This document shows, in pieces, positions 1-64,000 of a stretch of 64,000 nt of DNA. The DNA comes from Sideroxydans lithotrophicus ES-1 (GTDB lineage Bacteria; Pseudomonadota; Gammaproteobacteria; Burkholderiales; Gallionellaceae). Each line of letters starts with the position of its first letter. Positions within the stretch are counted from its first letter, which is position 1. The stretch is taken from assembly GCF_000025705.1 (NCBI RefSeq), contig NC_013959.1, positions 484,001 through 548,000 of the forward strand, written 5' to 3'. Made by a program: the position numbers and the translations under genes. The notes beneath the pieces were generated by a model. That model saw only the letters and a program-made list of their open reading frames with translations, was not told where the DNA came from and ran no database searches.

Positions 1-360
1 AGCCGATGCATCCCAGAAACGGACCATGTTCGGCGTGCTGGGGAAGAGGTTGCGCAGGATGATGCCCGCGATGGTATGGCTAGCGACCCTGAGGCCAAGT
101 ATCGATAGTGCATCATGGACCGTGCGGGCTCTTTGTTGGCGGGCAAAATATGGCGAATTGGTCGTCTTGACCAGACCTGCGGCAAGCGCGACATCGGCGC
201 TGATGATGTTGCTCAGCCGATGATAATCGGGCTCTTCCTTGTGCATCTCGTCCATGATGCGTATCAGAATCTCCGGACAAGGCGGAATCTCGATATCCAG
301 CAAAGACCGTTCGAGATGTGGGTCGATTTTCGGGGGCGGACTGGATGTGCTATCGGTCAT
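1..360 (-). CDS. HDOD domain protein (3' end cut by window edge)
   Basis: Reading leftward from an ATG at 360, an open frame of 120 codons runs off the start of the window with no stop. The visible part has the look of the N-terminal half of an HDOD domain: a segment around residues 25-45 ending in LIRIMDEMHKEEPD, then the typical run of LSNIISADVALAAGLVKT, then a piece with VHDALSILGLR and a hydrophobic stretch. HDOD proteins are non-catalytic relatives of HD phosphohydrolases used as signalling modules; they usually run 270-400 residues, so more than half is missing. An ATG five bases upstream (365) is followed at once by a stop, which fixes the start. It diverges from the GGDEF/EAL gene, so both may share the 209-base control region. 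Confidence 0.85.
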   Translation of the reverse strand, partial: MTDSTSSPPPKIDPHLERSLLDIEIPPCPEILIRIMDEMHKEEPDYHRLSNIISADVALAAGLVKTTNSPYFARQQRARTVHDALSILGLRVASHTIAGIILRNLFPSTPNMVRFWDASA

Positions 361-569
361 TTCATTGTCGAGTGCATGATAAGATTGCTGCCAATGATGC
401 GTATGTTCGCTGGGTCACCATGGATGCAAAATAACACACGTCAGGTTTTGCTGGCTATGGATTTCTGGCAAAAAGCAGGCATCAGTGTACCGGACAATAA
501 TCATTGCATTTGCAGGCGACCCGATGGCAGGCAACCTGTCACCGTTCGGGCAGGAGAGATTCGCAATCT

Positions 570-2825
570 ATGGAAAACTACGGGTCATTCAATTTGAATC
601 TCTCCAAAAGCGAACGGGGTGAAAGATACAAAGTCGCCTTCCTGAACAGCGTGTTCCTGCTCGCCGGTATCGTGGCTTTTGGGATGGGCTTCATCCGTTG
701 GCAAACCAGCGTGGCCATGGGCGAGATCGATTTCGGGTTTGCCGGACTATGCTTTGTGTTGCTGGCCTATCTGCGCCGGCACCGGAGTCAGGCCGATATG
801 TTCGCTTCGATCGTCCTGGTGCTTTGCTATGGCCTGTTCCTGTCGATCTATATTTCCGCGTCGTACAACACGATGCGTCTGTCGCTCTTTTTCCTCCTGG
901 CAGCAGCAGCTTTCTTTCTCAAAGGACGAATCGCCGGGCGCATCTGGCTGGCATTCATCCTGCTGACCATCGTGATTGTCCATGTGTTGCCATATTTCGA
1001 GACCGGCTACTCGCACATCGACATCTTCACTACCTGCCTGTACCTGCTGGCGCTGTTCATCATCTTCGAGAACTACGAGACGTTCAAGGAATCGCAGCAT
1101 ACGAGCGAAGAAGAACAGGCACTGCTGCGCCTGACCGAGGAGCGCTGGCGACACGCACTGGAAGGGACGGGAGATGCAGTCTGGGACTGGCGACCGGAAA
1201 CGGGGGAGTTCCATTATTCCAGGCGCTTCAGCGAGATGCTGGGGTATGCGGAGGGTGAGCTGGGGAAGCACGCAGAACATATCTTCAATATCATCCATCC
1301 CGACGACGAGCCGAGGGTTCGGGATGAATTGCATGACTTTATTCAGCGCCGTGCCGGCAACTATGTTTCGGAGATGAGGTTGTCAGCCAGGGACGGCAGC
1401 TGGAAGTGGATGCTGTGCCGGGGCAAGGTCGCACAACGTGACGACGAACATTCTGCTGGATTGATGGTGGGCACCTTTTCGGACATCACCCTGCTCAAGC
1501 AGCACGAGAGACAACTGGAGCATATTGCCCACTACGATGCTTTGACTGGCATACCCAATCGGGTGTTGCTGGCCGATCGCCTGCAACAGGCTTTGGCGCA
1601 CAGCAAGCGCGAAGGAACGATCCTTGCGGTCTGTTACCTCGATCTGGACGGTTTCAAGCTGGTCAACGACACGATGGGCCACGAGGCCGGCGACAAGGTG
1701 CTGATCGAAGTGACCCAGCGCATCAAGAAATCGATTCGCGGCGACGACACCGTCGCGCGCCTGGGCGGAGACGAATTCGCGGTATTGCTGCTCGGCTTGC
1801 ACGCCCCCGAAGAGTGTTCCGCCAGCCTGAACCGACTGCTGGAGGAGATCAGCCAGCCGATCGAGATCAAGAACCGGTTGTTCGAAGTCAGTGCCAGTAT
1901 CGGCGTCTCCATCTATCCCGGCGACGATCACGATGCCGATACCCTGTTGCGGCATGCTGACCAGGCGATGTATACCGCCAAGCAATCCGGCAAGAACCGT
2001 TATTACCTCTACGATACCGAGAACGACCAGCGCGCCCGTTCCCATCACGAATTCCTGCGGCGGCTTGCCCTCGCATTGGGCAGGAACGAATTCGAGCTCT
2101 ATTACCAGCCCAAAGTCGACATGCGCACGCTCCAGCTGGTTGGCGCGGAAGCGCTGATCCGCTGGCACCACCCGGAACGCGGATTGCTTGCCCCGGGCGA
2201 CTTCCTGCACGCGATCGAAGGGACGACGCTGGAAGTCGAGCTGGGAGACTGGGTCGTGGCGACAGCCCTTGCCCAACTGGAAGCGTGGCATGAGGCTGGC
2301 TTGCCGATGGAGCTGAGTATCAACATTTCGGTGCGCCATCTGCAGGCGAACGATTTCGCCTGGAAATTGAAACGCAAGATGTTGCGCTATTCGCATCTGC
2401 CGAAAGGCTGTTTGCAGGTGGAGGTGCTGGAAACCGCGGCGCTGGAAGACATTCCCAGGGTGAGCGACACCATCGAACGTTGCCGCAAGATCGGTATCAG
2501 CTTCGCCCTGGACGATTTCGGTACCGGGTATTCGTCACTGTCATACCTGGGGCGCTTGCCGGTCGATGCGCTCAAGATCGACCAGTCCTTCATCCGCGAT
2601 ATGCTGAAAGACAAGGGCGACAGGGCCATCGTGCAGGGCGTCATCGCGCTGGCCAAGGTGTTCAATCGCAAGATCGTGGCCGAGGGGGTGGAATCGGAAG
2701 AGTTGTTCCGCGACCTGGTGGAGATGGGGTGCGAATACGGGCAAGGTTATGGCATCGCCCGGCCCATGCCGGCCAGTGAACTGCCCGCATGGCTGGAGAA
2801 GTGGAACAGCAAACCTTTCAGCTGA
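570..2825 (+). CDS. Membrane PAS-GGDEF-EAL cyclic-di-GMP signalling protein
   Basis: A 751-residue protein with about six membrane segments (residues 20-170), a PAS domain (about 188-310), a GGDEF domain and an EAL domain. The GGDEF signature is intact at residues 399-403, and a canonical I-site RxxD (R390, D393) sits exactly five residues upstream, so product-inhibited diguanylate cyclase activity is possible. The EAL signature (527-529) and DDFGTGYSSL are also present, so it may be bifunctional or mainly a c-di-GMP phosphodiesterase. The N-terminal membrane block resembles MASE-type sensory domains, but I cannot name which. The frame is open from 504, but the ATG at 570 is preferred because AGGAG stands at 552-556 and the sequence before it looks non-coding. 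Confidence 0.93.
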   Translation: MENYGSFNLNLSKSERGERYKVAFLNSVFLLAGIVAFGMGFIRWQTSVAMGEIDFGFAGLCFVLLAYLRRHRSQADMFASIVLVLCYGLFLSIYISASYNTMRLSLFFLLAAAAFFLKGRIAGRIWLAFILLTIVIVHVLPYFETGYSHIDIFTTCLYLLALFIIFENYETFKESQHTSEEEQALLRLTEERWRHALEGTGDAVWDWRPETGEFHYSRRFSEMLGYAEGELGKHAEHIFNIIHPDDEPRVRDELHDFIQRRAGNYVSEMRLSARDGSWKWMLCRGKVAQRDDEHSAGLMVGTFSDITLLKQHERQLEHIAHYDALTGIPNRVLLADRLQQALAHSKREGTILAVCYLDLDGFKLVNDTMGHEAGDKVLIEVTQRIKKSIRGDDTVARLGGDEFAVLLLGLHAPEECSASLNRLLEEISQPIEIKNRLFEVSASIGVSIYPGDDHDADTLLRHADQAMYTAKQSGKNRYYLYDTENDQRARSHHEFLRRLALALGRNEFELYYQPKVDMRTLQLVGAEALIRWHHPERGLLAPGDFLHAIEGTTLEVELGDWVVATALAQLEAWHEAGLPMELSINISVRHLQANDFAWKLKRKMLRYSHLPKGCLQVEVLETAALEDIPRVSDTIERCRKIGISFALDDFGTGYSSLSYLGRLPVDALKIDQSFIRDMLKDKGDRAIVQGVIALAKVFNRKIVAEGVESEELFRDLVEMGCEYGQGYGIARPMPASELPAWLEKWNSKPFS

Positions 2826-2836
2826 GCACCGCCAAC

Positions 2837-4291
2837 CTAGCGGATCAGGAAGATCGTCGCCAATCCCAGAAAGATGAAGAAGCCGCCGCTGTCGGTGATG
2901 GCGGTAAGCAGGACGCTGGAGCCGATGGCCGGGTCGCGGCCCAGTTTCTGCATGATCATCGGGATGCCGATGCCGACCAGAGCCCCCAACGTCAGATTGA
3001 GCAGCATCGCGCTGGTCATCACCAGACCGAGTGCAACATTGTGATAAAGGAAATAAGCGAACAATCCGGCGATGCCGCCCCATACCAGGCCGTTCAGGCC
3101 GCTGATCGCCAGTTCCTTGATCATCAGCCGGCGCGCATTGGCCTGCGAGACCTGGCCGAGGGCGATGGAGCGGATGATGATGGTGGTGGTCTGGTTCGCC
3201 GAGTTGCCGGCGATGCCCGCGACGATGGGCATCAGCGTCGCGAGCGCGACGAACTTCTCGATCGTGTTCTCGAAACTGCCGATCACGCGTGAAGCGAAGA
3301 ATGCCGTGCACAGGTTCAGCGCCAGCCAGGTCCAGCGGTTCTGCGCCGACTTCCACACCGAGGCGAAAATGTCCTCCTCTTCGCGCAGACCGGCCTGGTT
3401 CAGCAGATCTGTTTCCGATTCGGCGCGGATGAAGTCCAGCACCACGTTCACCGTCACCCGTCCCACCAGTTTGCCTTCCTCATCGACCACCGGCGCAGAC
3501 ACGAGGTCGTAGCGTTCGAACGACTGGGCTGCCTGAACGGCTTTCTCATCAGGGTTGAGCCGAATGGTGTCGGTCAGCATCAGTTTGCCGACCACCGTCT
3601 CGGGCTCGTTGACCACGATCAGGTTGATCGGCAACACACCCTTGAAGCGGTCGTCGCGGTCCACCACGAACACCTGGTCGGTGTGGTCGGGCAGTTCCTC
3701 GAAACGGCGCAAATAGCGCGATACCACCTCCAGCGTCACGTCCTCGCGCACATGCACCATGTTGAAATCCATCAGCGCGCCGACCGAATCCTTCGAATAC
3801 GACATGGCGGCGCGCAACTGTTCGCGCTCATCGATGGAAAGCGACTTGAACACGTCGCGCATCACGTTCTGCGGCAGGTCGGGGGCGAGATCGGCGATCT
3901 CGTCGGTGTCGAGCTTTTCCGTCGCCTCGCGCAACTCTTCGCGGCTCATGGTCGCGATCAGCGATTCGCGCACCGCATCGGAAACCTCGATCAGGATATC
4001 GCCGTCGCGATCCGCCTTCACCTGATCCCAGACCATCAGGCGCTGATCGATGGGCAACGCTTCCAGGATAAAGGCGATATCGGCAGGATGCAGCTCTTCC
4101 AGCTTTTCGCGCAGCTCCGCCAGGTGGCGCTTGTGCAGCATCTTGTCCAGCAGCTCGTGGCGCTCGTCGCGCGGCAACTCCTGCCGATGGGTCACCGTTT
4201 CCACCAATGCATGCTTTTCCAGCAAGTGGAGCACCTGCTGCAGGTGGTCCTGCACATTCTCGGTGTAGTGATGCTCGTTGCGTTCGGTCAT
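2837..4291 (-). CDS. mgtE: Magnesium transporter MgtE
   Basis: 484 residues with full MgtE layout: an N-terminal helical MgtE_N superhelix (about 10-130), two CBS domains (about 135-265) that sense cytosolic Mg2+, and five C-terminal membrane helices carrying the pore (about 285-484). The membrane part holds the family stretch PIVAGIAGNSANQ. It would be a Mg2+-gated Mg2+ channel of the inner membrane. It diverges from the corA-like gene at 4413, whose first 100 residues are clearly homologous to this protein's N domain. The start at 4291 gives the expected N-terminus. Confidence 0.95.
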   Translation of the reverse strand: MTERNEHHYTENVQDHLQQVLHLLEKHALVETVTHRQELPRDERHELLDKMLHKRHLAELREKLEELHPADIAFILEALPIDQRLMVWDQVKADRDGDILIEVSDAVRESLIATMSREELREATEKLDTDEIADLAPDLPQNVMRDVFKSLSIDEREQLRAAMSYSKDSVGALMDFNMVHVREDVTLEVVSRYLRRFEELPDHTDQVFVVDRDDRFKGVLPINLIVVNEPETVVGKLMLTDTIRLNPDEKAVQAAQSFERYDLVSAPVVDEEGKLVGRVTVNVVLDFIRAESETDLLNQAGLREEEDIFASVWKSAQNRWTWLALNLCTAFFASRVIGSFENTIEKFVALATLMPIVAGIAGNSANQTTTIIIRSIALGQVSQANARRLMIKELAISGLNGLVWGGIAGLFAYFLYHNVALGLVMTSAMLLNLTLGALVGIGIPMIMQKLGRDPAIGSSVLLTAITDSGGFFIFLGLATIFLIR

Positions 4292-4400
4292 GGCGTCTAC
4301 CCAGTATGGCTTTGACTATTGTAAACAAATCGGCAAAATTTCTGGCACTAAAAAGCCGCTAAACGGCCAAATGAACATGATCCGGCAACATTTGTGAGGC

Positions 4401-4406
4401 TATAAT
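4401..4406 (+). promoter_or_regulatory. -10 element almost touching the corA start codon
   Basis: A perfect TATAAT ends seven bases before the ATG at 4413. If it is used, transcription would begin at or next to the A of the start codon, giving a leaderless mRNA. No convincing -35 element and no Shine-Dalgarno sequence stand in front of the ATG. An upstream promoter is the alternative. Confidence 0.45.
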
Positions 4407-4412
4407 CCGCCC

Positions 4413-5744
4413 ATGTCGAACGAGCCCAGCCTCCAATTCCAGAACCACCGTCAAGCCGTGCTGACTCTGCTGGAAAAGCGCAGAGTGACCGAGGAGATGG
4501 TCAAGAAACAGGATATTCCCCATCATGACCTGGTGGAGACCCTGGTGCGTAAACAGAACCTGGCGCGTATCCAGCAATTGCTGAGCGAGATGCCGCCGGT
4601 CGAGATCGCCGCACTCCTCGAGGTGTTGCCTGAAGCAGACCAGTTGTTCATCTGGGACCAGGTCGAAGAGCGGCGCAAGGAACAGGTGCTGCCGGATGTC
4701 TCTGTTTCCATCCTGAATGCCCTGGGCAAGCGGGCGTTCAAGAACGATCGCGCCCGCATCAAGGCATTTGAGCTGTTCGAAGGACGCTTGCGCGAGATAC
4801 TCATCAATACCCAGGAAGACCTGACGAACGCCAAGCCGATCTGGATCGACCTGGTCGACCCTTCATTCGAGGAGCGCGCCTGGGTCGGCGATGCATATGA
4901 TATCGAACTGCCCGACCCCGACCGGGCGAGCGATCTTGAAACCAGCGCCCGTTTCTACATGGAGGAGAACGGCGAGATCCACCTGCGCTCCGATTTCCTG
5001 CTCGACAAGGAAGACATATCGCACAACGTCGGGGTGAGCTTTACGCTGCACCAGGACATCCTGTTCTCGGTGCGCAAGGAAGAGTTGCCGGTGTTCCGGC
5101 TGCAGCGGCTGCGTGCGCTGTCGCAACCGAACTACGTTTCCGATGCGCGCGACGTGCTGCTGGATCTCTACGCGGCTGATGTGGAATATTCCGCCGATGC
5201 GCTGGAAGACATCTATCAGGGGCTGGAAAGGGTCGGCAGCCATGTGCTGAGCAAACAGATGACCGACGAGGAGGCCGCCAAGATGCTGGCTGACATCGGC
5301 CAGGAGGAAGACCTGAACGGGCGCATCCGCCGCAATGTGCTGGACACGCGCCGTGCCGTCTCCTTTCTCATGCGCAGCAGGGTCATCGAACGCCACCAGC
5401 TGGATGATGCGCAGCAGATCCTGCGCGACATCGAATCGATGGACGGGCACACCACTTTCCTGTTTGGCAAGATCAACTTCCTGATGGATGCCACCGTTGG
5501 CTTCATCAACATCAACCAGAACAAGGTCATCAAGCGGCTGACCGTGCTCAGCGTCGTGTTCATGCCGCTCAATGTGATCGCCGGCATCGGCGGCATGTCC
5601 GAATTCTCGATGATGACACAGGGCATTCCATGGCCGATCTCCTACACGGCCTTCACCATCGGCATGGTCTTTGTCGCCTGGATCACCTACGAACTGCTGC
5701 GCCTTGCCGAGAAGCGCGAGAAGCTCAGGATGACGAAGAGTTGA
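4413..5744 (+). CDS. CorA-family Mg2+ transporter with an MgtE-type N-terminal domain
   Basis: 443 residues. The first 100 align by eye with the N-terminus of the neighbouring MgtE: both have a VLxLLEK motif, a downstream pair of similar helices, an LLEVLP / ILEALP motif, and WDQV. Residues from about 135 onward are a CorA cytoplasmic domain, a long stalk helix and two C-terminal membrane helices. CorA proteins have a GMN selectivity motif at the end of the first membrane helix; here the same place (394-396) reads GMS, so the asparagine is replaced. The fusion and the altered motif suggest changed gating or ion choice. It is divergent from mgtE. Confidence 0.88.
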   Translation: MSNEPSLQFQNHRQAVLTLLEKRRVTEEMVKKQDIPHHDLVETLVRKQNLARIQQLLSEMPPVEIAALLEVLPEADQLFIWDQVEERRKEQVLPDVSVSILNALGKRAFKNDRARIKAFELFEGRLREILINTQEDLTNAKPIWIDLVDPSFEERAWVGDAYDIELPDPDRASDLETSARFYMEENGEIHLRSDFLLDKEDISHNVGVSFTLHQDILFSVRKEELPVFRLQRLRALSQPNYVSDARDVLLDLYAADVEYSADALEDIYQGLERVGSHVLSKQMTDEEAAKMLADIGQEEDLNGRIRRNVLDTRRAVSFLMRSRVIERHQLDDAQQILRDIESMDGHTTFLFGKINFLMDATVGFININQNKVIKRLTVLSVVFMPLNVIAGIGGMSEFSMMTQGIPWPISYTAFTIGMVFVAWITYELLRLAEKREKLRMTKS

Positions 5745-5758
5745 TCCAGACGTGCGGC

Positions 5759-5775
5759 GCGCTTTAAGTTAAAGC
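5759..5775. repeat. Inverted repeat between convergent corA and mtgA
   Basis: Eight-base arms (CGCTTTAA and TTAAAGCG) around a single G. It lies just past corA and before the end of mtgA. A second hairpin, CCGGGCAC with GTGCCGG, follows near 5814-5833. Neither has a clear T-run, so these are possible bidirectional 3'-end structures only. Confidence 0.35.
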
Positions 5776-5840
5776 GGTCAAACCCAAGACGGTTTTCTGC
5801 GGTAATTGCGAGTCCGGGCACTTATCGTGCCGGAAGCGGC

Positions 5841-6536
5841 TCAAGGTATGTCCGCGTCCGGCATGCGATCGAGGATGACGATGGTCTTGGCCAGCATGCC
5901 GTGCGCTTCGCGGTGACGGTCGTAGTAGCGCGGGTTGGGCACCATGGCGGCCAGTTTGGCTGCCTGTTCCGGGCTGAGTTGCGCGGCGCTGACGCCGAAA
6001 TAATGCTGTGCCGCCGCTTCGGCGCCGAACACGCCGTCGCCCCATTCGATCACGTTCAGATAGATCTCGAAGATGCGCTGCTTATCCATCACCGTTTCCA
6101 GCATCAGGGTGATGATGGCCTCTTCGCCTTTGCGCCAGGGCGTGCGTTTGGTGGAAAGGAACAGGTTCTTTGCCAGCTGCTGGCTGATGGTCGAGCCGCC
6201 GGCGACGATCTTGCCCTTCTTCAGGTTCTTCTCGTATGCCTTGGCGATGCCTTCCCAGTCGAAGCCCTCATGATCGACGAACTTCGCATCCTCGGCGGCG
6301 ATCAGTGCGCGCTTGAGGTTGTCGGAGATCCTGTTGTAAGGGACCCACTTGTACTTCAGTCCGGCTTTCGGGTTCTTGTCCTGCATCACTTCCAGACGGT
6401 CTTCCATGAAGGCGCTGGTCGCCGGATTGAACTTGATCCACCAGCACACATGGGCGAACAACCAGAGCTGATAAAGCACCAGCAGCAGCAGCAGCGCCAT
6501 CACCATGCGCCAGAACAGGTGTTTCACTTTTTTCAT
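5841..6536 (-). CDS. mtgA: Monofunctional peptidoglycan transglycosylase
   Basis: 231 residues, one N-terminal membrane anchor (about 8-28) followed by a GT51 glycosyltransferase domain. GT51 hallmarks are visible: the catalytic-Glu region EDAKFVDHEGFD, the run GGSTISQQLAKNLFLS, and IEWGDGVFGAEAAA. It polymerises lipid II glycan chains at the outer face of the inner membrane and lacks a penicillin-binding transpeptidase part. The ATG at 6536 overlaps the aroE stop (ATGA), so the pair is translationally coupled. A longer frame to 6587 exists but lies inside aroE and gives an unlikely N-terminus. Confidence 0.95.
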   Translation of the reverse strand: MKKVKHLFWRMVMALLLLLVLYQLWLFAHVCWWIKFNPATSAFMEDRLEVMQDKNPKAGLKYKWVPYNRISDNLKRALIAAEDAKFVDHEGFDWEGIAKAYEKNLKKGKIVAGGSTISQQLAKNLFLSTKRTPWRKGEEAIITLMLETVMDKQRIFEIYLNVIEWGDGVFGAEAAAQHYFGVSAAQLSPEQAAKLAAMVPNPRYYDRHREAHGMLAKTIVILDRMPDADIP

Positions 6537-7339
6537 TTGCGCAACTTGTCGAGTACAGCCCGGGTATCCGGGCGCACGTCGCGCCACAGGCAGAACGCCT
6601 CTGCGGCCTGCTCAACCAGCATGCCGAGTCCGTCTGCGACCACCGCCGCACCTTGTCTGCGGGCGAACGCCATGAACGGGGTCTCGCGTCCGTACACCAT
6701 GTCGTAAGCCAGCGCACCGGGTTTGAACAGGCCATCCGGCAGCGGCGGCAGCTCGTCCGACAAGCCGCTGGAAGTCGCGTTGATGACCAGGTCGTACTTC
6801 CTTCCGGCCAGCTCTTCGTAGCTGCGCGCATATACGGTTCCGGCTCCCTTGAATTCATCGGCCAATGCCTGTGCCTTATCCACGGTGCGATTGGCGATAT
6901 CCACACCCGCTCCGGCATTGAACAGCGGCCACAGTACGCCTGCCGCGGCACCGCCCGCGCCGAGCAACAGCGCGTCCTTCCACATCAGCTTGAAGCCGAG
7001 GTTGTTCTCGATGTCGGCGAGCAGGCCGACACCATCGGTGTTGGTGCCGAGGATCTCGCCGTCCCGGAAGATCAGGGTATTGACCGCCTTCGCTTCGCGC
7101 GCCCGGCTGCTGAGCTGGTCGCACATGGCATAGGCCTCGAATTTGAACGGCACGGTCACGTTGCAGCCTTTGTAACCCTCGGTGCGCAGACGCTGCACGG
7201 TGGCAGCGAAGCCGTCCAGCGGCGCTTCGATGGCTTCATAGCTCATGTCCTGTCTGGTCTGTTCGGCGAACAGTCCATGGATCAGCGGCGATTTGCTATG
7301 CGAGATGGGATTGCCGATAACGGCGTAACGGTCGGTCAT
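6533..7339 (-). CDS. aroE: Shikimate dehydrogenase
   Basis: 268 residues, the usual family length. It reduces 3-dehydroshikimate to shikimate with NADPH in aromatic amino acid synthesis. Seen motifs: the N-terminal substrate site IGNPISHSKSPLIH, NVTVPFK with the catalytic lysine, NTDGVG, and the glycine-rich nucleotide loop LLGAGGAAAG. The downstream gene mtgA overlaps its stop codon. A TATAAT-like -10 on the minus strand (7388-7393) lies 48 bases upstream of the start. Confidence 0.97.
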   Translation of the reverse strand: MTDRYAVIGNPISHSKSPLIHGLFAEQTRQDMSYEAIEAPLDGFAATVQRLRTEGYKGCNVTVPFKFEAYAMCDQLSSRAREAKAVNTLIFRDGEILGTNTDGVGLLADIENNLGFKLMWKDALLLGAGGAAAGVLWPLFNAGAGVDIANRTVDKAQALADEFKGAGTVYARSYEELAGRKYDLVINATSSGLSDELPPLPDGLFKPGALAYDMVYGRETPFMAFARRQGAAVVADGLGMLVEQAAEAFCLWRDVRPDTRAVLDKLRK

Positions 7340-7387
7340 TTAAATAGTTCAGGGTGCTGAGTATCCAGTACTGAGTCTGGGCGGCGA

Positions 7388-7393
7388 ATTATA
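7388..7393 (-). promoter_or_regulatory. Possible -10 element for aroE-mtgA
   Basis: The minus strand reads TATAAT here, 48 bases before the aroE ATG. I find no good -35 box at the right distance, so this is a weak promoter call. Confidence 0.3.
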
Positions 7394-7433
7394 ACTTCAT
7401 GCAGCACTTCGCACTCAGTCCTCGGCATTGAAA

Positions 7434-8771
7434 TTAAAGCGGCAATATTACATGGACTTGCAGCCCGCCATCCGCATGGTTGCTCAGCGTCAGTTCGCCG
7501 TTGTGGCGCAGCACGATGTTGCGCGCGATGCTCAAGCCCAGGCCGGTTCCGCCGCTCTCGCGCGAGCGCGAATGCTCGATGCGGTAGAACGGGGTGAACA
7601 CGGTCTCCAGCAGTTCCGGCGGGATGCCGGGACCGAAATCGCGGATGCGGACATGGCACTGCCGTGCATCCCGGCGCAGCGAGACTTCGGCGCGCTGGCC
7701 GTATTTCACGGCATTGTCCAGCAGGTTGGAGAATGCCCGGCGCAGGGCCAGCGGCTGCGCCTTCAACTGCACGGCAGTACGCTCCCGGTAATATATCTGC
7801 TGCCCGGCCTCGACCGCATCGCTGCACAGGCTGTCCAGCAGCGAATCGAGATCGAGCAACTGCATGGCCTCGCTGGAATCGAGGCTGCGCGACAGTTCCA
7901 GCCCTTCCTGCAGCATCTGCTGCATGGCCTGCATGTCGCCCACCAGTTTGTTGCGCAGAGCCTCGTCCGGCAGTTTTTCCAGGCGCAGCCGCAGCCGCGT
8001 CAGCGGGGTCTGCAGGTCATGGGTGATCGCGGCCAGCATGCCGGTGCGTTCGCGCACGTCTTCGTAGATGCGTTTCTGCATACGGTTGAAGGCGCGTGTG
8101 GCCATGCGCACCTCGCTGCTGCCCTGTTCCGGCAGCGGCTCGCCGGCGCGGGAGATATCGAGCTTGTCGGCGGCATCGGCCAATTGCCGCAACGGGCGGG
8201 TCGCGATGCGCGCCACCACCCAGGCCAGCAGGCCGATACATACTGCGAACAACAGCATGGCGCTCCAGACCGGCGGCGGGTAGGACTGGTCGCGCATCGG
8301 CGGCATGGGAATGACCAGCAGGAGTCCGCTGCCGTCCGGCAATGCGATATGGATACGCTGGCACTGCAACGGCTGATGCAGGCGCCGCGACCATCTGATG
8401 AATTCATCGCCGCACGCCGCATAGTTTGGTGATTCCGCCGCGATACTCGCCACATTCAGGCGCTGCTTCAGTGCATCCTCCATGACACGGTCCCTGGCGG
8501 CGAAAGGCGGTACGATGACTTCGCTCAGGTGTCCGTGTATGCCCATGCCGTGCGGTTCATGCAAAAAATCGTCGCGCAACGGCAGGGGCGTGATCTCGAG
8601 CGTCTCCACCAGTTCGGTGATGTCGGTGGCCAGGTGCTGGGCGCGTACCCGCTCGTACAGTTCCTGCTGCCGGGAATGGGTGAGCAGTACGGTGCCGATG
8701 GAGGTCACGATCATGCCCACCAGCAGGATCAGGAACAGGCGGCCATGCATGGAATGGAAGATGGCGAACAT
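7434..8771 (-). CDS. Two-component sensor histidine kinase (EnvZ/CpxA-like)
   Basis: 445 residues: a membrane helix at about 10-30, a periplasmic sensor of about 135 residues, a second membrane helix at about 168-190, a HAMP domain, a dimerisation/phosphoacceptor domain with H251 in THDLQTPLTRLR, and an HATPase_c domain with N-box NLLDNAVKYG and G-boxes DFGPGIPP and GGTGLGL. It would autophosphorylate and pass the phosphate to the regulator encoded directly upstream; only one base separates the two genes. The divergent spy-like gene suggests an envelope-stress input, which is inference from context. Confidence 0.93.
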   Translation of the reverse strand: MFAIFHSMHGRLFLILLVGMIVTSIGTVLLTHSRQQELYERVRAQHLATDITELVETLEITPLPLRDDFLHEPHGMGIHGHLSEVIVPPFAARDRVMEDALKQRLNVASIAAESPNYAACGDEFIRWSRRLHQPLQCQRIHIALPDGSGLLLVIPMPPMRDQSYPPPVWSAMLLFAVCIGLLAWVVARIATRPLRQLADAADKLDISRAGEPLPEQGSSEVRMATRAFNRMQKRIYEDVRERTGMLAAITHDLQTPLTRLRLRLEKLPDEALRNKLVGDMQAMQQMLQEGLELSRSLDSSEAMQLLDLDSLLDSLCSDAVEAGQQIYYRERTAVQLKAQPLALRRAFSNLLDNAVKYGQRAEVSLRRDARQCHVRIRDFGPGIPPELLETVFTPFYRIEHSRSRESGGTGLGLSIARNIVLRHNGELTLSNHADGGLQVHVILPL

Positions 8772-8772
8772 G

Positions 8773-9501
8773 TCATTGTCCCCGCTTCACTGTGGCCGCC
8801 AGCAGATAACCTTCGTTGCGCAGCGTCTTGATCAGCCGCGGCGCGCGCGCATCGTCGCCCAGTTTCTGGCGCAGGCGGCTGATGTGCAGGTCGATGGAAC
8901 GGTCGAGCGGGTCGGTCTCGCGGCCCTGGGTCAGGGTCAGCAACTGGTCGCGGTTGAGCGCGCGGTTCGGGCGTTCCAGCAAGGCCTGCAGCAGGCGGTA
9001 TTCGCCGCCCGACAGCATCACCACCAGGCCGGCACTGTTCTGCAATTGCCGCGTGTTCTCGTCCAGCGTCCAGTCGGCAAAGTGCCAGAGCGTCGATGTG
9101 CCGGGAACCACCCTTGCCGCCGAACCGCTGCGGCGCAACACGTTGCGGATGCGCACTAGCAGTTCGCGCGGCTCGAACGGCTTGCACAGATAGTCGTCCG
9201 CACCCATCTCCAGACCGAGGATGCGATCCAGCGGCGCACTGCGCGCGGTCAGCATGATGACCGGTATGGCGGAACGCGCGCGCAGGTCGCGGCACAGCGT
9301 CAGGCCGTCGCTGCCCGGCAGGGTGAGATCCAGCACGATCAGGTCGATCGGCGTGCTGTCGAGCACCTGCTGCATGGCGGTGCCATCCTGTGCGGTGCTG
9401 ATCAGCCAGCCCTGTTCGCCGAGATAGTCGGCCAGCAGGTTGCGGATGTCTTCATCGTCGTCGACGATCAGTATGCGCGGCGATGTGGCGGGTGTCGTCA
9501 T
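8773..9501 (-). CDS. OmpR-family response regulator
   Basis: 242 residues: an N-terminal receiver with the acidic pair DDDE (about 14-17), phosphoacceptor D58 in VLDLTLPG, the conserved threonine and KPF lysine, then an OmpR/PhoB winged-helix DNA-binding domain ending in the R-x-EGY hairpin (RNEGYLLA). The frame is open far upstream to 10185, but the ATG at 9501 begins exactly before the receiver domain. The kinase gene follows after one base. The gene is transcribed away from the LTXXQ protein at 9652, and a tandem repeat typical of regulators of this class lies between them. Confidence 0.95.
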   Translation of the reverse strand: MTTPATSPRILIVDDDEDIRNLLADYLGEQGWLISTAQDGTAMQQVLDSTPIDLIVLDLTLPGSDGLTLCRDLRARSAIPVIMLTARSAPLDRILGLEMGADDYLCKPFEPRELLVRIRNVLRRSGSAARVVPGTSTLWHFADWTLDENTRQLQNSAGLVVMLSGGEYRLLQALLERPNRALNRDQLLTLTQGRETDPLDRSIDLHISRLRQKLGDDARAPRLIKTLRNEGYLLAATVKRGQ

Positions 9502-9543
9502 GGTGCCGACATTACAACGAAAACGGCGATTGCGGGCAACCGA

Positions 9544-9559
9544 TACAAATCTGTACAAA
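9544..9559. promoter_or_regulatory. Tandem TACAAA repeat, likely operator of the adjacent response regulator
   Basis: TACAAA occurs twice with four bases between (10-base period, one helical turn). OmpR-family regulators such as CpxR bind tandem half-sites with this period. It lies in the region shared by the divergent regulator and spy-like genes, so it could serve autoregulation and target control. Confidence 0.5.
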
Positions 9560-9651
9560 ATATCCGCCGGCTGACATATGCCGGATACACGACTCGGGTT
9601 AAATGGGCACCGTGCTTCAGGCACTTCATACAACCAACGTGATGGAGAACG

Positions 9652-10119
9652 ATGATGAGCAAGACAGTGAACAAATCGGTGAGCATGCTGTTGGCGGGGG
9701 TGGCGATCGTAGCCATGTCCGCGAGTGCATTTGCGCGCGGCGGCGAGGATTGCGAATACCGCGAGCATGGCCGCATGGGCATGAACCCCGAACGCATGGA
9801 GCAATATCGCGAACAACACCTGACCAAGCTGCATGACAAGCTGAAGCTGACCCCGCAGCAGGAGACGGCATGGAAGAAATACGCCGCCCAGCAGCCGGTG
9901 CTGGACAAATCGATGCGCCCCGATCCCGACGAAATGGCAAAACTGAATGCGCCGCAGCGTCTGGAAAAAGGCCTGGAGCGCATGCGCGCGATGGAAGCGA
10001 GAATGTCCGATCATCTGGCCGCATTGAAAGAGTTCTATGCGGTACTGACACCCGAGCAGCAAAAGACATTCGACGACCAGATGCCGAGGTTCGGGGCGCG
10101 CTGGGAGCGTCGCGGCTGA
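9652..10119 (+). CDS. Spy/CpxP-like periplasmic LTXXQ protein
   Basis: 155 residues with a signal peptide (hydrophobic 10-25, AXA-type cleavage at SAFA) and two LTXXQ signatures: LTPQQ near residue 65 and LTPEQQ near 133. The mature part is predicted all-helical and rich in Met, Glu and Arg, as in Spy and CpxP, which act as periplasmic chaperone or Cpx inhibitor. The start could be the first or second ATG of an ATGATG pair (9652 or 9655); GGAGAA lies just upstream. Divergence from an OmpR/EnvZ-type pair mirrors the cpxP-cpxRA arrangement. Confidence 0.88.
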   Translation: MMSKTVNKSVSMLLAGVAIVAMSASAFARGGEDCEYREHGRMGMNPERMEQYREQHLTKLHDKLKLTPQQETAWKKYAAQQPVLDKSMRPDPDEMAKLNAPQRLEKGLERMRAMEARMSDHLAALKEFYAVLTPEQQKTFDDQMPRFGARWERRG

Positions 10120-10171
10120 TATTCTGTGACGCAGCCTTGACTGGCTACGCTCTTTCGCTTGGAAGAAAAAA

Positions 10172-10207
10172 AGTCCGCTATCCATTGCAGAGCGGACTGT
10201 TATTTTG
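10172..10207 (+). terminator. Rho-independent terminator after the spy-like gene
   Basis: Perfect 8-bp stem AGTCCGCT (10172-10179) with AGCGGACT (10191-10198), 11-base loop, followed by a T-rich stretch TGTTATTTT. An A-run in front means it may also act on the other strand. Confidence 0.75.
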
Positions 10208-10262
10208 AATAGCGGAGAAGGGCAGAAGTTAACCTAAATCGGATTTATTGATCCGGCCACTT

Positions 10263-11334
10263 TTATCCGTGAATCATGCAGCATATTTCACGCGTGAATC
10301 CTGGAAGAATTTTTTGACGCGTTCAGGTGACTTTTCCAGCACCTGCATGTGTTCGGTAGCGGCGGTCTTCAGCTTGGCTTTCGTGCGTGCCGGAACTTGG
10401 TAGAGATGGCATGCTTCAAATCAGCATTCAGCCGTTCTTCCGGATTCAGTTCTGGGCTGTAGCTGGGTAAATAGAACAACTCAATTTTGTCCTTACGTTC
10501 TTCGACAGGCTTGCTGTGATGCACTCGTAGGTTGTCGAGAATCAGGAACACTTTCTTCCCCGCATCTTTGATCAGCGCTTCCAGAAATTCGATCAGTTTG
10601 TCCGAGTTGAGCGCCTCATCAATAATCATCCAGCGGGTCTTGCCCTGGTTGGTGACGGTGGCAATCATCGATAGTTTCTGGCGCGTGCCGCCTACCGCAT
10701 AGGTCACTGGTGTTTTACCAGCAGGGGCGTAGCTTCGACCTCGCACATCGGTATTCACGACCGCTGTTTCATCTCCCCAGTGAATTTCGGCTCCTTCTGC
10801 CTTGGCGCGCTACTCAATCGCCGGGTAGTCTTTGTTCAACCATTCCTGTACCGCTTCAGGGCGCTGCTCATACGCCTTCTTTATCGGCTTTTGCGGGGTG
10901 AAGCCCCAGCGTTTCAGATAGTTGCCAACGCCGCGCACTGAGAGACTGATTCCACATTCGCGTTCGATCAGTTGCGCGACCGCAGAACGATTCCACAGCG
11001 CAAATTCCATCTTCAGTTGCTCCGGTCGCTTGTCGCAGATGATCTGCCGAACCGCCGCTTCTTGCGCTTCGCTCAACACTCGACCGCTGCCAGGCTTTTT
11101 GCTTCGCGCATCAGGCTTAAGCGCCGATGCTCCTGCTTCCGAATATCGCCGGATCGCGGCATTCACCGCGTACCAGCTGAGCCCGCTATGCTCAACTATT
11201 TGCATCACCGGCATCCCCTTCCGGTGCATGCGAATAACTTGCTTGCGCCGTTCGTGAAGTGCCTCCCTTGTTTCTTGCGTCTTCTTTTTCCATGCGCAAT
11301 CGGACACATCAACCTCAGCAAAGTTCACGGATAA
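10263..11334. mobile_element. Degenerate IS630-family insertion sequence
   Basis: The element is bounded by 11-bp perfect inverted repeats, TTATCCGTGAA at 10263-10273 and its complement at 11324-11334, and is filled by one transposase gene on the minus strand. The exact outer ends may reach a few bases further, since flanking sequence is only partly matched. The transposase is broken twice, so the element cannot move by itself. It marks the edge of an accessory patch (10.2-13.9 kb). Confidence 0.75.
10279..11328 (-). pseudogene. IS630-family transposase, inactivated by a stop and a frameshift
   Basis: The 5' part (11328 down to 10810) encodes the helix-turn-helix region with a family-typical RWGFTPQKP motif. 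It ends at an in-frame TAG after PAIE. The same frame continues without gap into RAKAEGAEIHWGDE, the first DDE aspartate region, then LILDNLRVHHSKPVEE and the catalytic end LPSYSPELNPEE. Near 10370 a one-base loss shifts the frame: the expected C-terminus (ARTKAKLKTAATEHMQ, ending KYAA) is found in the next frame up to about 10279. The first visible codon is GTG. With two separate lesions this is a pseudogene, not programmed frameshifting. Confidence 0.88.
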
Positions 11335-11395
11335 TTCGTGCCGCGTCTATAGTGGTTTTTCCATACCGGACATCCAAACTAATTATCAATTAAAA

Positions 11396-12487
11396 CTATC
11401 TTTCTTTCCTTTTCTCGCTATTTTCGTGTTCATACTCGGTGCGTTTAAGCACATACCTCAAATCGAAATCCAAAACCCGTGCTGCAAGACGGTCAATAGT
11501 TAAGCGCGTAACCGTTTTGTGTTCGGTCGTGTCCTCGTTATCCTCATCATCGTGGTCGAGGTATTTGTGTTCCCGCCCCAGCATGTTACGCATCGTTTCG
11601 ATCTGTTCTTTGCCCGCCTTGCTATTGTTAAGACGAAAGGCGTTGGTGGCGGATACGAGGTGGCGATCCAATTGCGCTGCGAATGCAGGGTCTAGAAGCT
11701 GTTTGGCCGGCCAGGTTGCTACCTGGCTGCGGATGCGGTCGAGAAGGATCGCGGTGTCGAAGGGTTCAGGAACCGCGATGGTTGGGACAGCGGCGTTTCG
11801 AGGGACGAAATTGTTATGCGTTAGCTTGTCCAATTGATCTGAGATTTCCCCAGAGGGGCCTTCATCGACAAAACCAAACACAGGAGTGTTTCCCTGAAAT
11901 TGAACAATTCCAATACCCGGAATATCTTTACTGGAAAAGCCAAATCCATCTTGTGTTGATCCTGCTATTAATCCAGCGTTAGGTGCTTCCAATGAAGCAA
12001 ACATCCAACCAATGCGTAGTCCCACTGTATCACTTATCCAGACACTACCAACCCAATTTCTAGGTGTATAAATTGCGGCCAGAGCAATTTTATTGAACGG
12101 ATCAAGATCGCTGACAGTAATACTTTGTCGGAGCTTTGGCAAAGGGGAGGAAGAATTAATATCGCTGACAGGGTCGATAACGAAATTAGCCAAAGACTGT
12201 CGGCTGTTTGTGCTGTTTTTCACTCGATATGAATAGGCAACAATATCCATTCCGCGTAGCCGGAAAGTCGAACCTATAACAGGATTAATCTTGGTTGCAG
12301 GTACAAATATAGCCTGTCTCAAGGGTTTGTTTTTCTTGTTTCCCGGACTGCCCTCACCAAAGTAAGTAATCTGATAGTTGCCAGTATTGGGGTCGAGGAC
12401 GATGCTTTCTCCGGGAAATCCATAAGCTTCGGAGAAAATAGCCAAGGTCACAATAACGGCACCAGTCGCCTGAAATAGAAAATTCAT
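11396..12487 (-). CDS. Secreted protein of unknown function, partner of the 12490 gene
   Basis: 363 residues starting with a signal peptide (hydrophobic residues 8-22). The first 230 residues are probably a beta-rich domain with a WVGSVWISD motif; I do not recognise it. The C-terminal third (about 245-350) is helical, with a repeat-like pair around LLDRIRSQV and LTIDRLAARVL, loosely like helical domains called FIMAH in secreted proteins, and contains a very acidic patch (DHDDEDNED). It begins two bases after the stop of the upstream gene, so they form one operon. Lower GC than the flanking gsp genes suggests acquisition. It could be exported by the nearby type II system, which is inference. 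Confidence 0.75.
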   Translation of the reverse strand: MNFLFQATGAVIVTLAIFSEAYGFPGESIVLDPNTGNYQITYFGEGSPGNKKNKPLRQAIFVPATKINPVIGSTFRLRGMDIVAYSYRVKNSTNSRQSLANFVIDPVSDINSSSPLPKLRQSITVSDLDPFNKIALAAIYTPRNWVGSVWISDTVGLRIGWMFASLEAPNAGLIAGSTQDGFGFSSKDIPGIGIVQFQGNTPVFGFVDEGPSGEISDQLDKLTHNNFVPRNAAVPTIAVPEPFDTAILLDRIRSQVATWPAKQLLDPAFAAQLDRHLVSATNAFRLNNSKAGKEQIETMRNMLGREHKYLDHDDEDNEDTTEHKTVTRLTIDRLAARVLDFDLRYVLKRTEYEHENSEKRKER

Positions 12488-12489
12488 GG

Positions 12490-13755
12490 TTATTCCTTTC
12501 TGTTAAGCAATCGCGTATGAAAATGTTGATTAACGGGGTCGCCAATGTTTTCCAATCTTGCGTCTATACCCATGTTTGCTGCAATTTTTATGAAATTTTT
12601 AATAAGACTTGATGGAATCGCTCCTGGATTGGAATTGGCACGTATGTCAATAACCGAGCCTCGCCTATGCTCTTTATGTGGAGTATCCCAGTCGCCATCT
12701 TTGTCAAACAGGCCACCCCACTTAAGGCTCGCATCATTCAAATGCAACAGTGTCGGGCTCGCCAAGCCTGTTAGCACCTGATAGTCGTAGAAACCTTTCG
12801 CCAATTGCCAAAGCTGTAATTGGGCTTCGCTGACTACATAATGGTTGCTGCTATGTTCGGACGTGCTTCCGATAAACGCGTAATACGTGGAAGCAGCTAT
12901 CGGCCATAAATTCGGCACCTTCACATCCACATTCACCGTTGCCGTATTGCTGCACCCGTCGCAGGTGGCCGTGATGGTATGCGTGCCAGAAGCGACGGTT
13001 GGGTTGAAGTTGAACGCTACTGTGCCGTTCACGGTTGGATTCGACCAACATTCTGCGTCAGAGGAGCAACTCTCCACGTTGGCAATACCACCTCGTGGCC
13101 GCGTGCTGTCGCCGTGATCATGCCCGCCACTGGTAGGATCAACCTTAAGGCTGACGTGTACTTGGACGGGGTTCGTAGGCGGTTGTCCGGTATTTTGATC
13201 AATAACGGTGGCGATGAATGGCAGAGTGTTTATCGTCGAGCCGCTGGATGGTTCGACTTCGTTGCCGCCTAAGAGGGTGATAACTAAACTGTCTTGCACA
13301 TTTCGTGAACACGCATAAGGGTGGTTAAGGTCACTGTTTGACCAAGCAAGGCCATACGGAATTGACGGATTTACAATTGGAACAGGGCAGTTATAGTGGA
13401 TTCTTATAGCCCAAAAATTTCCAGTTTGTACACTCCCATCTGGGTGTGTGGCCGTTCCACTGCACATAGCATCACCATTGATATCCATTCCTGGTTCACA
13501 AGAAGTAACTGCCCATTTTATGGAGGAGTACACAACATTAAATGCGGCAGCTGAAGCTTCAGCTGCCGCTAACTTGGTGGGGTATACACAAGTTTTTAAT
13601 CCTATATAGCTAACCCAGTCACTAGCACACCAAGATTCGACATAAGGAACAATTTCCTTCGCGGCTTGTGCACCAAAGGATGCAACTAGGGAAAATATGA
13701 TAAACAGCCGTCCTAACCATCTTGTCATTCGATGTAGCAGTCTCCTCGCATCCAT
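12490..13755 (-). CDS. Secreted protein with Ig-like middle and LAS-type metallopeptidase motif
   Basis: 421 residues. A signal peptide (hydrophobic 15-32, ending AQAA) is followed by a Cys-rich region (about 40-150), a beta-rich Ig-like segment (about 165-285), and a C-terminal domain. The C-terminus has the zinc-site pattern of LAS peptidases (M15/M74, e.g. MepA): H363 in HRRGSVID, D370 seven residues later, and H411/H413 in QHFH. That suggests cleavage of peptidoglycan peptides or a related amide, but no activity can be assumed. An AAGGAG ribosome site lies nine bases before the ATG, and a promoter is visible upstream. An alternative ATG nine codons in would also leave a signal peptide. 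Confidence 0.78.
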   Translation of the reverse strand: MDARRLLHRMTRWLGRLFIIFSLVASFGAQAAKEIVPYVESWCASDWVSYIGLKTCVYPTKLAAAEASAAAFNVVYSSIKWAVTSCEPGMDINGDAMCSGTATHPDGSVQTGNFWAIRIHYNCPVPIVNPSIPYGLAWSNSDLNHPYACSRNVQDSLVITLLGGNEVEPSSGSTINTLPFIATVIDQNTGQPPTNPVQVHVSLKVDPTSGGHDHGDSTRPRGGIANVESCSSDAECWSNPTVNGTVAFNFNPTVASGTHTITATCDGCSNTATVNVDVKVPNLWPIAASTYYAFIGSTSEHSSNHYVVSEAQLQLWQLAKGFYDYQVLTGLASPTLLHLNDASLKWGGLFDKDGDWDTPHKEHRRGSVIDIRANSNPGAIPSSLIKNFIKIAANMGIDARLENIGDPVNQHFHTRLLNRKE

Positions 13756-13791
13756 TATTTTGCACTCCTTGAGTCGTGAACAATGCGAGTG

Positions 13792-13819
13792 ACTATACCC
13801 ATGAACATTGCATGGTCAA
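13792..13819 (-). promoter_or_regulatory. Sigma-70-type promoter of the two-gene secreted-protein operon
   Basis: On the minus strand TTGACC (13814-13819) and TATAGT (13792-13797) are 16 bases apart, about 36 bases before the ATG at 13755. Confidence 0.55.
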
Positions 13820-13901
13820 TATGCCATTTGGTCTAGATAGTGGCCTATGCTGCTAAAAGATAGTCACAAATAGCAAGTAGTTAAAACGCAATTTCAATGA
13901 T

Positions 13902-13915
13902 GTTTGTTAACAAAC
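13902..13915. repeat. 14-base perfect palindrome upstream of the secreted-protein operon
   Basis: GTTTGTTAACAAAC lies between the end of gspN and the promoter of the 13755 gene. Position and symmetry fit an operator for a dimeric regulator; it has no T-run of a terminator. Confidence 0.4.
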
Positions 13916-13953
13916 GGGGAGTTAATAATTCGTCAACAGAGCCCGGCTACGGA

Positions 13954-14694
13954 CTAAGGCATCAGTGCCAGTGCGAACACGCCGGGGCTGACCTCGGGGC
14001 CGATGTGATGCAGCAGTTCGTTCAGTTCCATGGCGCTGTCGCCGGGTGCGGCCTGTGCTGTGCCATTGAGGCGCAGGCCGCTAGCGCTGTCATAAGTGCC
14101 ATTCGCAGATAATTGCAGCTTGCCGGAGAGTGTGGTGAGTTGCCCGTCCACAGTCGAACCTTTGCCTTGCAGCACGATGCGGTAATCGCCCAACGGGCGT
14201 ATCTCGGACAAGGCAGAAGCGGCATGCGCCCATTCCACGGTGAGCTGTCCGTCCATTCCTGAGATGTCCAATGTCAGGTGTTGGCCATGCACGTCAAGCA
14301 TGCCTTGCAGTTGATAGGGGCCTAACTGCGGTGCGGCAATTTCCAGCATGGATGCGGGCAGGTCGAGCTGGATATCGTCGATGGCGATCTTCCGGGAAAA
14401 GGGCAGATAGCGCATCGACATCGGAGGATGTTCTTCTGCCTGTACTTGCAATGATGCATCCGCCAATCGCAGTTGCCAGCGATAGTTACCCAGCGTCTGG
14501 AATCGCGCGTGTTGTCGCAACAGCACTACGCCCGAGCCTTGCCACAAGCTGCCCGTGGTTTGCGCAAGAGACAGCGTTTTTCCGGAGGCGCGTTCGAGCG
14601 CATAGCCCATCAGCGAGGCTGGAGCGAAGACGAGCAATCCGAGGAAGAACACGCCGCCGAATATGAGCGCCAGCAGCGCACGGCGATATGTCAC
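13954..14694 (-). CDS. gspN: Type II secretion system protein N
   Basis: 246 residues with one N-terminal membrane segment (about 8-30) followed by a beta-rich periplasmic domain, as in GspN. It is the last gene of the gsp operon and its start overlaps the gspM stop by four bases. GspN is present in only some type II systems and its role is not settled; it is thought to belong to the inner-membrane platform. The call depends as much on position as on sequence. Confidence 0.82.
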   Translation of the reverse strand: MTYRRALLALIFGGVFFLGLLVFAPASLMGYALERASGKTLSLAQTTGSLWQGSGVVLLRQHARFQTLGNYRWQLRLADASLQVQAEEHPPMSMRYLPFSRKIAIDDIQLDLPASMLEIAAPQLGPYQLQGMLDVHGQHLTLDISGMDGQLTVEWAHAASALSEIRPLGDYRIVLQGKGSTVDGQLTTLSGKLQLSANGTYDSASGLRLNGTAQAAPGDSAMELNELLHHIGPEVSPGVFALALMP

Positions 14695-15194
14695 TGATCA
14701 GCTCCATTGGTCAGCGTGGCCTGCACTTTGACCATTCCGGTTTCAGTCGTCGCAACCAGCATCGCGGACGATACGCGGATGTGATGCGTCTGCTCCAGTG
14801 AACGTTGCCATTGCAGCCATTGCGCGAAGGCGATGCTGTCGGCGCTGATGCGCACGCTGTTCGGTTCGCCTGGCACGATCTGCAGCGGCAGGTTGGCCTC
14901 ACTCGCCGCCTTTTCCACGGCGATCTTCAGTGCGTCACTGTCGAGCACGGCAGGTTGTGCCTGTTGGCGCAGCGATTGCACCTGCCCGGCGAGCGACTGC
15001 ATCTGTGCAGCTTGCGCGCGCAGTTGCGGCAAAGCGGTTTGCAGTTTGGGCAGCGCCTGATGTGCGGGTTGCCAGAGCAGGCCATACATCAGCAGCGGCA
15101 GCAGTATCCATGCGCCGCGAATCACGGTCTTCTGCTCCGTGGCACCGAGAACATCCCAGTGGCGTGCTTTCAGTCGGGCAAGCAGGGCCTTCAT
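14691..15194 (-). CDS. gspM: Type II secretion system protein M
   Basis: 167 residues: short cytoplasmic N-terminus, one membrane helix (about 30-48), a coiled-coil-like stretch rich in Gln and Ala (about 50-85), and a ferredoxin-like periplasmic domain. GspM partners GspL and GspF in the assembly platform. Start and stop both overlap neighbours (gspL, gspN) by ATGA. Confidence 0.88.
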   Translation of the reverse strand: MKALLARLKARHWDVLGATEQKTVIRGAWILLPLLMYGLLWQPAHQALPKLQTALPQLRAQAAQMQSLAGQVQSLRQQAQPAVLDSDALKIAVEKAASEANLPLQIVPGEPNSVRISADSIAFAQWLQWQRSLEQTHHIRVSSAMLVATTETGMVKVQATLTNGADQ

Positions 15195-16399
15195 TGCGCA
15201 CCTCCGGTCGAGATGCGCAGCTGGATGTTGAGCACACCACCACTATCGCGCTTGTCCAGCACTTGTGCGGTCAGACCGGTTGCGGCGATGCGCTGCAGCA
15301 AAGTGTCGAGCGCAGAAGCGCTGGCGAGCGCCATCTCGATATCCAGTTTGCCTTCGCCATAGCGCAGTGTACGCAGGGTGCTGCCGGGTACGGCATCCAG
15401 GACGCCGGAAAGTTTTTCCAGCAACGGCGAAAAATCCGCGTCGTCGCCGACTCCGGCTGCATGGCGCAAGCGTGCCACGTTGCGGCGCATCTGCAAAGGT
15501 GCATCGACGATGACGGCATCGGCGCCGAATGTCTCCCTGAATGTTTCCGTCATGCCGTTCATCAACTGGCGTTTCTCATGTGCGAGCATTGCCCATTCCA
15601 CATTGCTCACCGCGACTTCCACACCGAACAGCAGCAGTGCTGCCATCAGCGCCGGGCGCAACCACGGCCATAATTCGCTGATGCGCGGCGGCGGGGCGAA
15701 TTTTCCCCACAGCAGGTTGGGTGCATCGGCAGGGATGTCTGCTTTGCGCCAATCGAAGCTTTGCTTCTCGTAAATGACGGGAACCTTGATGCCCCAGTCC
15801 GGCTGGCGTATCTCGCTGCCGAGGGCGAACAGGCGCAATGCGGCAGGGGCACCCTGTTGCAAACGCAATTGCAACGCGGCGGGTGCACGCACTTCGCTGC
15901 CGCTATCCAGCATGCCGCCAAGGTGGTCCGCGGTCGCCAGGAAACCCTGCGCGCCATCCCACGCCAGGCTCCATTCGTTGGTGCGTGTTGGCAACAAGCA
16001 GAACTCGGGCACGATGCGGCGCACGCGTATCCTGGCGGCAGTGCTTGCGGCGAGGAAGCGCGACAGCCAATCTTTGTTCACTGCGTATAGCACGCTGCGT
16101 CCGTCCGGCAATTTCGTGCCGGGGGTGACGTGCGCCTCGCTCGCATCGTCGATCAGGATGTCTTCCAGTGCGAAGGGCAGCGCGGTCTCCAGTTTGCTGC
16201 GCTTGATCCTGGGCAGTGCGGCAGCAGTCGCCAGCACTCGATCGGCTGCGACGATGACAGTGGCGTCGTCGCACTGCGGCATCGCAGCCAGGTTGCCGTT
16301 GCCCGATTCGCGTACGTTGCCGGTATCGTCCAGCACTGACCAATCGCATGGCGAGGCGGCATCCTGCCAGTGTGCGGTGAGATGGATGCGCAGATTCAT
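15191..16399 (-). CDS. gspL: Type II secretion system protein L
   Basis: 402 residues. The first 240 form the actin-like cytoplasmic domain that binds the GspE ATPase; LETALPFALEDIL is the recognisable family stretch. One membrane helix at about 245-265 (LRPALMAALLLFGVEVAV) precedes a ferredoxin-like periplasmic domain. It recruits the ATPase to the membrane platform. Its start overlaps the gspK stop. Confidence 0.93.
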   Translation of the reverse strand: MNLRIHLTAHWQDAASPCDWSVLDDTGNVRESGNGNLAAMPQCDDATVIVAADRVLATAAALPRIKRSKLETALPFALEDILIDDASEAHVTPGTKLPDGRSVLYAVNKDWLSRFLAASTAARIRVRRIVPEFCLLPTRTNEWSLAWDGAQGFLATADHLGGMLDSGSEVRAPAALQLRLQQGAPAALRLFALGSEIRQPDWGIKVPVIYEKQSFDWRKADIPADAPNLLWGKFAPPPRISELWPWLRPALMAALLLFGVEVAVSNVEWAMLAHEKRQLMNGMTETFRETFGADAVIVDAPLQMRRNVARLRHAAGVGDDADFSPLLEKLSGVLDAVPGSTLRTLRYGEGKLDIEMALASASALDTLLQRIAATGLTAQVLDKRDSGGVLNIQLRISTGGAQ

Positions 16400-17313
16400 T
16401 GCAGACTCTTCCTCACTTGCGTCGCCCAGATGCCGCTGCGGTGCAGCAGCGCATGCACCGACGAGGCACCGTCACCCTGGGTGGCATACCCAGTCACCAT
16501 AAAATACTGGCTGCTGACGCTAAGGCTCATGGTGCTGTCCTGTGACACGCTCTTGGGTAATTGTTGCAAAAAATCCGCCATGGTCTTGTAGGGTGTCGTC
16601 CTGATTTTTGTAGCCATCTGCCGGGCATTCTGCAGTGTCAATCCTGGCAATATTGCCACCAACACTTCCGGCGGGGCAAAGTTCACATTCACCGCCGTGT
16701 TCGATTCCGGCAGTACGCTCACGAACGGCTGCAGCCGCTTGATGATGCCGGCATCGAATCCTTTCACCCATGCCAGCTCGCCGATGTCGGAGAGCGGACG
16801 GTTGGCACAGCGGTAGGGCTTGGCGAGGCTCAGGTAATAGCCGTCCTCAGCGCCGTTCTCTGCAGTCTCGCTGTCCGCATCCATCCAGTCAGCCAGCGCA
16901 CTGCCCAGCTCCTGCGGCAATCCCAGCGCCGACAGCAGGCGCTGGAAACGGGCCAGGCTGGCCACGCTCGTCACGCCGTTGTTCACCAGGTTGTTCAAAT
17001 TGAACACCCCCTGCTGGTCGACGATGGTGCCTTGCACCTCGCCGCCTTCCACCGGGATGGCGGGCAACTTCATCGCCCACATCTCGTGACCATGGTCGAA
17101 CTGGTTTGCCGCCGCATCGTCCGCCAGCACCGCACGTGCCCAGTCTATTCCGGCTTCGGCGATGCGCCGCGCCTGGGCACGGTCGCGTCCGTTCTCCACC
17201 GCGCGCTGCCAGAAGCCCTGCTGTTGCGCCATGAATGCGGCGATGGTCGTCGCCATGGCCACGATCAGCAGCACCAGCACCAGCGCTACACCTTGTTGCG
17301 TTCTGATCTTCAT
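16396..17313 (-). CDS. gspK: Type II secretion minor pseudopilin K
   Basis: 305 residues, the large minor pseudopilin. The leader cleavage site reads QQG^VALVLVLLIVA and lacks the Glu at position +5 found in other pseudopilins, a hallmark of the tip protein GspK. The rest is the large alpha/beta head with motifs such as GVFNLNNLVN and ADWMDAD. The frame is open upstream to 17412 inside gspJ, but the ATG at 17313 overlaps the gspJ stop and gives the correct short leader. Confidence 0.93.
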   Translation of the reverse strand: MKIRTQQGVALVLVLLIVAMATTIAAFMAQQQGFWQRAVENGRDRAQARRIAEAGIDWARAVLADDAAANQFDHGHEMWAMKLPAIPVEGGEVQGTIVDQQGVFNLNNLVNNGVTSVASLARFQRLLSALGLPQELGSALADWMDADSETAENGAEDGYYLSLAKPYRCANRPLSDIGELAWVKGFDAGIIKRLQPFVSVLPESNTAVNVNFAPPEVLVAILPGLTLQNARQMATKIRTTPYKTMADFLQQLPKSVSQDSTMSLSVSSQYFMVTGYATQGDGASSVHALLHRSGIWATQVRKSLQ

Positions 17314-17915
17314 CGCAGTGAAAAGAACCGGGTCAATTTTTCGCCGCTCTTCAGCACCAGTTCCACTTCCACTTCTCTGGGCAGTGCGGCATCGGCGACT
17401 GCGGGCGGCCATTGTTTCTCCCAGGTCAGGCGGCTGTTCAGGTAACGCAGGTTGAATTCGCTGACATCTTCCAGCAGGGTGTCCACCGACGGCACATTGT
17501 ACGGGGCGCTATCCAGCGCAGTCCAGCGCAGCAGTTCCAGCCTGTTTTGCCGCAGGCGATAACCGATGCGCTGCGGCGGTAGCGGCACACCATCGGCGTC
17601 GATGCCGCCGCTGCGTGTGAATGCCAGTTGCACATCTTCCAGACTTCCTGTGGCGAATTGCGTGCCAGCAAAGGCAGGGGCTTCCGCGCCGTTCGCCGTT
17701 CGCACCGGACGTTGCAGCACCTGCGCCGTCTCTCCATCCAGTCGCGCAAAGAAACGATCGAGTGATTGCCACTTGCGCGTCTCCTGCCCGGTACGGTCAC
17801 GCGTCTGCGACACCGCGTTCAGGCCGCGATAAGCGGTGACGGCCAGGATGGCGAATACGAACAGTGCGACGAGCAGTTCGATGAGGGTGAAGCCCCTGAT
17901 GGTACGAACCGTCAT
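17310..17915 (-). CDS. gspJ: Type II secretion minor pseudopilin J
   Basis: 201 residues with a prepilin leader cut at IRG^FTLIELLVALFVFAILA (Glu at +5) and a GspJ head domain (GYRLRQNRLELLRW, typical of the family). It forms the pseudopilus tip with GspI and GspK. Overlaps gspI upstream and gspK downstream by four bases. Confidence 0.94.
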   Translation of the reverse strand: MTVRTIRGFTLIELLVALFVFAILAVTAYRGLNAVSQTRDRTGQETRKWQSLDRFFARLDGETAQVLQRPVRTANGAEAPAFAGTQFATGSLEDVQLAFTRSGGIDADGVPLPPQRIGYRLRQNRLELLRWTALDSAPYNVPSVDTLLEDVSEFNLRYLNSRLTWEKQWPPAVADAALPREVEVELVLKSGEKLTRFFSLR

Positions 17916-18286
17916 CGCGGATACTCCGCCAGAAAACCGGTCAGTTCGCGCAACACATGCTTCGCGTCATCCGGTGCGTACACGCTGACGACGATGCGGC
18001 GCATGGTGGGGTTGGGGGTGGCGATGACTTCTTCCTTCCATGGGTAGCTCAGGCCAGCCTGTTTTTCTTCACCGCTCTGGATGCCGGGTGCGGGCCAGTC
18101 GTTGCGCGCCTGATGCAGTGCCAGCCGGTTCTGGGCGACCCATCCGGCGATCACGCGGGTGCGCAATGCCTCGACATGCTGGATGCTGGAACTGGCGGTA
18201 CGCGATACGGCGGCCATGGCGATGGCGAGGATGGCGAGGGCGACGAGGACTTCGAGCAGGGTGAAGCCTTGAGAACGTTTGCTCAT
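17912..18286 (-). CDS. gspI: Type II secretion minor pseudopilin I
   Basis: 124 residues, normal family length. Leader MSKRSQG^FTLLEVLVALAILA with Glu at +5, then the short GspI head containing VAQNRLA. GspI nucleates the tip complex. Overlaps gspH and gspJ by four bases each. Confidence 0.94.
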   Translation of the reverse strand: MSKRSQGFTLLEVLVALAILAIAMAAVSRTASSSIQHVEALRTRVIAGWVAQNRLALHQARNDWPAPGIQSGEEKQAGLSYPWKEEVIATPNPTMRRIVVSVYAPDDAKHVLRELTGFLAEYPR

Positions 18287-18888
18287 GGCGCCTTCCCTGC
18301 CACGACTTCGACCTTGCCCAGTCCATTGCCGACGACATCGGACACCAGATCGTCACTGAGCAGGCTTATCCGGAAATCCTTCGCCGCCAGTTCCGGGCTA
18401 AGCATGACCAGTGCACCGGGTTCGATGCGGCGTCCGTTGAAGCTCACTTCGCCGATGCGCACTGCTTGCGGCAAAACGCGCGGATGCAGCAGGTTGTCAT
18501 GATCGATGCGCACCCATTCGCCTTCCCTGGTGCGCGTCCAGAAGCGGTAGCTGTTGCCGGTGCCGGACCATGCCAGCGGCTGGCCGCCTGCCTGCGAACT
18601 CGTCGCGCCGCCTTCCATCAGCAGGGCGAGCCGCTGCGATTCCTCGTGCAACACCGTCTGCGGATTCGGCATCAGTTGCAGCGTCGCTACCGTGAGCATG
18701 ATGCTGGCGATGACCAGCGCAACGAGCATCTCCAGTAGCGTGAAGCCGCATACTCGATCAAAAGGATTTGTTGAGGGTGTAGGAACTCGCCAAACAGCCG
18801 TTCTTGTCGAGCCTGTCGAAACATGAATGGCCTTTTGGCCTTCGACAAGCTCAGGCCGAACGGAGTCAAGGTTCGTTCCGTTGCGCAT
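18283..18888 (-). CDS. gspH: Type II secretion minor pseudopilin H with repeat-expanded leader
   Basis: 201 residues from the ATG at 18888 (a GTG at 18909 is an alternative without a ribosome site). The mature N-terminus is normal (VCG^FTLLEMLVALVIAS), followed by a GspH head. The leader before the cleavage site, however, is 48 residues long, where 6-30 is usual, and 22 of these residues (about VRPELVEG to STGSTRT) come from an inserted inverted-repeat element at 18798-18863. The frame stays open, so the gene may still work if the peptidase PilD accepts a long leader. No ATG, GTG or TTG lies in frame between the repeat and the cleavage site. Confidence 0.88.
   Translation of the reverse strand: MRNGTNLDSVRPELVEGQKAIHVSTGSTRTAVWRVPTPSTNPFDRVCGFTLLEMLVALVIASIMLTVATLQLMPNPQTVLHEESQRLALLMEGGATSSQAGGQPLAWSGTGNSYRFWTRTREGEWVRIDHDNLLHPRVLPQAVRIGEVSFNGRRIEPGALVMLSPELAAKDFRISLLSDDLVSDVVGNGLGKVEVVAGKAP
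18798..18863. repeat. Dispersed inverted-repeat element inside the gspH leader
   Basis: Outer arms CCGTTC/GAACGG, inner arms GAGCCTGTCGAA/TTCGACAAGCTC (11 of 12 matching), and a short GGCCTTTTGGCC palindrome at the centre. The same half-unit, CTGAGCCTGTCGAAGG, recurs near 20898-20914, so this is a repeated element of the genome. Confidence 0.8.
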
Positions 18889-18896
18889 CGATCTCT

Positions 18897-19337
18897 TCAG
18901 TCCTGCCACGATCCGATGTCGGCGTCGTTGCCTTCACCGCCGCTGGTCTTGTCCGCACCCAGGCTGAACACGTCGATCGCGCCGTGCACGCCCGGCTGCA
19001 GGTACTGGTAAGGTGTGCCCCACGGATCTTTCGGTACGCGGTCGAGGTAGCCTTCGCTTTTCCAGTTGGCCGGAATGGGCGAGATGGTGGGTTTCTTCAC
19101 CAGGGCGGTCAGCCCCTGTTCCGTGGTGGGATAGCGCTGGTTGTCGAGTTTGTAGAGGTTGAGCGCCTGGGTGATGGTGGCGATGTCCTGCTTGGCGGCG
19201 GTGATGCGCGCCTCGTCCGGACGGCTCATCACCTTGGGTACGATCAGCGCTGCCAGCACGCCGATGATGAGGACGACGACCATGATCTCGATCAGGGTGA
19301 AGCCTTGCGCAAGGCGGGTTGAGAAACGAGTTTTCAT
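18897..19337 (-). CDS. gspG: Type II secretion major pseudopilin G
   Basis: 146 residues, standard length. Leader cut at LAQG^[14 protein letters not shown] with Glu at +5; the head has [17 protein letters not shown] and the family C-terminus (DPWGTPYQY, then [12 protein letters not shown] with calcium ligands). It builds the pseudopilus shaft. Between it and gspF lies a 168-base gap of hairpin repeats, and it runs into gspH by a short overlap. Confidence 0.97.
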
Positions 19338-19369
19338 TACTTTCCTTTCTTTAGAAACAAAGTTTCATC

Positions 19370-19480
19370 CCCTCTCCCGCGGGCGGGAGAGGGTTAGGGA
19401 GAGGGGCGTTGCGAACAAGCAAAATGGCTTCAATGTAACGACCCTCATCCCCAGCCCTTTCCCCGCCTGCGGGGGAAGGG
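19370..19480. repeat. Pair of GC-rich hairpin repeats between gspF and gspG
   Basis: The first hairpin has perfect 10-bp arms (CCCTCTCCCG at 19370-19379 and CGGGAGAGGG at 19384-19393). The second (about 19455-19480) pairs CCCTTTCCCCGC with GCGGGGGAAGGG with one bulge. The same kind of element recurs at 32998-33066. They fill nearly all of the gene-free gap in the operon and could end or protect the gspF transcript. Confidence 0.75.
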
Positions 19481-19505
19481 AGCAAGTCGGTTAAGGCTTT
19501 CATCA

Positions 19506-20729
19506 TCACTTCACCATCTGGTTCATCTGGATGATGGGCAGCAGGATCGCCAGCACGATCAGCAACACCACCGCCCCCATGAACAGGATGAGCACAGGTT
19601 CGAGGATGGAAGCGAGCGTACTGGTGAAACCGGAAACTTCCTGCGTCTGCTGCTTGGCGACGCGGTCCAGCATGGTGTCGAGGCGGCCGCTTTGCTCGCC
19701 GCTGGCGATGAGGTGGACCAGCACCGGCGGGAACAGACCGGAGGCGGCAAGTGCGCGGCTCAGCGTCGCACCTTCGCGTACTTTCGCTGCGGCATCTTCC
19801 AGCGCTCGGCGCATCGGCAGATTGCTGACCACGCCGCAGGCGGCGTTGAGTGCGGTGAGCAGGCCGACGCCGCTGCCGACCAGGATCGACAGCGTGCTGG
19901 CCATGCGCGCGGTGTTGTTGCCGCGGATCAGCTTGCCGACGATGGGCAGGCGCAGCAGCTTGAGATGCAGCTGGAAGCGCAATGTCTCCTGCTGCAAGGC
20001 ACGCTGCACACCGAAGCCGCCGAGAACGAAAAAGACGATCAGGTAAAGCCAGGTGGCGGAGAGCAGATCGCTCAATCCGATCAGTGCGCGGGTGAGGAAT
20101 GGCAGCGCCTGATGCGTCTGCTGGAACACTTCCACTACGGGCGGCACGACGAAGATCAGCAAGCCGCCGACCACGAGCACGGCGACTGTGACGACGATGG
20201 CGGGGTAGATCATCGCCAGGCCGATCTTTTGCTGCAATGCCTGCTGTCCCTCGGAATAGGTGGCGAGCCTGTCCATCACCGTGGCGAGTTCGCCGGACTC
20301 TTCACCCGCATTGATGAGTGCGCGGTGGATCTCGGGGAAGGTGTCGCGATGCTTTTCCATGGCGCGCGCCAACGTGTTACCGGCGAGCACTTCCGAACGC
20401 ATGGTGGCGAGCACTTGGCGCATGGCGGGGTTGTCGCCCTGCTCGATCAGTACCGCCAGCGCCTGCTCCAGCGGCAAGCCCGCTTCGAGCAGTGTGGCGA
20501 ACTGGCGCAGCATGAGGCTGACTTCGGACAGCGAGATGCGTTTGCGGAACGGCAGGTTCCAGCTGCGCGTACCGCTCGGGGCGAGAGATTCGGACAGAGA
20601 TTGCAGCTCGACCACGAACAGGCCTTTGTCGCGCAACTGGGTGCGCGCGAGGCGGGCCGAGTCGGCTTCGATCATGCCGGTGCTGGTTTTGCCTGCTGCG
20701 TCTAGCGCGTTGTAGTGGAAGGCGGCCAT
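19506..20729 (-). CDS. gspF: Type II secretion inner-membrane platform protein F
   Basis: 407 residues with the two repeated GspF cytoplasmic domains, each followed by membrane helices (about 170-195, 222-245 and 375-400). Visible family motifs are LRQFATLLEAGLPLEQAL in the first repeat and MASTLSILVGSGVGLLTAL in the second. It is the polytopic platform core that contacts the ATPase. It is set off from gspE by a 269-base gap containing a MITE-like element and may need its own promoter. Confidence 0.96.
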   Translation of the reverse strand: MAAFHYNALDAAGKTSTGMIEADSARLARTQLRDKGLFVVELQSLSESLAPSGTRSWNLPFRKRISLSEVSLMLRQFATLLEAGLPLEQALAVLIEQGDNPAMRQVLATMRSEVLAGNTLARAMEKHRDTFPEIHRALINAGEESGELATVMDRLATYSEGQQALQQKIGLAMIYPAIVVTVAVLVVGGLLIFVVPPVVEVFQQTHQALPFLTRALIGLSDLLSATWLYLIVFFVLGGFGVQRALQQETLRFQLHLKLLRLPIVGKLIRGNNTARMASTLSILVGSGVGLLTALNAACGVVSNLPMRRALEDAAAKVREGATLSRALAASGLFPPVLVHLIASGEQSGRLDTMLDRVAKQQTQEVSGFTSTLASILEPVLILFMGAVVLLIVLAILLPIIQMNQMVK

Positions 20730-20764
20730 GGGTTGGATATTGTAAAAATCAAAAACAAAAATTA

Positions 20765-20975
20765 GCCACAGAGTACACAGAGTACACAGAGAAAGTATGT
20801 ACCGTCATTCCGGCGCAGGCCGGAATCCAGCTTGTCAAAAACCGGCGCGCTTTGCGCGCCACTGGATGTCGGCTTGGCCGAAGGTCAGTTTATCCTGAGC
20901 CTGTCGAAGGGTCGGTATGACGGGGTTCGCAGTGTTAGTTCAGGTTTTCTCTGTGATCTCAGTGTCCTCTGTGGC
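20765..20975. mobile_element. MITE-like element between gspE and gspF
   Basis: Thirty-base terminal inverted repeats, 20765-20794 and 20946-20975, match at 26 of 30 positions; both start GCCACAGAG and end CACAGAGAAA when read inward. Inside are a second inverted pair (CCGTCAT near 20801 and ATGACGG near 20918), a CATTCCGGCGC...GCCGGAATCC palindrome, and a half unit of the gspH repeat. No coding sequence is evident. The nesting suggests a composite of small repeats. Confidence 0.75.
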
Positions 20976-20998
20976 AAACAGGTTCTGGGTTTTACGAA

Positions 20999-22489
20999 TC
21001 AATCCCGCGTCACGCGGATCACTTCTTCCAGCGAGGTATCCCCCGAAACCACCCAGCGCATGCCATCGTCACGCAGGTTCAGCATCCCATTCTTCATCGC
21101 ATAGTCGCGCAAGTGCTGCTCGCTTGCGCGCGAGTGGATCATGCTGCGCAGCGAGTCATCCACTTCCAGCAACTCATAGATGCCGGTGCGGCCGCGATAG
21201 CCGGTCTGGTTGCAATTGGCGCAGCCGGCCGGGCGGTAGATCACTGTCGGCTTACCGTAGCGTGCGAGCAACGCCAGTTCCGCTTCGTCCGGTGCATAAG
21301 CCTCGCGACAATCCGGGCACAGGCGGCGCACCAGCCGTTGCGCTAGCACGCCGACGATGCTGGAAGAGAGCAGGAAGGGTTCCACGCCCATGTCGGTGAG
21401 GCGGGTGACGGCACTGACGGTATCGTTGGTGTGCAACGTGGCGAGTACCAGGTGGCCGGTGAGGCTGGACTGCACTGCGATCTGCGCGGTCTCGAGGTCG
21501 CGGATCTCGCCGATCATGATCACGTCCGGGTCCTGGCGCAGGATGGCGCGCAGGGCTCGCGCAAAGCTCATGTCGATGCGCGGGTTCACCTGGGTCTGGC
21601 TGATGCCGTCGAGGTCGTATTCCACCGGGTCTTCCACCGTCATCACGTTGGTGACGGTCGCGTCGATGCACGACAACGCCGCATACAGGGTAGTGGTCTT
21701 GCCTGAACCGGTCGGCCCGGTGACCAGCACGATGCCGTGCGGCTGGTTGGTGAGCCGCATCATGGCTTCAAGAGCGGCCGCACTCATGCCTAGTCTGGTG
21801 AGGTCGAGGCGTCCCGCTTCCTTGTCGAGGAGCCTCATGACTACGCGCTCGCCATGCCCTGTGGGCAACGTCGAGACGCGCACATCTACGGGGCGACCTG
21901 CCAGACGCAAGGCGATGCGGCCGTCCTGCGGCAGGCGCTTTTCGGCGATGTCGAGATCGGCCATGACCTTGATGCGCGACACCAACGCGGCATGCAGTGC
22001 GCGGTGCGGCTCGGCGATATCCTTCAGGGTGCCGTCGAGACGGAAGCGCACCACCGAGCGTGTCTCGAATGGCTCGATGTGGATGTCGGAAGCGTTGTCG
22101 CGCACGGCCTGGGCCAGCAGCGCATTGATCATGCGGATGACCGGCGCGTCGTTCTCCGATTCGAGCAGGTCGGCGGATCTGGGCAGGTCGTGCAGCAGCA
22201 TGGACAGGTCCATGTCCTGCTCGGCATCGTCGAGCAGCGTGGCGGTGGATTCATCGGCCTGCGAATAGGCACCGCTCAGGATGCGCTCGAACTCTTCCGT
22301 ATCGACCAGCGTGGCGTCGAGCGGCAACGCGAGCTGGCGCATCACTTCGGCAATGGCTTCCGGCTTCGCATCGCGGCGCACGGCAAGTACCGCGCGTTCA
22401 TCGCAATCGGTCAGCACCACGCCTTGCGTCCTGGCGAAGGTGTAGGGCAGGCGGCGCGCAGCGCGGCGATTGATCGCGGTCTGGCTCAC
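20999..22489 (-). CDS. gspE: Type II secretion ATPase E
   Basis: 496 residues. An N-terminal GspE domain (about 1-130) is followed by the ATPase: Walker A GPTGSGKTTTLYAAL, Asp box VEDPVEY, Walker B-like DVIMIGEIRD, His box TGHLVLATLHTN, and a four-cysteine zinc finger LCPDC...CANCNQTGYRGR. It powers pseudopilus assembly at the cytoplasmic face through GspL. The start is a GTG overlapping the gspD stop. A second PilB/GspE-type ATPase with a GAF domain lies at 58139. Confidence 0.97.
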   Translation of the reverse strand: MSQTAINRRAARRLPYTFARTQGVVLTDCDERAVLAVRRDAKPEAIAEVMRQLALPLDATLVDTEEFERILSGAYSQADESTATLLDDAEQDMDLSMLLHDLPRSADLLESENDAPVIRMINALLAQAVRDNASDIHIEPFETRSVVRFRLDGTLKDIAEPHRALHAALVSRIKVMADLDIAEKRLPQDGRIALRLAGRPVDVRVSTLPTGHGERVVMRLLDKEAGRLDLTRLGMSAAALEAMMRLTNQPHGIVLVTGPTGSGKTTTLYAALSCIDATVTNVMTVEDPVEYDLDGISQTQVNPRIDMSFARALRAILRQDPDVIMIGEIRDLETAQIAVQSSLTGHLVLATLHTNDTVSAVTRLTDMGVEPFLLSSSIVGVLAQRLVRRLCPDCREAYAPDEAELALLARYGKPTVIYRPAGCANCNQTGYRGRTGIYELLEVDDSLRSMIHSRASEQHLRDYAMKNGMLNLRDDGMRWVVSGDTSLEEVIRVTRD

Positions 22490-24558
22490 GGCTGCGGGAG
22501 TCGATCGGGGGGAGACGCTGCGACCGGTGCGCTGGCGGATTGGGTCGGTGCGGCTGCAGGTGCGCTCGCGGCTTCGGTAGAACTTGCAGCAGAGACCGGC
22601 TTTTCCGGCAGGGGCGGCAGCGATTTGTCCTTGTCGTCGTTCGGTAATATCCAGTGGTCTGGCATGCGCGCGTCCTCGCGCTTCTTGTTCATCTGTTCGT
22701 AAAAGTTGTCGGTGAGCTGCTGGTAGCTGTTCTGCTGATACATGATGTAGGGGCGGATGAACACCATCAGGTTGGTCTTGGTGTGCTGCCGTGTGTCGTA
22801 GCGGAACAGGCTGCCGAGAATGGGAATGTCGCCGAGCAGCGGTGTCTTGCTCTGCACATCGTTGACCGAGTCCTGGATCAAACCGCCCAGCACCACGATC
22901 TGGTTGTCGTCCACCAGGATGTTGGATTCGATGGAGCGTTTGTTCGTGATCAGGCCCGAGGTCGAGGAGGATGAGGAAGGAAGCACGCTCGACACTTCCT
23001 GGTAGATCTGCAGCTTCACCGTGCCGCCCTGCATGATCTGCGGCTTGATCTTCAGCGTCAGGCCGACGTCCTTGCGTTCGATGGTCTGGAACGGTGTGGC
23101 GGTGGTGGCAGAACCAGTCTGCGCGTACTGGCCGGTGATGAAGGGGACGTTCTGGCCGACCACGATCTTGGCCTCTTCGTTGTCCAGGGTCATCAGATTG
23201 GGTTCGGACAGGATGTTGGCGTTGGTGTCCGTTTCTAGCGCACGCGCCAGCATGCCGAGATTGAGCACGGTACCGACACCGGGGATGGTGGTGGTGCCGT
23301 TCACGATGCCGATGTTCAGCCCCTGGTTCACCGTACTCAGGTTATTTGCCGCATCGATGATGTTGTTGCCGCTGGCGACGCTGCCGAAGTTGGTGCCGCC
23401 GATGATGTGTGCGCCGCTCTTGGATGCACCCACCAGATTCTGCCACTGCACGCCGAACTCGGCAGCCTTGTCTGCAGTCACCTCGACGATCAGCGCTTCC
23501 ACGAATATCTGCGGGCGGCGCACATCCAGTTTGTCGATCACGGAACGGAGGTTGTTATAGATCGGTTCCGAGGCGGTGACGATGAGCGCGTTGGAAGAGG
23601 GGTCGGCCTGGATCATGCCGGTGCTGGATGTTGCGACACCGGCTGACTGCGGCACAGTGCTCGGTGCAGCGGGCGGGGCCGTCTCGCCACTCAACACCGA
23701 GCGCAGGGTCTGTGCGAGTTTGGTCGCATCGGCATTTTTCAGTTGCACTACATGGATATTGCCGGGTGTGTTGGCAGCGCTGTCCAGTTTGGTGACCAAT
23801 TCCTTGACGCGGGCGATGCGGCCGGGGTTGCCCGAGCGCAGCAGCAGTCCGTTGGTGCGACTGTCTGCCAGCAGCACGAAACGCTGGTTGTCGTCGCCGC
23901 CGGATTGGGAAGCTGCCGCCTCGGGCATCAGGCGATTGATGATGTTGGCGAGATCGACCGCGGAAGCGTGTTTGACGGGAATGACGATAGGCGCATCCGC
24001 GCTGGGCTGGTCGATGGAGTCGATGAGCTTGTCGATACGCCTGACGCTGCTGGCATAGTCGGTGACCACCAGCGCATTGCTGGCAGGATAGGCGACCACC
24101 ACGCTGTTCGGCGAGATCATCGGACGCACGACGTTGACCAGTTGCGAAGCAGATTCGTATTTCAGCACGAACACATGGGTGACCAGCTTGTCGCCGCGGC
24201 CCTGTGCCAGCGAATCGATATGCTGTTTCGCTTCCGCCTCGGGAATGATCTGGGTCACGCCATTGGATTCCACTGCCGCATAGCCCTGCAGGCGCAGGGC
24301 CGAGAGCAGGATGTCGTAGCCCAGCGCGGGCGAGACTGGGGTGGCGGAAACGATATTGATGGTGCCTTTCACGCGCGGATCGACGAGGAAATTCTTCTTG
24401 GAGATCTGCGAGATGGCGCGGATGACTTCCTGGATGTCGGCATTGACGAAATTCAGCGTGACCAGTTCGTCTTCCTTCTTTTCCGCATGGCAGGGTGCCG
24501 CGACGAAGATCGCCAGGCTGAATATCAGCAATGAGCGCAGCGCGATACTGTTGATCAA
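22486..24558 (-). CDS. gspD: Type II secretion secretin D
   Basis: 690 residues: signal peptide ending in CHAEKK, N0 domain (TLNFVNADIQEVIRAIS), repeated N1-N3 domains (about 110-380) and the C-terminal secretin barrel with VPFITGQYAQTG and the VVLGGLI signature. It forms the outer-membrane gate. The last 50 residues are rich in Pro, Ala and Ser. No lipobox, so targeting may need a pilotin or C-terminal S-domain. Overlaps gspC and gspE by four bases. Confidence 0.96.
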   Translation of the reverse strand: MINSIALRSLLIFSLAIFVAAPCHAEKKEDELVTLNFVNADIQEVIRAISQISKKNFLVDPRVKGTINIVSATPVSPALGYDILLSALRLQGYAAVESNGVTQIIPEAEAKQHIDSLAQGRGDKLVTHVFVLKYESASQLVNVVRPMISPNSVVVAYPASNALVVTDYASSVRRIDKLIDSIDQPSADAPIVIPVKHASAVDLANIINRLMPEAAASQSGGDDNQRFVLLADSRTNGLLLRSGNPGRIARVKELVTKLDSAANTPGNIHVVQLKNADATKLAQTLRSVLSGETAPPAAPSTVPQSAGVATSSTGMIQADPSSNALIVTASEPIYNNLRSVIDKLDVRRPQIFVEALIVEVTADKAAEFGVQWQNLVGASKSGAHIIGGTNFGSVASGNNIIDAANNLSTVNQGLNIGIVNGTTTIPGVGTVLNLGMLARALETDTNANILSEPNLMTLDNEEAKIVVGQNVPFITGQYAQTGSATTATPFQTIERKDVGLTLKIKPQIMQGGTVKLQIYQEVSSVLPSSSSSTSGLITNKRSIESNILVDDNQIVVLGGLIQDSVNDVQSKTPLLGDIPILGSLFRYDTRQHTKTNLMVFIRPYIMYQQNSYQQLTDNFYEQMNKKREDARMPDHWILPNDDKDKSLPPLPEKPVSAASSTEAASAPAAAPTQSASAPVAASPPDRLPQP

Positions 24559-25130
24559 TGTCTTCCCCTTGTCATGTCTTGCTGCTGTTGCTGCAGCATC
24601 GCCCGTTGTTCGGGTGTGAGCCGGTCCAGCACCCGTTGTTGTATTTTTGTCGCTGGCGACAGGTCGTCGCGAAGCCGGTTGTTATCCTGCACCGGGGTGA
24701 TGCCGCCGGTTGCGGTTGGAATCTTGACCAGGTCGACACGCTGCCGTGCACCGTTGCGCTCCAGTATCACATAGTCTGCATGCGTTTCGGCCAGGCGTAT
24801 CCCCGGCACCACTTGGTTTCCTACGGCCACACCGACCTGTCCCGATTCGGTCTGCATGACGGCAAAACCGTTTTCCCCGGCAGCGAAGATACCGACGGGA
24901 CGGATGCCGTTAAGCGAAGCGGACGATGTGGAGGTATTGACCGTGCCGAACAACTGTTCGGCATGATCCGATCGGGATGCGATCGCCGAGGCGGGAACGG
25001 CATGTTCGGCAGGGGCGAACAGCACCCAGGCATGTTTTGCCAATAACAGCATTGCCAGCAGGCCGCCCCAGAGCGGCCAGTTCATCCAGAGTCTGGCAGG
25101 TGCTGCAAAAACCTTGCTGGCCAACGACAT
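24555..25130 (-). CDS. gspC: Type II secretion system protein C
   Basis: 191 residues: one membrane helix (about 17-37) followed by a homology-region (HR) domain (about 60-130, with FAVMQTESGQVGVAVGNQVVPGIRLAE) that contacts the secretin. The C-terminal part is short and Gln-rich and has no PDZ domain, unlike longer GspC proteins. It links the inner-membrane platform to GspD. First gene of the operon; GAGGGG stands at a proper distance before its ATG. Confidence 0.9.
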   Translation of the reverse strand: MSLASKVFAAPARLWMNWPLWGGLLAMLLLAKHAWVLFAPAEHAVPASAIASRSDHAEQLFGTVNTSTSSASLNGIRPVGIFAAGENGFAVMQTESGQVGVAVGNQVVPGIRLAETHADYVILERNGARQRVDLVKIPTATGGITPVQDNNRLRDDLSPATKIQQRVLDRLTPEQRAMLQQQQQDMTRGRH

Positions 25131-25157
25131 GCGGCATCCCCTCGTATGCGGACGGCG

Positions 25158-25166
25158 AATATAGCA
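25158..25166 (-). promoter_or_regulatory. Extended -10 promoter for the gsp operon
   Basis: The minus strand reads TGCTATATT, an extended -10 element, about 28 bases before the gspC ATG. GACGGCGAA occurs on both sides (25151-25159 and 25175-25183) as a direct repeat with 24-base period, which could be a regulator site. A -35 box is not obvious. Confidence 0.45.
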
Positions 25167-25209
25167 TACCTGCAGACGGCGAAAGCAGGCTGGCCGGGCG
25201 TGCGAGGGG

Positions 25210-25956
25210 TCAGCGCAGCTTGTTCGCCAGCAGCATGATTCCGCCGCTCAACATCATCGCCCAGACGATGGCAGCTCCCGTCGGCAGGTCGAACCAGACC
25301 GACAGCAACAGGCCCAGTGCATAGCCCGCGATGCCGACCGCAAATGCGTAGTGATACCGCCTTCTGCTCTGGCGCCAGGTCACCACCGCGGGCAGGATCA
25401 GGCTGGCGAACACCAGGTAGATGCCGACCAGCTGCACCGAGGCGGTGATGGCGATGGCGAACAGCGCGTAGAAACCGAAATAGCCCAGACGCTGGCGGGA
25501 GCCTTTCCAGATGGCGAGCAGGACGACCGTGAGCAGTGCGGTGGCGATCAGTTGCGTGTCGTTCACCCAGAGTATCTGGCCGACCAGCAGGTCCTTCAGG
25601 TGTTCGCCGGCATGCACGTCATGGCTCATCAGCAGGATGCCGAGCGTGGCCGAAAGCACGAAGGTCAGGCCGATACAGGCTTCTTTCACGTCCGGCAAGT
25701 TCCGCTCGATCCATGCCAGCAAAGCCGCTCCGCACAGCGCGCTGGTGGCGGCGATGAGCTGCACCAGCAGCGGATGTTCGGTGAGGTCGAGCAAGCCGGC
25801 GATGATGACGCCGAGTCCGGCGATCTGCGCCACGGCGAGGTCGGCGAAGACCACGCCGCGCTGCAGCACACGCATGCCGAACGGGATGTGCGTGGCGAGC
25901 ACCAGCAGACCCGCGATGAAGGCGGGCAGGACGATGTCGAGTTCGATGCTGTTCAT
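25210..25956 (-). CDS. Metal (zinc/manganese-type) ABC transporter permease
   Basis: 248 residues with about seven to eight membrane helices, of the ZnuB/MntB (ABC-3) family; hallmark pieces are VVFADLAVAQIAGLG near residue 35 and GIYLVFASLILPA near 180. It would be the membrane channel of a high-affinity metal importer working with the binding protein just upstream, two bases away. No ATPase gene of the znuC type is present anywhere in this window, so the energising subunit must lie elsewhere. Confidence 0.9.
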   Translation of the reverse strand: MNSIELDIVLPAFIAGLLVLATHIPFGMRVLQRGVVFADLAVAQIAGLGVIIAGLLDLTEHPLLVQLIAATSALCGAALLAWIERNLPDVKEACIGLTFVLSATLGILLMSHDVHAGEHLKDLLVGQILWVNDTQLIATALLTVVLLAIWKGSRQRLGYFGFYALFAIAITASVQLVGIYLVFASLILPAVVTWRQSRRRYHYAFAVGIAGYALGLLLSVWFDLPTGAAIVWAMMLSGGIMLLANKLR

Positions 25957-25958
25957 GG

Positions 25959-26861
25959 CTATCCTTGTTTCAATCCTGCCAGCAGGCGCTGGATGGTGTC
26001 GTCAAAGAATGCGAACAGGTCCGTCGCTTGCGGCGTGCCGCCCACGGTGAATGGCAGCATTACCGCAGGAATGTGCGCGCGCTGCGAGATCCATTCCGAC
26101 GGGCGCTCGTTCTGGTAGGCGGCGCGCAATACCATGCGTGCCGGGTGCTGCTGCAGATCGTTCAGTACCTCTCCCAGGTGCGCGGCGCTGGGTTCCATGC
26201 CGGGCTTGGGCTCCAGCTCGGCGACTTCCTTCAGTCCCAGCCAGTCGTTCAGGTAAGGGAAACCCTTGTGATGCACGACGATCGATACCCCCTTGAGCGG
26301 GGCCGCCTGCTTTTCCCATCTTGCGATGGCGGCACGCCACTTCTGGTCGAAGTCCTTGTATCGCTGCTGGTAGAGCGCCGTGTTCGCCGGGTCGAGCTCG
26401 ATCAGTTTTTTGCTCAGCGCCGCCGCGACCGGCAGGAAATTGCGCGCGTCGGTCTGGATGTGCGGATTGCCTTCCGCATGTACGTCGCCATCGGCACGAT
26501 CCAGGCGGGACGGTACTTCCAGCATGGTCACATATTTGGCCGCCTCGAAGTTCCCGTCGCTGCCGGGCTGTATCCTGCTGTTGGCGGATTCGCGCAGTAC
26601 CACCGGCATCCAGCCGATCTCGAGCTCCGCACCGGTGCACACCAGCAGTTGCGCGCCGCGCGCCCTGGCGATCAGGCTGGGGCGAGCCTGCACCTGGTGG
26701 GGATCCTGCAGTGCGCCGGTGGCGGTGTAGATGTTGGCCTGGTCGCCCGCGAGCTCATGCGTGAGTGCCGCCCATTCCGGTTCGCAGGCGAACACGTTCA
26801 GTGCGGCGTGTGCGTTGCCGCTCAGCAGCAACATCAAAAGCGTGAAGATTATCTTGTTCAT
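25959..26861 (-). CDS. Metal-binding periplasmic protein (ZnuA-like)
   Basis: 300 residues with a signal peptide (MNKIIFTLLMLLLSGNAHA). Cluster A-I solute-binding fold with the expected metal ligands: an acidic residue in ACEPEWAALTHEL, H in DPHQVQARPS, H in EGNPHIQTD, and H in VVHHKGFPYLND. It lacks the His-rich loop of many ZnuA proteins. AAGGAAAA stands before the ATG at 26861, better than the upstream extended frame. Sits between the porin and the permease genes. Confidence 0.88.
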   Translation of the reverse strand: MNKIIFTLLMLLLSGNAHAALNVFACEPEWAALTHELAGDQANIYTATGALQDPHQVQARPSLIARARGAQLLVCTGAELEIGWMPVVLRESANSRIQPGSDGNFEAAKYVTMLEVPSRLDRADGDVHAEGNPHIQTDARNFLPVAAALSKKLIELDPANTALYQQRYKDFDQKWRAAIARWEKQAAPLKGVSIVVHHKGFPYLNDWLGLKEVAELEPKPGMEPSAAHLGEVLNDLQQHPARMVLRAAYQNERPSEWISQRAHIPAVMLPFTVGGTPQATDLFAFFDDTIQRLLAGLKQG

Positions 26862-26886
26862 GAGTTTTCCTTTTGAGTGGTGCGTA

Positions 26887-28098
26887 TCAATACTGGTGCG
26901 CGCCGTGCGCGCCCATGGCCATGATGTATTGCACGAATAACTGGTTGTCCGCCAAACCCTGGCGCGAGTTGTCATGCGCCAGTTGCAGGCGTATGCGCGC
27001 GAACTCGCTGGTGTTGTAGTCCGCCATCCAGGTGAAGCGCGAAGGGTTGTAGCCGTAATTGGCGATGACCTTGCCCGCGAGCGCCGCGCCCAGGCTGACG
27101 GTGCCCGGATCGAGCCGGTCGTAGCGTATTCCGCTGCGCCAGTTCGGCGTGAACTGATATACGCTCTGCAGGTACCAGCCGCTTTGCGTGCCGGTGTAAC
27201 TGCCGGTGAGGTTGGCCCCGGCGGTGTCGTAGGTCAGCTGTCCGCTGTCCTTGCGGCGGAAATATTCGCTCTGTACCTTCAGGTAGCTCTCGCGGAAGTT
27301 GCCGTTGTGCGAGTATTTCCACACGAAATCCAGACCCGCCGTATTGCTGCTGCCGGTGAAACTGTCGCTCACTCCGCCCGGGGTGTTCAGCTGGTCGGGC
27401 ACGCCAGTGCTCAAAGCGCTCGTCTGCCTGGTCTGGTGCAGCGACAGGCCGGCGCGCCAGCTCTGCTCGATGCCGATGTCGTCGCCGATATGTACGAACA
27501 GCGTGCCCGCGCCGCTGCCGTTCTTGGCCGTGTTCGTACCCGGGAAGTTGCTGCCTTTGCCGACCTCGCCGCCCACTTCGACGAACAGGTCCGTCGGCGC
27601 CAGCCATTTGAGCTGGATGCCGTCGTCCTTCAGCTGGTCACCCCAAAGCACCGAATACACCAGCGGCTGATCGACGAAGTCCCAGGTGTGCGAGTGCTGC
27701 TCGTTGAGGTAGCCCAATGCGGAGAAGAAGCGGCCGAACTTGAGGTTGACTCCGTTCTCCAGCGCAGTGGTCTGCACGAAGGCGTTCTCTACGCTGGAGC
27801 CGCCGGAGGGCAGCAGCGATATCGTCGCCACGCCGCGGAATTGCGGGTCGATGTCCGCAGCGAGCCCCAGTTCCGATTCGCCCAGATTGAAACCTTGCTG
27901 GTGCCCTGGAACGGGATTCATGGCGAAACCGGTGACGGGCACCGTGGGGTCGCGCTGCAAGTTGCCATAGGTGCCGACCATGATGAACGACACAGCCGGA
28001 TTGAAAGCGTTGTCGCTGGTTGCACTGGCGGCAGAGGCACCGACGGAATGACACAACAGTACGGCGACAGCCGTATTGGAACAGATTCTCTTTAACAT
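26887..28098 (-). CDS. Outer-membrane porin-like beta-barrel protein of the metal uptake locus
   Basis: 403 residues with a signal peptide (about 1-23) and alternating hydrophobic/aromatic beta-strand pattern throughout, ending in a C-terminal aromatic residue, as outer-membrane barrels do. I do not recognise the exact family. It shares an operon with ZnuA- and ZnuB-like proteins and a His/Cys-containing small protein, suggesting metal passage across the outer membrane. Its ribosome site (CGGAGTAA) is complementary to the 3' end of the upstream gene. Confidence 0.8.
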   Translation of the reverse strand: MLKRICSNTAVAVLLCHSVGASAASATSDNAFNPAVSFIMVGTYGNLQRDPTVPVTGFAMNPVPGHQQGFNLGESELGLAADIDPQFRGVATISLLPSGGSSVENAFVQTTALENGVNLKFGRFFSALGYLNEQHSHTWDFVDQPLVYSVLWGDQLKDDGIQLKWLAPTDLFVEVGGEVGKGSNFPGTNTAKNGSGAGTLFVHIGDDIGIEQSWRAGLSLHQTRQTSALSTGVPDQLNTPGGVSDSFTGSSNTAGLDFVWKYSHNGNFRESYLKVQSEYFRRKDSGQLTYDTAGANLTGSYTGTQSGWYLQSVYQFTPNWRSGIRYDRLDPGTVSLGAALAGKVIANYGYNPSRFTWMADYNTSEFARIRLQLAHDNSRQGLADNQLFVQYIMAMGAHGAHQY

Positions 28099-28101
28099 TT
28101 T

Positions 28102-28172
28102 TTACTCCGAAAAAGCACGCAGAACCCCGCGCGTTTGGCAGCGGGGAGTCGATAAAGCTTTAAACGGAGTAA
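28102..28172 (-). promoter_or_regulatory. RNA structure that could hide the porin ribosome binding site
   Basis: The minus-strand RNA has CGGAGTAA (28102-28109), containing the porin Shine-Dalgarno GGAG, six bases before its ATG. Its perfect complement TTACTCCG (28165-28172) lies in the last codons of the upstream gene. An inner CCCCGC/GCGGGG stem (28125-28130 with 28141-28146) would bring them together. Ribosomes finishing the upstream gene would open it, coupling translation. Confidence 0.5.
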
Positions 28173-28465
28173 GGCGGTGCGCGTGCCGCGAACGCGATGA
28201 ACGGGGCAGACTGGAACGAGGACGAGTGGGTGGTGAGGGTCTCTTCGAATGACGAGGCGAAATCGAAATGGATATGGCTGACGCCTATGGCGCTGCCGAT
28301 CTGCGCATAGGCCGCACACAACTCGCAGTGCTGGTGATGGGGCAGCGACTGGTCCTGCGACTGCTCGGCAAGCACATGCGAGATGCTGTGCGTGACCGCG
28401 CCTTGCTGAGCGAACAGCAGGGCGAGGACAAGGAATAACGGCAGAAACAGGCGAGGCGATCTCAT
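28160..28465 (-). CDS. Small DUF2946-like secreted protein of the metal locus
   Basis: 101 residues with a signal peptide (about 1-20) and a short mature part holding HHQHCELCAAYAQI, a His-Cys cluster like that of DUF2946 proteins, found beside copper and zinc uptake genes. It might bind a metal, but its role is unknown. Start chosen at the ATG at 28465, which follows AAGGTG; a longer frame exists to 28504. Immediately upstream of the porin gene and probably its operon leader. Confidence 0.75.
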   Translation of the reverse strand: MRSPRLFLPLFLVLALLFAQQGAVTHSISHVLAEQSQDQSLPHHQHCELCAAYAQIGSAIGVSHIHFDFASSFEETLTTHSSSFQSAPFIAFAARAPPYSV

Positions 28466-28549
28466 GGCGGGTGTCACCTTAGCAAAGGCGAGGGAGTACG
28501 GCAAGCGTGGCTCCGGGCGAAACTATGGAACCGTTCGCAACGGCAGGTG

Positions 28550-28570
28550 GCTCGGCCTGCCCGGCCGAGC
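28550..28570. repeat. GC-rich hairpin after the NHL gene
   Basis: GCTCGGCC (28550-28557) and GGCCGAGC (28563-28570) pair perfectly around TGCCC. It follows the NHL-repeat gene stop directly but has no T-run on the minus strand, so it is at best an mRNA 3'-end stabiliser. Confidence 0.5.
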
Positions 28571-28573
28571 AGG

Positions 28574-29731
28574 CTACAGCTGGACCTTACGGATGCTGCC
28601 ATTGGTGTAATCCGCGACGTACAAAGCACCATTGATGTAAATGATGCCGAATGGGTGATTGAACCTTGCCGTCGGCCCGGCTCCATCGGCTGTTCCGGGA
28701 ACGAGTGCCGCTCCGGCAGGAGTGGTAACGTTGCCAGTCGCGATGACGATCTTGCGGATGGTATGGTTGTTGGTGTCTGCCACATACAGATTGCTGCCAT
28801 CGGTAGTGATGCCCATCGGTTGATTGAATCGGGCGTTTGCACCGATGCCGTCTGACGAACCGACCCCGGAACTGGCGAGCGTGGAATTACCCCCGGCGAC
28901 GAGTGTGGTCGCACCTGTCGAGACATCTATCCTGCGCACGTCGTTATTGAGTGTGTCGGTCAGGTACAGGAAGCTGGCGCCGTCGGTGGCGATGCTCGTG
29001 GGTGAGTAAAACACCGAGGAAGCTCCAGTCAGGCCATTGAAATAGCCGGTGCTTGGCGGGGTGCCCGCCAGCGTGGTGACGGCGGCACTCGCACTGGCAA
29101 GGTCGATCTGGCGGATGGTGCTATTGCTGGAATCGGCCACGTACAGGTTGGTTCCGATTCGGCTGAGCCCCATGGGATAGCGGAAACTTGCGAGGGTGCC
29201 AGTGGCGTTGTCTGCCGATCCGGGCGTTCCCACCGTCCCGGCAAGCGTAGTGACCACCCCTGTGGCGATGACGATCTGACGGATGGTGTGGTTGTAACCG
29301 TCAGCCACATACAGTTTGGTGTTCGTCGCATCGATGACGATGCCATAGGGGTTGTTGAACAGGGCACTTGTGCCGGGACCGCTGGGTGCGTCGGTAACGC
29401 CCGAAGCGCCAGTGATACTGCCTGCGAAAGTTGTCACCTGCCCGGTGGCAATGACGATCTTGCGGATGTTGTTGGCGTACATGTCGGTAACGTACAGGTT
29501 GGTACCGTCACTGGCGATATAAGCGGGAATCTGGAAGCGGGCGGTTGCACCGATGCCATCGGTGATGGCATGCGATCCCGAAGTGCCGGCAAAGGTGCTG
29601 ACCAGGACGGAAGCGGGTGCGCTACCTCCGCCGCCACCGCCTCCTCCGCAACCGGTCAAAGCCAGCGCGACGATCGCGGCAGACATGATGCTGAGTTCAG
29701 TGAACTTGCGCAGATATTCCTTGATGTTCAT
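28574..29731 (-). CDS. NHL-repeat lipoprotein
   Basis: 385 residues. The N-terminus is a lipoprotein signal with lipobox LTGC followed by a run of eight glycines, then five to six NHL repeats each of about 55 residues, recognisable by N(L)YVAD..NHTIRKI.. and VTTLAGT. NHL repeats form a beta-propeller used for binding proteins or ligands. The start at 29731 follows AAAGGGGCGG and gives the lipobox the correct distance; a longer frame to 29770 has no good ribosome site. No neighbour suggests a partner. Confidence 0.88.
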   Translation of the reverse strand: MNIKEYLRKFTELSIMSAAIVALALTGCGGGGGGGGSAPASVLVSTFAGTSGSHAITDGIGATARFQIPAYIASDGTNLYVTDMYANNIRKIVIATGQVTTFAGSITGASGVTDAPSGPGTSALFNNPYGIVIDATNTKLYVADGYNHTIRQIVIATGVVTTLAGTVGTPGSADNATGTLASFRYPMGLSRIGTNLYVADSSNSTIRQIDLASASAAVTTLAGTPPSTGYFNGLTGASSVFYSPTSIATDGASFLYLTDTLNNDVRRIDVSTGATTLVAGGNSTLASSGVGSSDGIGANARFNQPMGITTDGSNLYVADTNNHTIRKIVIATGNVTTPAGAALVPGTADGAGPTARFNHPFGIIYINGALYVADYTNGSIRKVQL

Positions 29732-30207
29732 GCCGCCCCTTTCAATATGGCTAACGATGATGGAAAGCACCGGAGTGTCGCCGGCCGGAAACTAGAAGCG
29801 GCGCGAGTCTACTGGGAGTGGATATGGGTGAACATATGCCGTTTGGCATATGGTTTGATCTTGGGGGATGTGTTAATGGTGCTGCATCGCGGATGCTCAC
29901 ACCCCGTAAACGGGGCCTCGCTGATCGGCGATTCTTATTGAGCTTGCGAAATTAGAATGCCGCCTGCCTTTGGTGCGCAGCCCGGGTCAACCACCTCAGT
30001 GAGGGTTGTATTACTCATGGCACAGTGGGTTTGGTGGTGGCGTTGGTCGCGGACGTTCACACCCCGCAAGTGCAGTGCAAAGGTGCAGCTCCAGCGGTTG
30101 CCTCAGCGAGGATCGAGCAGCGCATGGTGCACGTGTTTCGGCAACGGCCGCCACTCGCGGACACTCCCATCCCCGCTGGGCGGGGCCCCTGTTCGCTGCT
30201 CGGACGG
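29732..30207. other. Gene-free region with degenerate direct repeats
   Basis: Nothing convincing is encoded here. Near the NHL gene there is an 8-bp perfect hairpin (CATATGCC, GTTT, GGCATATG; 29833-29852). Three copies of a degenerate unit TCGCGGAYNNTCACACCCCG occur near 29887, 30048 and 30154; the first and third continue into GC-rich CGGGGCC runs. The string GCCTGCCTTTGGTGCG near 29966 also occurs between tolQ and tolR at 39447. It looks like repeat debris. Confidence 0.6.
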
Positions 30208-31080
30208 CTACTCGCTTTCCAACCTGTCCGTGCTGGTGAAGGTCCAGGTGCGGGTGATGCTGAGGACGTCGGTGTCCTTGCGGATGTCGGGCGGGAAGGG
30301 CGAGAAGGGCGCAGAGAGTTTGACGATGCGGATGGCGGAGGCGTCGAGGATGCGCTGGCCCGAGGGGCGGTTGATCTCTATGCTTTCCACGCTGCCGTCG
30401 GAGCGGATCGAGACGGTGAGGGTGAGGCTGCCGTAGATCTTCTGGCTGCGCGCGACCTCGGGGTAGTTCATGTTGCCGACGCGTTCTACCTTGGCTCGCC
30501 AGTCTTCGACGTATTGGGCGAACCGGTATTCTTCCGTGCGTGCGCCGATGTATTTCCGCTTGGGCATCTTTTCATACATGCTCAGGCTCTTGCTGATCTG
30601 GGCTTCCAGCCGCACGATCTCCAGCGAGCGCTGCACGAGGTCGTGTCCGTCGGCCCCCGAGTCGCTGGGCTGTTTTTGCGCCTTGTTCACGGCTACGCTG
30701 TAATCGCCTTTCAAGCGCGTCAGCAGTCGTTTGTTTTCCTGCTGCAACTGGCGCAGACGCTGGGTGGTCTGTTCCGGGGTGAAGCGTTTTGCATCGCCGA
30801 GTACGGGGAAAGGCGTCTTGGCATGCCGGTCGTCTTCGGTGTTGCCGCCGCCGTCGAGATTGCTTTGCGCGTAGGCGTTGGCGTTGTCGGGACGGCTGCT
30901 CGATTTGCTGTTGACCAGGGTCACTTCCAGCGGCTGGCTGACGATGGGGATGTCTTTCCAGTCCGGAATGACAAAGGCGATACCGAACAGGATGAACGCG
31001 TGCAGGCCGAACGAGAACAGCACGGCGAACGACAGGCGCGGTGCAGGCTGTTGCAGGATGGTGACGGAAGGATATTTCAT
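30208..31080 (-). CDS. TonB-family energy transducer-like protein
   Basis: 290 residues: an N-terminal membrane helix (about 18-38, LSFAVLFSFGLHAFILFGIAF), a coiled-coil-like middle (RLRQLQQENKRLLTRL, then an EIVRLEAQISKSLSMYEKM segment), and a C-terminal TonB_C domain (YPEVARSQKIYGSLTLTVSI and SIEINRPSGQRILDASA). The Pro-rich spacer typical of classical TonB is missing; the long helical middle makes it more TolA-like. It is translationally coupled by ATGA to the RNase II-family gene. Which receptor it serves is unknown. Confidence 0.85.
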   Translation of the reverse strand: MKYPSVTILQQPAPRLSFAVLFSFGLHAFILFGIAFVIPDWKDIPIVSQPLEVTLVNSKSSSRPDNANAYAQSNLDGGGNTEDDRHAKTPFPVLGDAKRFTPEQTTQRLRQLQQENKRLLTRLKGDYSVAVNKAQKQPSDSGADGHDLVQRSLEIVRLEAQISKSLSMYEKMPKRKYIGARTEEYRFAQYVEDWRAKVERVGNMNYPEVARSQKIYGSLTLTVSIRSDGSVESIEINRPSGQRILDASAIRIVKLSAPFSPFPPDIRKDTDVLSITRTWTFTSTDRLESE

Positions 31081-32927
31081 GCCGGGACTTCCATGCTGGA
31101 CAGATAGCGGGCATCGAAATCCAGGTCGAGCAGGTCGATCGAGGTTATCTCGAGCGTCACCCTGGTGTTGGGTGGCATTTCCGGCAACGACGGGATGCGT
31201 CCGATCAGCGGGATGTCGGCGAACTTGACCAGGTTCTCGCGCAGCACCAGCGCATCGGCCTGCTTCACGTCTTCCTGCAATAGCCAGCGCAGGCACCAGT
31301 AGCGTTCCATGCCGCGCTGGAATTCATTGTAGGTGGTATAGGCGGTGTCGAAGTCGCGCAGGATGGAGAACAGCGCGGTATCGTTCCTGGCGTAGACCGG
31401 CGGTTCGGCGCGCAATACGCTGATGATCTGGCGCTGGTTCACCAGGTCGACGTAGCGGCGCAACGGCGAACTCGACCAGGCATAGTGCGCCACGCCCAGC
31501 CCCTGGTGCGGCGCGGCGACGGTGCTCATCTTCACCTTGCCGTTGTTCTGCGTGCGGTAGATGCCGGCGACATCGTGGTCGTCGAGCAATTTCCCCCAGC
31601 TGCTGTTGGCGAGGATCATCAGTTCCGACACCACCTTGTCGATGGGCGAGCCGCGCAGGCGGTGGCCGATGGTGATGCGGTCGTTCTCCACATGGAAGGT
31701 GTAATCGATCTGCTGGGTGCTGTTGTCGGCGGACTTGCCGCGCGCCGCTTCCAGCTTCTGCACGAAATCCCACAGCAGCCTGAGTTCGGGGGCGTGATCG
31801 TAATCGAGTTTGCCAGCCGCCAGCGTCTCCTCGTTGAATAGCGGTTCCAGCGTATCGTGGCGCAGGTTGGAGGCGATGTGCAGGCGCTCGACGCGGCTTT
31901 CGCTGCCCACGATGGCGAGCGTGGCGGCATCTGCTTCCACATACAGCGAGAGCGCGGGGCAGACCTTGTCGGCACACAGCGTGAAGGCTTGCACCACGCT
32001 GTCCGGCAACATGGTGATCTTGTCGCCCGGCATGTACACGGTGGACATGCGCTGTGCGGCGATGGCGTCGATGGGCGAATTGGGTGCGATGCCCAGCGCG
32101 GGCGCGGCGATGTGGATGCCGATGCGCCAGTTGCCGTTCGCCAGCTTTTCGACCGAGAACGCGTCGTCGATCTCGGTGGTGCTGGCGTCGTCGATGCTGA
32201 AGGCGTTGACGGCTGCCAGGGGCAGTTCGGGGTGTGCCTCCACCGTGACATCCGGGAAGCCGGTGCCGCGCGGGAAGTTCTCGAACAGGAACTTGTTCAG
32301 GTGATAGTCGTGCGTGGAGGGCAGCGCGCCGCAGTGTTCCAGCAAGTGCGCCGCGGACAGGTGCGTGGCGGCGCAGGCAGCTTCCACTGCCTTGACTTCG
32401 ATGGTGTTGCGATCCGGTTTGTACAGGATCATGCTCAGGTGGTCGGCAAATTCGGCAGGCAACTGGAAAGTGCTGAGTTGCTCGGTGTAGCGGGTTTGCA
32501 GCTCCGCCTGCAGGCGCTTTTTCTCGACGCTGGCGAGTGCCGACTTCAGCGCATCCGGCGGTGCCGCCTTGTAGCGCCCTTTGCCTTTCTTGTAGAAATG
32601 CATGGGCGAGGAGTGCAGGCGGATCAATGCGCCTGCCGCCTCGACGGGATTGGGGACGTGGCCGAAATACTCCTGTGCCAGCGTGCCGAACTCGAACTCG
32701 TCCGGCGGCGAAGCTTCCCACAGGAACTCAACGTCGATGTCGGCGGCCACTTGCTCCGCCTGGGTCAGGAATTCGGACAGTCCGGGCTGGGCGAAACGCA
32801 GCATGACGTTGGCTGATTTGATCTTGCTGCGCTTGCCGTGGGTGTTCTCGACCTGCAGGGAGGTGGTGTTATCGGCAAGGATATTGCCGACCTTGAAACC
32901 ACCGTCTTCTTCGTAAAATATGTTCAT
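31077..32927 (-). CDS. RNase II-family exoribonuclease
   Basis: 616 residues with an RNB catalytic domain (about 220-500). The acidic active-site cluster is intact: SIDDASTTEIDDAFSVE. The ends are less typical: the N-terminus holds a poorly recognised domain rather than two clear cold-shock domains, and the C-terminal S1-like piece is short. It would degrade RNA 3' to 5'. Its stop overlaps the start of the TonB-like gene. Similar RNase II-like proteins are common in betaproteobacteria. Confidence 0.9.
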   Translation of the reverse strand: MNIFYEEDGGFKVGNILADNTTSLQVENTHGKRSKIKSANVMLRFAQPGLSEFLTQAEQVAADIDVEFLWEASPPDEFEFGTLAQEYFGHVPNPVEAAGALIRLHSSPMHFYKKGKGRYKAAPPDALKSALASVEKKRLQAELQTRYTEQLSTFQLPAEFADHLSMILYKPDRNTIEVKAVEAACAATHLSAAHLLEHCGALPSTHDYHLNKFLFENFPRGTGFPDVTVEAHPELPLAAVNAFSIDDASTTEIDDAFSVEKLANGNWRIGIHIAAPALGIAPNSPIDAIAAQRMSTVYMPGDKITMLPDSVVQAFTLCADKVCPALSLYVEADAATLAIVGSESRVERLHIASNLRHDTLEPLFNEETLAAGKLDYDHAPELRLLWDFVQKLEAARGKSADNSTQQIDYTFHVENDRITIGHRLRGSPIDKVVSELMILANSSWGKLLDDHDVAGIYRTQNNGKVKMSTVAAPHQGLGVAHYAWSSSPLRRYVDLVNQRQIISVLRAEPPVYARNDTALFSILRDFDTAYTTYNEFQRGMERYWCLRWLLQEDVKQADALVLRENLVKFADIPLIGRIPSLPEMPPNTRVTLEITSIDLLDLDFDARYLSSMEVPA

Positions 32928-33247
32928 TAATGTGAAACTCGCAAAGCGTTCGTTTGCCTCCTCGCCCGCAGGATGTGAAGAAGGCCTTTCTCGTTCGCCC
33001 TTTCTCCCGCTTGCGGGGGAAAGTTGGATAGGGGGGCTTTCCTCCGGGAGAGGATTGAGGAGAGGGAAATGGGCATGGCAAGTTTAATTTTCAGGGATGG
33101 CATTCAATATTGGTCATGCCCATTGGCAAGTGCTGAAAAAATTCCGGACGATTATAACCTGCCGACCCGCCGCCGGACCTGCTTCATGCTAATCTGTCTG
33201 CAAGGACGCTGACCGACAGTCAAGTTCATAAATACAGGAGAGAAAGC
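32928..33247. other. Intergenic region between divergent RNase II-like and EF-hand genes
   Basis: Contains the hairpin repeats at 32998-33066 and otherwise no gene. The final part has AGGAGAG before the EF-hand ATG. I see no convincing promoter pair. Confidence 0.55.
32998..33066. repeat. Hairpin repeats upstream of the RNase II-like gene
   Basis: CCCTTTCTCCCGC (32998-33010) pairs with GCGGGGGAAAG (33013-33023), and a second GGGGGCTTTCCTCC / GGAGAGGATTGAGGAGAGGG stretch follows. Same element type as between gspF and gspG (19370-19480). Confidence 0.65.
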
Positions 33248-33736
33248 ATGAAAGTGATTCCGGGATTGATGGTGGCGGGCAGCCTGCTCGTTGTTGCTCC
33301 GATGGTGCATGCCTGCGATGTGCGACATCCGGGTGGCTATGGCGGCATGTTCTTCCGGGAGATGGACAAGAACGGCGACGGGGCGATCAGCAGGAAGGAA
33401 TTCGATGCGTTCCAGCGCGAACAGTTCAAGGCGCTGGATGCCAACCACGACGGCAAGATCACCCGCGACGAGATGCCGGCCGCGCATGGAGCGATGGCCG
33501 ATAAATGCGATACGAGTTTCGACCAGCGCTTCGACGAAGTCGACATCAATCACGACGGTTTGTTGAGCAAGGATGAGGCAGAGATCGGGATGCCGATGAT
33601 ATTCGGCCATTTCGACGAGTTCGATGCGAACAAGGACGGCAAACTGAGCAAGGAAGAGATTGCTGCGGGCATGCAAAAGCTGCATGAAAACATGCCGGCC
33701 AGGCCGGCCGAAACGATCAGCCCCGCGAAACCGTAA
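33248..33736 (+). CDS. Secreted four-EF-hand calcium-binding protein
   Basis: 162 residues with a signal peptide (about 1-23, ending MVHA) and four EF-hand loops, each with the D-x-N/D-x-D-G pattern: DKNGDGAIS, DANHDGKIT, DINHDGLLS and DANKDGKLS, at about 40, 64, 100 and 125. All keep the coordinating residues. It should bind Ca2+ in the periplasm; no enzyme domain is present. Convergent with the cytochrome c gene. AGGAGAGAAAGC precedes the ATG. Confidence 0.93.
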   Translation: MKVIPGLMVAGSLLVVAPMVHACDVRHPGGYGGMFFREMDKNGDGAISRKEFDAFQREQFKALDANHDGKITRDEMPAAHGAMADKCDTSFDQRFDEVDINHDGLLSKDEAEIGMPMIFGHFDEFDANKDGKLSKEEIAAGMQKLHENMPARPAETISPAKP

Positions 33737-33770
33737 GTTCCGGCAGATCGTTCCATTATGGAAGAGATGT

Positions 33771-34082
33771 CTACTTCAGGGTGAGGATGTAGGTGATCGC
33801 AGCCTTGAGGTCGGCGTCGCTCACGGTAGCGGGAGCCGGTGCCATCGGGATCGTTCCCCAGTTGCCCGCGCCGCCGGTTCGCACCTTTTTCGCCAGTTTG
33901 TCCACGATGCCGGGTTGTCCTTTGTATTTTGCCGCGATGTCCTTCAGCGCCGGTCCGACGAGCTTCTTATCCATTGTATGGCAGGCGAAGCAGCCGCTCT
34001 TCTTAAGCAGGGCTTCGTCGGCAAGCGCGTTGCCGGCTAACAGCAATCCGGCGGACAGAATCAACAGATGGTTCATCTTCAT
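33771..34082 (-). CDS. Periplasmic class I cytochrome c
   Basis: 103 residues with a signal peptide (about 1-22, ending ALA), a single heme motif CFACH near residue 31, and an axial methionine in TIPMAPAPATVSD. Length and layout match c551/c8-type electron carriers. It would shuttle electrons in the periplasm. AAGGAG lies before the ATG at 34082; the longer frame to 34262 is not credible. Confidence 0.95.
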   Translation of the reverse strand: MKMNHLLILSAGLLLAGNALADEALLKKSGCFACHTMDKKLVGPALKDIAAKYKGQPGIVDKLAKKVRTGGAGNWGTIPMAPAPATVSDADLKAAITYILTLK

Positions 34083-34233
34083 GGGCGGCTCCTTAAGGAT
34101 TGGGATGACAGCGTGATGCCGCAGGTTCATGCATTTCCCGCCGCGAGTCAATCGCCTGTTGCGGCTGGCGGTTTTGGTCAATATGGCGCGAAATGTTACC
34201 ATCCGGCTTATTTGGCATTTTCGGGGAAACCTC

Positions 34234-34965
34234 ATGGCTGGACACAGTAAATGGGCGAACATTCAACACCGCAAAGGGCGCCAGGATGCCAAGCGCGGCC
34301 AGATATTCACCCGCCTCATCAAGGAGATCACCGTTGCATCCAAGCTGGGCGGCAGCGATCCGGACATCAATCCGCGCCTGCGCCTGGCGATGGAAAAGGC
34401 CTATGACCAGAACATGCCCAAGGACAACGTCGAGCGCGCCATCAAGCGCGGTGCGGGCGAACTGGAAGGCGTGGACTACATGGAGCTGCGCTATGAGGGT
34501 TACGGCATCAACGGCGCGGCGGTGATGGTCGATTGCATGACCGACAACAAGACACGTACGGTGGCCGATGTGCGCCACGCCTTCACCAAGTACGGCGGCA
34601 ATCTGGGTACCGACGGTTCGGTGTCTTTCCTGTTCAAGCATTGCGGCCACATGATCTTCGCTCCGGGAACCGACGAGAACGCGCTGATGGAAGTGGCGCT
34701 GGACGCTGGTGCGGAAGACATCGTCAATAACGACGACGGCAGCATCGAAGTCATCACCTCGCCGCATGATTTCGTGGCGGTGAAACAGCGCCTGGAGGCA
34801 GCGGGTTTCAAGCCGGAGATGGGCGAAGTCACCATGCGGCCGGAAAACGAGGTGGTGTTCACTGGCGAGGATGCGGCGAAGATGCAGAAGCTGCTGGATG
34901 CGCTGGAAGACGTTGGGGACGTGCAAGAGGTCTATACCAACGCCGTCATGGAAGGCCAGGATTGA
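34234..34965 (+). CDS. yebC: YebC/PmpR-family protein
   Basis: 243 residues, full length and highly typical: [21 protein letters not shown] at the start, then [24 protein letters not shown], and a normal C-terminus. YebC proteins help ribosomes past difficult sequences or act as regulators. The frame is open further upstream, but the ATG at 34234 gives the family start and has GGGGAA just in front. It precedes ruvC as in many proteobacteria. Confidence 0.97.
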
Positions 34966-35000
34966 GGATTTTGGAATCAGGATTCAGGAAAGCCATGCTG

Positions 35001-35016
35001 AGGCATTGCAATGCCT
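35001..35016. repeat. 16-base palindrome holding the ruvC start codon
   Basis: AGGCATTGCAATGCCT is perfectly self-complementary; the ATG used for ruvC starts at 35011 inside it, and the weak GAGG in front is also partly in the arm. It sits within a larger imperfect inverted repeat (34969-35045) built of AGGATTTTGG-like and CCAAATCCT-like units. Confidence 0.7.
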
Positions 35017-35562
35017 AGCTCAATCCCAAATCCTAAATCCTCAATCCGAATTTTAGGCATCGACCCCGGCTTGCGTATCACCGGATTCGGGGTCGTCGAT
35101 AAAGAAGGCCAGCAGTTGCATTACGTCGCCAGCGGCTGCATCAAGACGCCGGACGGCGAGTTGCCGGAACGGTTGAAAGTGATCCTGGCTTCGCTGGGTG
35201 AGGTCATTGCGCAGCACAAGCCCGAGCAGGTGGCGGTGGAAAAGGTGTTCGTCAACGTGAACCCGCAATCGACCCTGTTGCTTGGGCAGGCCCGCGGTGC
35301 GGCGATCTGTGCGGCGGTGCAGGCCGATCTGCCGGTGGCTGAATATACGGCACTGCAAGTGAAGCAGGCGGTGGTCGGCAACGGCCACGCCGACAAGGAA
35401 CAGGTGCAGGCGATGGTGCAGCGTTTGCTGAAACTGTCCGGCACGCCGAGCCCGGATGCGGCGGATGCGCTGGCCTGTGCGATCTGTCATGCGCACGGCG
35501 GCATGGGCATGGGTGCACTGGCGACCAAAGGTTTTCGTGTACGGAAGGGGAGACTGGTATGA
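35011..35562 (+). CDS. ruvC: Holliday junction endonuclease RuvC with repeat-derived N-terminus
   Basis: 183 residues. The catalytic core is intact: D of [14 protein letters not shown] of [24 protein letters not shown], and D of [11 protein letters not shown]. It cuts four-way junctions delivered by RuvAB. The usual protein starts one or two residues before RILGIDPG; here an extra 12 residues ([12 protein letters not shown]) come from a repeat that covers the gene start. The ATG at 35011 is the only in-frame start seen. The prenyltransferase gene follows with an ATGA overlap. Confidence 0.94.
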
Positions 35563-36500
35563 CGCAACCGCTGGAGCCGACGCTGGCCATGTTTCAGAAC
35601 CCGTTTGCCCGTTATTTTGCCGCGACACGCCCGGCCTTCCTGACGGCCAGCCTGATGGCGTGCCTGATCGGGCTGGCCGTGGCCTGGCACGGCGGTGCCG
35701 CATTCGACGTGCCCATGGCCCTGGTCACCTTGCTGTTCGCGTTGCTGGCACAGGCCGGCGTGAATGTGCTCAACGATTACTATGACGCGCTCAACGGCAC
35801 CGATGCGCAGAACACCGAGCGCATCTTCCCCTTCACCGGCGGCAGCCGTTTCATCCAGAACGGCGTGATGACGCAGGCCGAGATGCGCAACTTCGGCTTT
35901 GCGCTGATGGCAGGCGTGGCGGTGGCCGGGTTGTGGCTGATGGCGCGTTCCGCGCCGCAACTGATGTATGTCGGTCTGGCCGGGCTGTTCATCGGCTGGG
36001 CGTATTCGGCGCCGCCGTTCCGTTTGAACAGCCGCGGCCTGGGCGAGCTGTGCGTGGCGGCGGGTTTCCTCGCCATCACCGTCGGCACCGATTTCGTGCA
36101 ACGCAAGGGGTTCGCCGCTGCGCCATTCATCGCGGGCTTGCCCTATGCACTGCTGGTGACGAACCTGCTCTACATCAACCAGTTTCCGGACCGCACTGCC
36201 GACACGGCTGCGGGCAAGCTGCACTGGGTGGCGCGGCTGCCGATACAATCGGCGCGCTGGGGCTATTCGCTGATCGTGGCGCTTGCGTATGCCTGGCTGT
36301 TGTTGGGCGCGCTGCTGGACTGGCTGCCGCTGTGGTCGCTGGCTGCATTCCTGGCACTGCCGCTGAGCATCAAGGCGGCGCGCCTGCTGTTGCAGCATGC
36401 CGCGCAACCGCGGCAACTGGGTGAGGCGATCAAGCTCACTATCGGCGCGATGATGGTGCATGGCACGCTGCTGTCGCTGGCGTTGTTGTTGAGCAAGTGA
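35559..36500 (+). CDS. UbiA/MenA-family prenyltransferase
   Basis: 313 residues, eight to nine membrane helices. Both Asp-rich sites of UbiA prenyltransferases are visible: [11 protein letters not shown] near residue 72 and [11 protein letters not shown] near 210. The overall layout resembles MenA (1,4-dihydroxy-2-naphthoate octaprenyltransferase). Whether this organism makes menaquinone is not shown; another quinone or isoprenoid acceptor is possible. It separates ruvC from ruvA and is coupled to ruvC by an ATGA overlap. The real start may be the ATG eleven codons in. Confidence 0.88.
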
Positions 36501-36669
36501 GCCGGGAAAGATGCCTTGCCTGCAGGCCGGCAGAGACGGACACCTTCAGGCGATTGGCCTGAACTGCGCCGAATGACGGGGTTCTTCGCATGTATGCTTT
36601 GCAGATCGCCGTTTTACGGGGCTTGCGGGCATTCCATTTTTGGCAGGATGACTTGAGTAAGGGAAACGA

Positions 36670-37248
36670 ATGATCGGAAGACTGAGCGGCACGTTGCTGG
36701 AAAAGAACCCGCCGCAGATCGTGCTGGATGTGCAGGGCGTGGGCTACGAGGTCGATGTGCCGATGAGCACGTTCTATAACCTGCCTGCGCTGCATGAAAA
36801 GGTCGTGCTGCACACGCAACTCATCGTGCGCGAGGATGCGCACCTGCTGTTCGGATTCCTGACGCACGAAGAGCGCGTCGCTTTCCGCCAGTTGCTCAAG
36901 ATCAGCGGCGTCGGTCCGAAACTGGCGTTGTCGGTGCTGTCCGGATTGAGCCTGGCCGATCTCGCGCTGGCGGTGGCCAACAAGGATGCATCGCGTCTCA
37001 CCAGGATACCCGGCGTCGGCAAGAAGACAGCCGAGCGTTTGCTGCTCGAACTGCAGGGCAAATTCGCGGTGGCCGGTGCAGGAGCAATGGCAGGCTCCGT
37101 TCCCTCGTCATCCAGCGACATCGTCAATGCGTTGCTGGGATTGGGCTATAACGAGAAGGAGGCCGATTGGGCGGCCAAACAGTTGCCCAAGGAGGCCGGT
37201 GTCGCGGACGGCATCCGCCAGGCCCTCAAGCTTTTGTCCAAACCATGA
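36670..37248 (+). CDS. ruvA: Holliday junction DNA helicase subunit RuvA
   Basis: 192 residues, normal size: an OB-fold N-terminal domain beginning MIGRLSGTL, two helix-hairpin-helix motifs ([17 protein letters not shown] and [19 protein letters not shown]), and the C-terminal domain contacting RuvB. It binds the junction and loads RuvB. ATG preceded by AAGGGAAACG. ruvB follows 25 bases later. Confidence 0.98.
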
Positions 37249-37273
37249 ATACGCTTAAGTTATCATCCGGAGC

Positions 37274-38321
<1,048 letters not shown>

Positions 38322-38329
<8 letters not shown>

Positions 38330-38726
38330 GCACAAGCTGTTCTCGTGGCCGGTCCGGGTGTATTTCCAGGATACGGATGCGGGCGGCGTGGTCTATCACG
38401 CCAGTTATGTGAACTTTATGGAGCGTTCGCGGACTGAGTGGCTGCGCACTTTCGGTTACAGCAACGCGCGCCTGATGCAAGAGCTGGGCGTGGTGTTCGT
38501 GGTGCGTTCGCTCAAGCTGGACTACCTGAAGCCTGCCTTGCTGGACGATCTGCTGACGGTGACTTCGCATGTCAAGGAGATCGGGCGTAGCCGCGTGAGC
38601 ATCCTGCAGACCGTTGTGCGCGGTGAAGATTTGCTGGTGCAAGGCGAGGTGCATCTGGTGTGTGTGGACGTGAAGTCTTTCAAGCCGGTGAGTGTGCCGG
38701 ATGTTTTACGCAAACAGTGGGATTGA
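38322..38726 (+). CDS. ybgC: Acyl-CoA thioesterase YbgC
   Basis: 134 residues, hot-dog fold with the active-site stretch [19 protein letters not shown] typical of the tol-pal-associated thioesterase. It hydrolyses acyl-CoA thioesters. The ATG at 38322 overlaps the ruvB stop by eight bases and is preceded by AAGGAAC. First gene of the tol-pal cluster. Confidence 0.96.
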
Positions 38727-38730
38727 ACAA

Positions 38731-39408
38731 ATGGAACTGATCCAGGATCTGTCATTCATGCACTTGGTCACCAACGCCAGCTTGCTGGTGCAGTTGGTGA
38801 TGGGCTTGTTGCTGCTGGTGTCGCTGATGTCGTGGTGGTACATCTTCCTCAAGATGTTTGCAGTGCGCTCGGCGGTAAAACAGGCACGCGAGTTCGAGGA
38901 TGCGTTCTGGGGCAATCCGAATCTGAATGCGCTCTACCAGCAGGCGAACAGCCAGGCTAGAACCGATGTGGGTGCGCTGGAGCGCATCTTTGCAGCGGGT
39001 TTCGCCGAGTTCGTCAAACTGAAGAAGACCCATGGCGTGGATGGTGCGGCCGTGATGGACGGCACCCGCCGCGCGATGCGCGCCAAATACCAGCGCGAGA
39101 TGGACCATCTGGAATCGCATCTGTCCTTTCTTGCCACCGTCGGCTCCGTCAGCCCGTATGTCGGTCTGCTCGGGACGGTATGGGGCATCATGAACGCGTT
39201 CCGCGGGCTGTCCAACGTGGGGCAGGCGACATTGGCTCAGGTCGCGCCGGGCATCGCCGAAGCGCTGGTGGCGACTGCGATGGGCCTGTTCGCGGCGATC
39301 CCCGCGGTGGTGGCCTACAACCGCTATGCGCATGACATCACCCGTTTGTCGTCGCGCTTCGAGAGCTTCATCGAGGAGTTTTCGAATGTGTTGCAGAGGC
39401 AGCCATGA
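38731..39408 (+). CDS. tolQ: Tol-Pal system protein TolQ
   Basis: 225 residues, three membrane helices (about 15-38, 130-150 and 170-195), ExbB/TolQ family with GLLGTVWGIMNAF and APGIAEALVATAMGLFAAIPA. With TolR it forms the proton-driven motor of the Tol-Pal system, which constricts the envelope during division. Starts a few bases after ybgC. The next gene, tolR, is unusually far away (78 bases). Confidence 0.97.
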   Translation: MELIQDLSFMHLVTNASLLVQLVMGLLLLVSLMSWWYIFLKMFAVRSAVKQAREFEDAFWGNPNLNALYQQANSQARTDVGALERIFAAGFAEFVKLKKTHGVDGAAVMDGTRRAMRAKYQREMDHLESHLSFLATVGSVSPYVGLLGTVWGIMNAFRGLSNVGQATLAQVAPGIAEALVATAMGLFAAIPAVVAYNRYAHDITRLSSRFESFIEEFSNVLQRQP

Positions 39409-39486
39409 CGGTGTCAATTCTGCACGAGCGAAGCGAAGTGGCAGATTGCCTGCCTTTGGTGCGGTGCGCGATAGCGATGGGTAACT
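39409..39486. other. Unusual spacer between tolQ and tolR
   Basis: These two genes are normally adjacent or overlapping. The 78-base spacer contains a bulged hairpin (TCTGCAC near 39418 with GTGGCAGA near 39439) and the string GCCTGCCTTTGGTGCG, also found at about 29966. It looks like an inserted repeat fragment. The tolR ribosome site is weak (GGGTAAC). Confidence 0.5.
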
Positions 39487-39906
39487 ATGAACAATAGCCG
39501 GCGATCTTCCCATCCGCAGATGAGTCAGATCAACGTCGTGCCTTATATCGATGTGATGCTGGTGCTGCTGGTCATCTTCATGATCACGGCACCGCTGATG
39601 AATCCGGGACAGATCGACCTGCCCAGCGTGGGCAAGTCGCTGGCGCCGCCGGTGGCGCCGCTGGAAGTCATCATCAAGAAGGACACCACGCTGGCCTTGC
39701 GCGACCATGCCAGGGGAGGCGTGGAGTTCCCGGTGTCGCGCAATGAGTTGGCTGCACAGCTGCAACAGAGTCTGAAGAAGAATCCGGATCAGCCGGTGGT
39801 GATCTCTGCGGACAGGAATGTGCGCTATGAAGAGGTGGTGAACGTCATGGACATGCTGCAACAACAGCATATCAAGAAGATCGGTCTGCTCGCCAAGACT
39901 CGATGA
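39487..39906 (+). CDS. tolR: Tol-Pal system protein TolR
   Basis: 139 residues: a single membrane helix with the conserved aspartate (INVVPYIDVMLVLLVIFMI) used for proton passage, and a periplasmic ExbD/TolR domain ending DMLQQQHIKKIGLLAK. Overlaps tolA by ATGA. Confidence 0.97.
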   Translation: MNNSRRSSHPQMSQINVVPYIDVMLVLLVIFMITAPLMNPGQIDLPSVGKSLAPPVAPLEVIIKKDTTLALRDHARGGVEFPVSRNELAAQLQQSLKKNPDQPVVISADRNVRYEEVVNVMDMLQQQHIKKIGLLAKTR

Positions 39907-40637
39907 GTATGGCACTGGCATATCGCGAACCCCATCGTCTGTCTGCCGGGTTGCTGGCGCTGACGGTGCATCTCGTGTTTTTCACGTTGCTGTACTTCGG
40001 TGTGCGCTGGCAATCGCAGCCGTCGGAAAGTTACAGCGTGGAGATGTGGGACAATCTGCCGAATACCGAGGTAGTTCCCAAACAGGAACCGGCGCCTGCT
40101 CCGCCCCAGCCTGCCAAGGTGGAACCGGCTCCTCCAGCCAGGGTCGTACCGCCTGTGCTGCCGCCGGTGAAGGCAGATATCGAGATCCGCGACAAAAAAA
40201 GCAAAAAAGCCGAAATGAAGACGAAGGCAGCGGCCAAAGCAAGGCAGGAGGCCGAGCTGAAAGCGCTGGAGGCTTATACGCAGAAGCAGAGGCAGATCGA
40301 CAAGGCGCGGCAGGCCGAACAGGCGCGGATCCGCGCCGAGGTGAGTGCGGCGACGCAGGTGCTGATCGAGAGTTATCAGGACAAGATCCGCAACAAGATC
40401 AGGCGTAAGATGAAAATGGTATCGGACGTGCCGGATACTGCCGAGGCGATCTTCAAGGTGACCTTGTTGCCTGACGGTATGCTGATGGATGATCCGGTAT
40501 TGGTAAAGAGCAGCGGTTATCCCGCTTACGATGATGCCGCAGAGCGTGCCATTCTTTCGGCGGAGCCGTTGCCGGTGCCGACCGATGTCGCTTTGCAGAA
40601 GATGTTTCGCGAGCTGAAGTTGTCGATAAGACCGTAG
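39903..40637 (+). CDS. tolA: Tol-Pal system protein TolA (short form)
   Basis: 244 residues: N-terminal membrane helix (about 14-34), a Pro- then Lys/Ala/Glu-rich helical spacer (about 55-150), and a C-terminal TonB/TolA domain. E. coli TolA is much longer (421 residues), so the periplasmic arm here is short. It transmits motor energy to TolB and Pal. Follows tolR with overlap; tolB begins six bases after the stop. Confidence 0.93.
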   Translation: MSMALAYREPHRLSAGLLALTVHLVFFTLLYFGVRWQSQPSESYSVEMWDNLPNTEVVPKQEPAPAPPQPAKVEPAPPARVVPPVLPPVKADIEIRDKKSKKAEMKTKAAAKARQEAELKALEAYTQKQRQIDKARQAEQARIRAEVSAATQVLIESYQDKIRNKIRRKMKMVSDVPDTAEAIFKVTLLPDGMLMDDPVLVKSSGYPAYDDAAERAILSAEPLPVPTDVALQKMFRELKLSIRP

Positions 40638-40643
40638 GAGTGA

Positions 40644-41909
40644 ATGTATATGCGTTTTCTGGGTGTCATCGTTTTGTTGTGTGTGGCGTGCTCTGCGCGT
40701 GCCGAGTTGAGCATCGAGATCACGGGTGCGGGCGAGCATCAGGTTCCGATATCACTGGTGCCTTTCGCCGGGGATGAGAATCAGGGTGGGCAATCGATCA
40801 GCACAGTGGTGTCCAACGATCTGCTGCGTACCGGGCTGTTCAAGCTGGTCGACCCGGCCGGCAAAGCGCCGCATGAACCGGGTGAGGTGAACTATGTGGA
40901 GTGGCCCGGAGTGGACGCGCTGCTGATCGGCAAAGTGCGGAACCTGGATGGCGGGCGTCTGGAGGTGAGGTTCCGTTTGCTGGACATGGTCCGCCGCACC
41001 GAACTGATCGGCCTGGCGGTGACGGCCAAGAGCGAACAGCTGCGAGCCATCGCACATCGTGTCTCCGATCTGATATATGAAAAACTGACGGGTGATCCCG
41101 GGGTGTTCAGCACGCGCATCGCCTATGTGAATCGCGACGGCAAGAAATACCGTCTGGTCGTGGCCGACAGCGATGGCTACGGCGAGCAGACCCTGCTGGC
41201 GCTGAACGAGCCGATCATGTCGCCGGCATGGTCGCCCGACGGCAGCCAGCTTGCCTATGTGAGTTTCGAGCGCGGGCATGCGTCGGTCTTTGTGCAGTCG
41301 CTGGCGACACGCAAACGCACGGTGCTGGCCGATTTCCCGGGAAGCAACAGCGCGCCGGCATGGTCGCCCGACGGCAAGCAGCTTGCGTTGGTATTGTCGC
41401 GCGATGGCTACTCGCAGCTTTATCTCGTGCGCAACGACGGCAAGGATCTGCACCGCATAACGTTCAGCGAGACCATCGATACGGAACCGGTCTTCACCCC
41501 GGATGGGAAATCCCTGCTGTTCACTTCGGACCGGGGCGGCAGCGCGCAGATTTATCGGGTACCGGTGGAAGGCGGCTCGGCCGAACGGCTCACTTTTGAC
41601 GGCACGAACAATTTTTCGCCGCGTCCCAGCCCGGATGGAAAGAGCTTCGTTTTCTCGCATTTCGTTGATGGGGTTTTCTATATCGCGGTGCAGGATTTTG
41701 AAACCAATCAGATGCAGGTATTGACCGGCGGCGGATGGGAAAAGAAACCGAGTTTCGCACCCAACGGCAAGCTGATCTTGTTCGCAACCGAGTCGCAAGG
41801 TCGTGGTATATTGGCAACCGTATCCAGCGATGGAAGAGTGAAGCAAAAGATGATCGCTCAGCGTGGTGACATACGCGAACCGATCTGGGGTCCTTTCCTT
41901 AAACAATAA
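40644..41909 (+). CDS. tolB: Tol-Pal system beta-propeller protein TolB
   Basis: 421 residues with a signal peptide (about 3-20, ending ARA), an N-terminal alpha/beta domain and a six-bladed propeller of TolB repeats (MSPAWSPDGSQLAYVSFE, SAPAWSPDGKQLALV, TEPVFTPDGKSLLFTS and others). The stated ATG is followed by another two codons later (MRF), either may start. It shuttles between TolA and Pal in the periplasm. Confidence 0.97.
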   Translation: MYMRFLGVIVLLCVACSARAELSIEITGAGEHQVPISLVPFAGDENQGGQSISTVVSNDLLRTGLFKLVDPAGKAPHEPGEVNYVEWPGVDALLIGKVRNLDGGRLEVRFRLLDMVRRTELIGLAVTAKSEQLRAIAHRVSDLIYEKLTGDPGVFSTRIAYVNRDGKKYRLVVADSDGYGEQTLLALNEPIMSPAWSPDGSQLAYVSFERGHASVFVQSLATRKRTVLADFPGSNSAPAWSPDGKQLALVLSRDGYSQLYLVRNDGKDLHRITFSETIDTEPVFTPDGKSLLFTSDRGGSAQIYRVPVEGGSAERLTFDGTNNFSPRPSPDGKSFVFSHFVDGVFYIAVQDFETNQMQVLTGGGWEKKPSFAPNGKLILFATESQGRGILATVSSDGRVKQKMIAQRGDIREPIWGPFLKQ

Positions 41910-41924
41910 ATAATGGAGATCACG

Positions 41925-42452
41925 ATGAAGAAGATTATCTTGAGTATCATATTGGTCAACCTGCTGGCTGCCTGCGCAACCGAAAAACCGAAAGAAGCGG
42001 CTACGGAACCTACCCCGGCCGCAACCACAGAAACCACGGCACCTGCGACTGCGGCGGCTGAGCCGGCCCAGACTTCCACTGCCGCTGAAGCTGCTGCGAA
42101 TGCCGAAGCAGCCATACCGGAAATCCGTAGCGTGTATTTCCCGTTCGACGTGGATGCAGTGCAGGATGGGGATCGTGCAGCCATCCAGGCTCATGGCGCA
42201 TATCTGGGCAAGAACGATAGCGTCAAGGTGCGTGTCGAGGGCAATGCCGACGAGCGCGGCAGCACCGAATACAACTTGGCACTGGGTCAGCGTCGTGCCA
42301 ACAACGTGAAGAAGCTGCTGGTCCTGTCCGGTGCCAAGGCATCGCAGGTCGAGACAGTGAGCTTCGGTGAAGAGAAGCCACGTTGCGCTGATCACATGGA
42401 ATCGTGCTGGTCGCAGAACCGTCGCGCCGATATCGTCTACATCACCAAGTAA
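41925..42452 (+). CDS. pal: Peptidoglycan-associated lipoprotein Pal
   Basis: 175 residues with a lipoprotein signal whose lipobox LLAAC puts the acylated cysteine at residue 17, a Pro/Ala/Thr linker, and an OmpA-type domain (YFPFDVDAVQ, then VEGNADERGSTEYNLALGQRRA). It anchors the outer membrane to peptidoglycan. The ATG at 41925 is chosen because GGAG lies eight bases before it; an ATG at 41913 precedes it in frame. Confidence 0.97.
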   Translation: MKKIILSIILVNLLAACATEKPKEAATEPTPAATTETTAPATAAAEPAQTSTAAEAAANAEAAIPEIRSVYFPFDVDAVQDGDRAAIQAHGAYLGKNDSVKVRVEGNADERGSTEYNLALGQRRANNVKKLLVLSGAKASQVETVSFGEEKPRCADHMESCWSQNRRADIVYITK

Positions 42453-42463
42453 ACCGTCAGTCC

Positions 42464-43219
42464 ATGCGTTTCTGGTTGTTGCTCTGTTTGTGCGTTGCGA
42501 GCAGCCATGCCTCGGCAGGGTTGTTCGCTGACGAGGATGCGCGCAAGCAGGTGCAGCAACTGGAAGTGCGTATCGTCAAGCTGGAGCAGGCGCTGGCTTC
42601 GTCCGATGCGGACAAGGAACAGACGATCCGCTCGATGCTCGACATGCAGATGCAAATGGAAGCGTTGAATACCGAGTTGCGCAAGCTGCGCGGGCAAAAC
42701 GAAGAATTCGCGCATGAACTGCAGGATGCAGAGAAGCGCCAGAAGGATTTCTACGTCGATCTGGATACCCGTCTGCGCCGTATCGAAGCCGGAGGAACCA
42801 CCTCCGCGCCTGCCGACAGTGGCACCGGTGCCGCTGCGGGCCAGGGTGGCGAGGAGCGGGCATTCGACGCTGCCTATTCGTTCTACAAAGCCGAAAACTA
42901 TCAGAACGCCGTCACTGCATTCGGCGGTTTCCTGAAGAACTACCCGCAATCTGCGCATGAGGCGAATGTCCTGTACTGGATGGGCAACTCCTATTTTCTG
43001 TTGAAGGATTACAAGAGCTGCGTGAGCAGTTACGAGTCGCTGGCGGGTAAATATCCGGATCATCCGCGTGTAGCTGAAACGATGCTCAATACGGCTGAAT
43101 GCCAACTGGGATTGCGGAACAAGACGGCGGCGAAGAGAACGCTCAAGCTGCTCATTTCCAAGTTTCCCGGCAGCGATGCTTCCGACAAGGCGAAGAAGCG
43201 CCTTGCCGCCATCAAGTAG
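42464..43219 (+). CDS. cpoB: Cell-division coordinator CpoB (YbgF)
   Basis: 251 residues: signal peptide (about 1-18), a coiled-coil trimerisation region (about 25-110), a low-complexity linker and three TPR repeats (about 130-251; FDAAYSFYKAENYQNAVTAF and similar). It links Tol-Pal to peptidoglycan synthesis during division. Last gene of the Tol-Pal cluster. Confidence 0.94.
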   Translation: MRFWLLLCLCVASSHASAGLFADEDARKQVQQLEVRIVKLEQALASSDADKEQTIRSMLDMQMQMEALNTELRKLRGQNEEFAHELQDAEKRQKDFYVDLDTRLRRIEAGGTTSAPADSGTGAAAGQGGEERAFDAAYSFYKAENYQNAVTAFGGFLKNYPQSAHEANVLYWMGNSYFLLKDYKSCVSSYESLAGKYPDHPRVAETMLNTAECQLGLRNKTAAKRTLKLLISKFPGSDASDKAKKRLAAIK

Positions 43220-43233
43220 TTTTTCCGAAGTCC

Positions 43234-43890
43234 ATGTCGTACGTCACCAGCGAGTCTTTGCGCATCAGCGAGATTTTCTATTCATTGCAAGGCGAGACCA
43301 GTCGCGTCGGTCTGCCGACGGTGTTCGTGCGCCTGACCGGTTGTCCGTTGCGTTGTTCCTATTGCGACACGGCCTATGCCTTCACTGGCGGGCAGAGCAT
43401 GCAGTTGAGTGCGATCATGGATGAGGTGGCCAGCTATGCTCCGCGCTACGTGACCGTCACCGGAGGTGAACCGCTGGCGCAGAAGAATTGCCTGTTCCTG
43501 CTGCGTGCATTATGCGATGCGGGTTACGAAGTTTCACTGGAGACCGGCGGGGCGCTTGATGTGAGCGGGGTGGATGCGCGCGTGATGAAAGTGCTGGATA
43601 TCAAGACGCCGGGTTCCGGCGAAGTGCAAAAGAACCTTTGGGGCAATCTGCAACATCTGGGCCGGCACGACGAGATCAAGTTCGTCCTGTGCGGCGAAGC
43701 GGATTACCAATGGGCCAAACAGGTGATGCAGGAGCATGCCCTGGCGCAGCGTTGTGCAGTACTGTTTTCCCCCGCGCAAGGACAACTGGCGCCCACGGAA
43801 CTGGCCGAATGGATATTGCGCGACCGCCTGCCGGTACGCCTGCAGGTGCAATTGCATAAACTTTTGTGGGGTAATGAGGCGGGGCATTGA
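43234..43890 (+). CDS. queE: 7-carboxy-7-deazaguanine synthase
   Basis: 218 residues. Radical SAM iron-sulfur motif CPLRCSYC (CxxxCxxC) near residue 40, then VTVTGGEPL. It converts 6-carboxytetrahydropterin to 7-carboxy-7-deazaguanine in queuosine synthesis. ATG at 43234; the open frame upstream is inside cpoB. Its stop overlaps the queC start region. Confidence 0.96.
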
Positions 43891-44567
43891 TGACGAAGCG
43901 GGCTGTGGTGTTACTGTCGGGAGGTCTTGATTCGGCCACGGTGCTGGCGATGGCGCGGACACAAGGGTTTGAATGTTATGCCTTGAGCGTGGATTACGGG
44001 CAGCGCCATCACGCCGAGCTCGCTGCGGCGCAACGGGTCGCCCAGTCACTCGGCGCACGCGAGCAGCGGGTGGTCAACATCGACCTCACCGGATTCGGCG
44101 GGTCTGCACTGACCGATGCCAATATCGCCGTGCCGGAACAAGCCGGCAGCGGCATCCCGATCACCTATGTCCCCGCGCGCAACACCATCATGCTGTCGCT
44201 CGCCCTGGCCTGGGCGGAAGTGTTGAAAGCGCAAGACATATTCTTCGGTGTGAATGCGGTGGATTATTCAGGTTATCCCGATTGCCGTCCGGAATATGTC
44301 GCGGCGTTCGAGCGCATGGCCAATCTGGCGACCCAGGCTGCGGTGGAAGGCAAGCCGCTCACTTTGCATGCGCCGCTGTTGCATCTGTCCAAGGCCGAGA
44401 TCATCCGGCAAGGAGTGCGTTTGGGGGTCGATTACGGGCTCACGGTGTCGTGTTACCAGGCTGATGATGAAGGTCGTGCCTGCGGTCGCTGCGATTCGTG
44501 CCGTTTGCGCCGCGAAGGTTTTGCAGCAGCCGGCGTGCCAGATTCCACGCGCTATCGCAGCACATAG
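43890..44567 (+). CDS. queC: 7-cyano-7-deazaguanine synthase
   Basis: 225 residues. PP-loop ATP site [10 protein letters not shown] near residue 10 and a C-terminal four-Cys zinc cluster ([20 protein letters not shown]). It makes preQ0 from the product of QueE. The start ATG at 43890 overlaps the queE stop by one base. Confidence 0.97.
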
Positions 44568-44580
44568 CTGTTCGTTCGCA

Positions 44581-44611
44581 GGTTTGACACTCGAAGTCAA
44601 ACCCGTATAAT
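44581..44611 (+). promoter_or_regulatory. Consensus promoter of the tRNA operon with an overlapping inverted repeat
   Basis: TTGACA (44584-44589) and TATAAT (44606-44611) match consensus exactly with a 16-base spacer. A GC-rich discriminator follows, as in stringently controlled stable-RNA promoters. The arms GGTTTGAC (44581-44588) and GTCAAACC (44596-44603) form a perfect 8-bp inverted repeat across the -35 box. Confidence 0.85.
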
Positions 44612-44631
44612 GCGCGCTCCCTTTTGGGAGG

Positions 44632-44707
44632 GGGTCGGTAGCTCAGTCGGTAGAGCAGCGGACTTTTAATCCGTTGGTCGCGAGTTCGAATCTCGCCCGA
44701 CCCACCA
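44632..44707 (+). tRNA. tRNA-Lys (anticodon TTT)
   Basis: 76 bases with acceptor GGGTCGG/CCGACCC, D-arm GCTC/GAGC, anticodon loop CTTTTAA carrying TTT, T-loop TTCGAAT and encoded CCA end. Same transcript as tRNA-Thr. Confidence 0.98.
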
Positions 44708-44721
44708 GTTTCAAAATCCCC

Positions 44722-44797
44722 GCCGCTTTAGCTCAGTTGGTAGAGCAACCGCCTTGTAAGCGGTAGGTCGTCAGTTCGAATCCGACAAGCGGCACCA
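44722..44797 (+). tRNA. tRNA-Thr (anticodon TGT)
   Basis: 76 bases with acceptor GCCGCTT/AAGCGGC, anticodon loop CTTGTAA carrying TGT, T-loop TTCGAAT and encoded CCA end. Fourteen bases after tRNA-Lys. Confidence 0.98.
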
Positions 44798-44810
44798 TTC
44801 AAGAAAAAAG

Positions 44811-44836
44811 GCCTGCATTTTTGCAGGCTTTTTTTT
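44811..44836. terminator. Bidirectional terminator after the tRNAs
   Basis: GCCTGCA (44811-44817) pairs with TGCAGGC (44822-44828) around TTTT, followed by eight Ts; an A-run precedes it, so it can also end the convergent oxidoreductase gene at 44853. Confidence 0.9.
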
Positions 44837-44852
44837 CGTCTCGCGGACTGCG

Positions 44853-46157
44853 TCACTCGGTACCGAACTTGGATTCGACGATCACGCCGATCTTTTTGAG
44901 GAATGGAGTCGGCAGAATGCCGCCAGCGCAAACGATGACTGCATCGTTGGGGAACTGCATCAATTTGCCGTCCTGTTCCAGGAAGACCTTTTCCTTGTTG
45001 ACCAGCTTCACGTTCGATTTCAGGCGCACGGTCAGCATGCCTTTTTCCGACATTTCCTTCAGGCGGTCACGGTTCTTCGGCTTGCCGCGTCCGAATGCGT
45101 CACTGCGATAGGACAAGGTGACGGTCGTGCCAGGCTGCTCGGCGATCGCCATGGCCGCCTCGAGTGCGCTATCGCCACCGCCTACGACGAGCACATGCAT
45201 GTTCTTGTATTGTTCCGGTTCGATCAGGCGGTACACGACCTTGGGCAGATCTTCGCCGGGAACGCCCAGCTTGCGCGGCGTGCCGCGGCGGCCGATGGCG
45301 AGCAGCACTGCACGTGTCTCATATGAGCCTTTGGTGGTCTGGACGACGAAGCCTTTGTCGGTCTTGCTGATGTTCTCCATGCGCTCGTTGAAATTCAGTT
45401 TCATGCCGGTCTTATTGATGATGCCTTGCCAGAACTCAAGCAGTTTTTCCTTGCTGACTTCCTGGAAGTGCACTTTGCCGACGATCGGCAGCTTGACGGG
45501 GGCAGTCATGACTATCTTGTTGCGCGGGTATTGGAAGATGGCCCCACCGAGTGCCTCCTCCTGTTCGATGGTGACATACCGCAATTTGTTTTCGATGGCG
45601 GTGAGGGTGGCTCCGAGGCCGGCAGGCCCGGTACCTATGATGACAACGTCGTATGGGTTGCTGCTGCCCTTGAGCTTGACGATGGATTCCATGGCCTGGA
45701 TACCTTGGGTGGCAGCTTTCCGGATGAGGCCCATGCCGCCAAGTTCACCCGCAATGAAGAGGCCGGGGACATTGGTCTCGAAGTTGGGACTTACTTGCGG
45801 GATATCCATGCCGCGTTTCGCTGTACCGAACACCAGCTTGATCGCGTTGTGCGGACATGCAGGGGCGCAGACGCCATGTCCGATGCAATGGGTGGGATTG
45901 ATCAATACCGCCTTGCCTTTGATCATGCCAATCGCTCCTTCTGGGCATGCTGTGATGCAACTGCCCGCACCCATGCAAAGATTGGGGTTGATCTCGGGAT
46001 GCAAGGATGAGGGTTCGGTCAATCCTGCCTCGATGTTTTCGGTCAACAACTCGACTGCGGCAGATTCATCCTTGTATCTCCTGCGGAGATAGGCAAACAG
46101 GATCAACAGGATAGGAACCAGGTAAATTGTAAAGGATTCAATGTTCATCTTTGGCAA
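44853..46157 (-). CDS. Membrane-anchored ferredoxin/thioredoxin reductase-like flavoprotein
   Basis: 434 residues: a membrane helix (about 10-25), a twin ferredoxin-like segment (about 50-115) and an FAD/NAD(P) two-domain reductase with GTGPAGLG (first nucleotide loop, about 174), a second loop VVGGGDSALEAA and CAGGILPTP near the C-terminus. Each cluster motif has only three cysteines in the expected pattern: position two of CxxCxxCxxxCP is Ala in the first and His in the second. It may shuttle electrons between NAD(P)H and a redox partner at the membrane. Partner genes are not evident. Confidence 0.88.
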   Translation of the reverse strand: MPKMNIESFTIYLVPILLILFAYLRRRYKDESAAVELLTENIEAGLTEPSSLHPEINPNLCMGAGSCITACPEGAIGMIKGKAVLINPTHCIGHGVCAPACPHNAIKLVFGTAKRGMDIPQVSPNFETNVPGLFIAGELGGMGLIRKAATQGIQAMESIVKLKGSSNPYDVVIIGTGPAGLGATLTAIENKLRYVTIEQEEALGGAIFQYPRNKIVMTAPVKLPIVGKVHFQEVSKEKLLEFWQGIINKTGMKLNFNERMENISKTDKGFVVQTTKGSYETRAVLLAIGRRGTPRKLGVPGEDLPKVVYRLIEPEQYKNMHVLVVGGGDSALEAAMAIAEQPGTTVTLSYRSDAFGRGKPKNRDRLKEMSEKGMLTVRLKSNVKLVNKEKVFLEQDGKLMQFPNDAVIVCAGGILPTPFLKKIGVIVESKFGTE

Positions 46158-46444
46158 TTACAAATATTGATGGCGGAAGGTGGCATGAACCATATTAGTG
46201 CGAAACTGCAGGCTGGAGAATACCCCGGAAAGAGGTGGGCATTCTATTTTGAGACAGTAAATATGGGAGTACGCAAGGGAACGCAAAACGTCCTTTTATT
46301 TTGGCGGATGTGGGCAGCGGTTAAATCAGCCTATATGGCAACCAGATGGAGCGCCGAGTTGAGTCCTGGCGACCATTTATTCTGAAATGTCTGCGAATTC
46401 CATCACTGTCTGGTAAATTCCAGTCGTCCTGATCGGGAGACATC

Positions 46445-47610
<1,166 letters not shown>

Positions 47611-47614
<4 letters not shown>

Positions 47615-48492
47615 GCATCCTCATCAACAAGGACACCAAAGTCATCACCCAGGGCATGACCGGCAAGGTCGGCCAGTTCCATACCTTCCACTGCAAGCAG
47701 TACGCCAACGGCGCGAACTGTTTCGTGGCGGGCGTGAATCCGAAGAAGGTGGGCGAGCAGTTCGAGGGCATCCCGGTGTATGCCACGGTGCGCGACGCGA
47801 AAGAGGCGACCGGGGCGACGGTGTCGGTGATCTATGTGCCGCCCTCGGGCGCGGCCGCGGCGATCGACGAGGCGGTCGAAGCAGAGCTGGACCTGGTGAT
47901 CTGCATCACCGAAGGCATCCCGGTGCATGACATGCTGAAGACGCGCTACAAGATGCAAGGCAAGCGCACGCTGCTGATCGGACCGAACTGTCCCGGACTC
48001 ATCACGCCGGACGAGATCAAGATCGGCATCATGCCCGGGCATATCCACAAGAAGGGGCGCATCGGCGTGGTGTCGCGTTCCGGCACGCTGACTTACGAAG
48101 CGGTCGGGCAGCTGACCGCACTGGGCTACGGGCAATCGTCCTGCGTCGGCATCGGCGGCGACCCGATCAACGGCCTCAAGCACATCGATGTGATGAAGCT
48201 GTTCAACGACGATCCGGAGACCGATGCGGTGATCATGGTGGGCGAGATCGGCGGCAGCGATGAAGAGGAATGCGCGCGCTGGATCAAGGGCAACATGAAG
48301 AAGCCGGTGGTCGGCTTCATTGCCGGCGTCACTGCGCCGGAAGGCAAGCGCATGGGCCATGCCGGGGCGATCATCTCCGGCGGTCAGGGTGGTGCCAACG
48401 ACAAGCTGGCGGTGATGGAAGAGTGCGGTATCCAAATCACGCGCAATCCGGCCGAGATGGGACGCACGATGCAAAAAGTCTTGAAAGGTTAA
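47611..48492 (+). CDS. sucD: Succinyl-CoA ligase alpha subunit
   Basis: 293 residues. CoA-binding fold ([16 protein letters not shown]), [12 protein letters not shown] and the phospho-histidine region [12 protein letters not shown]. It completes the SucCD enzyme. Starts within the sucC stop and is followed two bases later by the TerC gene. Confidence 0.98.
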
Positions 48493-48494
48493 AG

Positions 48495-49232
48495 ATGCTG
48501 GAAATGATGTCGACCACCCAGTTCTGGGTGGATGTGTTCAAGATCATTGTGATCGACCTGCTGTTGTCGGGCGACAACGCGGTGGTGATCGCGTTGGCTT
48601 GCCGGAACCTGCCACCAGACCAGCGCAAGAAGGGCATCGCTTACGGCGTGGCCGGGGCGATCCTGCTGCGCGTAGTGTTGACGTTCTTCGCGGTCAGCCT
48701 GTTGTCGTTGCCGTACCTCAAGCTGGTCGGTGCGCTTTTGTTGATCTGGATCGGCATCAAGCTGATCCTGCCGGAAGAAGAGCACGGCGAGGGCAACGTC
48801 AAGGCGGACACCCACCTGTGGGGGGCGGTGAAGACCATCATCATCGCCGACTTCGTGATGAGCCTGGACAACGTGCTGGGCGTGGCGGCTGCCGCGCATG
48901 GCAATGCGATGCTGCTGGTGTTCGGCCTGCTGGTGAGCATCCCGCTGATCGCCTGGAGCAGCCAGCTGGTGCTCAAACTGATCGACCGTTTCCCGTTCAT
49001 CATCTACGCGGGAGGAGCCTTGCTCGGCTATGTGGCGGGCGAGATGCTGGTCGGCGAGGCGTTGTTCCAGCCCTTGCTGGAAGCGCAGCATGCCTTGCAC
49101 TGGCTGGTTCCCGGTGTATGCGCAGTGCTGGTGCTGGCAGTCGGCAAGTGGCTGGCTCTGCGCATGGCGGCTGCGGTGAGGGCGGTGGATCTGGTGGATG
49201 AGCAGGTGCCCGCTGCGCGCGACAAACCCTGA
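48495..49232 (+). CDS. TerC-family integral membrane protein
   Basis: 245 residues with about seven membrane helices and the TerC signature acidic motifs LLLSGDNAVVIALA near residue 22 and DFVMSLDNVLGVAAAAHGN near 112. YjbE/TerC proteins are metal (Mn2+/Ca2+) exporters or assist metal insertion into secreted proteins. It is two bases from sucD and thirteen from the universal stress protein gene. Confidence 0.92.
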   Translation: MLEMMSTTQFWVDVFKIIVIDLLLSGDNAVVIALACRNLPPDQRKKGIAYGVAGAILLRVVLTFFAVSLLSLPYLKLVGALLLIWIGIKLILPEEEHGEGNVKADTHLWGAVKTIIIADFVMSLDNVLGVAAAAHGNAMLLVFGLLVSIPLIAWSSQLVLKLIDRFPFIIYAGGALLGYVAGEMLVGEALFQPLLEAQHALHWLVPGVCAVLVLAVGKWLALRMAAAVRAVDLVDEQVPAARDKP

Positions 49233-49245
49233 ACGGAGACAGACG

Positions 49246-49671
49246 ATGAAAGTATTGATTCCCATAGACGGTTCCATGGCCGCCAATCGCGCGGTAGATC
49301 ACGTGATCGCCAGTGTGACATGGCTCAAGGAAATTCCGCAGGTGTGTCTGCTGAACGTGCAATGGAAACTGGCTTCCGGCAACGTGAAGCTGTTCATCAA
49401 CCAGGACACCATCAACGATTACTACCGCGAGCAAGGCATGGCTGCCCTGGTCGAGGCGCGTGCCAGGCTGGATGCGGCAGGTCTGGCCTACAACTACCAC
49501 ATCAGCGTGGGAACGCCGGCCGAGGCTATCATGCAATATGCGCAAGAGCAGCAGGTCGACCAGATCGTGATCAGTGCACACGGGCAAGAGACGCTGTCCG
49601 ATCTGCTGTTGGGCTCGGTGGCGAGCAAAGTTGCCCAACTGGCGAAGATGCCGGTACTGCTGGTCAAGTGA
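49246..49671 (+). CDS. Universal stress protein
   Basis: 141 residues, single UspA domain. Starts MKVLIPIDGS, ends with the ATP-binding-type loop region ISAHGQETLSDLLLGSVASKVAQLAKMPVLLVK. The glycine-rich G-x2-G-x9-G(S/T) ATP motif is only partly kept. Likely cotranscribed with the TerC gene. Confidence 0.93.
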   Translation: MKVLIPIDGSMAANRAVDHVIASVTWLKEIPQVCLLNVQWKLASGNVKLFINQDTINDYYREQGMAALVEARARLDAAGLAYNYHISVGTPAEAIMQYAQEQQVDQIVISAHGQETLSDLLLGSVASKVAQLAKMPVLLVK

Positions 49672-49681
49672 AACGGCTGAT

Positions 49682-49706
49682 AAATCAAACAGGTATGGTT
49701 TGATTT
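49682..49706. repeat. AT-rich hairpin between the stress protein and kinase genes
   Basis: AAATCAAAC (49682-49690) pairs perfectly with GTTTGATTT (49698-49706) around AGGTATG, followed by a T-rich stretch. A weak terminator for the sucCD-terC-usp run is plausible and would set off the signalling cluster. Confidence 0.5.
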
Positions 49707-49770
49707 TGAAAATTGTTTTAGTATTCGCCCCTGTGTGCTCAGGTGTCGAGTGAAAATGGGCAGGGCGAAC

Positions 49771-52287
49771 ATGAAAAAATCATTTTGGAAGACGGATTGG
49801 TTCACCGCTTTGCTGATCGCATTGGTGTTCCTGTTTGGTGCCAGAAGTGATTTGATTCAAAGCCTGGAACGCAAGGCTTATGACTGGGGCGTGCTGGCTT
49901 CGTCGCGCGCTCCCAGCGACAAGATCGCGGTCATCGCCATCGACGACCAGAGTATCGCCAACCTCGGACGCTGGCCCTGGCCGCGCGCGATCCAGGGAAA
50001 AATGCTGGACATCCTGGCTGAGGGACATGCCAAAGTGGTCGGCAACACCGCATTCTTCTTCGAGCCGCAAGTCGATGCAGGGCTGGATTACATCAACAAG
50101 ATCGGCGCCATCCTCGAAAACTCTTCTTTGAAGCACAGCAGTCCAGCAGAATGGGCCCAACTGGACGCGTTGATGCAGGATGCAATCCGGCATCTGGATA
50201 ACGATCAGCAATTGGCCGCAAGTATGCTCAAGGCCAACAATGTGCTGCTGGGTATGTTCTTCGAATTGGGCGAGCCGCAAGGCAAACCGGATAACCCGCT
50301 TCCCGACTACATCCTGAAAGAGAATCTGACCAACGTTCAGGGTGGCGAGGATTCCGCGCTGCCGATTCCTTCGCTGGGGGTGCAGGTTCCGATTCCGGTG
50401 CTTGGAACGAAGGCTTTGGCTGTCGGCCATCTCAATGTCACGCCGGATGTGGATGGCGCTGTGCGAACCGAACCGTTGGTGATCGGCTATTTCGACCAAT
50501 ATTATCCCTCTCTCTCGTTGTTGCTGGCGGCGAAGAGTCTCAATCTCGAACCCAAAGACATCAAAGTCACATTAGGCCAGGGCGTCAAGGTCGGGAACTT
50601 GAGCATTGCAACCGATTCGGCATTGCGCATGCACACATTTTTTTACGGTGACCGTGACGGAAAACCGGCCTTCCCGGTCGATTCGTTTTATGACGTGCTG
50701 AGCGGCAAGATCCCGGCGGAGAAATACCGCGACAAGATCGTGCTGATAGGGGCGACAGCTGCCGGAGTGGGAGCTTCGCAAGTGACGCCGATCTCAGCCG
50801 GGATGGCGCCGGTGCTGACGCTGGCGCATTCGGTCTCCAGCATCCTCAAGCAGGACTTCTTCGTCACGCCGAGCTGGGCCTTCGCCGCCGAAAGTGCGGT
50901 ATTCCTGATGGTTTCCCTCTACCTGATTTTGCTGGTGCCGCGTCTGAGCGCGGGGCTGGCAGCGGCTATCACCGGCGGTCTGTTCGTGTTGTTGCTGGCG
51001 GCTCATTTCATCTTGATGACGACGCAGGGGATGTGGCTGCAATTGATGTTGCCTGCTGCGTTATTGCTGGTCGGCCATCTGCTGCTGACGACCAAACGCT
51101 TCCTGATGACGGAAAAGGGCAAGATCAAATCCGATGCTGATTCTGCGGAGAGCAACCGCATGCTGGGTTTGGCGTTTCAGGGGCAAGGCCAGTTGGATAT
51201 GGCATTCGACAAGTTCCGCAAGGTGCCGCTGGACGACAGCCTGATGGACGTGTTGTATAACCTGGGACTGGATTTCGAGCGCAAGCGCCAGTTCAACAAG
51301 GCCGAGTCGGTATTCAGGTACATGGCCGACCACAACCCGAAATTCCGCGATCTGGAAGCACGTACAGCCCAGTCCAGGGCTATGGCCGAAACCATCATAC
51401 TTGGTGGTTCTTCTGGGCGGAGCAACGACAGCACGATGAAACTGGACCAGGTCGGACTGGCCAAGCCGATGCTGGGACGCTACGAGATAGAAAAAGAGTT
51501 GGGTAAGGGGGCCATGGGGGTGGTGTATCTGGGCAAGGACCCGAAGATCAGCCGGGTTGTCGCGATCAAGACGATGGCGCTGGCGCAGGAATTCGAGGCG
51601 GACGAGCTGGAAGATGTCAAAGCCCGCTTCTTCCGCGAGGCCGAGACGGCAGGACGCCTGAACCATCCCAACATCGTCACCATGTACGATGCTGGCGAAG
51701 AACACGACCTTGCCTACATCGCAATGGAATTCCTCAAGGGTAAGGATCTGGTGGCGTATACCAAGCAACCCAATCTGCTGCCGCTGCCGAAAGTATTGAG
51801 CATCGTTGCGCGGGTTGCGGATGCACTGGGTTATGCCCATGGCCTGAACGTGGTGCACCGTGATATCAAGCCGGCCAACATCATGTACGACCCGGAATCC
51901 GACACCGTGAAGGTCACCGACTTCGGTATCGCGCGCATCACCGATTCATCCAAGACCAAAACCGGCATGGTGCTGGGTACGCCATCTTATATGTCGCCGG
52001 AGCAGTTGTCCGGCGCCAAGATAGAAGGGCATTCGGACTTGTTCTCGCTGGGTGTGAGCCTGTACCAACTGGCGTGTGGTAAGCTCCCGTTCGCAGGAGA
52101 TTCCATGGCGCAGTTGATGTTCCGCATTGCCAACGAGCCGCATGCGGACATCCTGAGTGTCAATCCTGATTTGCCGCCATGCGTGGTTGCCATCATCAAC
52201 AAGGCATTGGCGAAGAAGATCGAAGATCGCTACGAGAGCGGCGGCGCAATGGCTGAAGCGATACGGCAGTGTGCGGCCAGCCTGTGA
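49771..52287 (+). CDS. CHASE2 domain Ser/Thr protein kinase
   Basis: 838 residues: a membrane helix (about 10-25), a large extracytoplasmic CHASE2 sensor (about 30-370), three membrane helices (about 375-450), a TPR-like linker (about 465-540) and a Hanks-type kinase domain (about 571-830). Catalytic features are intact: glycine loop ELGKGAMGVVYLG, VAIK lysine, HRDIKPANIMYD and DFGIARI, and activation segment GTPSYMSPEQ. It should phosphorylate proteins such as the FHA protein two genes downstream. Start is the ATG before KKSFWKTDW; earlier in-frame starts exist. Confidence 0.93.
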   Translation: MKKSFWKTDWFTALLIALVFLFGARSDLIQSLERKAYDWGVLASSRAPSDKIAVIAIDDQSIANLGRWPWPRAIQGKMLDILAEGHAKVVGNTAFFFEPQVDAGLDYINKIGAILENSSLKHSSPAEWAQLDALMQDAIRHLDNDQQLAASMLKANNVLLGMFFELGEPQGKPDNPLPDYILKENLTNVQGGEDSALPIPSLGVQVPIPVLGTKALAVGHLNVTPDVDGAVRTEPLVIGYFDQYYPSLSLLLAAKSLNLEPKDIKVTLGQGVKVGNLSIATDSALRMHTFFYGDRDGKPAFPVDSFYDVLSGKIPAEKYRDKIVLIGATAAGVGASQVTPISAGMAPVLTLAHSVSSILKQDFFVTPSWAFAAESAVFLMVSLYLILLVPRLSAGLAAAITGGLFVLLLAAHFILMTTQGMWLQLMLPAALLLVGHLLLTTKRFLMTEKGKIKSDADSAESNRMLGLAFQGQGQLDMAFDKFRKVPLDDSLMDVLYNLGLDFERKRQFNKAESVFRYMADHNPKFRDLEARTAQSRAMAETIILGGSSGRSNDSTMKLDQVGLAKPMLGRYEIEKELGKGAMGVVYLGKDPKISRVVAIKTMALAQEFEADELEDVKARFFREAETAGRLNHPNIVTMYDAGEEHDLAYIAMEFLKGKDLVAYTKQPNLLPLPKVLSIVARVADALGYAHGLNVVHRDIKPANIMYDPESDTVKVTDFGIARITDSSKTKTGMVLGTPSYMSPEQLSGAKIEGHSDLFSLGVSLYQLACGKLPFAGDSMAQLMFRIANEPHADILSVNPDLPPCVVAIINKALAKKIEDRYESGGAMAEAIRQCAASL

Positions 52288-52334
52288 TAGAGGCATAAGA
52301 ATAGATAACGAGAGCACATTTTCAGGGGTGGTAC

Positions 52335-53159
52335 GTGGATATACAAGATGCGCTTGAAATAGTCAGCCAGACCAACCCTGGGATGGTGCGCTCGCATAAC
52401 GAGGACAGCGTCACCTACGATGCGGAACTCGGATTGGTGGTGCTGGCAGACGGTATGGGCGGCTATAATGCTGGCGAAGTGGCAAGCGGAATCGCTGTCT
52501 CGGTGCTATCCAGCGAAGTGCGCCACCATCTTGAGAACGCGCGTCCGGAAGATATGGATGGCACCGGCGAAGAGTTGGGTGTGACTCTGTTGCGCGACAA
52601 TGTGAAGAAGGCCAACTTGTCCATCTTCCGTGCTGCGCAGAGTCAGCCGCAATATGCCGGGATGGGAACGACCATCGTTACGGCCTTATTCTATGACGAC
52701 CGTGTCGCGGTGGCTCACGTTGGCGATTCGCGCATGTACCGTTTGCGCGGAGAAGAGTTCGAATGCGTCACTCGTGACCATTCGCTGCTGCAAGAACAAA
52801 TTGACAGCGGTTTGATCAGCAAAGAAGATGCGCGGCTGTCCAAGAACAAGAATCTGGTGACGCGTGCGGTTGGGATCGACGCCGAGGTGGATCCGGAGAC
52901 TCACGTCCATGAGGTCCAGGTCGGAGATATATATCTGTTCTGTTCTGATGGACTGAACGATATGGTCGAGGATGAAGATATCGGCATGACAGTGCAAATG
53001 CTGCAGAGCAATTTGCAGTTGGCCGCGACGCAACTGATTCAACTGGCTAATGACAATGGCGGGCGAGATAACGTTTCGGTCATTCTGGTCAAGGTGAAGG
53101 GGCGTTATGCAGCCCCTCGCGGGTGGTGGGAGAAGTTGCGTTCCTGGTTCGGAAACTGA
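52335..53159 (+). CDS. PP2C-type Ser/Thr phosphatase
   Basis: 274 residues. The metal-site and fold motifs are all there: RSHNEDS, LADGMGGYNAGEVAS, HVGDSRMYRLR, FCSDGLNDM and GGRDNVSVI. A GTG at 52335 is the start, after AGGGGTG. It would reverse the action of the kinase just upstream. Short gap (47 bases) to the kinase and 37 bases to the FHA gene. Confidence 0.96.
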   Translation: MDIQDALEIVSQTNPGMVRSHNEDSVTYDAELGLVVLADGMGGYNAGEVASGIAVSVLSSEVRHHLENARPEDMDGTGEELGVTLLRDNVKKANLSIFRAAQSQPQYAGMGTTIVTALFYDDRVAVAHVGDSRMYRLRGEEFECVTRDHSLLQEQIDSGLISKEDARLSKNKNLVTRAVGIDAEVDPETHVHEVQVGDIYLFCSDGLNDMVEDEDIGMTVQMLQSNLQLAATQLIQLANDNGGRDNVSVILVKVKGRYAAPRGWWEKLRSWFGN

Positions 53160-53196
53160 GATAGCAAGACAAGAATTAACTACGAGGATTGATGAT

Positions 53197-53937
53197 ATGC
53201 CGGCTAAATTGATACTCAGCATGGATGGTACGGTGCTGAAAGAATATCCGCTGAACAAGGAACGGACCACGATAGGCCGCAAACCGCACAACGATATCGT
53301 GATCGATAACCTTGCGGTGAGCAGCGAGCATGCTGCCATCGTCACTATTCTGAACGATTCTTTCCTGGAGGACCTGGATAGCACCAACGGTCTGTCCGTC
53401 AACGGCACTCCGACCAAGAAGCACTTCTTGCAGAACAATGACCTGATCGAGATCGGCAAGTACAAGCTGAAATACCTGAATGATCAGCCGACCCAGACTT
53501 CAGCCGCTGATTTTGAGAAAACCATGGTGTTGCGGGCTCCGGTGAAGGTCAGCCACGGCGAAGCTGCTGCGAAATCGCCGTTGGACGTGACGGTGACCCG
53601 CAAGGCCGAAGCTACCGGGCAGTTCAACGCTACCAGTAGCGGTATGACGACCGAAGCGGCGAGCGCGCAGACTCCGGCAGCGGTGGTGCAGATATTGAAC
53701 GGGCCCAATGCTGGCAAAGAGCTGGAGCTGGTCAAGAGCCTGACTACATTGGGCAAGCCGGGCGTGCAAGTGGCTGTGCTGGCACGTCGTCCTCACGGCT
53801 ACTTCATTACCCACGTGGAGGGCGGCAGTTTTCCTACAGTGAACGGATCGTCCATCGGTGAACAGCCGCATCAATTGAGGGACCATGACCTTATCGAGTT
53901 GGCTGGAGTAAAAATGGAGTTCTACTTCAAGACCTGA
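53197..53937 (+). CDS. FHA domain protein with a degenerate second FHA domain
   Basis: 246 residues. The first FHA domain (about 1-90) keeps the phosphothreonine-binding pattern GR (TTIGRKPHNDI), SSEHA and DSTNGLSVNG. A 70-residue Ala/Thr-rich linker contains possible phosphorylation sites (KTMVLRAP resembles a kinase target TxxxL). The second domain (about 160-246) has the fold but lacks the GR and SxxH residues. It probably reads or receives phosphorylation from the CHASE2 kinase. Start is ATG 53197 after GAGG. Confidence 0.92.
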   Translation: MPAKLILSMDGTVLKEYPLNKERTTIGRKPHNDIVIDNLAVSSEHAAIVTILNDSFLEDLDSTNGLSVNGTPTKKHFLQNNDLIEIGKYKLKYLNDQPTQTSAADFEKTMVLRAPVKVSHGEAAAKSPLDVTVTRKAEATGQFNATSSGMTTEAASAQTPAAVVQILNGPNAGKELELVKSLTTLGKPGVQVAVLARRPHGYFITHVEGGSFPTVNGSSIGEQPHQLRDHDLIELAGVKMEFYFKT

Positions 53938-53993
53938 TTACCCAAAGTGACCGGTCAGGGCGCAGTTCGATGCTGTGAAAGATGGGGTGGTAA

Positions 53994-56225
53994 GTGAAGA
54001 AGCACGCACTTCTTATTGCGCTCGGTATGTCGCTCGTCCTTTTGTTTATGGGCGATGCGGCCAGGTTCTACCGCCTCGGCTTTGTTCAGTTCATCGACGC
54101 CAAGCTATATGACTACCGTTTGTTGCTCACCTTGCCAAAGAAGGCGGACGATCGCATCGTCATCCTGGACATCGATGAAAAGAGTCTGAAAGAAGAGGGG
54201 CGCTGGCCCTGGGGGCGCAACAAGATGGCGGTGATGATGGACGAATTATTCGACCATTATGGCGTCGCGGTCGTTGGCTTTGACGTGGTGTTCGCGGAGA
54301 AGGACAACAGTTCGGGTCTTAATGTGCTGCAAGATTTGGGGCGCAGTCAGTTCAAGGGTGTGGCACAGTTCCAGTCTGTGCTGGCCCAGATCAAGCCCCA
54401 TCTGGAATATGACAAGCTCTTTGCGGAAAAGATAAAGAATCGGAACGTGGTGCTGGGATATTATTTCAGCAACAGCGAACGGGGCCACGACAAGAGCAGG
54501 TCAGGAGTGTTGCCGGAGCCGGTTTTTCCGGCAGGAACATTCAAGGGGAGGCCGATCTCCTTCATGCAATGGGACAGTTACGGCGCAAATCTGCCTGAGT
54601 TGCAGAGCAGTGCGGCACTGGCTGGTCACTTCAATCCGGTTGTGGATTTCGATGGCGTAGTGCGCCGTATACCCATGATCGTCGAGTACGACGGCGCGTA
54701 TTATGAATCCCTGTCGTTGGCCGTTGTGCGTGCTGCGCTGGGAATGCCCAAGTTGCTGCCTGGTTATGCTGCCGGAAAAGACAAAAACTATGGCGGGCTG
54801 GAGTGGCTGACGCTGCAGTCGGCGCAGGGTGATCTGCGCATTCCGGTGGATGCCGAAGTCAGTGCATTGGTGCCATACCGCGGAGCGCGCGGCACTTTCC
54901 GCTACATTTCTGCCACGGACGTCCTGCATGAAAGGATTCCGAAGGCGGATTTGCAAAACAGGATCGTATTGGTGGGGACTTCGGCGCCGGGCTTGATGGA
55001 TATGCGCTCCACGCCTGTCGGCGAAGTCTATCCCGGGGTGGAGGTTCACGCCAACATGATCAGCGGCATGCTCGATCAGGACCTCAAACAGAATCCACCT
55101 TATGTGCTTGGGGCGAACGTGCTGATGTTGCTGCTGGTGGGAGTGATATTGGCGCTCCTGCTGCCTTTGCTGAGTCCAGTCTATGGGACGTTGTTATCGG
55201 CGGGTCTGCTGGCGTTTGAGGTGCTCGTCAATGGATACTTGTGGGAGTATGGCAACATTGCATTGCCGCTGGCTGGCGGCTTGATCATGGTCTTTGCGCT
55301 GTTCGCGTTGAATATGACCTATGGTTATTTCACGACCGAACGTACCAAACGCCAGATCACCAGTTTGTTCGGTCAGTATGTGCCAAGCGAAGTCGTGGAC
55401 GAGATGAGCAAGAATCCTGAGCAGGTCTCGATGGAGGGTGAGAGCCGTGAAATGACCATCCTGTTCACCGATGTGCGAGGTTTCACCACGATCTCCGAGG
55501 GGCTGGAACCCCGAGAGTTGTCGCAGTTGATGAATGAGTTCCTGACACCGCTTTCGCGGGTGGTCTACAGCCACCGCGGCACGATAGATAAATACATGGG
55601 CGACTGCATCATGGCATTCTGGGGGGCGCCGTTGCCCGACGTACGCCATGCTTACCATGCTGTGCTTGCCGGCCTGGAGATGCAGCGGAAGTTGCTGGAT
55701 CTGCAGCCTTCCTTCAGGGAACGAGGATGGCCGGAGATTCGCATCGGTGTCGGCATCAATACCGGCCGTGTCAGTGTGGGTAACATGGGGTCTGAAGTGC
55801 GTGTGGCATATACCGTAATGGGAGATGCGGTGAATCTGGCATCGCGGCTGGAAGGAATCACCAAGCAATATGGTGCTGGAGTGGTGGTGGGAGAGGTGAC
55901 CAAAGAAGCAACGCCAGAATTTGTCTTTCGCGAACTTGATCTGGTACGCGTCAAAGGCAAGGACAAGCCGGTTGCGATCTTCGAGCCGCTGGGTTTGTCG
56001 GGAGAGGTCGAGCCGGCAGTGCTGGAAGAGATCAGGCTTTTCCAGCAGATGCTTCGGCTGTACCGCAAACAGGAGTGGGACAAGGCTGAACTACAGCTGT
56101 TTAACTTGTCGAGGCTGTCACCTCAGACAAAGTTGTATGAGGTGTACTCCGAGCGCGTTGCCTATTACCGCAACAATCCGCCCGGAGAGAATTGGGATGG
56201 CGTGTTCGTCTTCAAGACGAAATAG
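53994..56225 (+). CDS. CHASE2 domain adenylate cyclase
   Basis: 743 residues: membrane helix (about 5-25), CHASE2 sensor (about 35-335), three membrane helices (about 350-430) and a class III cyclase domain (about 485-665). Metal-binding aspartates (FTDVRGFT and GDCIMAFWG), the substrate lysine (DKYMGD) and the adenine-type aspartate (GDAVNLASRLE) are present, favouring cAMP over cGMP. A short tail of 65 residues follows. The start is GTG at 53994. The same sensor type as the kinase suggests both see related extracellular cues. Confidence 0.94.
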   Translation: MKKHALLIALGMSLVLLFMGDAARFYRLGFVQFIDAKLYDYRLLLTLPKKADDRIVILDIDEKSLKEEGRWPWGRNKMAVMMDELFDHYGVAVVGFDVVFAEKDNSSGLNVLQDLGRSQFKGVAQFQSVLAQIKPHLEYDKLFAEKIKNRNVVLGYYFSNSERGHDKSRSGVLPEPVFPAGTFKGRPISFMQWDSYGANLPELQSSAALAGHFNPVVDFDGVVRRIPMIVEYDGAYYESLSLAVVRAALGMPKLLPGYAAGKDKNYGGLEWLTLQSAQGDLRIPVDAEVSALVPYRGARGTFRYISATDVLHERIPKADLQNRIVLVGTSAPGLMDMRSTPVGEVYPGVEVHANMISGMLDQDLKQNPPYVLGANVLMLLLVGVILALLLPLLSPVYGTLLSAGLLAFEVLVNGYLWEYGNIALPLAGGLIMVFALFALNMTYGYFTTERTKRQITSLFGQYVPSEVVDEMSKNPEQVSMEGESREMTILFTDVRGFTTISEGLEPRELSQLMNEFLTPLSRVVYSHRGTIDKYMGDCIMAFWGAPLPDVRHAYHAVLAGLEMQRKLLDLQPSFRERGWPEIRIGVGINTGRVSVGNMGSEVRVAYTVMGDAVNLASRLEGITKQYGAGVVVGEVTKEATPEFVFRELDLVRVKGKDKPVAIFEPLGLSGEVEPAVLEEIRLFQQMLRLYRKQEWDKAELQLFNLSRLSPQTKLYEVYSERVAYYRNNPPGENWDGVFVFKTK

Positions 56226-56251
56226 GGATATTTGCGGCAGGAATACTAAAG

Positions 56252-57016
56252 ATGAGACTCAGAATATTGGGATGTAGCGGGGGGATAGGGGGAAATCTGC
56301 GGACCACCTCGATGCTGCTCGATCACGATGTGCTGATCGATGCGGGCACGGGTATCGGCGACCTGAGTTTGGCCGAGATGTGCGTGATCGATCATGTCTT
56401 TGTGACGCACTCGCATCTCGATCATATCGCTTGCCTGCCTTTGCTGGTGGACAGCGTGGGTTTCATGCGCGACCAGCCCCTGGTCATCCATGCCACCGAC
56501 GAGACGCTGGACATACTCAGGCAACATGTCTTCAATTGGGAGATATGGCCGGACTTTACGGAGATCCCGAGTTTGCACCAGCCTATCCTGCGATATGAAC
56601 GCATCGTGCTGGGCGAAACAGTGGACATGGGGGGGCGCAAGATCACACCATTGCCGGCAAACCACGTGGTTCCGGCGGTCGGCTATCAGATCGATAGTGG
56701 CAAGACGAGTCTGGTGTTCACCGGTGATACCACCACATGCGATGCATTATGGGAGGAGGTCAATCGTATCCGCAACCTGGAATACCTGATCGTCGAGACG
56801 GCATTTTCCAATGCCGAAAAAGAACTGGCCGTCGTATCCAAGCATCTTTGCCCCTCATTGCTGGCGGAAGAGCTGTGCAAACTGAAGCTCAATCCCAAAA
56901 TATATATCACTCACCTGAAACCCGGCGAGATCGAACTGACCATGCAGGAAATCAGCGATTGTGTCGGGAACTTCGTTCCGAAGATGCTGCAAAACGGGCA
57001 GATATTCGAATTCTAG
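56252..57016 (+). CDS. Metallo-beta-lactamase-fold phosphodiesterase, class II cAMP PDE-like
   Basis: 254 residues with the metal motif THSHLDHI near residue 52, further histidine NHVVPAVGY and aspartate FTGDTTTCDALW, and a closing ITHLKPGE. Layout and length match class II cyclic-nucleotide phosphodiesterases (CpdP/PDE1 type). Placed right after an adenylate cyclase, it would hydrolyse cAMP. Other MBL-fold hydrolases cannot be ruled out from sequence alone. Confidence 0.85.
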   Translation: MRLRILGCSGGIGGNLRTTSMLLDHDVLIDAGTGIGDLSLAEMCVIDHVFVTHSHLDHIACLPLLVDSVGFMRDQPLVIHATDETLDILRQHVFNWEIWPDFTEIPSLHQPILRYERIVLGETVDMGGRKITPLPANHVVPAVGYQIDSGKTSLVFTGDTTTCDALWEEVNRIRNLEYLIVETAFSNAEKELAVVSKHLCPSLLAEELCKLKLNPKIYITHLKPGEIELTMQEISDCVGNFVPKMLQNGQIFEF

Positions 57017-57034
57017 AGAGCAGACCAAGTCATC

Positions 57035-58111
57035 ATGCAAGATATTTTGGACATCAGGGTGCTCGCGTCATTGGAACCGATTTCATCGTTCAGTCCGGCC
57101 CGTTTGCGCGAATTGCTCGACTATTGCCATGTGGAAACTGTGGCGCAGGGCAACGACCCATTCAAGGATCACCCGCCGACCGGGCAATCTGTCTATTTGT
57201 TGCGGGGCGAACTTGAAGTGGTGTACGAGGATGATAATCGCGTGCTGATCCGGTCCGGTTCCGAATGGGCACGCCATCCTATCGGCAAGCGGCAGCCGAG
57301 CATCCGCATGTCGCAGGCGCTCAGCAATGTGCAGTTGTTGCGCGTGGACGACGACCTTCTGGATCGCATGGTGACCTGGGACCAGTTTGCCTATCACGAA
57401 GATGCAAGACCGGCGTCGATGAAAGAGGGGCCGGATCATGCCTTGAAAAAGTTGCTTCATTCCGGCATGTTCAGCGCGGAGAACTTGAGCAACAGTCCTT
57501 TCGCCCATTTGCCTTCGGCCAACATCGGAGAGTTGCTCAATCGCATCGAGGCCATTGCGGTGTGGGACAGGGATGTCATCATCCGCGAAGGCGACGAGGG
57601 CGACTATTACTACCTGATCGAAAGTGGCAGGGCACAGGTGACGCGTCTGGTCGGTGGGGCGAATCTGGTGCTGGCCGAACTCAAGGCTGGCGATGTGTTC
57701 GGAGAAGAGGCACTGATCTCCGATTCCAAACGCAATGCTACCGTGACGATGAAAAGCAACGGGGTGTTGCTGCGTTTGAAAAAACAGGACTTCATGGAGC
57801 TGATGCAGGAACCATTGCTGCACCACATCAGCTACCAGGACGCAAAGCAAAAGGTGGCTCAAGGTGCGATATGGCTGGACGTTCGCCATCCGCCGGAATA
57901 CCGTTACGATAAATTGCCGGGTGCCATCAATGTCCCGCTCAATGACATTCGCAATGCCATCGGTGTGTTGAGCAAGGCGACGACTTACGTCGCGTATTGC
58001 CAAAGCGGCCGCCGTAGTGCTGCCGCCGCTTTCATCCTGGCGCAGGCAGGATACGATGTATATGTTTTGGAAAATGGTTTGTGGGCTGTGCCCAAGGCAC
58101 AGCAACAATAG
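57035..58111 (+). CDS. cNMP-binding protein with rhodanese domain
   Basis: 358 residues: a degenerate N-terminal cNMP-like domain (about 10-125), a canonical cyclic-nucleotide-binding domain (about 155-265) with the phosphate cassette GDVFGEEALISDSKRNATV, and a C-terminal rhodanese domain (about 268-350) with active-site loop CQSGRRSAAAA. No DNA-binding part, so it acts by protein contact or by rhodanese chemistry. Nineteen bases after the PDE-like gene. Confidence 0.93.
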   Translation: MQDILDIRVLASLEPISSFSPARLRELLDYCHVETVAQGNDPFKDHPPTGQSVYLLRGELEVVYEDDNRVLIRSGSEWARHPIGKRQPSIRMSQALSNVQLLRVDDDLLDRMVTWDQFAYHEDARPASMKEGPDHALKKLLHSGMFSAENLSNSPFAHLPSANIGELLNRIEAIAVWDRDVIIREGDEGDYYYLIESGRAQVTRLVGGANLVLAELKAGDVFGEEALISDSKRNATVTMKSNGVLLRLKKQDFMELMQEPLLHHISYQDAKQKVAQGAIWLDVRHPPEYRYDKLPGAINVPLNDIRNAIGVLSKATTYVAYCQSGRRSAAAAFILAQAGYDVYVLENGLWAVPKAQQQ

Positions 58112-58138
58112 CAGTTGAAAGGCTGAGGAGAAAAGAGC

Positions 58139-60532
58139 ATGGCCAGTCCGGTGCAAGGCAATATGAACGAGATGGGGTTGCGGTTGGAGTTCACCAAGAA
58201 TCTCAACCATGTGACCAACAAGATTCACGCGACCAGCAATATCGACGAGATCATGCTGGATGTCAGCAAAGATATCTGCACGCTGTTCAATGCGGACAGG
58301 CTGACGATCTATGTGGTAGGCGAGGATAAAGCGTCGCTGATCTCCAAGGTCAAGACCGGATTGAATTCGTTCAAGGATCTCAAGCTGCCGATCGCCGAAC
58401 AGAGCATCGCCGGTTATGCCGCCTTCCACAAGAAGATGCTCAATCTCAAGGATGTCTACGACGAGCATGAGCTTGCATCTTACAGTTCCACTTTGCGTTT
58501 CTTGCAGGATGTGGACCGGCGCACAGGCTATCGCACCAAGCAGATGCTGGTGGCCCCCATCGTTGATGTGGAAAATGGCGACCTGATCGGGGTGATGCAG
58601 GTCATCAACAACAAGGCGGGCATCCCTTTTCCGTCAATGGTGGAAGAAGGCGCGCGCGAACTGGCGCAGACCCTGGCTGTTGCACTCAAGCAGCGGCAGC
58701 AACAGGCCAGCACGGTCAAGACAAAATACGATTACCTTGTTTCCGATGCGGTGATGTCGGCAGCAGAATTCGAGCTGGCAACGCGCACCGCAAGGCGCAA
58801 AGGCATAGATGTAGAGGATGTGTTGCTGGACGAATTCCAGGTGAAGCCCGAGGCTTTGGGCAAAGCACTGTCCAGTTTCTTCGGTGTGCCTTATGAGCCA
58901 TACAAGTCGGATCGGATCAAGCCAGCCGAGTTGCTGCGCAACCTGAAACGCGAATATGTGGAAAGCAGCCACTGGGTGCCGGTGGACGACACGCCGGAAG
59001 GGGTGGTCATCCTGACCACAGATCCTGAGCGGATCCAGGCTTCGCGCGTGGTCAACAACATCTTTCCCAAGAATCGTCTGGTTTACAAGGTCTGCACCCA
59101 ACGCGAGTTCAAGGCCACGCTGGACTTGTTCTATGGCGGCGGAGGCGGCGGGGTAGGCGAAGTCACCGGCAGCTTTGAAGATCTGGGCTCCATGGACGAT
59201 TTGCTGACTTCCTTGGGCGGTGGCGATGAAGAAGATGCAGGGGCGAACCAGGATGATGTCAGCGCGGCAGCGGACAACGAACTGGTCAAGCTGGTCAACA
59301 AGATCATCATTGACGCCTACAAGATGGGGGCGTCGGATATCCATATCGAACCGCAGCCGGGCAAGGCCAAGACATTGGTGAGACTGCGCAAGGACGGTTC
59401 GCTGATGAACTACATCGAAGTGCCGGCAACCTATCGCAACGCCATGATCACGCGCCTCAAGATCATGTGCGATCTGGACATCTCCGAAAAGCGCAAGCCA
59501 CAGGACGGCAAGATCAAGTTCAAGAAATATGGCCCTTTGGATATCGAGCTGCGTGTGGCGACCATTCCTTCGCAGGGTGGTGTGGAAGACGTGGTGATGC
59601 GTATCCTGGCGTCCGGCGAACCCATACCGCTGGATAACATGGGGTTCTCGGTACGCAATCTCGAGCTGGTGAAAAAGACCGTCAGCAAGCCGTACGGTCT
59701 GTTCTTCGTGTGCGGCCCGACCGGTTCCGGTAAGACCACCACGTTGCACTCCATCCTGAAACATATCAACACACCCGATACCAAGATATGGACTGCTGAA
59801 GACCCGGTGGAAATCACCCAGAAAGGTCTGCGCCAGGTGCAGGTCAACAAGAAGGCCGGGCTGGATTTCGCTGCGGTGATGCGCTCCTTCCTGCGTGCCG
59901 ACCCGGATGTGATCATGGTCGGCGAAATGCGCGACAAGGAAACAGTCTCTACCGGCATCGAGGCTTCATTGACCGGCCACTTGGTGTTCGCCACCCTGCA
60001 CACCAACAGCGCACCTGAATCCATCATCCGTCTGCTCGACATGGGTATGGACCCGTTCAACTTCGCCGATGCCTTGCTCGGCATCCTGGCGCAACGTCTG
60101 GCCAAGCGTTTGTGCAAGGATTGCAAGAAAGCCCACATCGCCTCGCAGGAGGAGATCAAGTCCTTGTTGACCGAGTATGCGGCGGAGCTCATGAATACCG
60201 ATACCTGGAAAAAAGACCCGAACTCTGCCTACAAGACGCTATATGCCGAGTGGGTCAAGCTGTTCGGCGATGACAAAGGCCAGATCACGCTATATGAGAA
60301 AGTGGGCTGCGAGAAATGTTCCGGCACCGGATACCGCGGTCGCGTCGGTCTGCACGAGTTGCTGATCGGCACCGACAGAGTGAAGAAAGCCATTCAGGAG
60401 CACGCACGGGTCGCGGAACTCTTTGCCATTGCGCTGGAAGAAGGTATGCGTACCCTGAAACAGGACGGCATCGAAAAGGTGCTCAGCGGCATCACCGACA
60501 TCCATCAAGTGCGCGCCGTCTGCATCAAGTAA
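58139..60532 (+). CDS. GAF domain fused to a PilB/GspE-type secretion ATPase
   Basis: 797 residues. A GAF domain (about 28-195) resembles those of cyclic-nucleotide phosphodiesterases and CyaB cyclases (TGYRTKQMLVAPI, LIGVMQVINNKAG). A T2SSE_N-type domain (about 210-330) follows, then an ATPase: Walker A GPTGSGKTTTLHSIL, Asp box AEDPVEI, DVIMVGEMRD, TGHLVFATLHTN, and a four-Cys zinc motif (CKDC, CEKCSGTGYRGR). All catalytic parts are intact. It differs from the window's own gspE and lies before a pilin gene, so it is probably a ligand-gated pilus or pseudopilus motor. Confidence 0.93.
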   Translation: MASPVQGNMNEMGLRLEFTKNLNHVTNKIHATSNIDEIMLDVSKDICTLFNADRLTIYVVGEDKASLISKVKTGLNSFKDLKLPIAEQSIAGYAAFHKKMLNLKDVYDEHELASYSSTLRFLQDVDRRTGYRTKQMLVAPIVDVENGDLIGVMQVINNKAGIPFPSMVEEGARELAQTLAVALKQRQQQASTVKTKYDYLVSDAVMSAAEFELATRTARRKGIDVEDVLLDEFQVKPEALGKALSSFFGVPYEPYKSDRIKPAELLRNLKREYVESSHWVPVDDTPEGVVILTTDPERIQASRVVNNIFPKNRLVYKVCTQREFKATLDLFYGGGGGGVGEVTGSFEDLGSMDDLLTSLGGGDEEDAGANQDDVSAAADNELVKLVNKIIIDAYKMGASDIHIEPQPGKAKTLVRLRKDGSLMNYIEVPATYRNAMITRLKIMCDLDISEKRKPQDGKIKFKKYGPLDIELRVATIPSQGGVEDVVMRILASGEPIPLDNMGFSVRNLELVKKTVSKPYGLFFVCGPTGSGKTTTLHSILKHINTPDTKIWTAEDPVEITQKGLRQVQVNKKAGLDFAAVMRSFLRADPDVIMVGEMRDKETVSTGIEASLTGHLVFATLHTNSAPESIIRLLDMGMDPFNFADALLGILAQRLAKRLCKDCKKAHIASQEEIKSLLTEYAAELMNTDTWKKDPNSAYKTLYAEWVKLFGDDKGQITLYEKVGCEKCSGTGYRGRVGLHELLIGTDRVKKAIQEHARVAELFAIALEEGMRTLKQDGIEKVLSGITDIHQVRAVCIK

Positions 60533-60542
60533 CGGGGATATA

Positions 60543-62177
60543 GTGGATACTGCCAAGCTTAAAGCCTACATGGCGCAAGAACACGAACAGCGCGCCATGC
60601 TGGAAAGCCTGCTCAATCGTCTCAGCGACCTCAATGAGATCGGTGCGGCATTGTCCAGTGAGAGAGATATCAACCACCTGCTGGAAAGTATCCTGGTCGC
60701 TGCCAAGAGGATCACCAATGCCGATGCGGGCACGCTCTATCTGGTCGATGCCGAGAAACAGGTGTTGACCTTCGAGATATTGCACAACGATTCGCTCAAC
60801 ATACGTATGGGCGGTACCTCGGGCAACCCGATTCCGTTCTATCCCATCGCGCTATATCACGATGGCAAGCCGAATCTGGCGATGGTGGTGAGTTATTCCG
60901 TGTTGCGCGGAGAGACGGTCAACATCCCCGATGCCTATATCGCCGAAGGCTTCGATTTTTCCGGCACGAAGAATTTCGACTCAAAGACCGGTTATCAGTC
61001 GCGTTCCTTCCTGGCCGTGCCGTTGCGCAACCACGAGCAGGAGATCATCGGGGTGCTGCAGCTCATCAACGCGATCGATGCGACGACCGGAGGGGTCAAG
61101 CAGTTCTCCAAGGATGATCAGCAACTGCTCGAATCGCTGGCATCGCAGGCTGCCATCGCGCTGAGTAACCGCCGCCTCATCCAGCAGCTGGAAGTGCTGT
61201 TCGAGTCCCTGATCAGTCTCATCAACACTGCCATCGATGATAAATCTCCCTATACCGGCGGACACTGCGAGCGCGTGCCGGCACTGACCATGATGCTGGC
61301 CGAAGCGGCTAATCGTGCAAAAACAGGGACATTGAAAGATTTCAACCTGACCGACAAAGACCGGTACGAGTTGAAGATCGCCGGACTGCTGCATGATTGC
61401 GGCAAGATCACCACGCCGGTGCATGTGGTGGACAAGTCCACCAAGCTGCAGACCATCTATGATCGTATTCATTTGATCGACACACGTTTCGAAGTGCTCA
61501 AGCGCGATGCCGAGATCGAAATGTTCAAGGGGGGCAAGACGAATGCCGAATATGAGGAAGCTGTCCACAGGCTTGACGAAGATCGTGAATTCCTGCGCCA
61601 CTGCAATATTGGATCGGAAAAGATGCAGGATGGTGATATCGATCGGGTAAAACTGATCGCCAAATACCAGTGGCACAACGAGCGTGGCGAGCAGGCGGAT
61701 TTTCTGAACGCAGAAGAGATCGAGAACCTTACCATCCGTGCCGGCACGCTCACTGCGGCGGAGCGCGAGATCATCAATCACCATATCAATGTCACCATCA
61801 AGATGCTGGAGGCGCTGCCTTGGCCGAACCATCTCAAGCGTGTGCCTGAATACGCTGGGGGGCATCACGAGCGCATGGACGGCAAAGGTTATCCCAAAGG
61901 GCTGACGCGGGATCAGATGTCGATACAGGCGCGGGTCATGGGTATCGCCGACATCTTCGAAGCACTGACGGCCAAAGACCGGCCCTACAAGGAAGGTAAG
62001 ACCCTTACCGAATCATTGAGCATCCTTGGTAAGTTCAAGGAGAACGGGCATATCGACCCCGATCTGTTCGATGTCTTCATCCGTGAAAAGGTCTACCTGA
62101 CCTATGCACAGCAATTCCTCAAACCGGAGCAGATCGATATGGTGGACGAACGCAGGATTCCAGGCTACATGCCTTAA
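60543..62177 (+). CDS. GAF/HD-GYP phosphodiesterase
   Basis: 544 residues: a GAF domain (about 30-210) of the same PDE-like type as the upstream ATPase, then an HD-GYP domain with LLHDCGKITTP near residue 285 and GGHHERMDGKGYPKGL near 440. About 155 residues separate HD and GYP motifs, some 90 more than in typical HD-GYP proteins, inserted after VVDKSTKL. It is likely a c-di-GMP phosphodiesterase controlled by a small molecule. Start is GTG at 60543, ten bases after the previous stop. Confidence 0.9.
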   Translation: MDTAKLKAYMAQEHEQRAMLESLLNRLSDLNEIGAALSSERDINHLLESILVAAKRITNADAGTLYLVDAEKQVLTFEILHNDSLNIRMGGTSGNPIPFYPIALYHDGKPNLAMVVSYSVLRGETVNIPDAYIAEGFDFSGTKNFDSKTGYQSRSFLAVPLRNHEQEIIGVLQLINAIDATTGGVKQFSKDDQQLLESLASQAAIALSNRRLIQQLEVLFESLISLINTAIDDKSPYTGGHCERVPALTMMLAEAANRAKTGTLKDFNLTDKDRYELKIAGLLHDCGKITTPVHVVDKSTKLQTIYDRIHLIDTRFEVLKRDAEIEMFKGGKTNAEYEEAVHRLDEDREFLRHCNIGSEKMQDGDIDRVKLIAKYQWHNERGEQADFLNAEEIENLTIRAGTLTAAEREIINHHINVTIKMLEALPWPNHLKRVPEYAGGHHERMDGKGYPKGLTRDQMSIQARVMGIADIFEALTAKDRPYKEGKTLTESLSILGKFKENGHIDPDLFDVFIREKVYLTYAQQFLKPEQIDMVDERRIPGYMP

Positions 62178-62333
62178 GACGGATTGAATTACGAACATAT
62201 AAGCAGCGAAGTGACAAAAATCGTCAGGTTGATGACTAAATTTGTTTTTTTTAGTCGATTTATCACAGTAAAGTCAATGTCAAAACAAACAGTCCGGCCA
62301 ATAGCGGCCGCAATATTTGGCAGGGTTACTATC

Positions 62334-62349
62334 TGGCACGGGTTCTGCT
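62334..62349 (+). promoter_or_regulatory. Sigma-54 promoter of the pilin gene
   Basis: TGGCACG, four bases, then CTGCT: the -24 GG and -12 GC are at the correct distance and only one base departs from the consensus TGGCACGN4TTGCW. Transcription would start near 62360, about 60 bases before the pilin ATG. Type IV pilin genes are often under RpoN control. Confidence 0.75.
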
Positions 62350-62419
62350 ACTATGCTGAGGCACACCTTGTGTGTAACCCGCAAAGGCAACAATAAAATT
62401 TCTTCTTAAGGAGCTCAAT

Positions 62420-62959
62420 ATGAAACGAATTCAAAAAGGTTTCACCCTGATCGAGCTGATGATCGTGGTTGCGATCATCGGCATCCTGGCGGCGGTGGCG
62501 ATCCCTGCATATCAGGACTATGTGGTCAAGGCCAAGCTGTCCAAAGTGACTTCCACCATCGACCCTCTGAAGTTGGCTTTGGTGCAGTACTATCAGGAAA
62601 ACGGCAGTTTCCCCAGCACACCTACTGCTAACGCGCTGCCTGCAGCAACAGCAGCTCCTGGCGATGTCTGGTACTCTTTGGGCCTTGCATTTACTCCCAC
62701 CGTTCCGGGCGAGCTGCAGCAGATTTCTCTGGATAACGGCGGTGTCATCACGCTGCATTTCGCTGCGGCTGGCATCAAGACCGGTATCGATGGTACCTAT
62801 ATCGGCATCACCCCGATCGCGGGCGGTACGGGCGTTCAGTTCTTCTATAGCACCAGCGCAACTGACACAAACAGCATCAACCTGCTCAAGAAATCGTTCA
62901 TTAACGCTGGAATCGCTGCACCAGCCACGTTGCCTTCTTTAGCCGGCACTGCGCTGTAA
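62420..62959 (+). CDS. Type IV pilin-like major subunit
   Basis: 179 residues. Prepilin leader MKRIQKG^[22 protein letters not shown] with Glu at +5, then the alpha1 helix ([18 protein letters not shown]). The head is Gly/Thr/Ser/Ala-rich and contains no cysteine pair, so the disulfide loop of PilA is missing. AAGGAG stands nine bases before the ATG. A sigma-54 promoter precedes it and a strong terminator follows it. With the ATPase upstream it may form a pilus or pseudopilus. Confidence 0.93.
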
Positions 62960-62988
62960 ACAGTAAACAGATAGTCTTTGAACTAGAT

Positions 62989-63015
62989 CGCCCCCTCTTC
63001 GCAGGGGGCGTTTTT
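62989..63015 (+). terminator. Rho-independent terminator after the pilin gene
   Basis: CGCCCCCT (62989-62996) pairs with AGGGGGCG (63003-63010), loop CTTCGC, then TTTTT. It would keep the pilin on its own short transcript. Confidence 0.92.
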
Positions 63016-63029
63016 ATTGGTTAAGTTTG

Positions 63030-64000
63030 ATGAACAAACTGTTAGGCTATTTTAGTCGGCATGATCGAGGCTGGGTGCTGTCGCTGATTGCAGCGGTATC
63101 CCTTATCTATTTTCCCTATCTGGGCAATCCCTTCTTCTTCGATGATGGGTATCTATTTACCGGCAATGTGATGTCGCACTATGCGCATTCGATGTTTCAT
63201 TTCGATCTGCGCTGGTTTTCATATGTCACGCTGGGGTGGACTGCAGCCCTGTTCAGCGATGTGGTGCCGCACTTCTATCATCTGGGCAATTTGCTGGTCC
63301 ATTCGGCGAATGCCATCCTGTTGTTCTACTTGTTGCGCCAGATCGTCGGCGCCGTGTCGCCTGATACCCATGATTCGCCGCAGCTTAAACGAGGCGCATG
63401 GGTTGCAGCCTTGCTTTTCGCACTGCATCCGGTGGCAGTTTATGCCGTGGGCTATGTAGTACAGCGCAGCATCCTGATGGCCACGCTGTTTGTGTTGCTG
63501 ATGCAGCTGGCATATCTAAGAGGATTGATGAATGGCCAGGTGCGTTGGCTGGGGCTGTCAGTATTGTGCTACTTCCTGGCCGTATTTTCCAAAGAACACA
63601 GCGTGCTGGCCCCCGCCACACTGGCTGCGCTCACGCTTTTGCTTTGGCATGAGAATGCTGCTTCGAAACGTGCGCTCTGGTTGACGTGGGGGGCGTTCAT
63701 GGCGGTAGCCATATTGGTCACTTTGCGGGCGCGAGGGGTGCTTGGGGCTGCTTATGAGCCGATGGCCGCAGAGTTGTTCGAGCAGCAAGGCGTGGTGGCC
63801 AGTACCCCGATGTTGCACCTGCTGAGCGCGTTGACGCAGATGGGGTTGTTCTTCAAATACCTATTGTTGTGGTTATTGCCAAATGTATCGTGGATGTCGG
63901 TGGATATGCGCGAACCCTTCGTTGCTGCACTGTCGGATTGGCGTGGCTGGCTGGGGCTGCTTGCGTTTACAGCCTATGGCGCGGTTGCATTCAAGCTGTT
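63030..64000 (+). CDS. Multi-membrane GT-C-like glycosyltransferase (3' end cut by window edge)
   Basis: From ATG 63030 the frame stays open to the window end (323 residues seen). It has many membrane helices, starting at about 15-30, and an acidic motif FFFDDGYLF (D38, D39) in the first extracytoplasmic loop, where GT-C glycosyltransferases such as TMTC/PMT-type enzymes keep catalytic acidic residues. Further helices occur about every 25-30 residues. Position after a pilin gene suggests it glycosylates the pilin or another surface protein; this is inference. The C-terminal part, perhaps TPR repeats, is outside the window. Confidence 0.75.
   Translation, partial: MNKLLGYFSRHDRGWVLSLIAAVSLIYFPYLGNPFFFDDGYLFTGNVMSHYAHSMFHFDLRWFSYVTLGWTAALFSDVVPHFYHLGNLLVHSANAILLFYLLRQIVGAVSPDTHDSPQLKRGAWVAALLFALHPVAVYAVGYVVQRSILMATLFVLLMQLAYLRGLMNGQVRWLGLSVLCYFLAVFSKEHSVLAPATLAALTLLLWHENAASKRALWLTWGAFMAVAILVTLRARGVLGAAYEPMAAELFEQQGVVASTPMLHLLSALTQMGLFFKYLLLWLLPNVSWMSVDMREPFVAALSDWRGWLGLLAFTAYGAVAFKL

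Follow-up and report, generated by a model that had tools for sequence, protein, structure and literature searches.

A proteobacterial clade of long CorA proteins with a GMS filter, an MgtE-type N-terminal extension and a replaced or remade pore

The locus and its genes

The window (that is, the whole 64,000-nucleotide stretch of DNA that was analysed, taken from the genome of Sideroxydans lithotrophicus ES-1, a single contig of 3,003,656 bases) encodes a long CorA-family protein and, divergently transcribed from it, an MgtE. The relevant features, in window coordinates and with the evidence on which each was placed, are as follows.

2837..4291, minus strand: divergent mgtE, 484 amino acids, with N domain, CBS and transmembrane regions (PF01769, PF03448, PF00571 and TIGR00400, all above cut-offs)
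4292..4412, no strand: divergent intergenic region, 121 bp between the two starts (riboswitch, promoter and repeat scans)
4413..5744, plus strand: long CorA gene of the GMS type, 443 amino acids, ATG start (open reading frame and Pfam; full-length orthologues at 90-91% that share the start)
4440..4724, plus strand: MgtE-type helical N-terminal extension, residues 10-104 (BLASTP, MgtE_N profile, AF2 model, structural matches)
4758..5531, plus strand: CorA cytosolic domain and stalk helix of the E. coli CorA type, residues 116-373 (phmmer, Foldseek, 53% mean identity between the clade and its nearest short CorAs)
5532..5588, plus strand: TM1, pore-lining, replaced or remade, residues 374-392 (break in identity to the nearest short CorAs)
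5571..5573, plus strand: invariant Asn387, at the position of Thr305 of Thermotoga maritima CorA (alignment including the latter)
5592..5600, plus strand: GMS replacing the GMN selectivity filter, residues 394-396 (codons GGC ATG TCC)
5601..5603, plus strand: invariant Glu397, directly after GMS (alignment)
5604..5744, plus strand: rest of the loop (FSMMTQGIPW), TM2 and C-terminal tail, with the MPEL motif absent (alignment)

The long protein matches the CorA family PF01544 over residues 141-423 with 128.3 bits against a cut-off of 27 (E = 4.8e-37); it misses the cut-off of TIGR00383, the NCBI corA equivalog (145.5 versus 200.75 bits), and the MgtE membrane domain PF01769 is not among the families that it matches. 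By comparison with the E. coli CorA entry 5n77, both of sequence (phmmer, 5.2e-50) and of predicted structure (Foldseek E = 5.5e-22, target TM 0.92), the protein has the cytosolic fold and the stalk helix of CorA; confidence of the AF2 model is low in the pore, where pLDDT is about 55-65. This is the sole CorA-family match in its genome, the divergent MgtE is the sole match there to both PF03448 and PF01769, and there is no MgtA above cut-off in that genome. The close relatives of the gene are Gallionellaceae and Sideroxydans records.

No Rfam riboswitch was detected at gathering thresholds in the window or in 17 homologous loci, and scans of 4292..4412 for promoters, terminators and inverted repeats returned chance-level matches only. 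Adjoining mgtE, and convergent with it, lies a large open reading frame (504-2825, plus strand) with GGDEF- and EAL-like sequence by eye. Elsewhere in the window are two adjacent frames that, by eye, resemble halves of an IS630-type transposase in different frames (10369-11328, minus strand) and two tRNA genes side by side (44632-44794, plus strand).

The N-terminal extension and its origin

Residues 10-104 of the CorA align by BLASTP with residues 14-111 of the neighbouring MgtE at 36 identical positions of 98 (37%, E = 1e-16), and all 58 homologous extensions scanned match MgtE_N (PF03448) at E <= 0.1, the best at 4.7e-10, so that the MgtE-type N-terminal region, for which the preliminary description had argued, is borne out. 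For single sequences the match can be weaker: the full-length window CorA scores 14.3 bits and a 114-residue piece of it 25.6 bits (E = 1.8e-5), against a cut-off of 25.9, and the extension of one homologue, L080, gives no match at E <= 0.01 when scanned inside the full-length protein. A profile of the extension matches MgtE structures (2yvy, 1.1e-4). Because the region shared with MgtE spans approximately 50 residues upstream of Pfam MgtE_N and only the first 45 or so of the 102 positions of the latter, ending midway, the N domain is truncated rather than whole. The motif KQDMP(R/K)..LV(E/Q).LVH(K/R)Q is common, nearly letter for letter, to the CorA extensions and to MgtEs from other families of the order. 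The AF2 model of residues 1-114 consists of six helices (mean pLDDT 73), for which the top structural ranks are mostly MgtE cytoplasmic domains and FliG, the best being 8gpv with a VIA Z of 9.6 over 78 residues at 2.5 A, where the level advised for helical bundles is about 13 and middling Z values are common for helical models; the Foldseek match to MgtE has an E of 0.028. Positions 42, 70 and 76 of the extension are acidic in 95-97% of the 58 sequences, but acidic positions are few, so there is little sign of a metal site. An extension of this kind on CorA is already known, and its detection here is a rediscovery: according to a review that cites Knoop 2005 (PMC9276622), Dechloromonas aromatica and Magnetospirillum magnetotacticum possess long CorAs whose N-terminus resembles that of MgtE.

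The adjacency of the two genes and the 37% identity of their N domains led the preliminary description to propose that one gene had borrowed the domain from the other, specifically, that the CorA acquired it from the adjacent mgtE. The comparison with other genomes overturns this proposal. The extension of the window CorA is 45% identical to the corresponding region of an MgtE from another family (L111, genome G450) versus 38% to that of its own neighbour, and in a tree of 95 columns and 59 rows it falls among the extensions of other CorAs. The AU test rejects topologies that join it to the domain of the window's MgtE (p-AU of 5e-73), and likewise those that unite the extensions and the MgtEs of Gallionellaceae (8e-7); moreover, the extension occurs across families without an mgtE in the fetched flank, and a divergent mgtE adjoins the GMS CorA in only four of 80 loci (L008, L011, L012 and L013), some of the loci being short contigs. 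Local borrowing is thus ruled out by the tree and the AU tests, and we assign it a negligible probability. Nor do the trees show a single exchange between the families: a first tree split the extensions from the MgtE domains at 100/98, with C-terminal columns that are perhaps not homologous, and in the trimmed alignment (95 columns, 59 rows, L036 left out) only 16% of the bootstrap trees recover the split, and one CorA extension falls among the MgtE domains. Judging from the sequences, then, borrowing is refuted at the level of the genus, and what remains is an older exchange between the CorA and MgtE families.

The GMS filter and the pore segment

In the CorA/Mrs2 family, selectivity is held to be defined by the asparagine of GMN. 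In the window CorA it is replaced by serine, as the preliminary description had noticed, and this reading holds throughout: GGMS was found, together with the extension, in all 80 loci from other genomes (the best 80 of 107 confirmed relatives in the genome collection), so it is not a sequencing slip, whereas all 106 unique other CorA and ZntB sequences read carry GxN (88 GMN, 14 GIN and 4 GVN). Among the genomes of 61 relatives, the long form is present in 13, the source genome and 12 others, with GGMS in every one of the 13; it was also found in G108. Of the 23 short-form genomes among these 61, 18 had the filters of their short CorAs read directly, and every one is GMN. The clade is rare (two of 274 genomes of the class and three of 398 of the phylum), the pattern GMSE(F/Y..)SMM occurs in three of the 398 phylum genomes, always in long CorAs, and the named records come from beta-, gamma- and alphaproteobacteria and one Geobacteraceae MAG. 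By these sequence criteria, the window gene is a member of a distinct proteobacterial clade of CorA-derived, putative cation channels, which we denote long, GMS CorA.

Other proteins that were compared keep the asparagine. Bpss1228, considered as a possible characterised relative, has GMN; the sugarcane AMN and AIN filter variants keep the asparagine; and three plasmid CorAs that were read are ordinary GMN proteins. As a separate observation, many plasmids of Salmonella and of E. coli carry CorA genes (34 and 24, respectively, of 119 matching records), and the one E. coli plasmid copy that was read has GMN. In the open-access PMC library, neither a GMS CorA nor an MgtE_N-CorA pair was found in print beyond PMC9276622, an absence that carries little weight since subscription papers lie outside this library.

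The filter is only one part of a more extensive change. In the tree of the cytosolic region, the long clade lies within a group of short CorAs (22 long and 13 short proteins, SH-aLRT 99), and these short kin are beta-proteobacterial. Mean identity between the long proteins and the 13 nearest short ones is 53% for residues 116-360 and 74% for residues 361-373, beyond which it is 28% for TM1, 37% for the loop and 14% for TM2, whereas among the short proteins themselves identity is highest in the loop. In 15-residue windows, the long versus short identity is 88% at 356-370 and 32% at 371-385, followed by 33, 21 and 14%; the short versus short values in the last four of these windows are 60, 78, 62 and 38%. 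On a fixed topology, the stem of the clade measures 0.21 for the cytosolic region (260 columns) and 6.42 for the pore (59 columns), versus a pore-to-cytosol ratio of 0.69 for all other branches together. A comparison of 61 long with 37 short proteins gives 16 fixed differences; residues 376-429, which make up 54 of 328 positions, hold 14 of them (hypergeometric 2e-10, at thresholds of our own choosing).

These fixed differences include Thr to Asn387, Tyr to Gly393, Asn to Ser396, the added Glu397 and the loss of the Pro and Glu of MPEL, so that YGMNF..MPEL of the short CorAs corresponds to GGMSEFS..GIPW in the long clade. Asn387 is N in all 61 long proteins, with T in 36 of 37 short ones; Glu397 is E in all 61, opposite an alignment gap in all 37; and MPEL, the source of the acidic loop residue six positions after the Asn, is absent in all 61 aligned long proteins. 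The Thr305 counterpart of Asn387 is described, in the available part of PMC3629940, as a pore residue near the entrance of T. maritima CorA. The portion of PMC11919701 available to us calls Asn443 of GMN and Glu449 omnipresent in the family, has both bind the incoming ion in Mrs2, and describes changes of GMN as damaging in CorA and Mrs2 studies. The long clade thus has neither of the canonical outer ligands, the GMN Asn and the MPEL Glu, and instead has an acidic and an amide residue at invariant positions elsewhere. The loop is nevertheless 99.4% identical within the clade (22 proteins), which argues for strong selection rather than decay. The pore was thus remade or replaced on the stem of the clade, a change of which we found no account in the open-access PMC library, where absence is weak evidence.

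Whether it was remade in place or swapped in by recombination from another CorA-like protein bears on origin only, and either route is compatible with the functional interpretation given below. A swap seems to us a possible, though not the leading, scenario. The break at about residue 373/374 is sharp, TM1 is closer to the T. maritima-type group (42%) than to the clade's own kin (28%), and the TM tree does not place the long clade inside the short-B group. Yet the AU test does not reject TM trees with the long form beside short-B (p of 0.22 and 0.46), and no donor with such a loop was found in 398 genomes of the phylum, in which a TM profile added three weak matches, all of them short GMN CorAs.

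Function and relationship to known systems

In the genus, the long and short forms nearly exclude each other: nine of 34 genomes have the long form, 20 the short form and one both (Fisher p of 0.001), and among the 21 genomes at least 90% complete the counts are six, 14 and none (p of 1e-4), with shared ancestry ignored in both tests and the class of each match assigned by us from coverage and score. This is the pattern expected from functional replacement. MgtE is rarer with the long form (five of 13 long-form versus 18 of 23 short-form genomes, p of 0.03). The GMS form is the only CorA-family match above cut-off in G000, G401, G431, G433 and G270 and in the incomplete G415 and G419. In G431 (85% complete) it is accompanied by no other CorA, MgtE or MgtA above cut-offs, whereas G000 has MgtE, and G401, G270 and G433, with no MgtE, have MgtA; given these other transporters in the near-complete genomes that have only the GMS form, Mg2+ uptake by the latter is not forced.

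A search for a conserved operon yielded weak synteny with mtgA and aroE (named by eye) and, in a few loci, genes of the cation-diffusion-facilitator (CDF) family. The CDF genes adjoin the GMS CorA on the same strand in L028 (2081-3025, a few bases apart) and L025 (2889-3995), and a partial one follows it, again on the same strand, in L067 (5333-5767), which suggests that the two are on one transcript in these loci. In L038 (3047-5353, plus strand), from a Methylococcaceae MAG, a single open frame of 769 amino acids comprises a CDF protein (PF01545, 3.3e-44; ZT_dimer, 1.6e-18), an MgtE_N-like extension and a GMS CorA, so that exporter and channel are apparently fused. Altogether, CDF genes are found in seven of 95 long loci (some of these being the same gene fetched twice) and in none of 40 short loci, which have shorter flanks. 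The CDF link hints at another metal but is too infrequent to count for much.

The interpretation that we consider probable, taken as a whole, is that the long, GMS CorA is a three-part protein, a putative pentameric divalent-cation uptake channel that replaces the canonical CorA, with Mg2+ as the likeliest main ion because the long form stands in for canonical CorA in the genus. The three parts are shown by sequence. The first is the truncated MgtE_N-like extension, common to both families through an old exchange rather than derived from the neighbouring gene; the second, a cytosolic sensor and stalk of the ordinary E. coli CorA type, which group with those of beta-proteobacterial short CorAs; and the third, a TM1-loop-TM2 pore that was replaced or remade on the clade stem and then frozen. 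Assembled like CorA, such a pentamer may meet the ion at its mouth with a ring of Ser and Glu where CorA has its Asn ring and the Glu of MPEL, and a second amide ring, of Asn387, would lie about two helical turns deeper. The unchanged cytosolic domain would close the channel at high cytosolic Mg2+, and the extension might dock on the funnel of the cytosolic part and serve there in structure or gating.

An altered metal channel, as proposed in the preliminary description, is the natural reading of the gene, strengthened by the remodelling of the whole pore segment; the same fact also feeds the main alternative, namely, that the divalent metal passing the remade pore is Mn, Fe, Co or Zn, or that the protein couples metal import with a partner exporter, magnesium being handled by MgtE or MgtA. 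The entire selectivity segment has changed over an unchanged sensor; a ZntB-like protein, L162, also has Asn at the Asn387 position; the adjoining, following or fused CDF proteins of L028, L025, L067 and L038 fit such a role; and mechanisms are already known to vary within the CorA superfamily, as with ZntB (PMC6972854). Nonetheless, we regard this alternative as rather unlikely, given the small numbers in the CDF association, the replacement of short CorA by the long form in the genus and the promiscuity of CorA and ZntB pores, which, according to the abstract of PMC6972854, conduct Mg, Co, Ni and Zn in liposomes through different filters. It is still less probable, indeed improbable, that the GMS protein uses the CorA frame as a sensor or a regulatory subunit and is not an ion channel on its own. 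The loss of the filter Asn reported to be necessary for flux (PMC11919701, as available) and the addition of a helical domain of the protein-interaction type would suit such a role, but the loop is almost invariant in the clade and the seven genomes with only the GMS form offer no CorA partner.

The preliminary description would have been refuted had the domain and the GMS motif proved widespread in a known clade of working CorA Mg2+ channels: the two are indeed widespread in one clade, but no report of that clade as Mg2+ channels, nor a transport datum for any of its members, was found in the literature searched. Beyond the uptake channel, and more tentatively, the clade may represent a CorA-superfamily channel without GxN, assembled from an MgtE-derived N domain, an E. 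coli-type sensor and a pore that was either acquired separately or wholly remade. A ring of Ser and Glu, together with a deeper Asn ring, would then select the ion, with a preference peculiar to this channel type that might, in some lineages, be linked to CDF exporters. In any case, a whole clade devoid of the filter Asn, with the sensor domain unchanged, is a natural test of whether this filter is truly required for magnesium and lets one ask whether filter and gate are separable. Annotation of Mg2+ channels by GMN alone would miss or misname these proteins.

Among the closest known systems, the CorAs of D. aromatica and M. magnetotacticum are unusually long, with an MgtE-homologous N-terminus, and the present clade includes Rhodocyclaceae and Magnetospirillaceae records; the available part of PMC9276622 makes no mention of GMS or of a remade pore. 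MgtE shares with the window CorA the N-terminal region of approximately 95 residues, including the motif KQDMP..LVE.LVHKQ upstream of Pfam MgtE_N, but the CorA extension stops midway through MgtE_N, and the CorA has neither CBS nor the MgtE membrane domain. ZntB of E. coli belongs to the CorA superfamily and has a different pore loop (GGIPG), but it keeps GxN, differs in the cytosolic domain and shows low identity to the window clade in every segment; identification of the clade as ZntB was rejected, the two being separate clades with mean identities of 15% in the cytosolic region and 29% in TM1. T. maritima CorA has a two-TM pore like that of the window CorA, with a TM1 somewhat closer in sequence (MPL..AGI.GM), but it possesses GMN, Thr305, the Tyr and Phe that flank GMN, and MPEL, and its cytosolic sequence differs. 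Finally, the CorA of E. coli and Salmonella (the 5n77 group) has the cytosolic sequence and predicted fold in common with the window CorA but is without the extension and has the YGMNF..MPEL pore, with Thr at the position of Asn387.

Follow-up and report, generated by a model that had tools for sequence, protein, structure and literature searches.

For the assembly ATPases of type IV pili, a 2024 review of PilB regulation describes cAMP as acting via Vfr-dependent transcription and c-di-GMP as acting via the MshEN domain; the word GAF does not occur in it (PMC11656802). The effects of cAMP on type IV pili known so far are transcriptional and exerted through Vfr/Crp, and c-di-GMP is the messenger described to bind the motors directly (PMC11656802). 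The c-di-GMP motif of MshEN, RLGxx(LVI)(LVI)xxG(LVI)(LVI)xxxxLxxxLxxQ, occurs twice in the domain (PMC5013675). Acinetobacter baylyi uses TfpB, a second and phylogenetically distinct extension motor, beside PilB for one pilus (PMC8213720). Among GAF domains that bind cyclic nucleotides, the cAMP contacts in CyaB2 GAF-B are R291, T293, I308, T309 (backbone), D356 and N359 (PMC4411481), and in PDE2 GAF-B any single change in the NKFDE motif abolishes cGMP binding, i.e., every residue is needed (PMC11977230). Our searches of the open-access literature returned no study of a pilus or secretion ATPase that carries a GAF domain, and the function of this architecture appears to be undescribed there; domain databases may well contain it.

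Architecture of the ATPase and its gene neighborhood

The ATPase considered here is encoded in the window, i.e., the whole stretch of 64,000 nucleotides that was analysed, the closest named relatives of which are Sideroxyarcus, Sideroxydans and other Gallionellaceae. The host genome has 3.0 Mb and forms one contig. A first-pass annotation had proposed that an N-terminal GAF domain and an intact GspE/PilB ATPase reside in the same polypeptide, and this proved correct (Table 1). Walker A (GPTGSGKTT), Walker B (DPDVIMVGEMRD) and the CxxC pairs are intact and almost all of these residues are invariant among 41 sequences. NCBIfam models recognize the protein as PilB/GspE-type, and its scores remain below the cut-offs for the equivalogs PilB (TIGR02538, 475.6 of 675.65), GspE (TIGR02533, 435.8 of 630.25) and TfpB (NF053534, 381.9 of 850). 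The AlphaFold model of the full-length protein (pLDDT 60, pTM 0.33) is too poor to show coupling between GAF domain and ATPase.

Table 1. Features of the ATPase and of its surroundings in the window. Occurrence refers to the neighborhoods of 80 loci of the order; ranges stem from two score thresholds.
Feature	Position	Strand	Basis or remark	Occurrence
CHASE2 + Ser/Thr protein kinase	49735..52287	+	Pfam; cluster start	44/80
PP2C-type protein phosphatase	52335..53159	+	Pfam	59/80
FHA-domain protein	53107..53937	+	Pfam	58/80
CHASE2 sensor + class III adenylate cyclase	53994..56225	+	Pfam, PDB match, catalytic residues	45-47/80
Metallo-beta-lactamase-fold hydrolase, class II cAMP phosphodiesterase-like	56192..57016, start probably 56252	+	PDEase_II, Lactamase_B_2	68-70/80
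cNMP-binding + rhodanese protein	57035..58111	+	Pfam	13/80
GAF-MshEN (degenerate)-T2SSE assembly ATPase, 797 aa	58139..60532	+	One open frame, no stops; Pfam, NCBIfam	
GAF domain, residues 35-183	58241..58687	+	Pfam PF01590, 40 bits, cut-off 22.4; AF2 model; profile search	
TGYRT of the GAF domain, residues 129-133	58523-58537			
IGVMQVINN of the GAF domain, residues 150-158	58586-58612			
MshEN-type N domain, residues about 194-336	58718..59146	+	Pfam PF05157 at 248-336, 40.2 bits, cut-off 23.1	
T2SSE (PilB/GspE) ATPase domain, residues 378-791	59270..60511	+	PF00437, 379.7 bits	
Walker A, residues 526-534	59714-59740			
GAF + HD-GYP c-di-GMP phosphodiesterase-type protein	60543..62177	+	10 bp after ATPase gene	59/80
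Type IV pilin (PF00114)	62420..62959	+	Pfam; directly downstream of cluster	43/80
T2SS GspE	20999-22489		Over its curated cut-off; one of five other ATPases	

The region 49735-62177 constitutes a tightly spaced cluster that unites genes for protein phosphorylation, cAMP and c-di-GMP around a single ATPase, includes two CHASE2 sensors (those of the kinase and the cyclase) and is in large part conserved across the order. The cyclase and phosphodiesterase-like genes that had been noticed nearby are real, have retained their catalytic residues and belong to the cluster in most relatives within the order. At 54 of the 68 loci with a phosphodiesterase-like gene it is located at most about 430 bp from the ATPase gene, and at nearly all of the remaining ones it lies at a distance of about 1.1-1.4 kb with an extra gene, e.g., one for a cNMP-binding protein, in between. 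Frequent occurrence without cyclic-nucleotide genes nearby, named at the outset as an argument against cAMP as ligand, is the situation at 10 of the 80 loci of the order and at most loci outside of it, and not at the other 70, where the phosphodiesterase-like gene or the cyclase (either) is found near the ATPase.

The hydrolase scores 50.5 bits with PF02112 (cut-off 23.7) and features the HxHLDH metal site; its class II assignment is to be read as a likeness, as the match spans only positions 83-144 of the 340 of the profile and RNase Z-type models score too, albeit below cut-off. Its best match in the PDB is with a class II cAMP phosphodiesterase, yeast PDE1 (4ojv); the similarity is confined to a short stretch in which both share HVFNxxIWPD, and this sequence as well as the metal ligands are conserved. 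In the cyclase, the catalytic Asp pair, Lys, Asn and Arg (D493, D537, K533, N614 and R618) are present in 44/44 sequences; the best PDB matches are adenylate cyclases and the Lys expected of these enzymes is retained. The catalytic motifs of the HD-GYP protein are conserved as well. Its GAF domain is a relative of that of the ATPase, has no Arg for the base contact, with A at the position of R54, and reads TGYQS.

In addition to the GAF-bearing ATPase, the genome encodes five full-length PilB/GspE-like ATPases, namely the T2SS GspE, a separate TfpB that scores over its cut-off, one protein adjoining an MshL-like secretin, and two more. PilT/PilU-family ATPases are present, PilO is represented by one strong match, and only two PF00114 pilins were found in the genome, one being that listed in Table 1. 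A cluster of type II secretion genes, located at 19506-24558 of the minus strand, comprises GspF, GspE and GspD, each of which exceeds its curated cut-off. The possibility that the GAF-bearing protein is the ordinary GspE of type II secretion was rejected on the grounds that a separate GspE sits in this cluster within the window. As a pilin adjoins the ATPase cluster and the T2SS has its own GspE, a type IV pilus is favored as the machine that is served.

The GAF pocket and the MshEN-type domain

The two PDE/CyaB-type features pointed out by the first-pass annotation, TGYRT and IGVMQVINN, are both present, and searches of the PDB place CyaB2 first, be it with the GAF sequence from the window (5.4e-24, followed by PmGH, PDE10, PDE2 and PDE5) or with a profile built from 28 diverse family members (4.5e-38). 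Among the 20 top chains found with the profile, 19 stem from CyaB2, PDE2/5/6/10 or Lcd1 and the remaining one from PmGH; generic GAF domains appear only from 8.6e-10, after a clear gap and with partial coverage. As judged by sequence, the domain is a member of the PDE/CyaB cyclic-nucleotide subgroup. The structure prediction that had been suggested, an AF2 model of residues 1-200, exhibits the GAF fold (pLDDT 85) and has its best Foldseek matches in PmGH, CyaB2 and PDE10; since generic GAF domains such as PtsP score equally well with VIA-align, the subgroup is not decided by fold alone. The control set of other GAF domains was small and mostly HD-GYP-linked. PmGH possesses much of the signature of the ATPase GAF, which counts against the cyclic-nucleotide reading; to our knowledge, no cyclic-nucleotide ligand has been shown for it. 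In one genome (G001, loci L227, L240 and L252), frames of 782 and 902 aa, the former with tandem GAF domains, feature GAFs in which the cyclic-nucleotide signature is nearly complete and extends to NKFD[QE]; these proteins are likely close to the CyaB2 type.

Counted along the alignment, the cAMP contacts of CyaB2 GAF-B correspond to R54, T56, V71, K72, D126 and T129 of the ATPase, T129 taking the place of N359 as a Thr does in CyaB2 GAF-A and PDE10. The alignment with CyaB GAF-B called for earlier accordingly revealed conserved contacts (R54, T56, V71, D126, T129) and not a pocket devoid of all ligand-contact residues. Among 79 orthologues, R54, D126 and Q154 are invariant (79/79 each), and T56, T129 and T133 occur in 77, 76 and 75, respectively. 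The mean entropy of ten pocket positions amounts to 0.35 bits vs. 1.31 bits for the GAF domain, a value as low as this being reached by 4 of 100,000 random sets of GAF positions. R54, D126, Q154, N157 and F164 are kept in 20/20 distant relatives.

The NKFDE motif is not complete in the clade of the window, where two of its five residues are lost: N157 and F164 are invariant in the 79 orthologues and E169 is found in 54, K being replaced by N158 and D by V168 (V/A in the clade). Distant relatives retain an NKFD-like motif with K/R in 18/20 and D/E in 20/20 sequences. The two losses (58610-58642, residues 158 and 168) occur jointly in the order, as if they concerned a salt-bridge pair. Furthermore, K72, a conserved Lys at a base-contact position (77/79 orthologues, 19/20 distant relatives), differs from its counterparts T309 in CyaB2 and D439 in PDE2. 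The neighboring position 71 is V in the window protein and F/Y in distant relatives, the PDE2 residue being F438. In its sequence, the domain is thus unlike a textbook cyclic-nucleotide GAF in two features, the loss of the NKFDE K and D and the conserved K72. C47 and H30 are likewise well conserved among orthologues.

The MshEN-type domain is degenerate. A paralogue from the same genome reads RLGDLLVQQKLIS... at the c-di-GMP motif, whereas the GAF-bearing ATPase reads KYD-YLVSDAVMS... and DVEDVLLDEFQV... at the two sites, such that both motifs are absent, with RLG replaced by KYD and DVE and the Gln residues replaced as well. Because Arg, Gly and Gln are substituted in both halves throughout the family, control by c-di-GMP via this domain is unlikely, and we rejected it. 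For Xanthomonas GspE, such control through the N domain has likewise been reported as unlikely (PMC5013675).

Distribution of the family and of cyclic-nucleotide genes

A search with residues 1-367 in a sample of 300 genomes of the order yielded strong matches in 122. Profile searches (E below 1e-30) of a class-level sample of 369 genomes and a phylum-level sample of 299 returned matches in 13 and 35 genomes, respectively, both including the genome of the window and one or two more from the order. The GAF-bearing ATPases are rarer in the phylum outside the order than within it. In 78 of the 80 fetched orthologous loci of the order the three-domain architecture is encoded as a single frame. In a maximum-likelihood tree of ATPase domains, a single clade with support 100/100 unites 20 family members of the order with 20 from elsewhere, and the five other ATPases of the window's genome fall outside of it on long branches. 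One ancient fusion for the whole family is the simplest reading of the sequences. A sporadic domain fusion, chance or an assembly artefact was rejected in view of the 122 genomes, the single ATPase clade and the recurring single frames. Decayed and truncated copies also exist, i.e., a match with two TGA stops (L118, genome G061) and a frame of only 390 aa near kinase and PP2C genes (L110, genome G269). Of the original interpretation, the GAF subgroup, the pocket and the cluster have stood; what it had overlooked is that a degenerate MshEN domain is present, that the NKFDE motif is incomplete and that the protein belongs to a widespread separate family and is not a one-off fusion.

Class III cyclases are encoded in 118 of the 122 family-bearing genomes of the order vs. 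82 of 178 others (Fisher p 3e-23, a statistic that ignores phylogeny), four family-bearing genomes of the order lacking a class III cyclase match. Among distant family-bearing genomes the proportion is 26/28. At 20 distant loci, a cyclase domain within 10 kb is clear in three cases (L214, L215, L220) and weak in two, and a phosphodiesterase-like gene is present at one (L214). As for genomes without a cyclase, pocket residues are changed at L105 and L111, an anecdotal observation with L087, where the whole pocket is kept, as counterexample; genome G221 combines the absence of a class III cyclase match with a fully preserved GAF pocket. Pocket conservation is not relaxed where a linked cyclase is missing (pocket minus rest 0.22 with and 0.26 without).

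A putative cAMP-gated pilus motor and its relation to known systems

As a sensor of the cyclic-nucleotide type precedes the ATPase and genes for making and destroying cAMP are usually adjacent, cAMP may act as a switch of the pilus motor itself. In the mechanism that we propose, the CHASE2 cyclase would produce cAMP and the neighboring class II phosphodiesterase-like enzyme would destroy it. Binding of cAMP in the GAF pocket could then be relayed via the helix following the GAF domain (residues 166-195, a likely relay in the GAF model) and then the MshEN-type domain until the signal reaches the ATPase hexamer, where it would alter either the activity or the way in which the hexamer docks at the base of the pilus; the protein would serve as an accessory motor for the extension of type IV pili. 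What can be read from the sequences as such is the order of the domains, the subgroup of the GAF, the conservation of its pocket, the absence of the MshEN motifs, the unity of the family and the gene cluster; cAMP as ligand, gating of the ATPase and service to a pilus rather than to the T2SS are what we infer. We assign a probability of about one half to the reading that the protein represents a separate PilB/GspE branch and an accessory type IV pilus motor which is gated by cAMP via its GAF domain and has lost the c-di-GMP motif. The wider proposition of a widespread, undescribed branch of pilus motors, switched by cAMP via GAF, released from c-di-GMP control and equipped with its own cyclase, phosphodiesterase, kinase/phosphatase and pilin in the cluster, is put forward more tentatively, at somewhat less than even odds.

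Several observations would also fit a GAF domain that binds no small molecule at all and serves for dimerization or as a docking site for the FHA protein, the kinase/phosphatase or the GAF-HD-GYP protein: K and D of NKFDE were lost jointly in the order, the FHA, PP2C and HD-GYP genes are linked to the ATPase more often than the cyclase, and pocket residues drift in some lineages, e.g., at L105 and L111. The invariance of the polar pocket residues R54, D126 and Q154 and the far stronger conservation of the pocket compared with the remaining GAF domain render this rather unlikely. Should the pocket accommodate cGMP or another cyclic nucleotide instead of cAMP, K72 next to the base could set the specificity, given its conservation and its difference from the residues of CyaB2 and PDE2, and F/Y at position 71 of distant relatives would resemble F438 of PDE2; however, both linked enzymes point to cAMP, the cyclase by its adenylate-cyclase Lys and PDB matches and the hydrolase by its class II likeness, and we deem such a ligand clearly unlikely. 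Least probable is the sensing of an unrelated small molecule or of a redox or metal cofactor: GAF domains bind many ligands (PMC4411481) and C47 and H30 are well conserved, but in sequence the domain falls among the cyclic-nucleotide GAFs, apart from haem, bilin and other GAFs.

If gating by cAMP holds true, many environmental betaproteobacteria would possess a fast route by which cAMP acts directly on pilus assembly, and the GAF-bearing ATPase offers a concrete, testable protein. Vibrio cholerae MshE and Myxococcus xanthus PilB belong to the same ATPase family, share the MshEN-type N domain and exemplify the nucleotide control of a pilus motor proposed here; the GAF-bearing ATPase differs from both in that RLG and Gln of the two 24-residue motifs are replaced and an additional GAF domain precedes the N domain. 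Like TfpB of A. baylyi, it would supplement the canonical extension ATPase with a further one, yet it stays under the TfpB cut-off in a genome with a separate TfpB, and the report on the A. baylyi protein mentions no GAF (PMC8213720). With the GAF domains of Anabaena CyaB2 and of PDE2/5/6/10 it has the subgroup and most ligand contacts in common. It departs from these in that its GAF is single and not tandem and is joined to a pilus/secretion ATPase, where they have a cyclase or phosphodiesterase; the clade of the window also lacks K and D of NKFDE, and Lys occupies the T309/D439 position. Leptospira Lcd1 (PDB 5w10) is another bacterial GAF protein of the cAMP-binding kind, to which the ATPase GAF conforms by sequence; the output of Lcd1 is a diguanylate cyclase, that of the protein described here a pilus-type ATPase.
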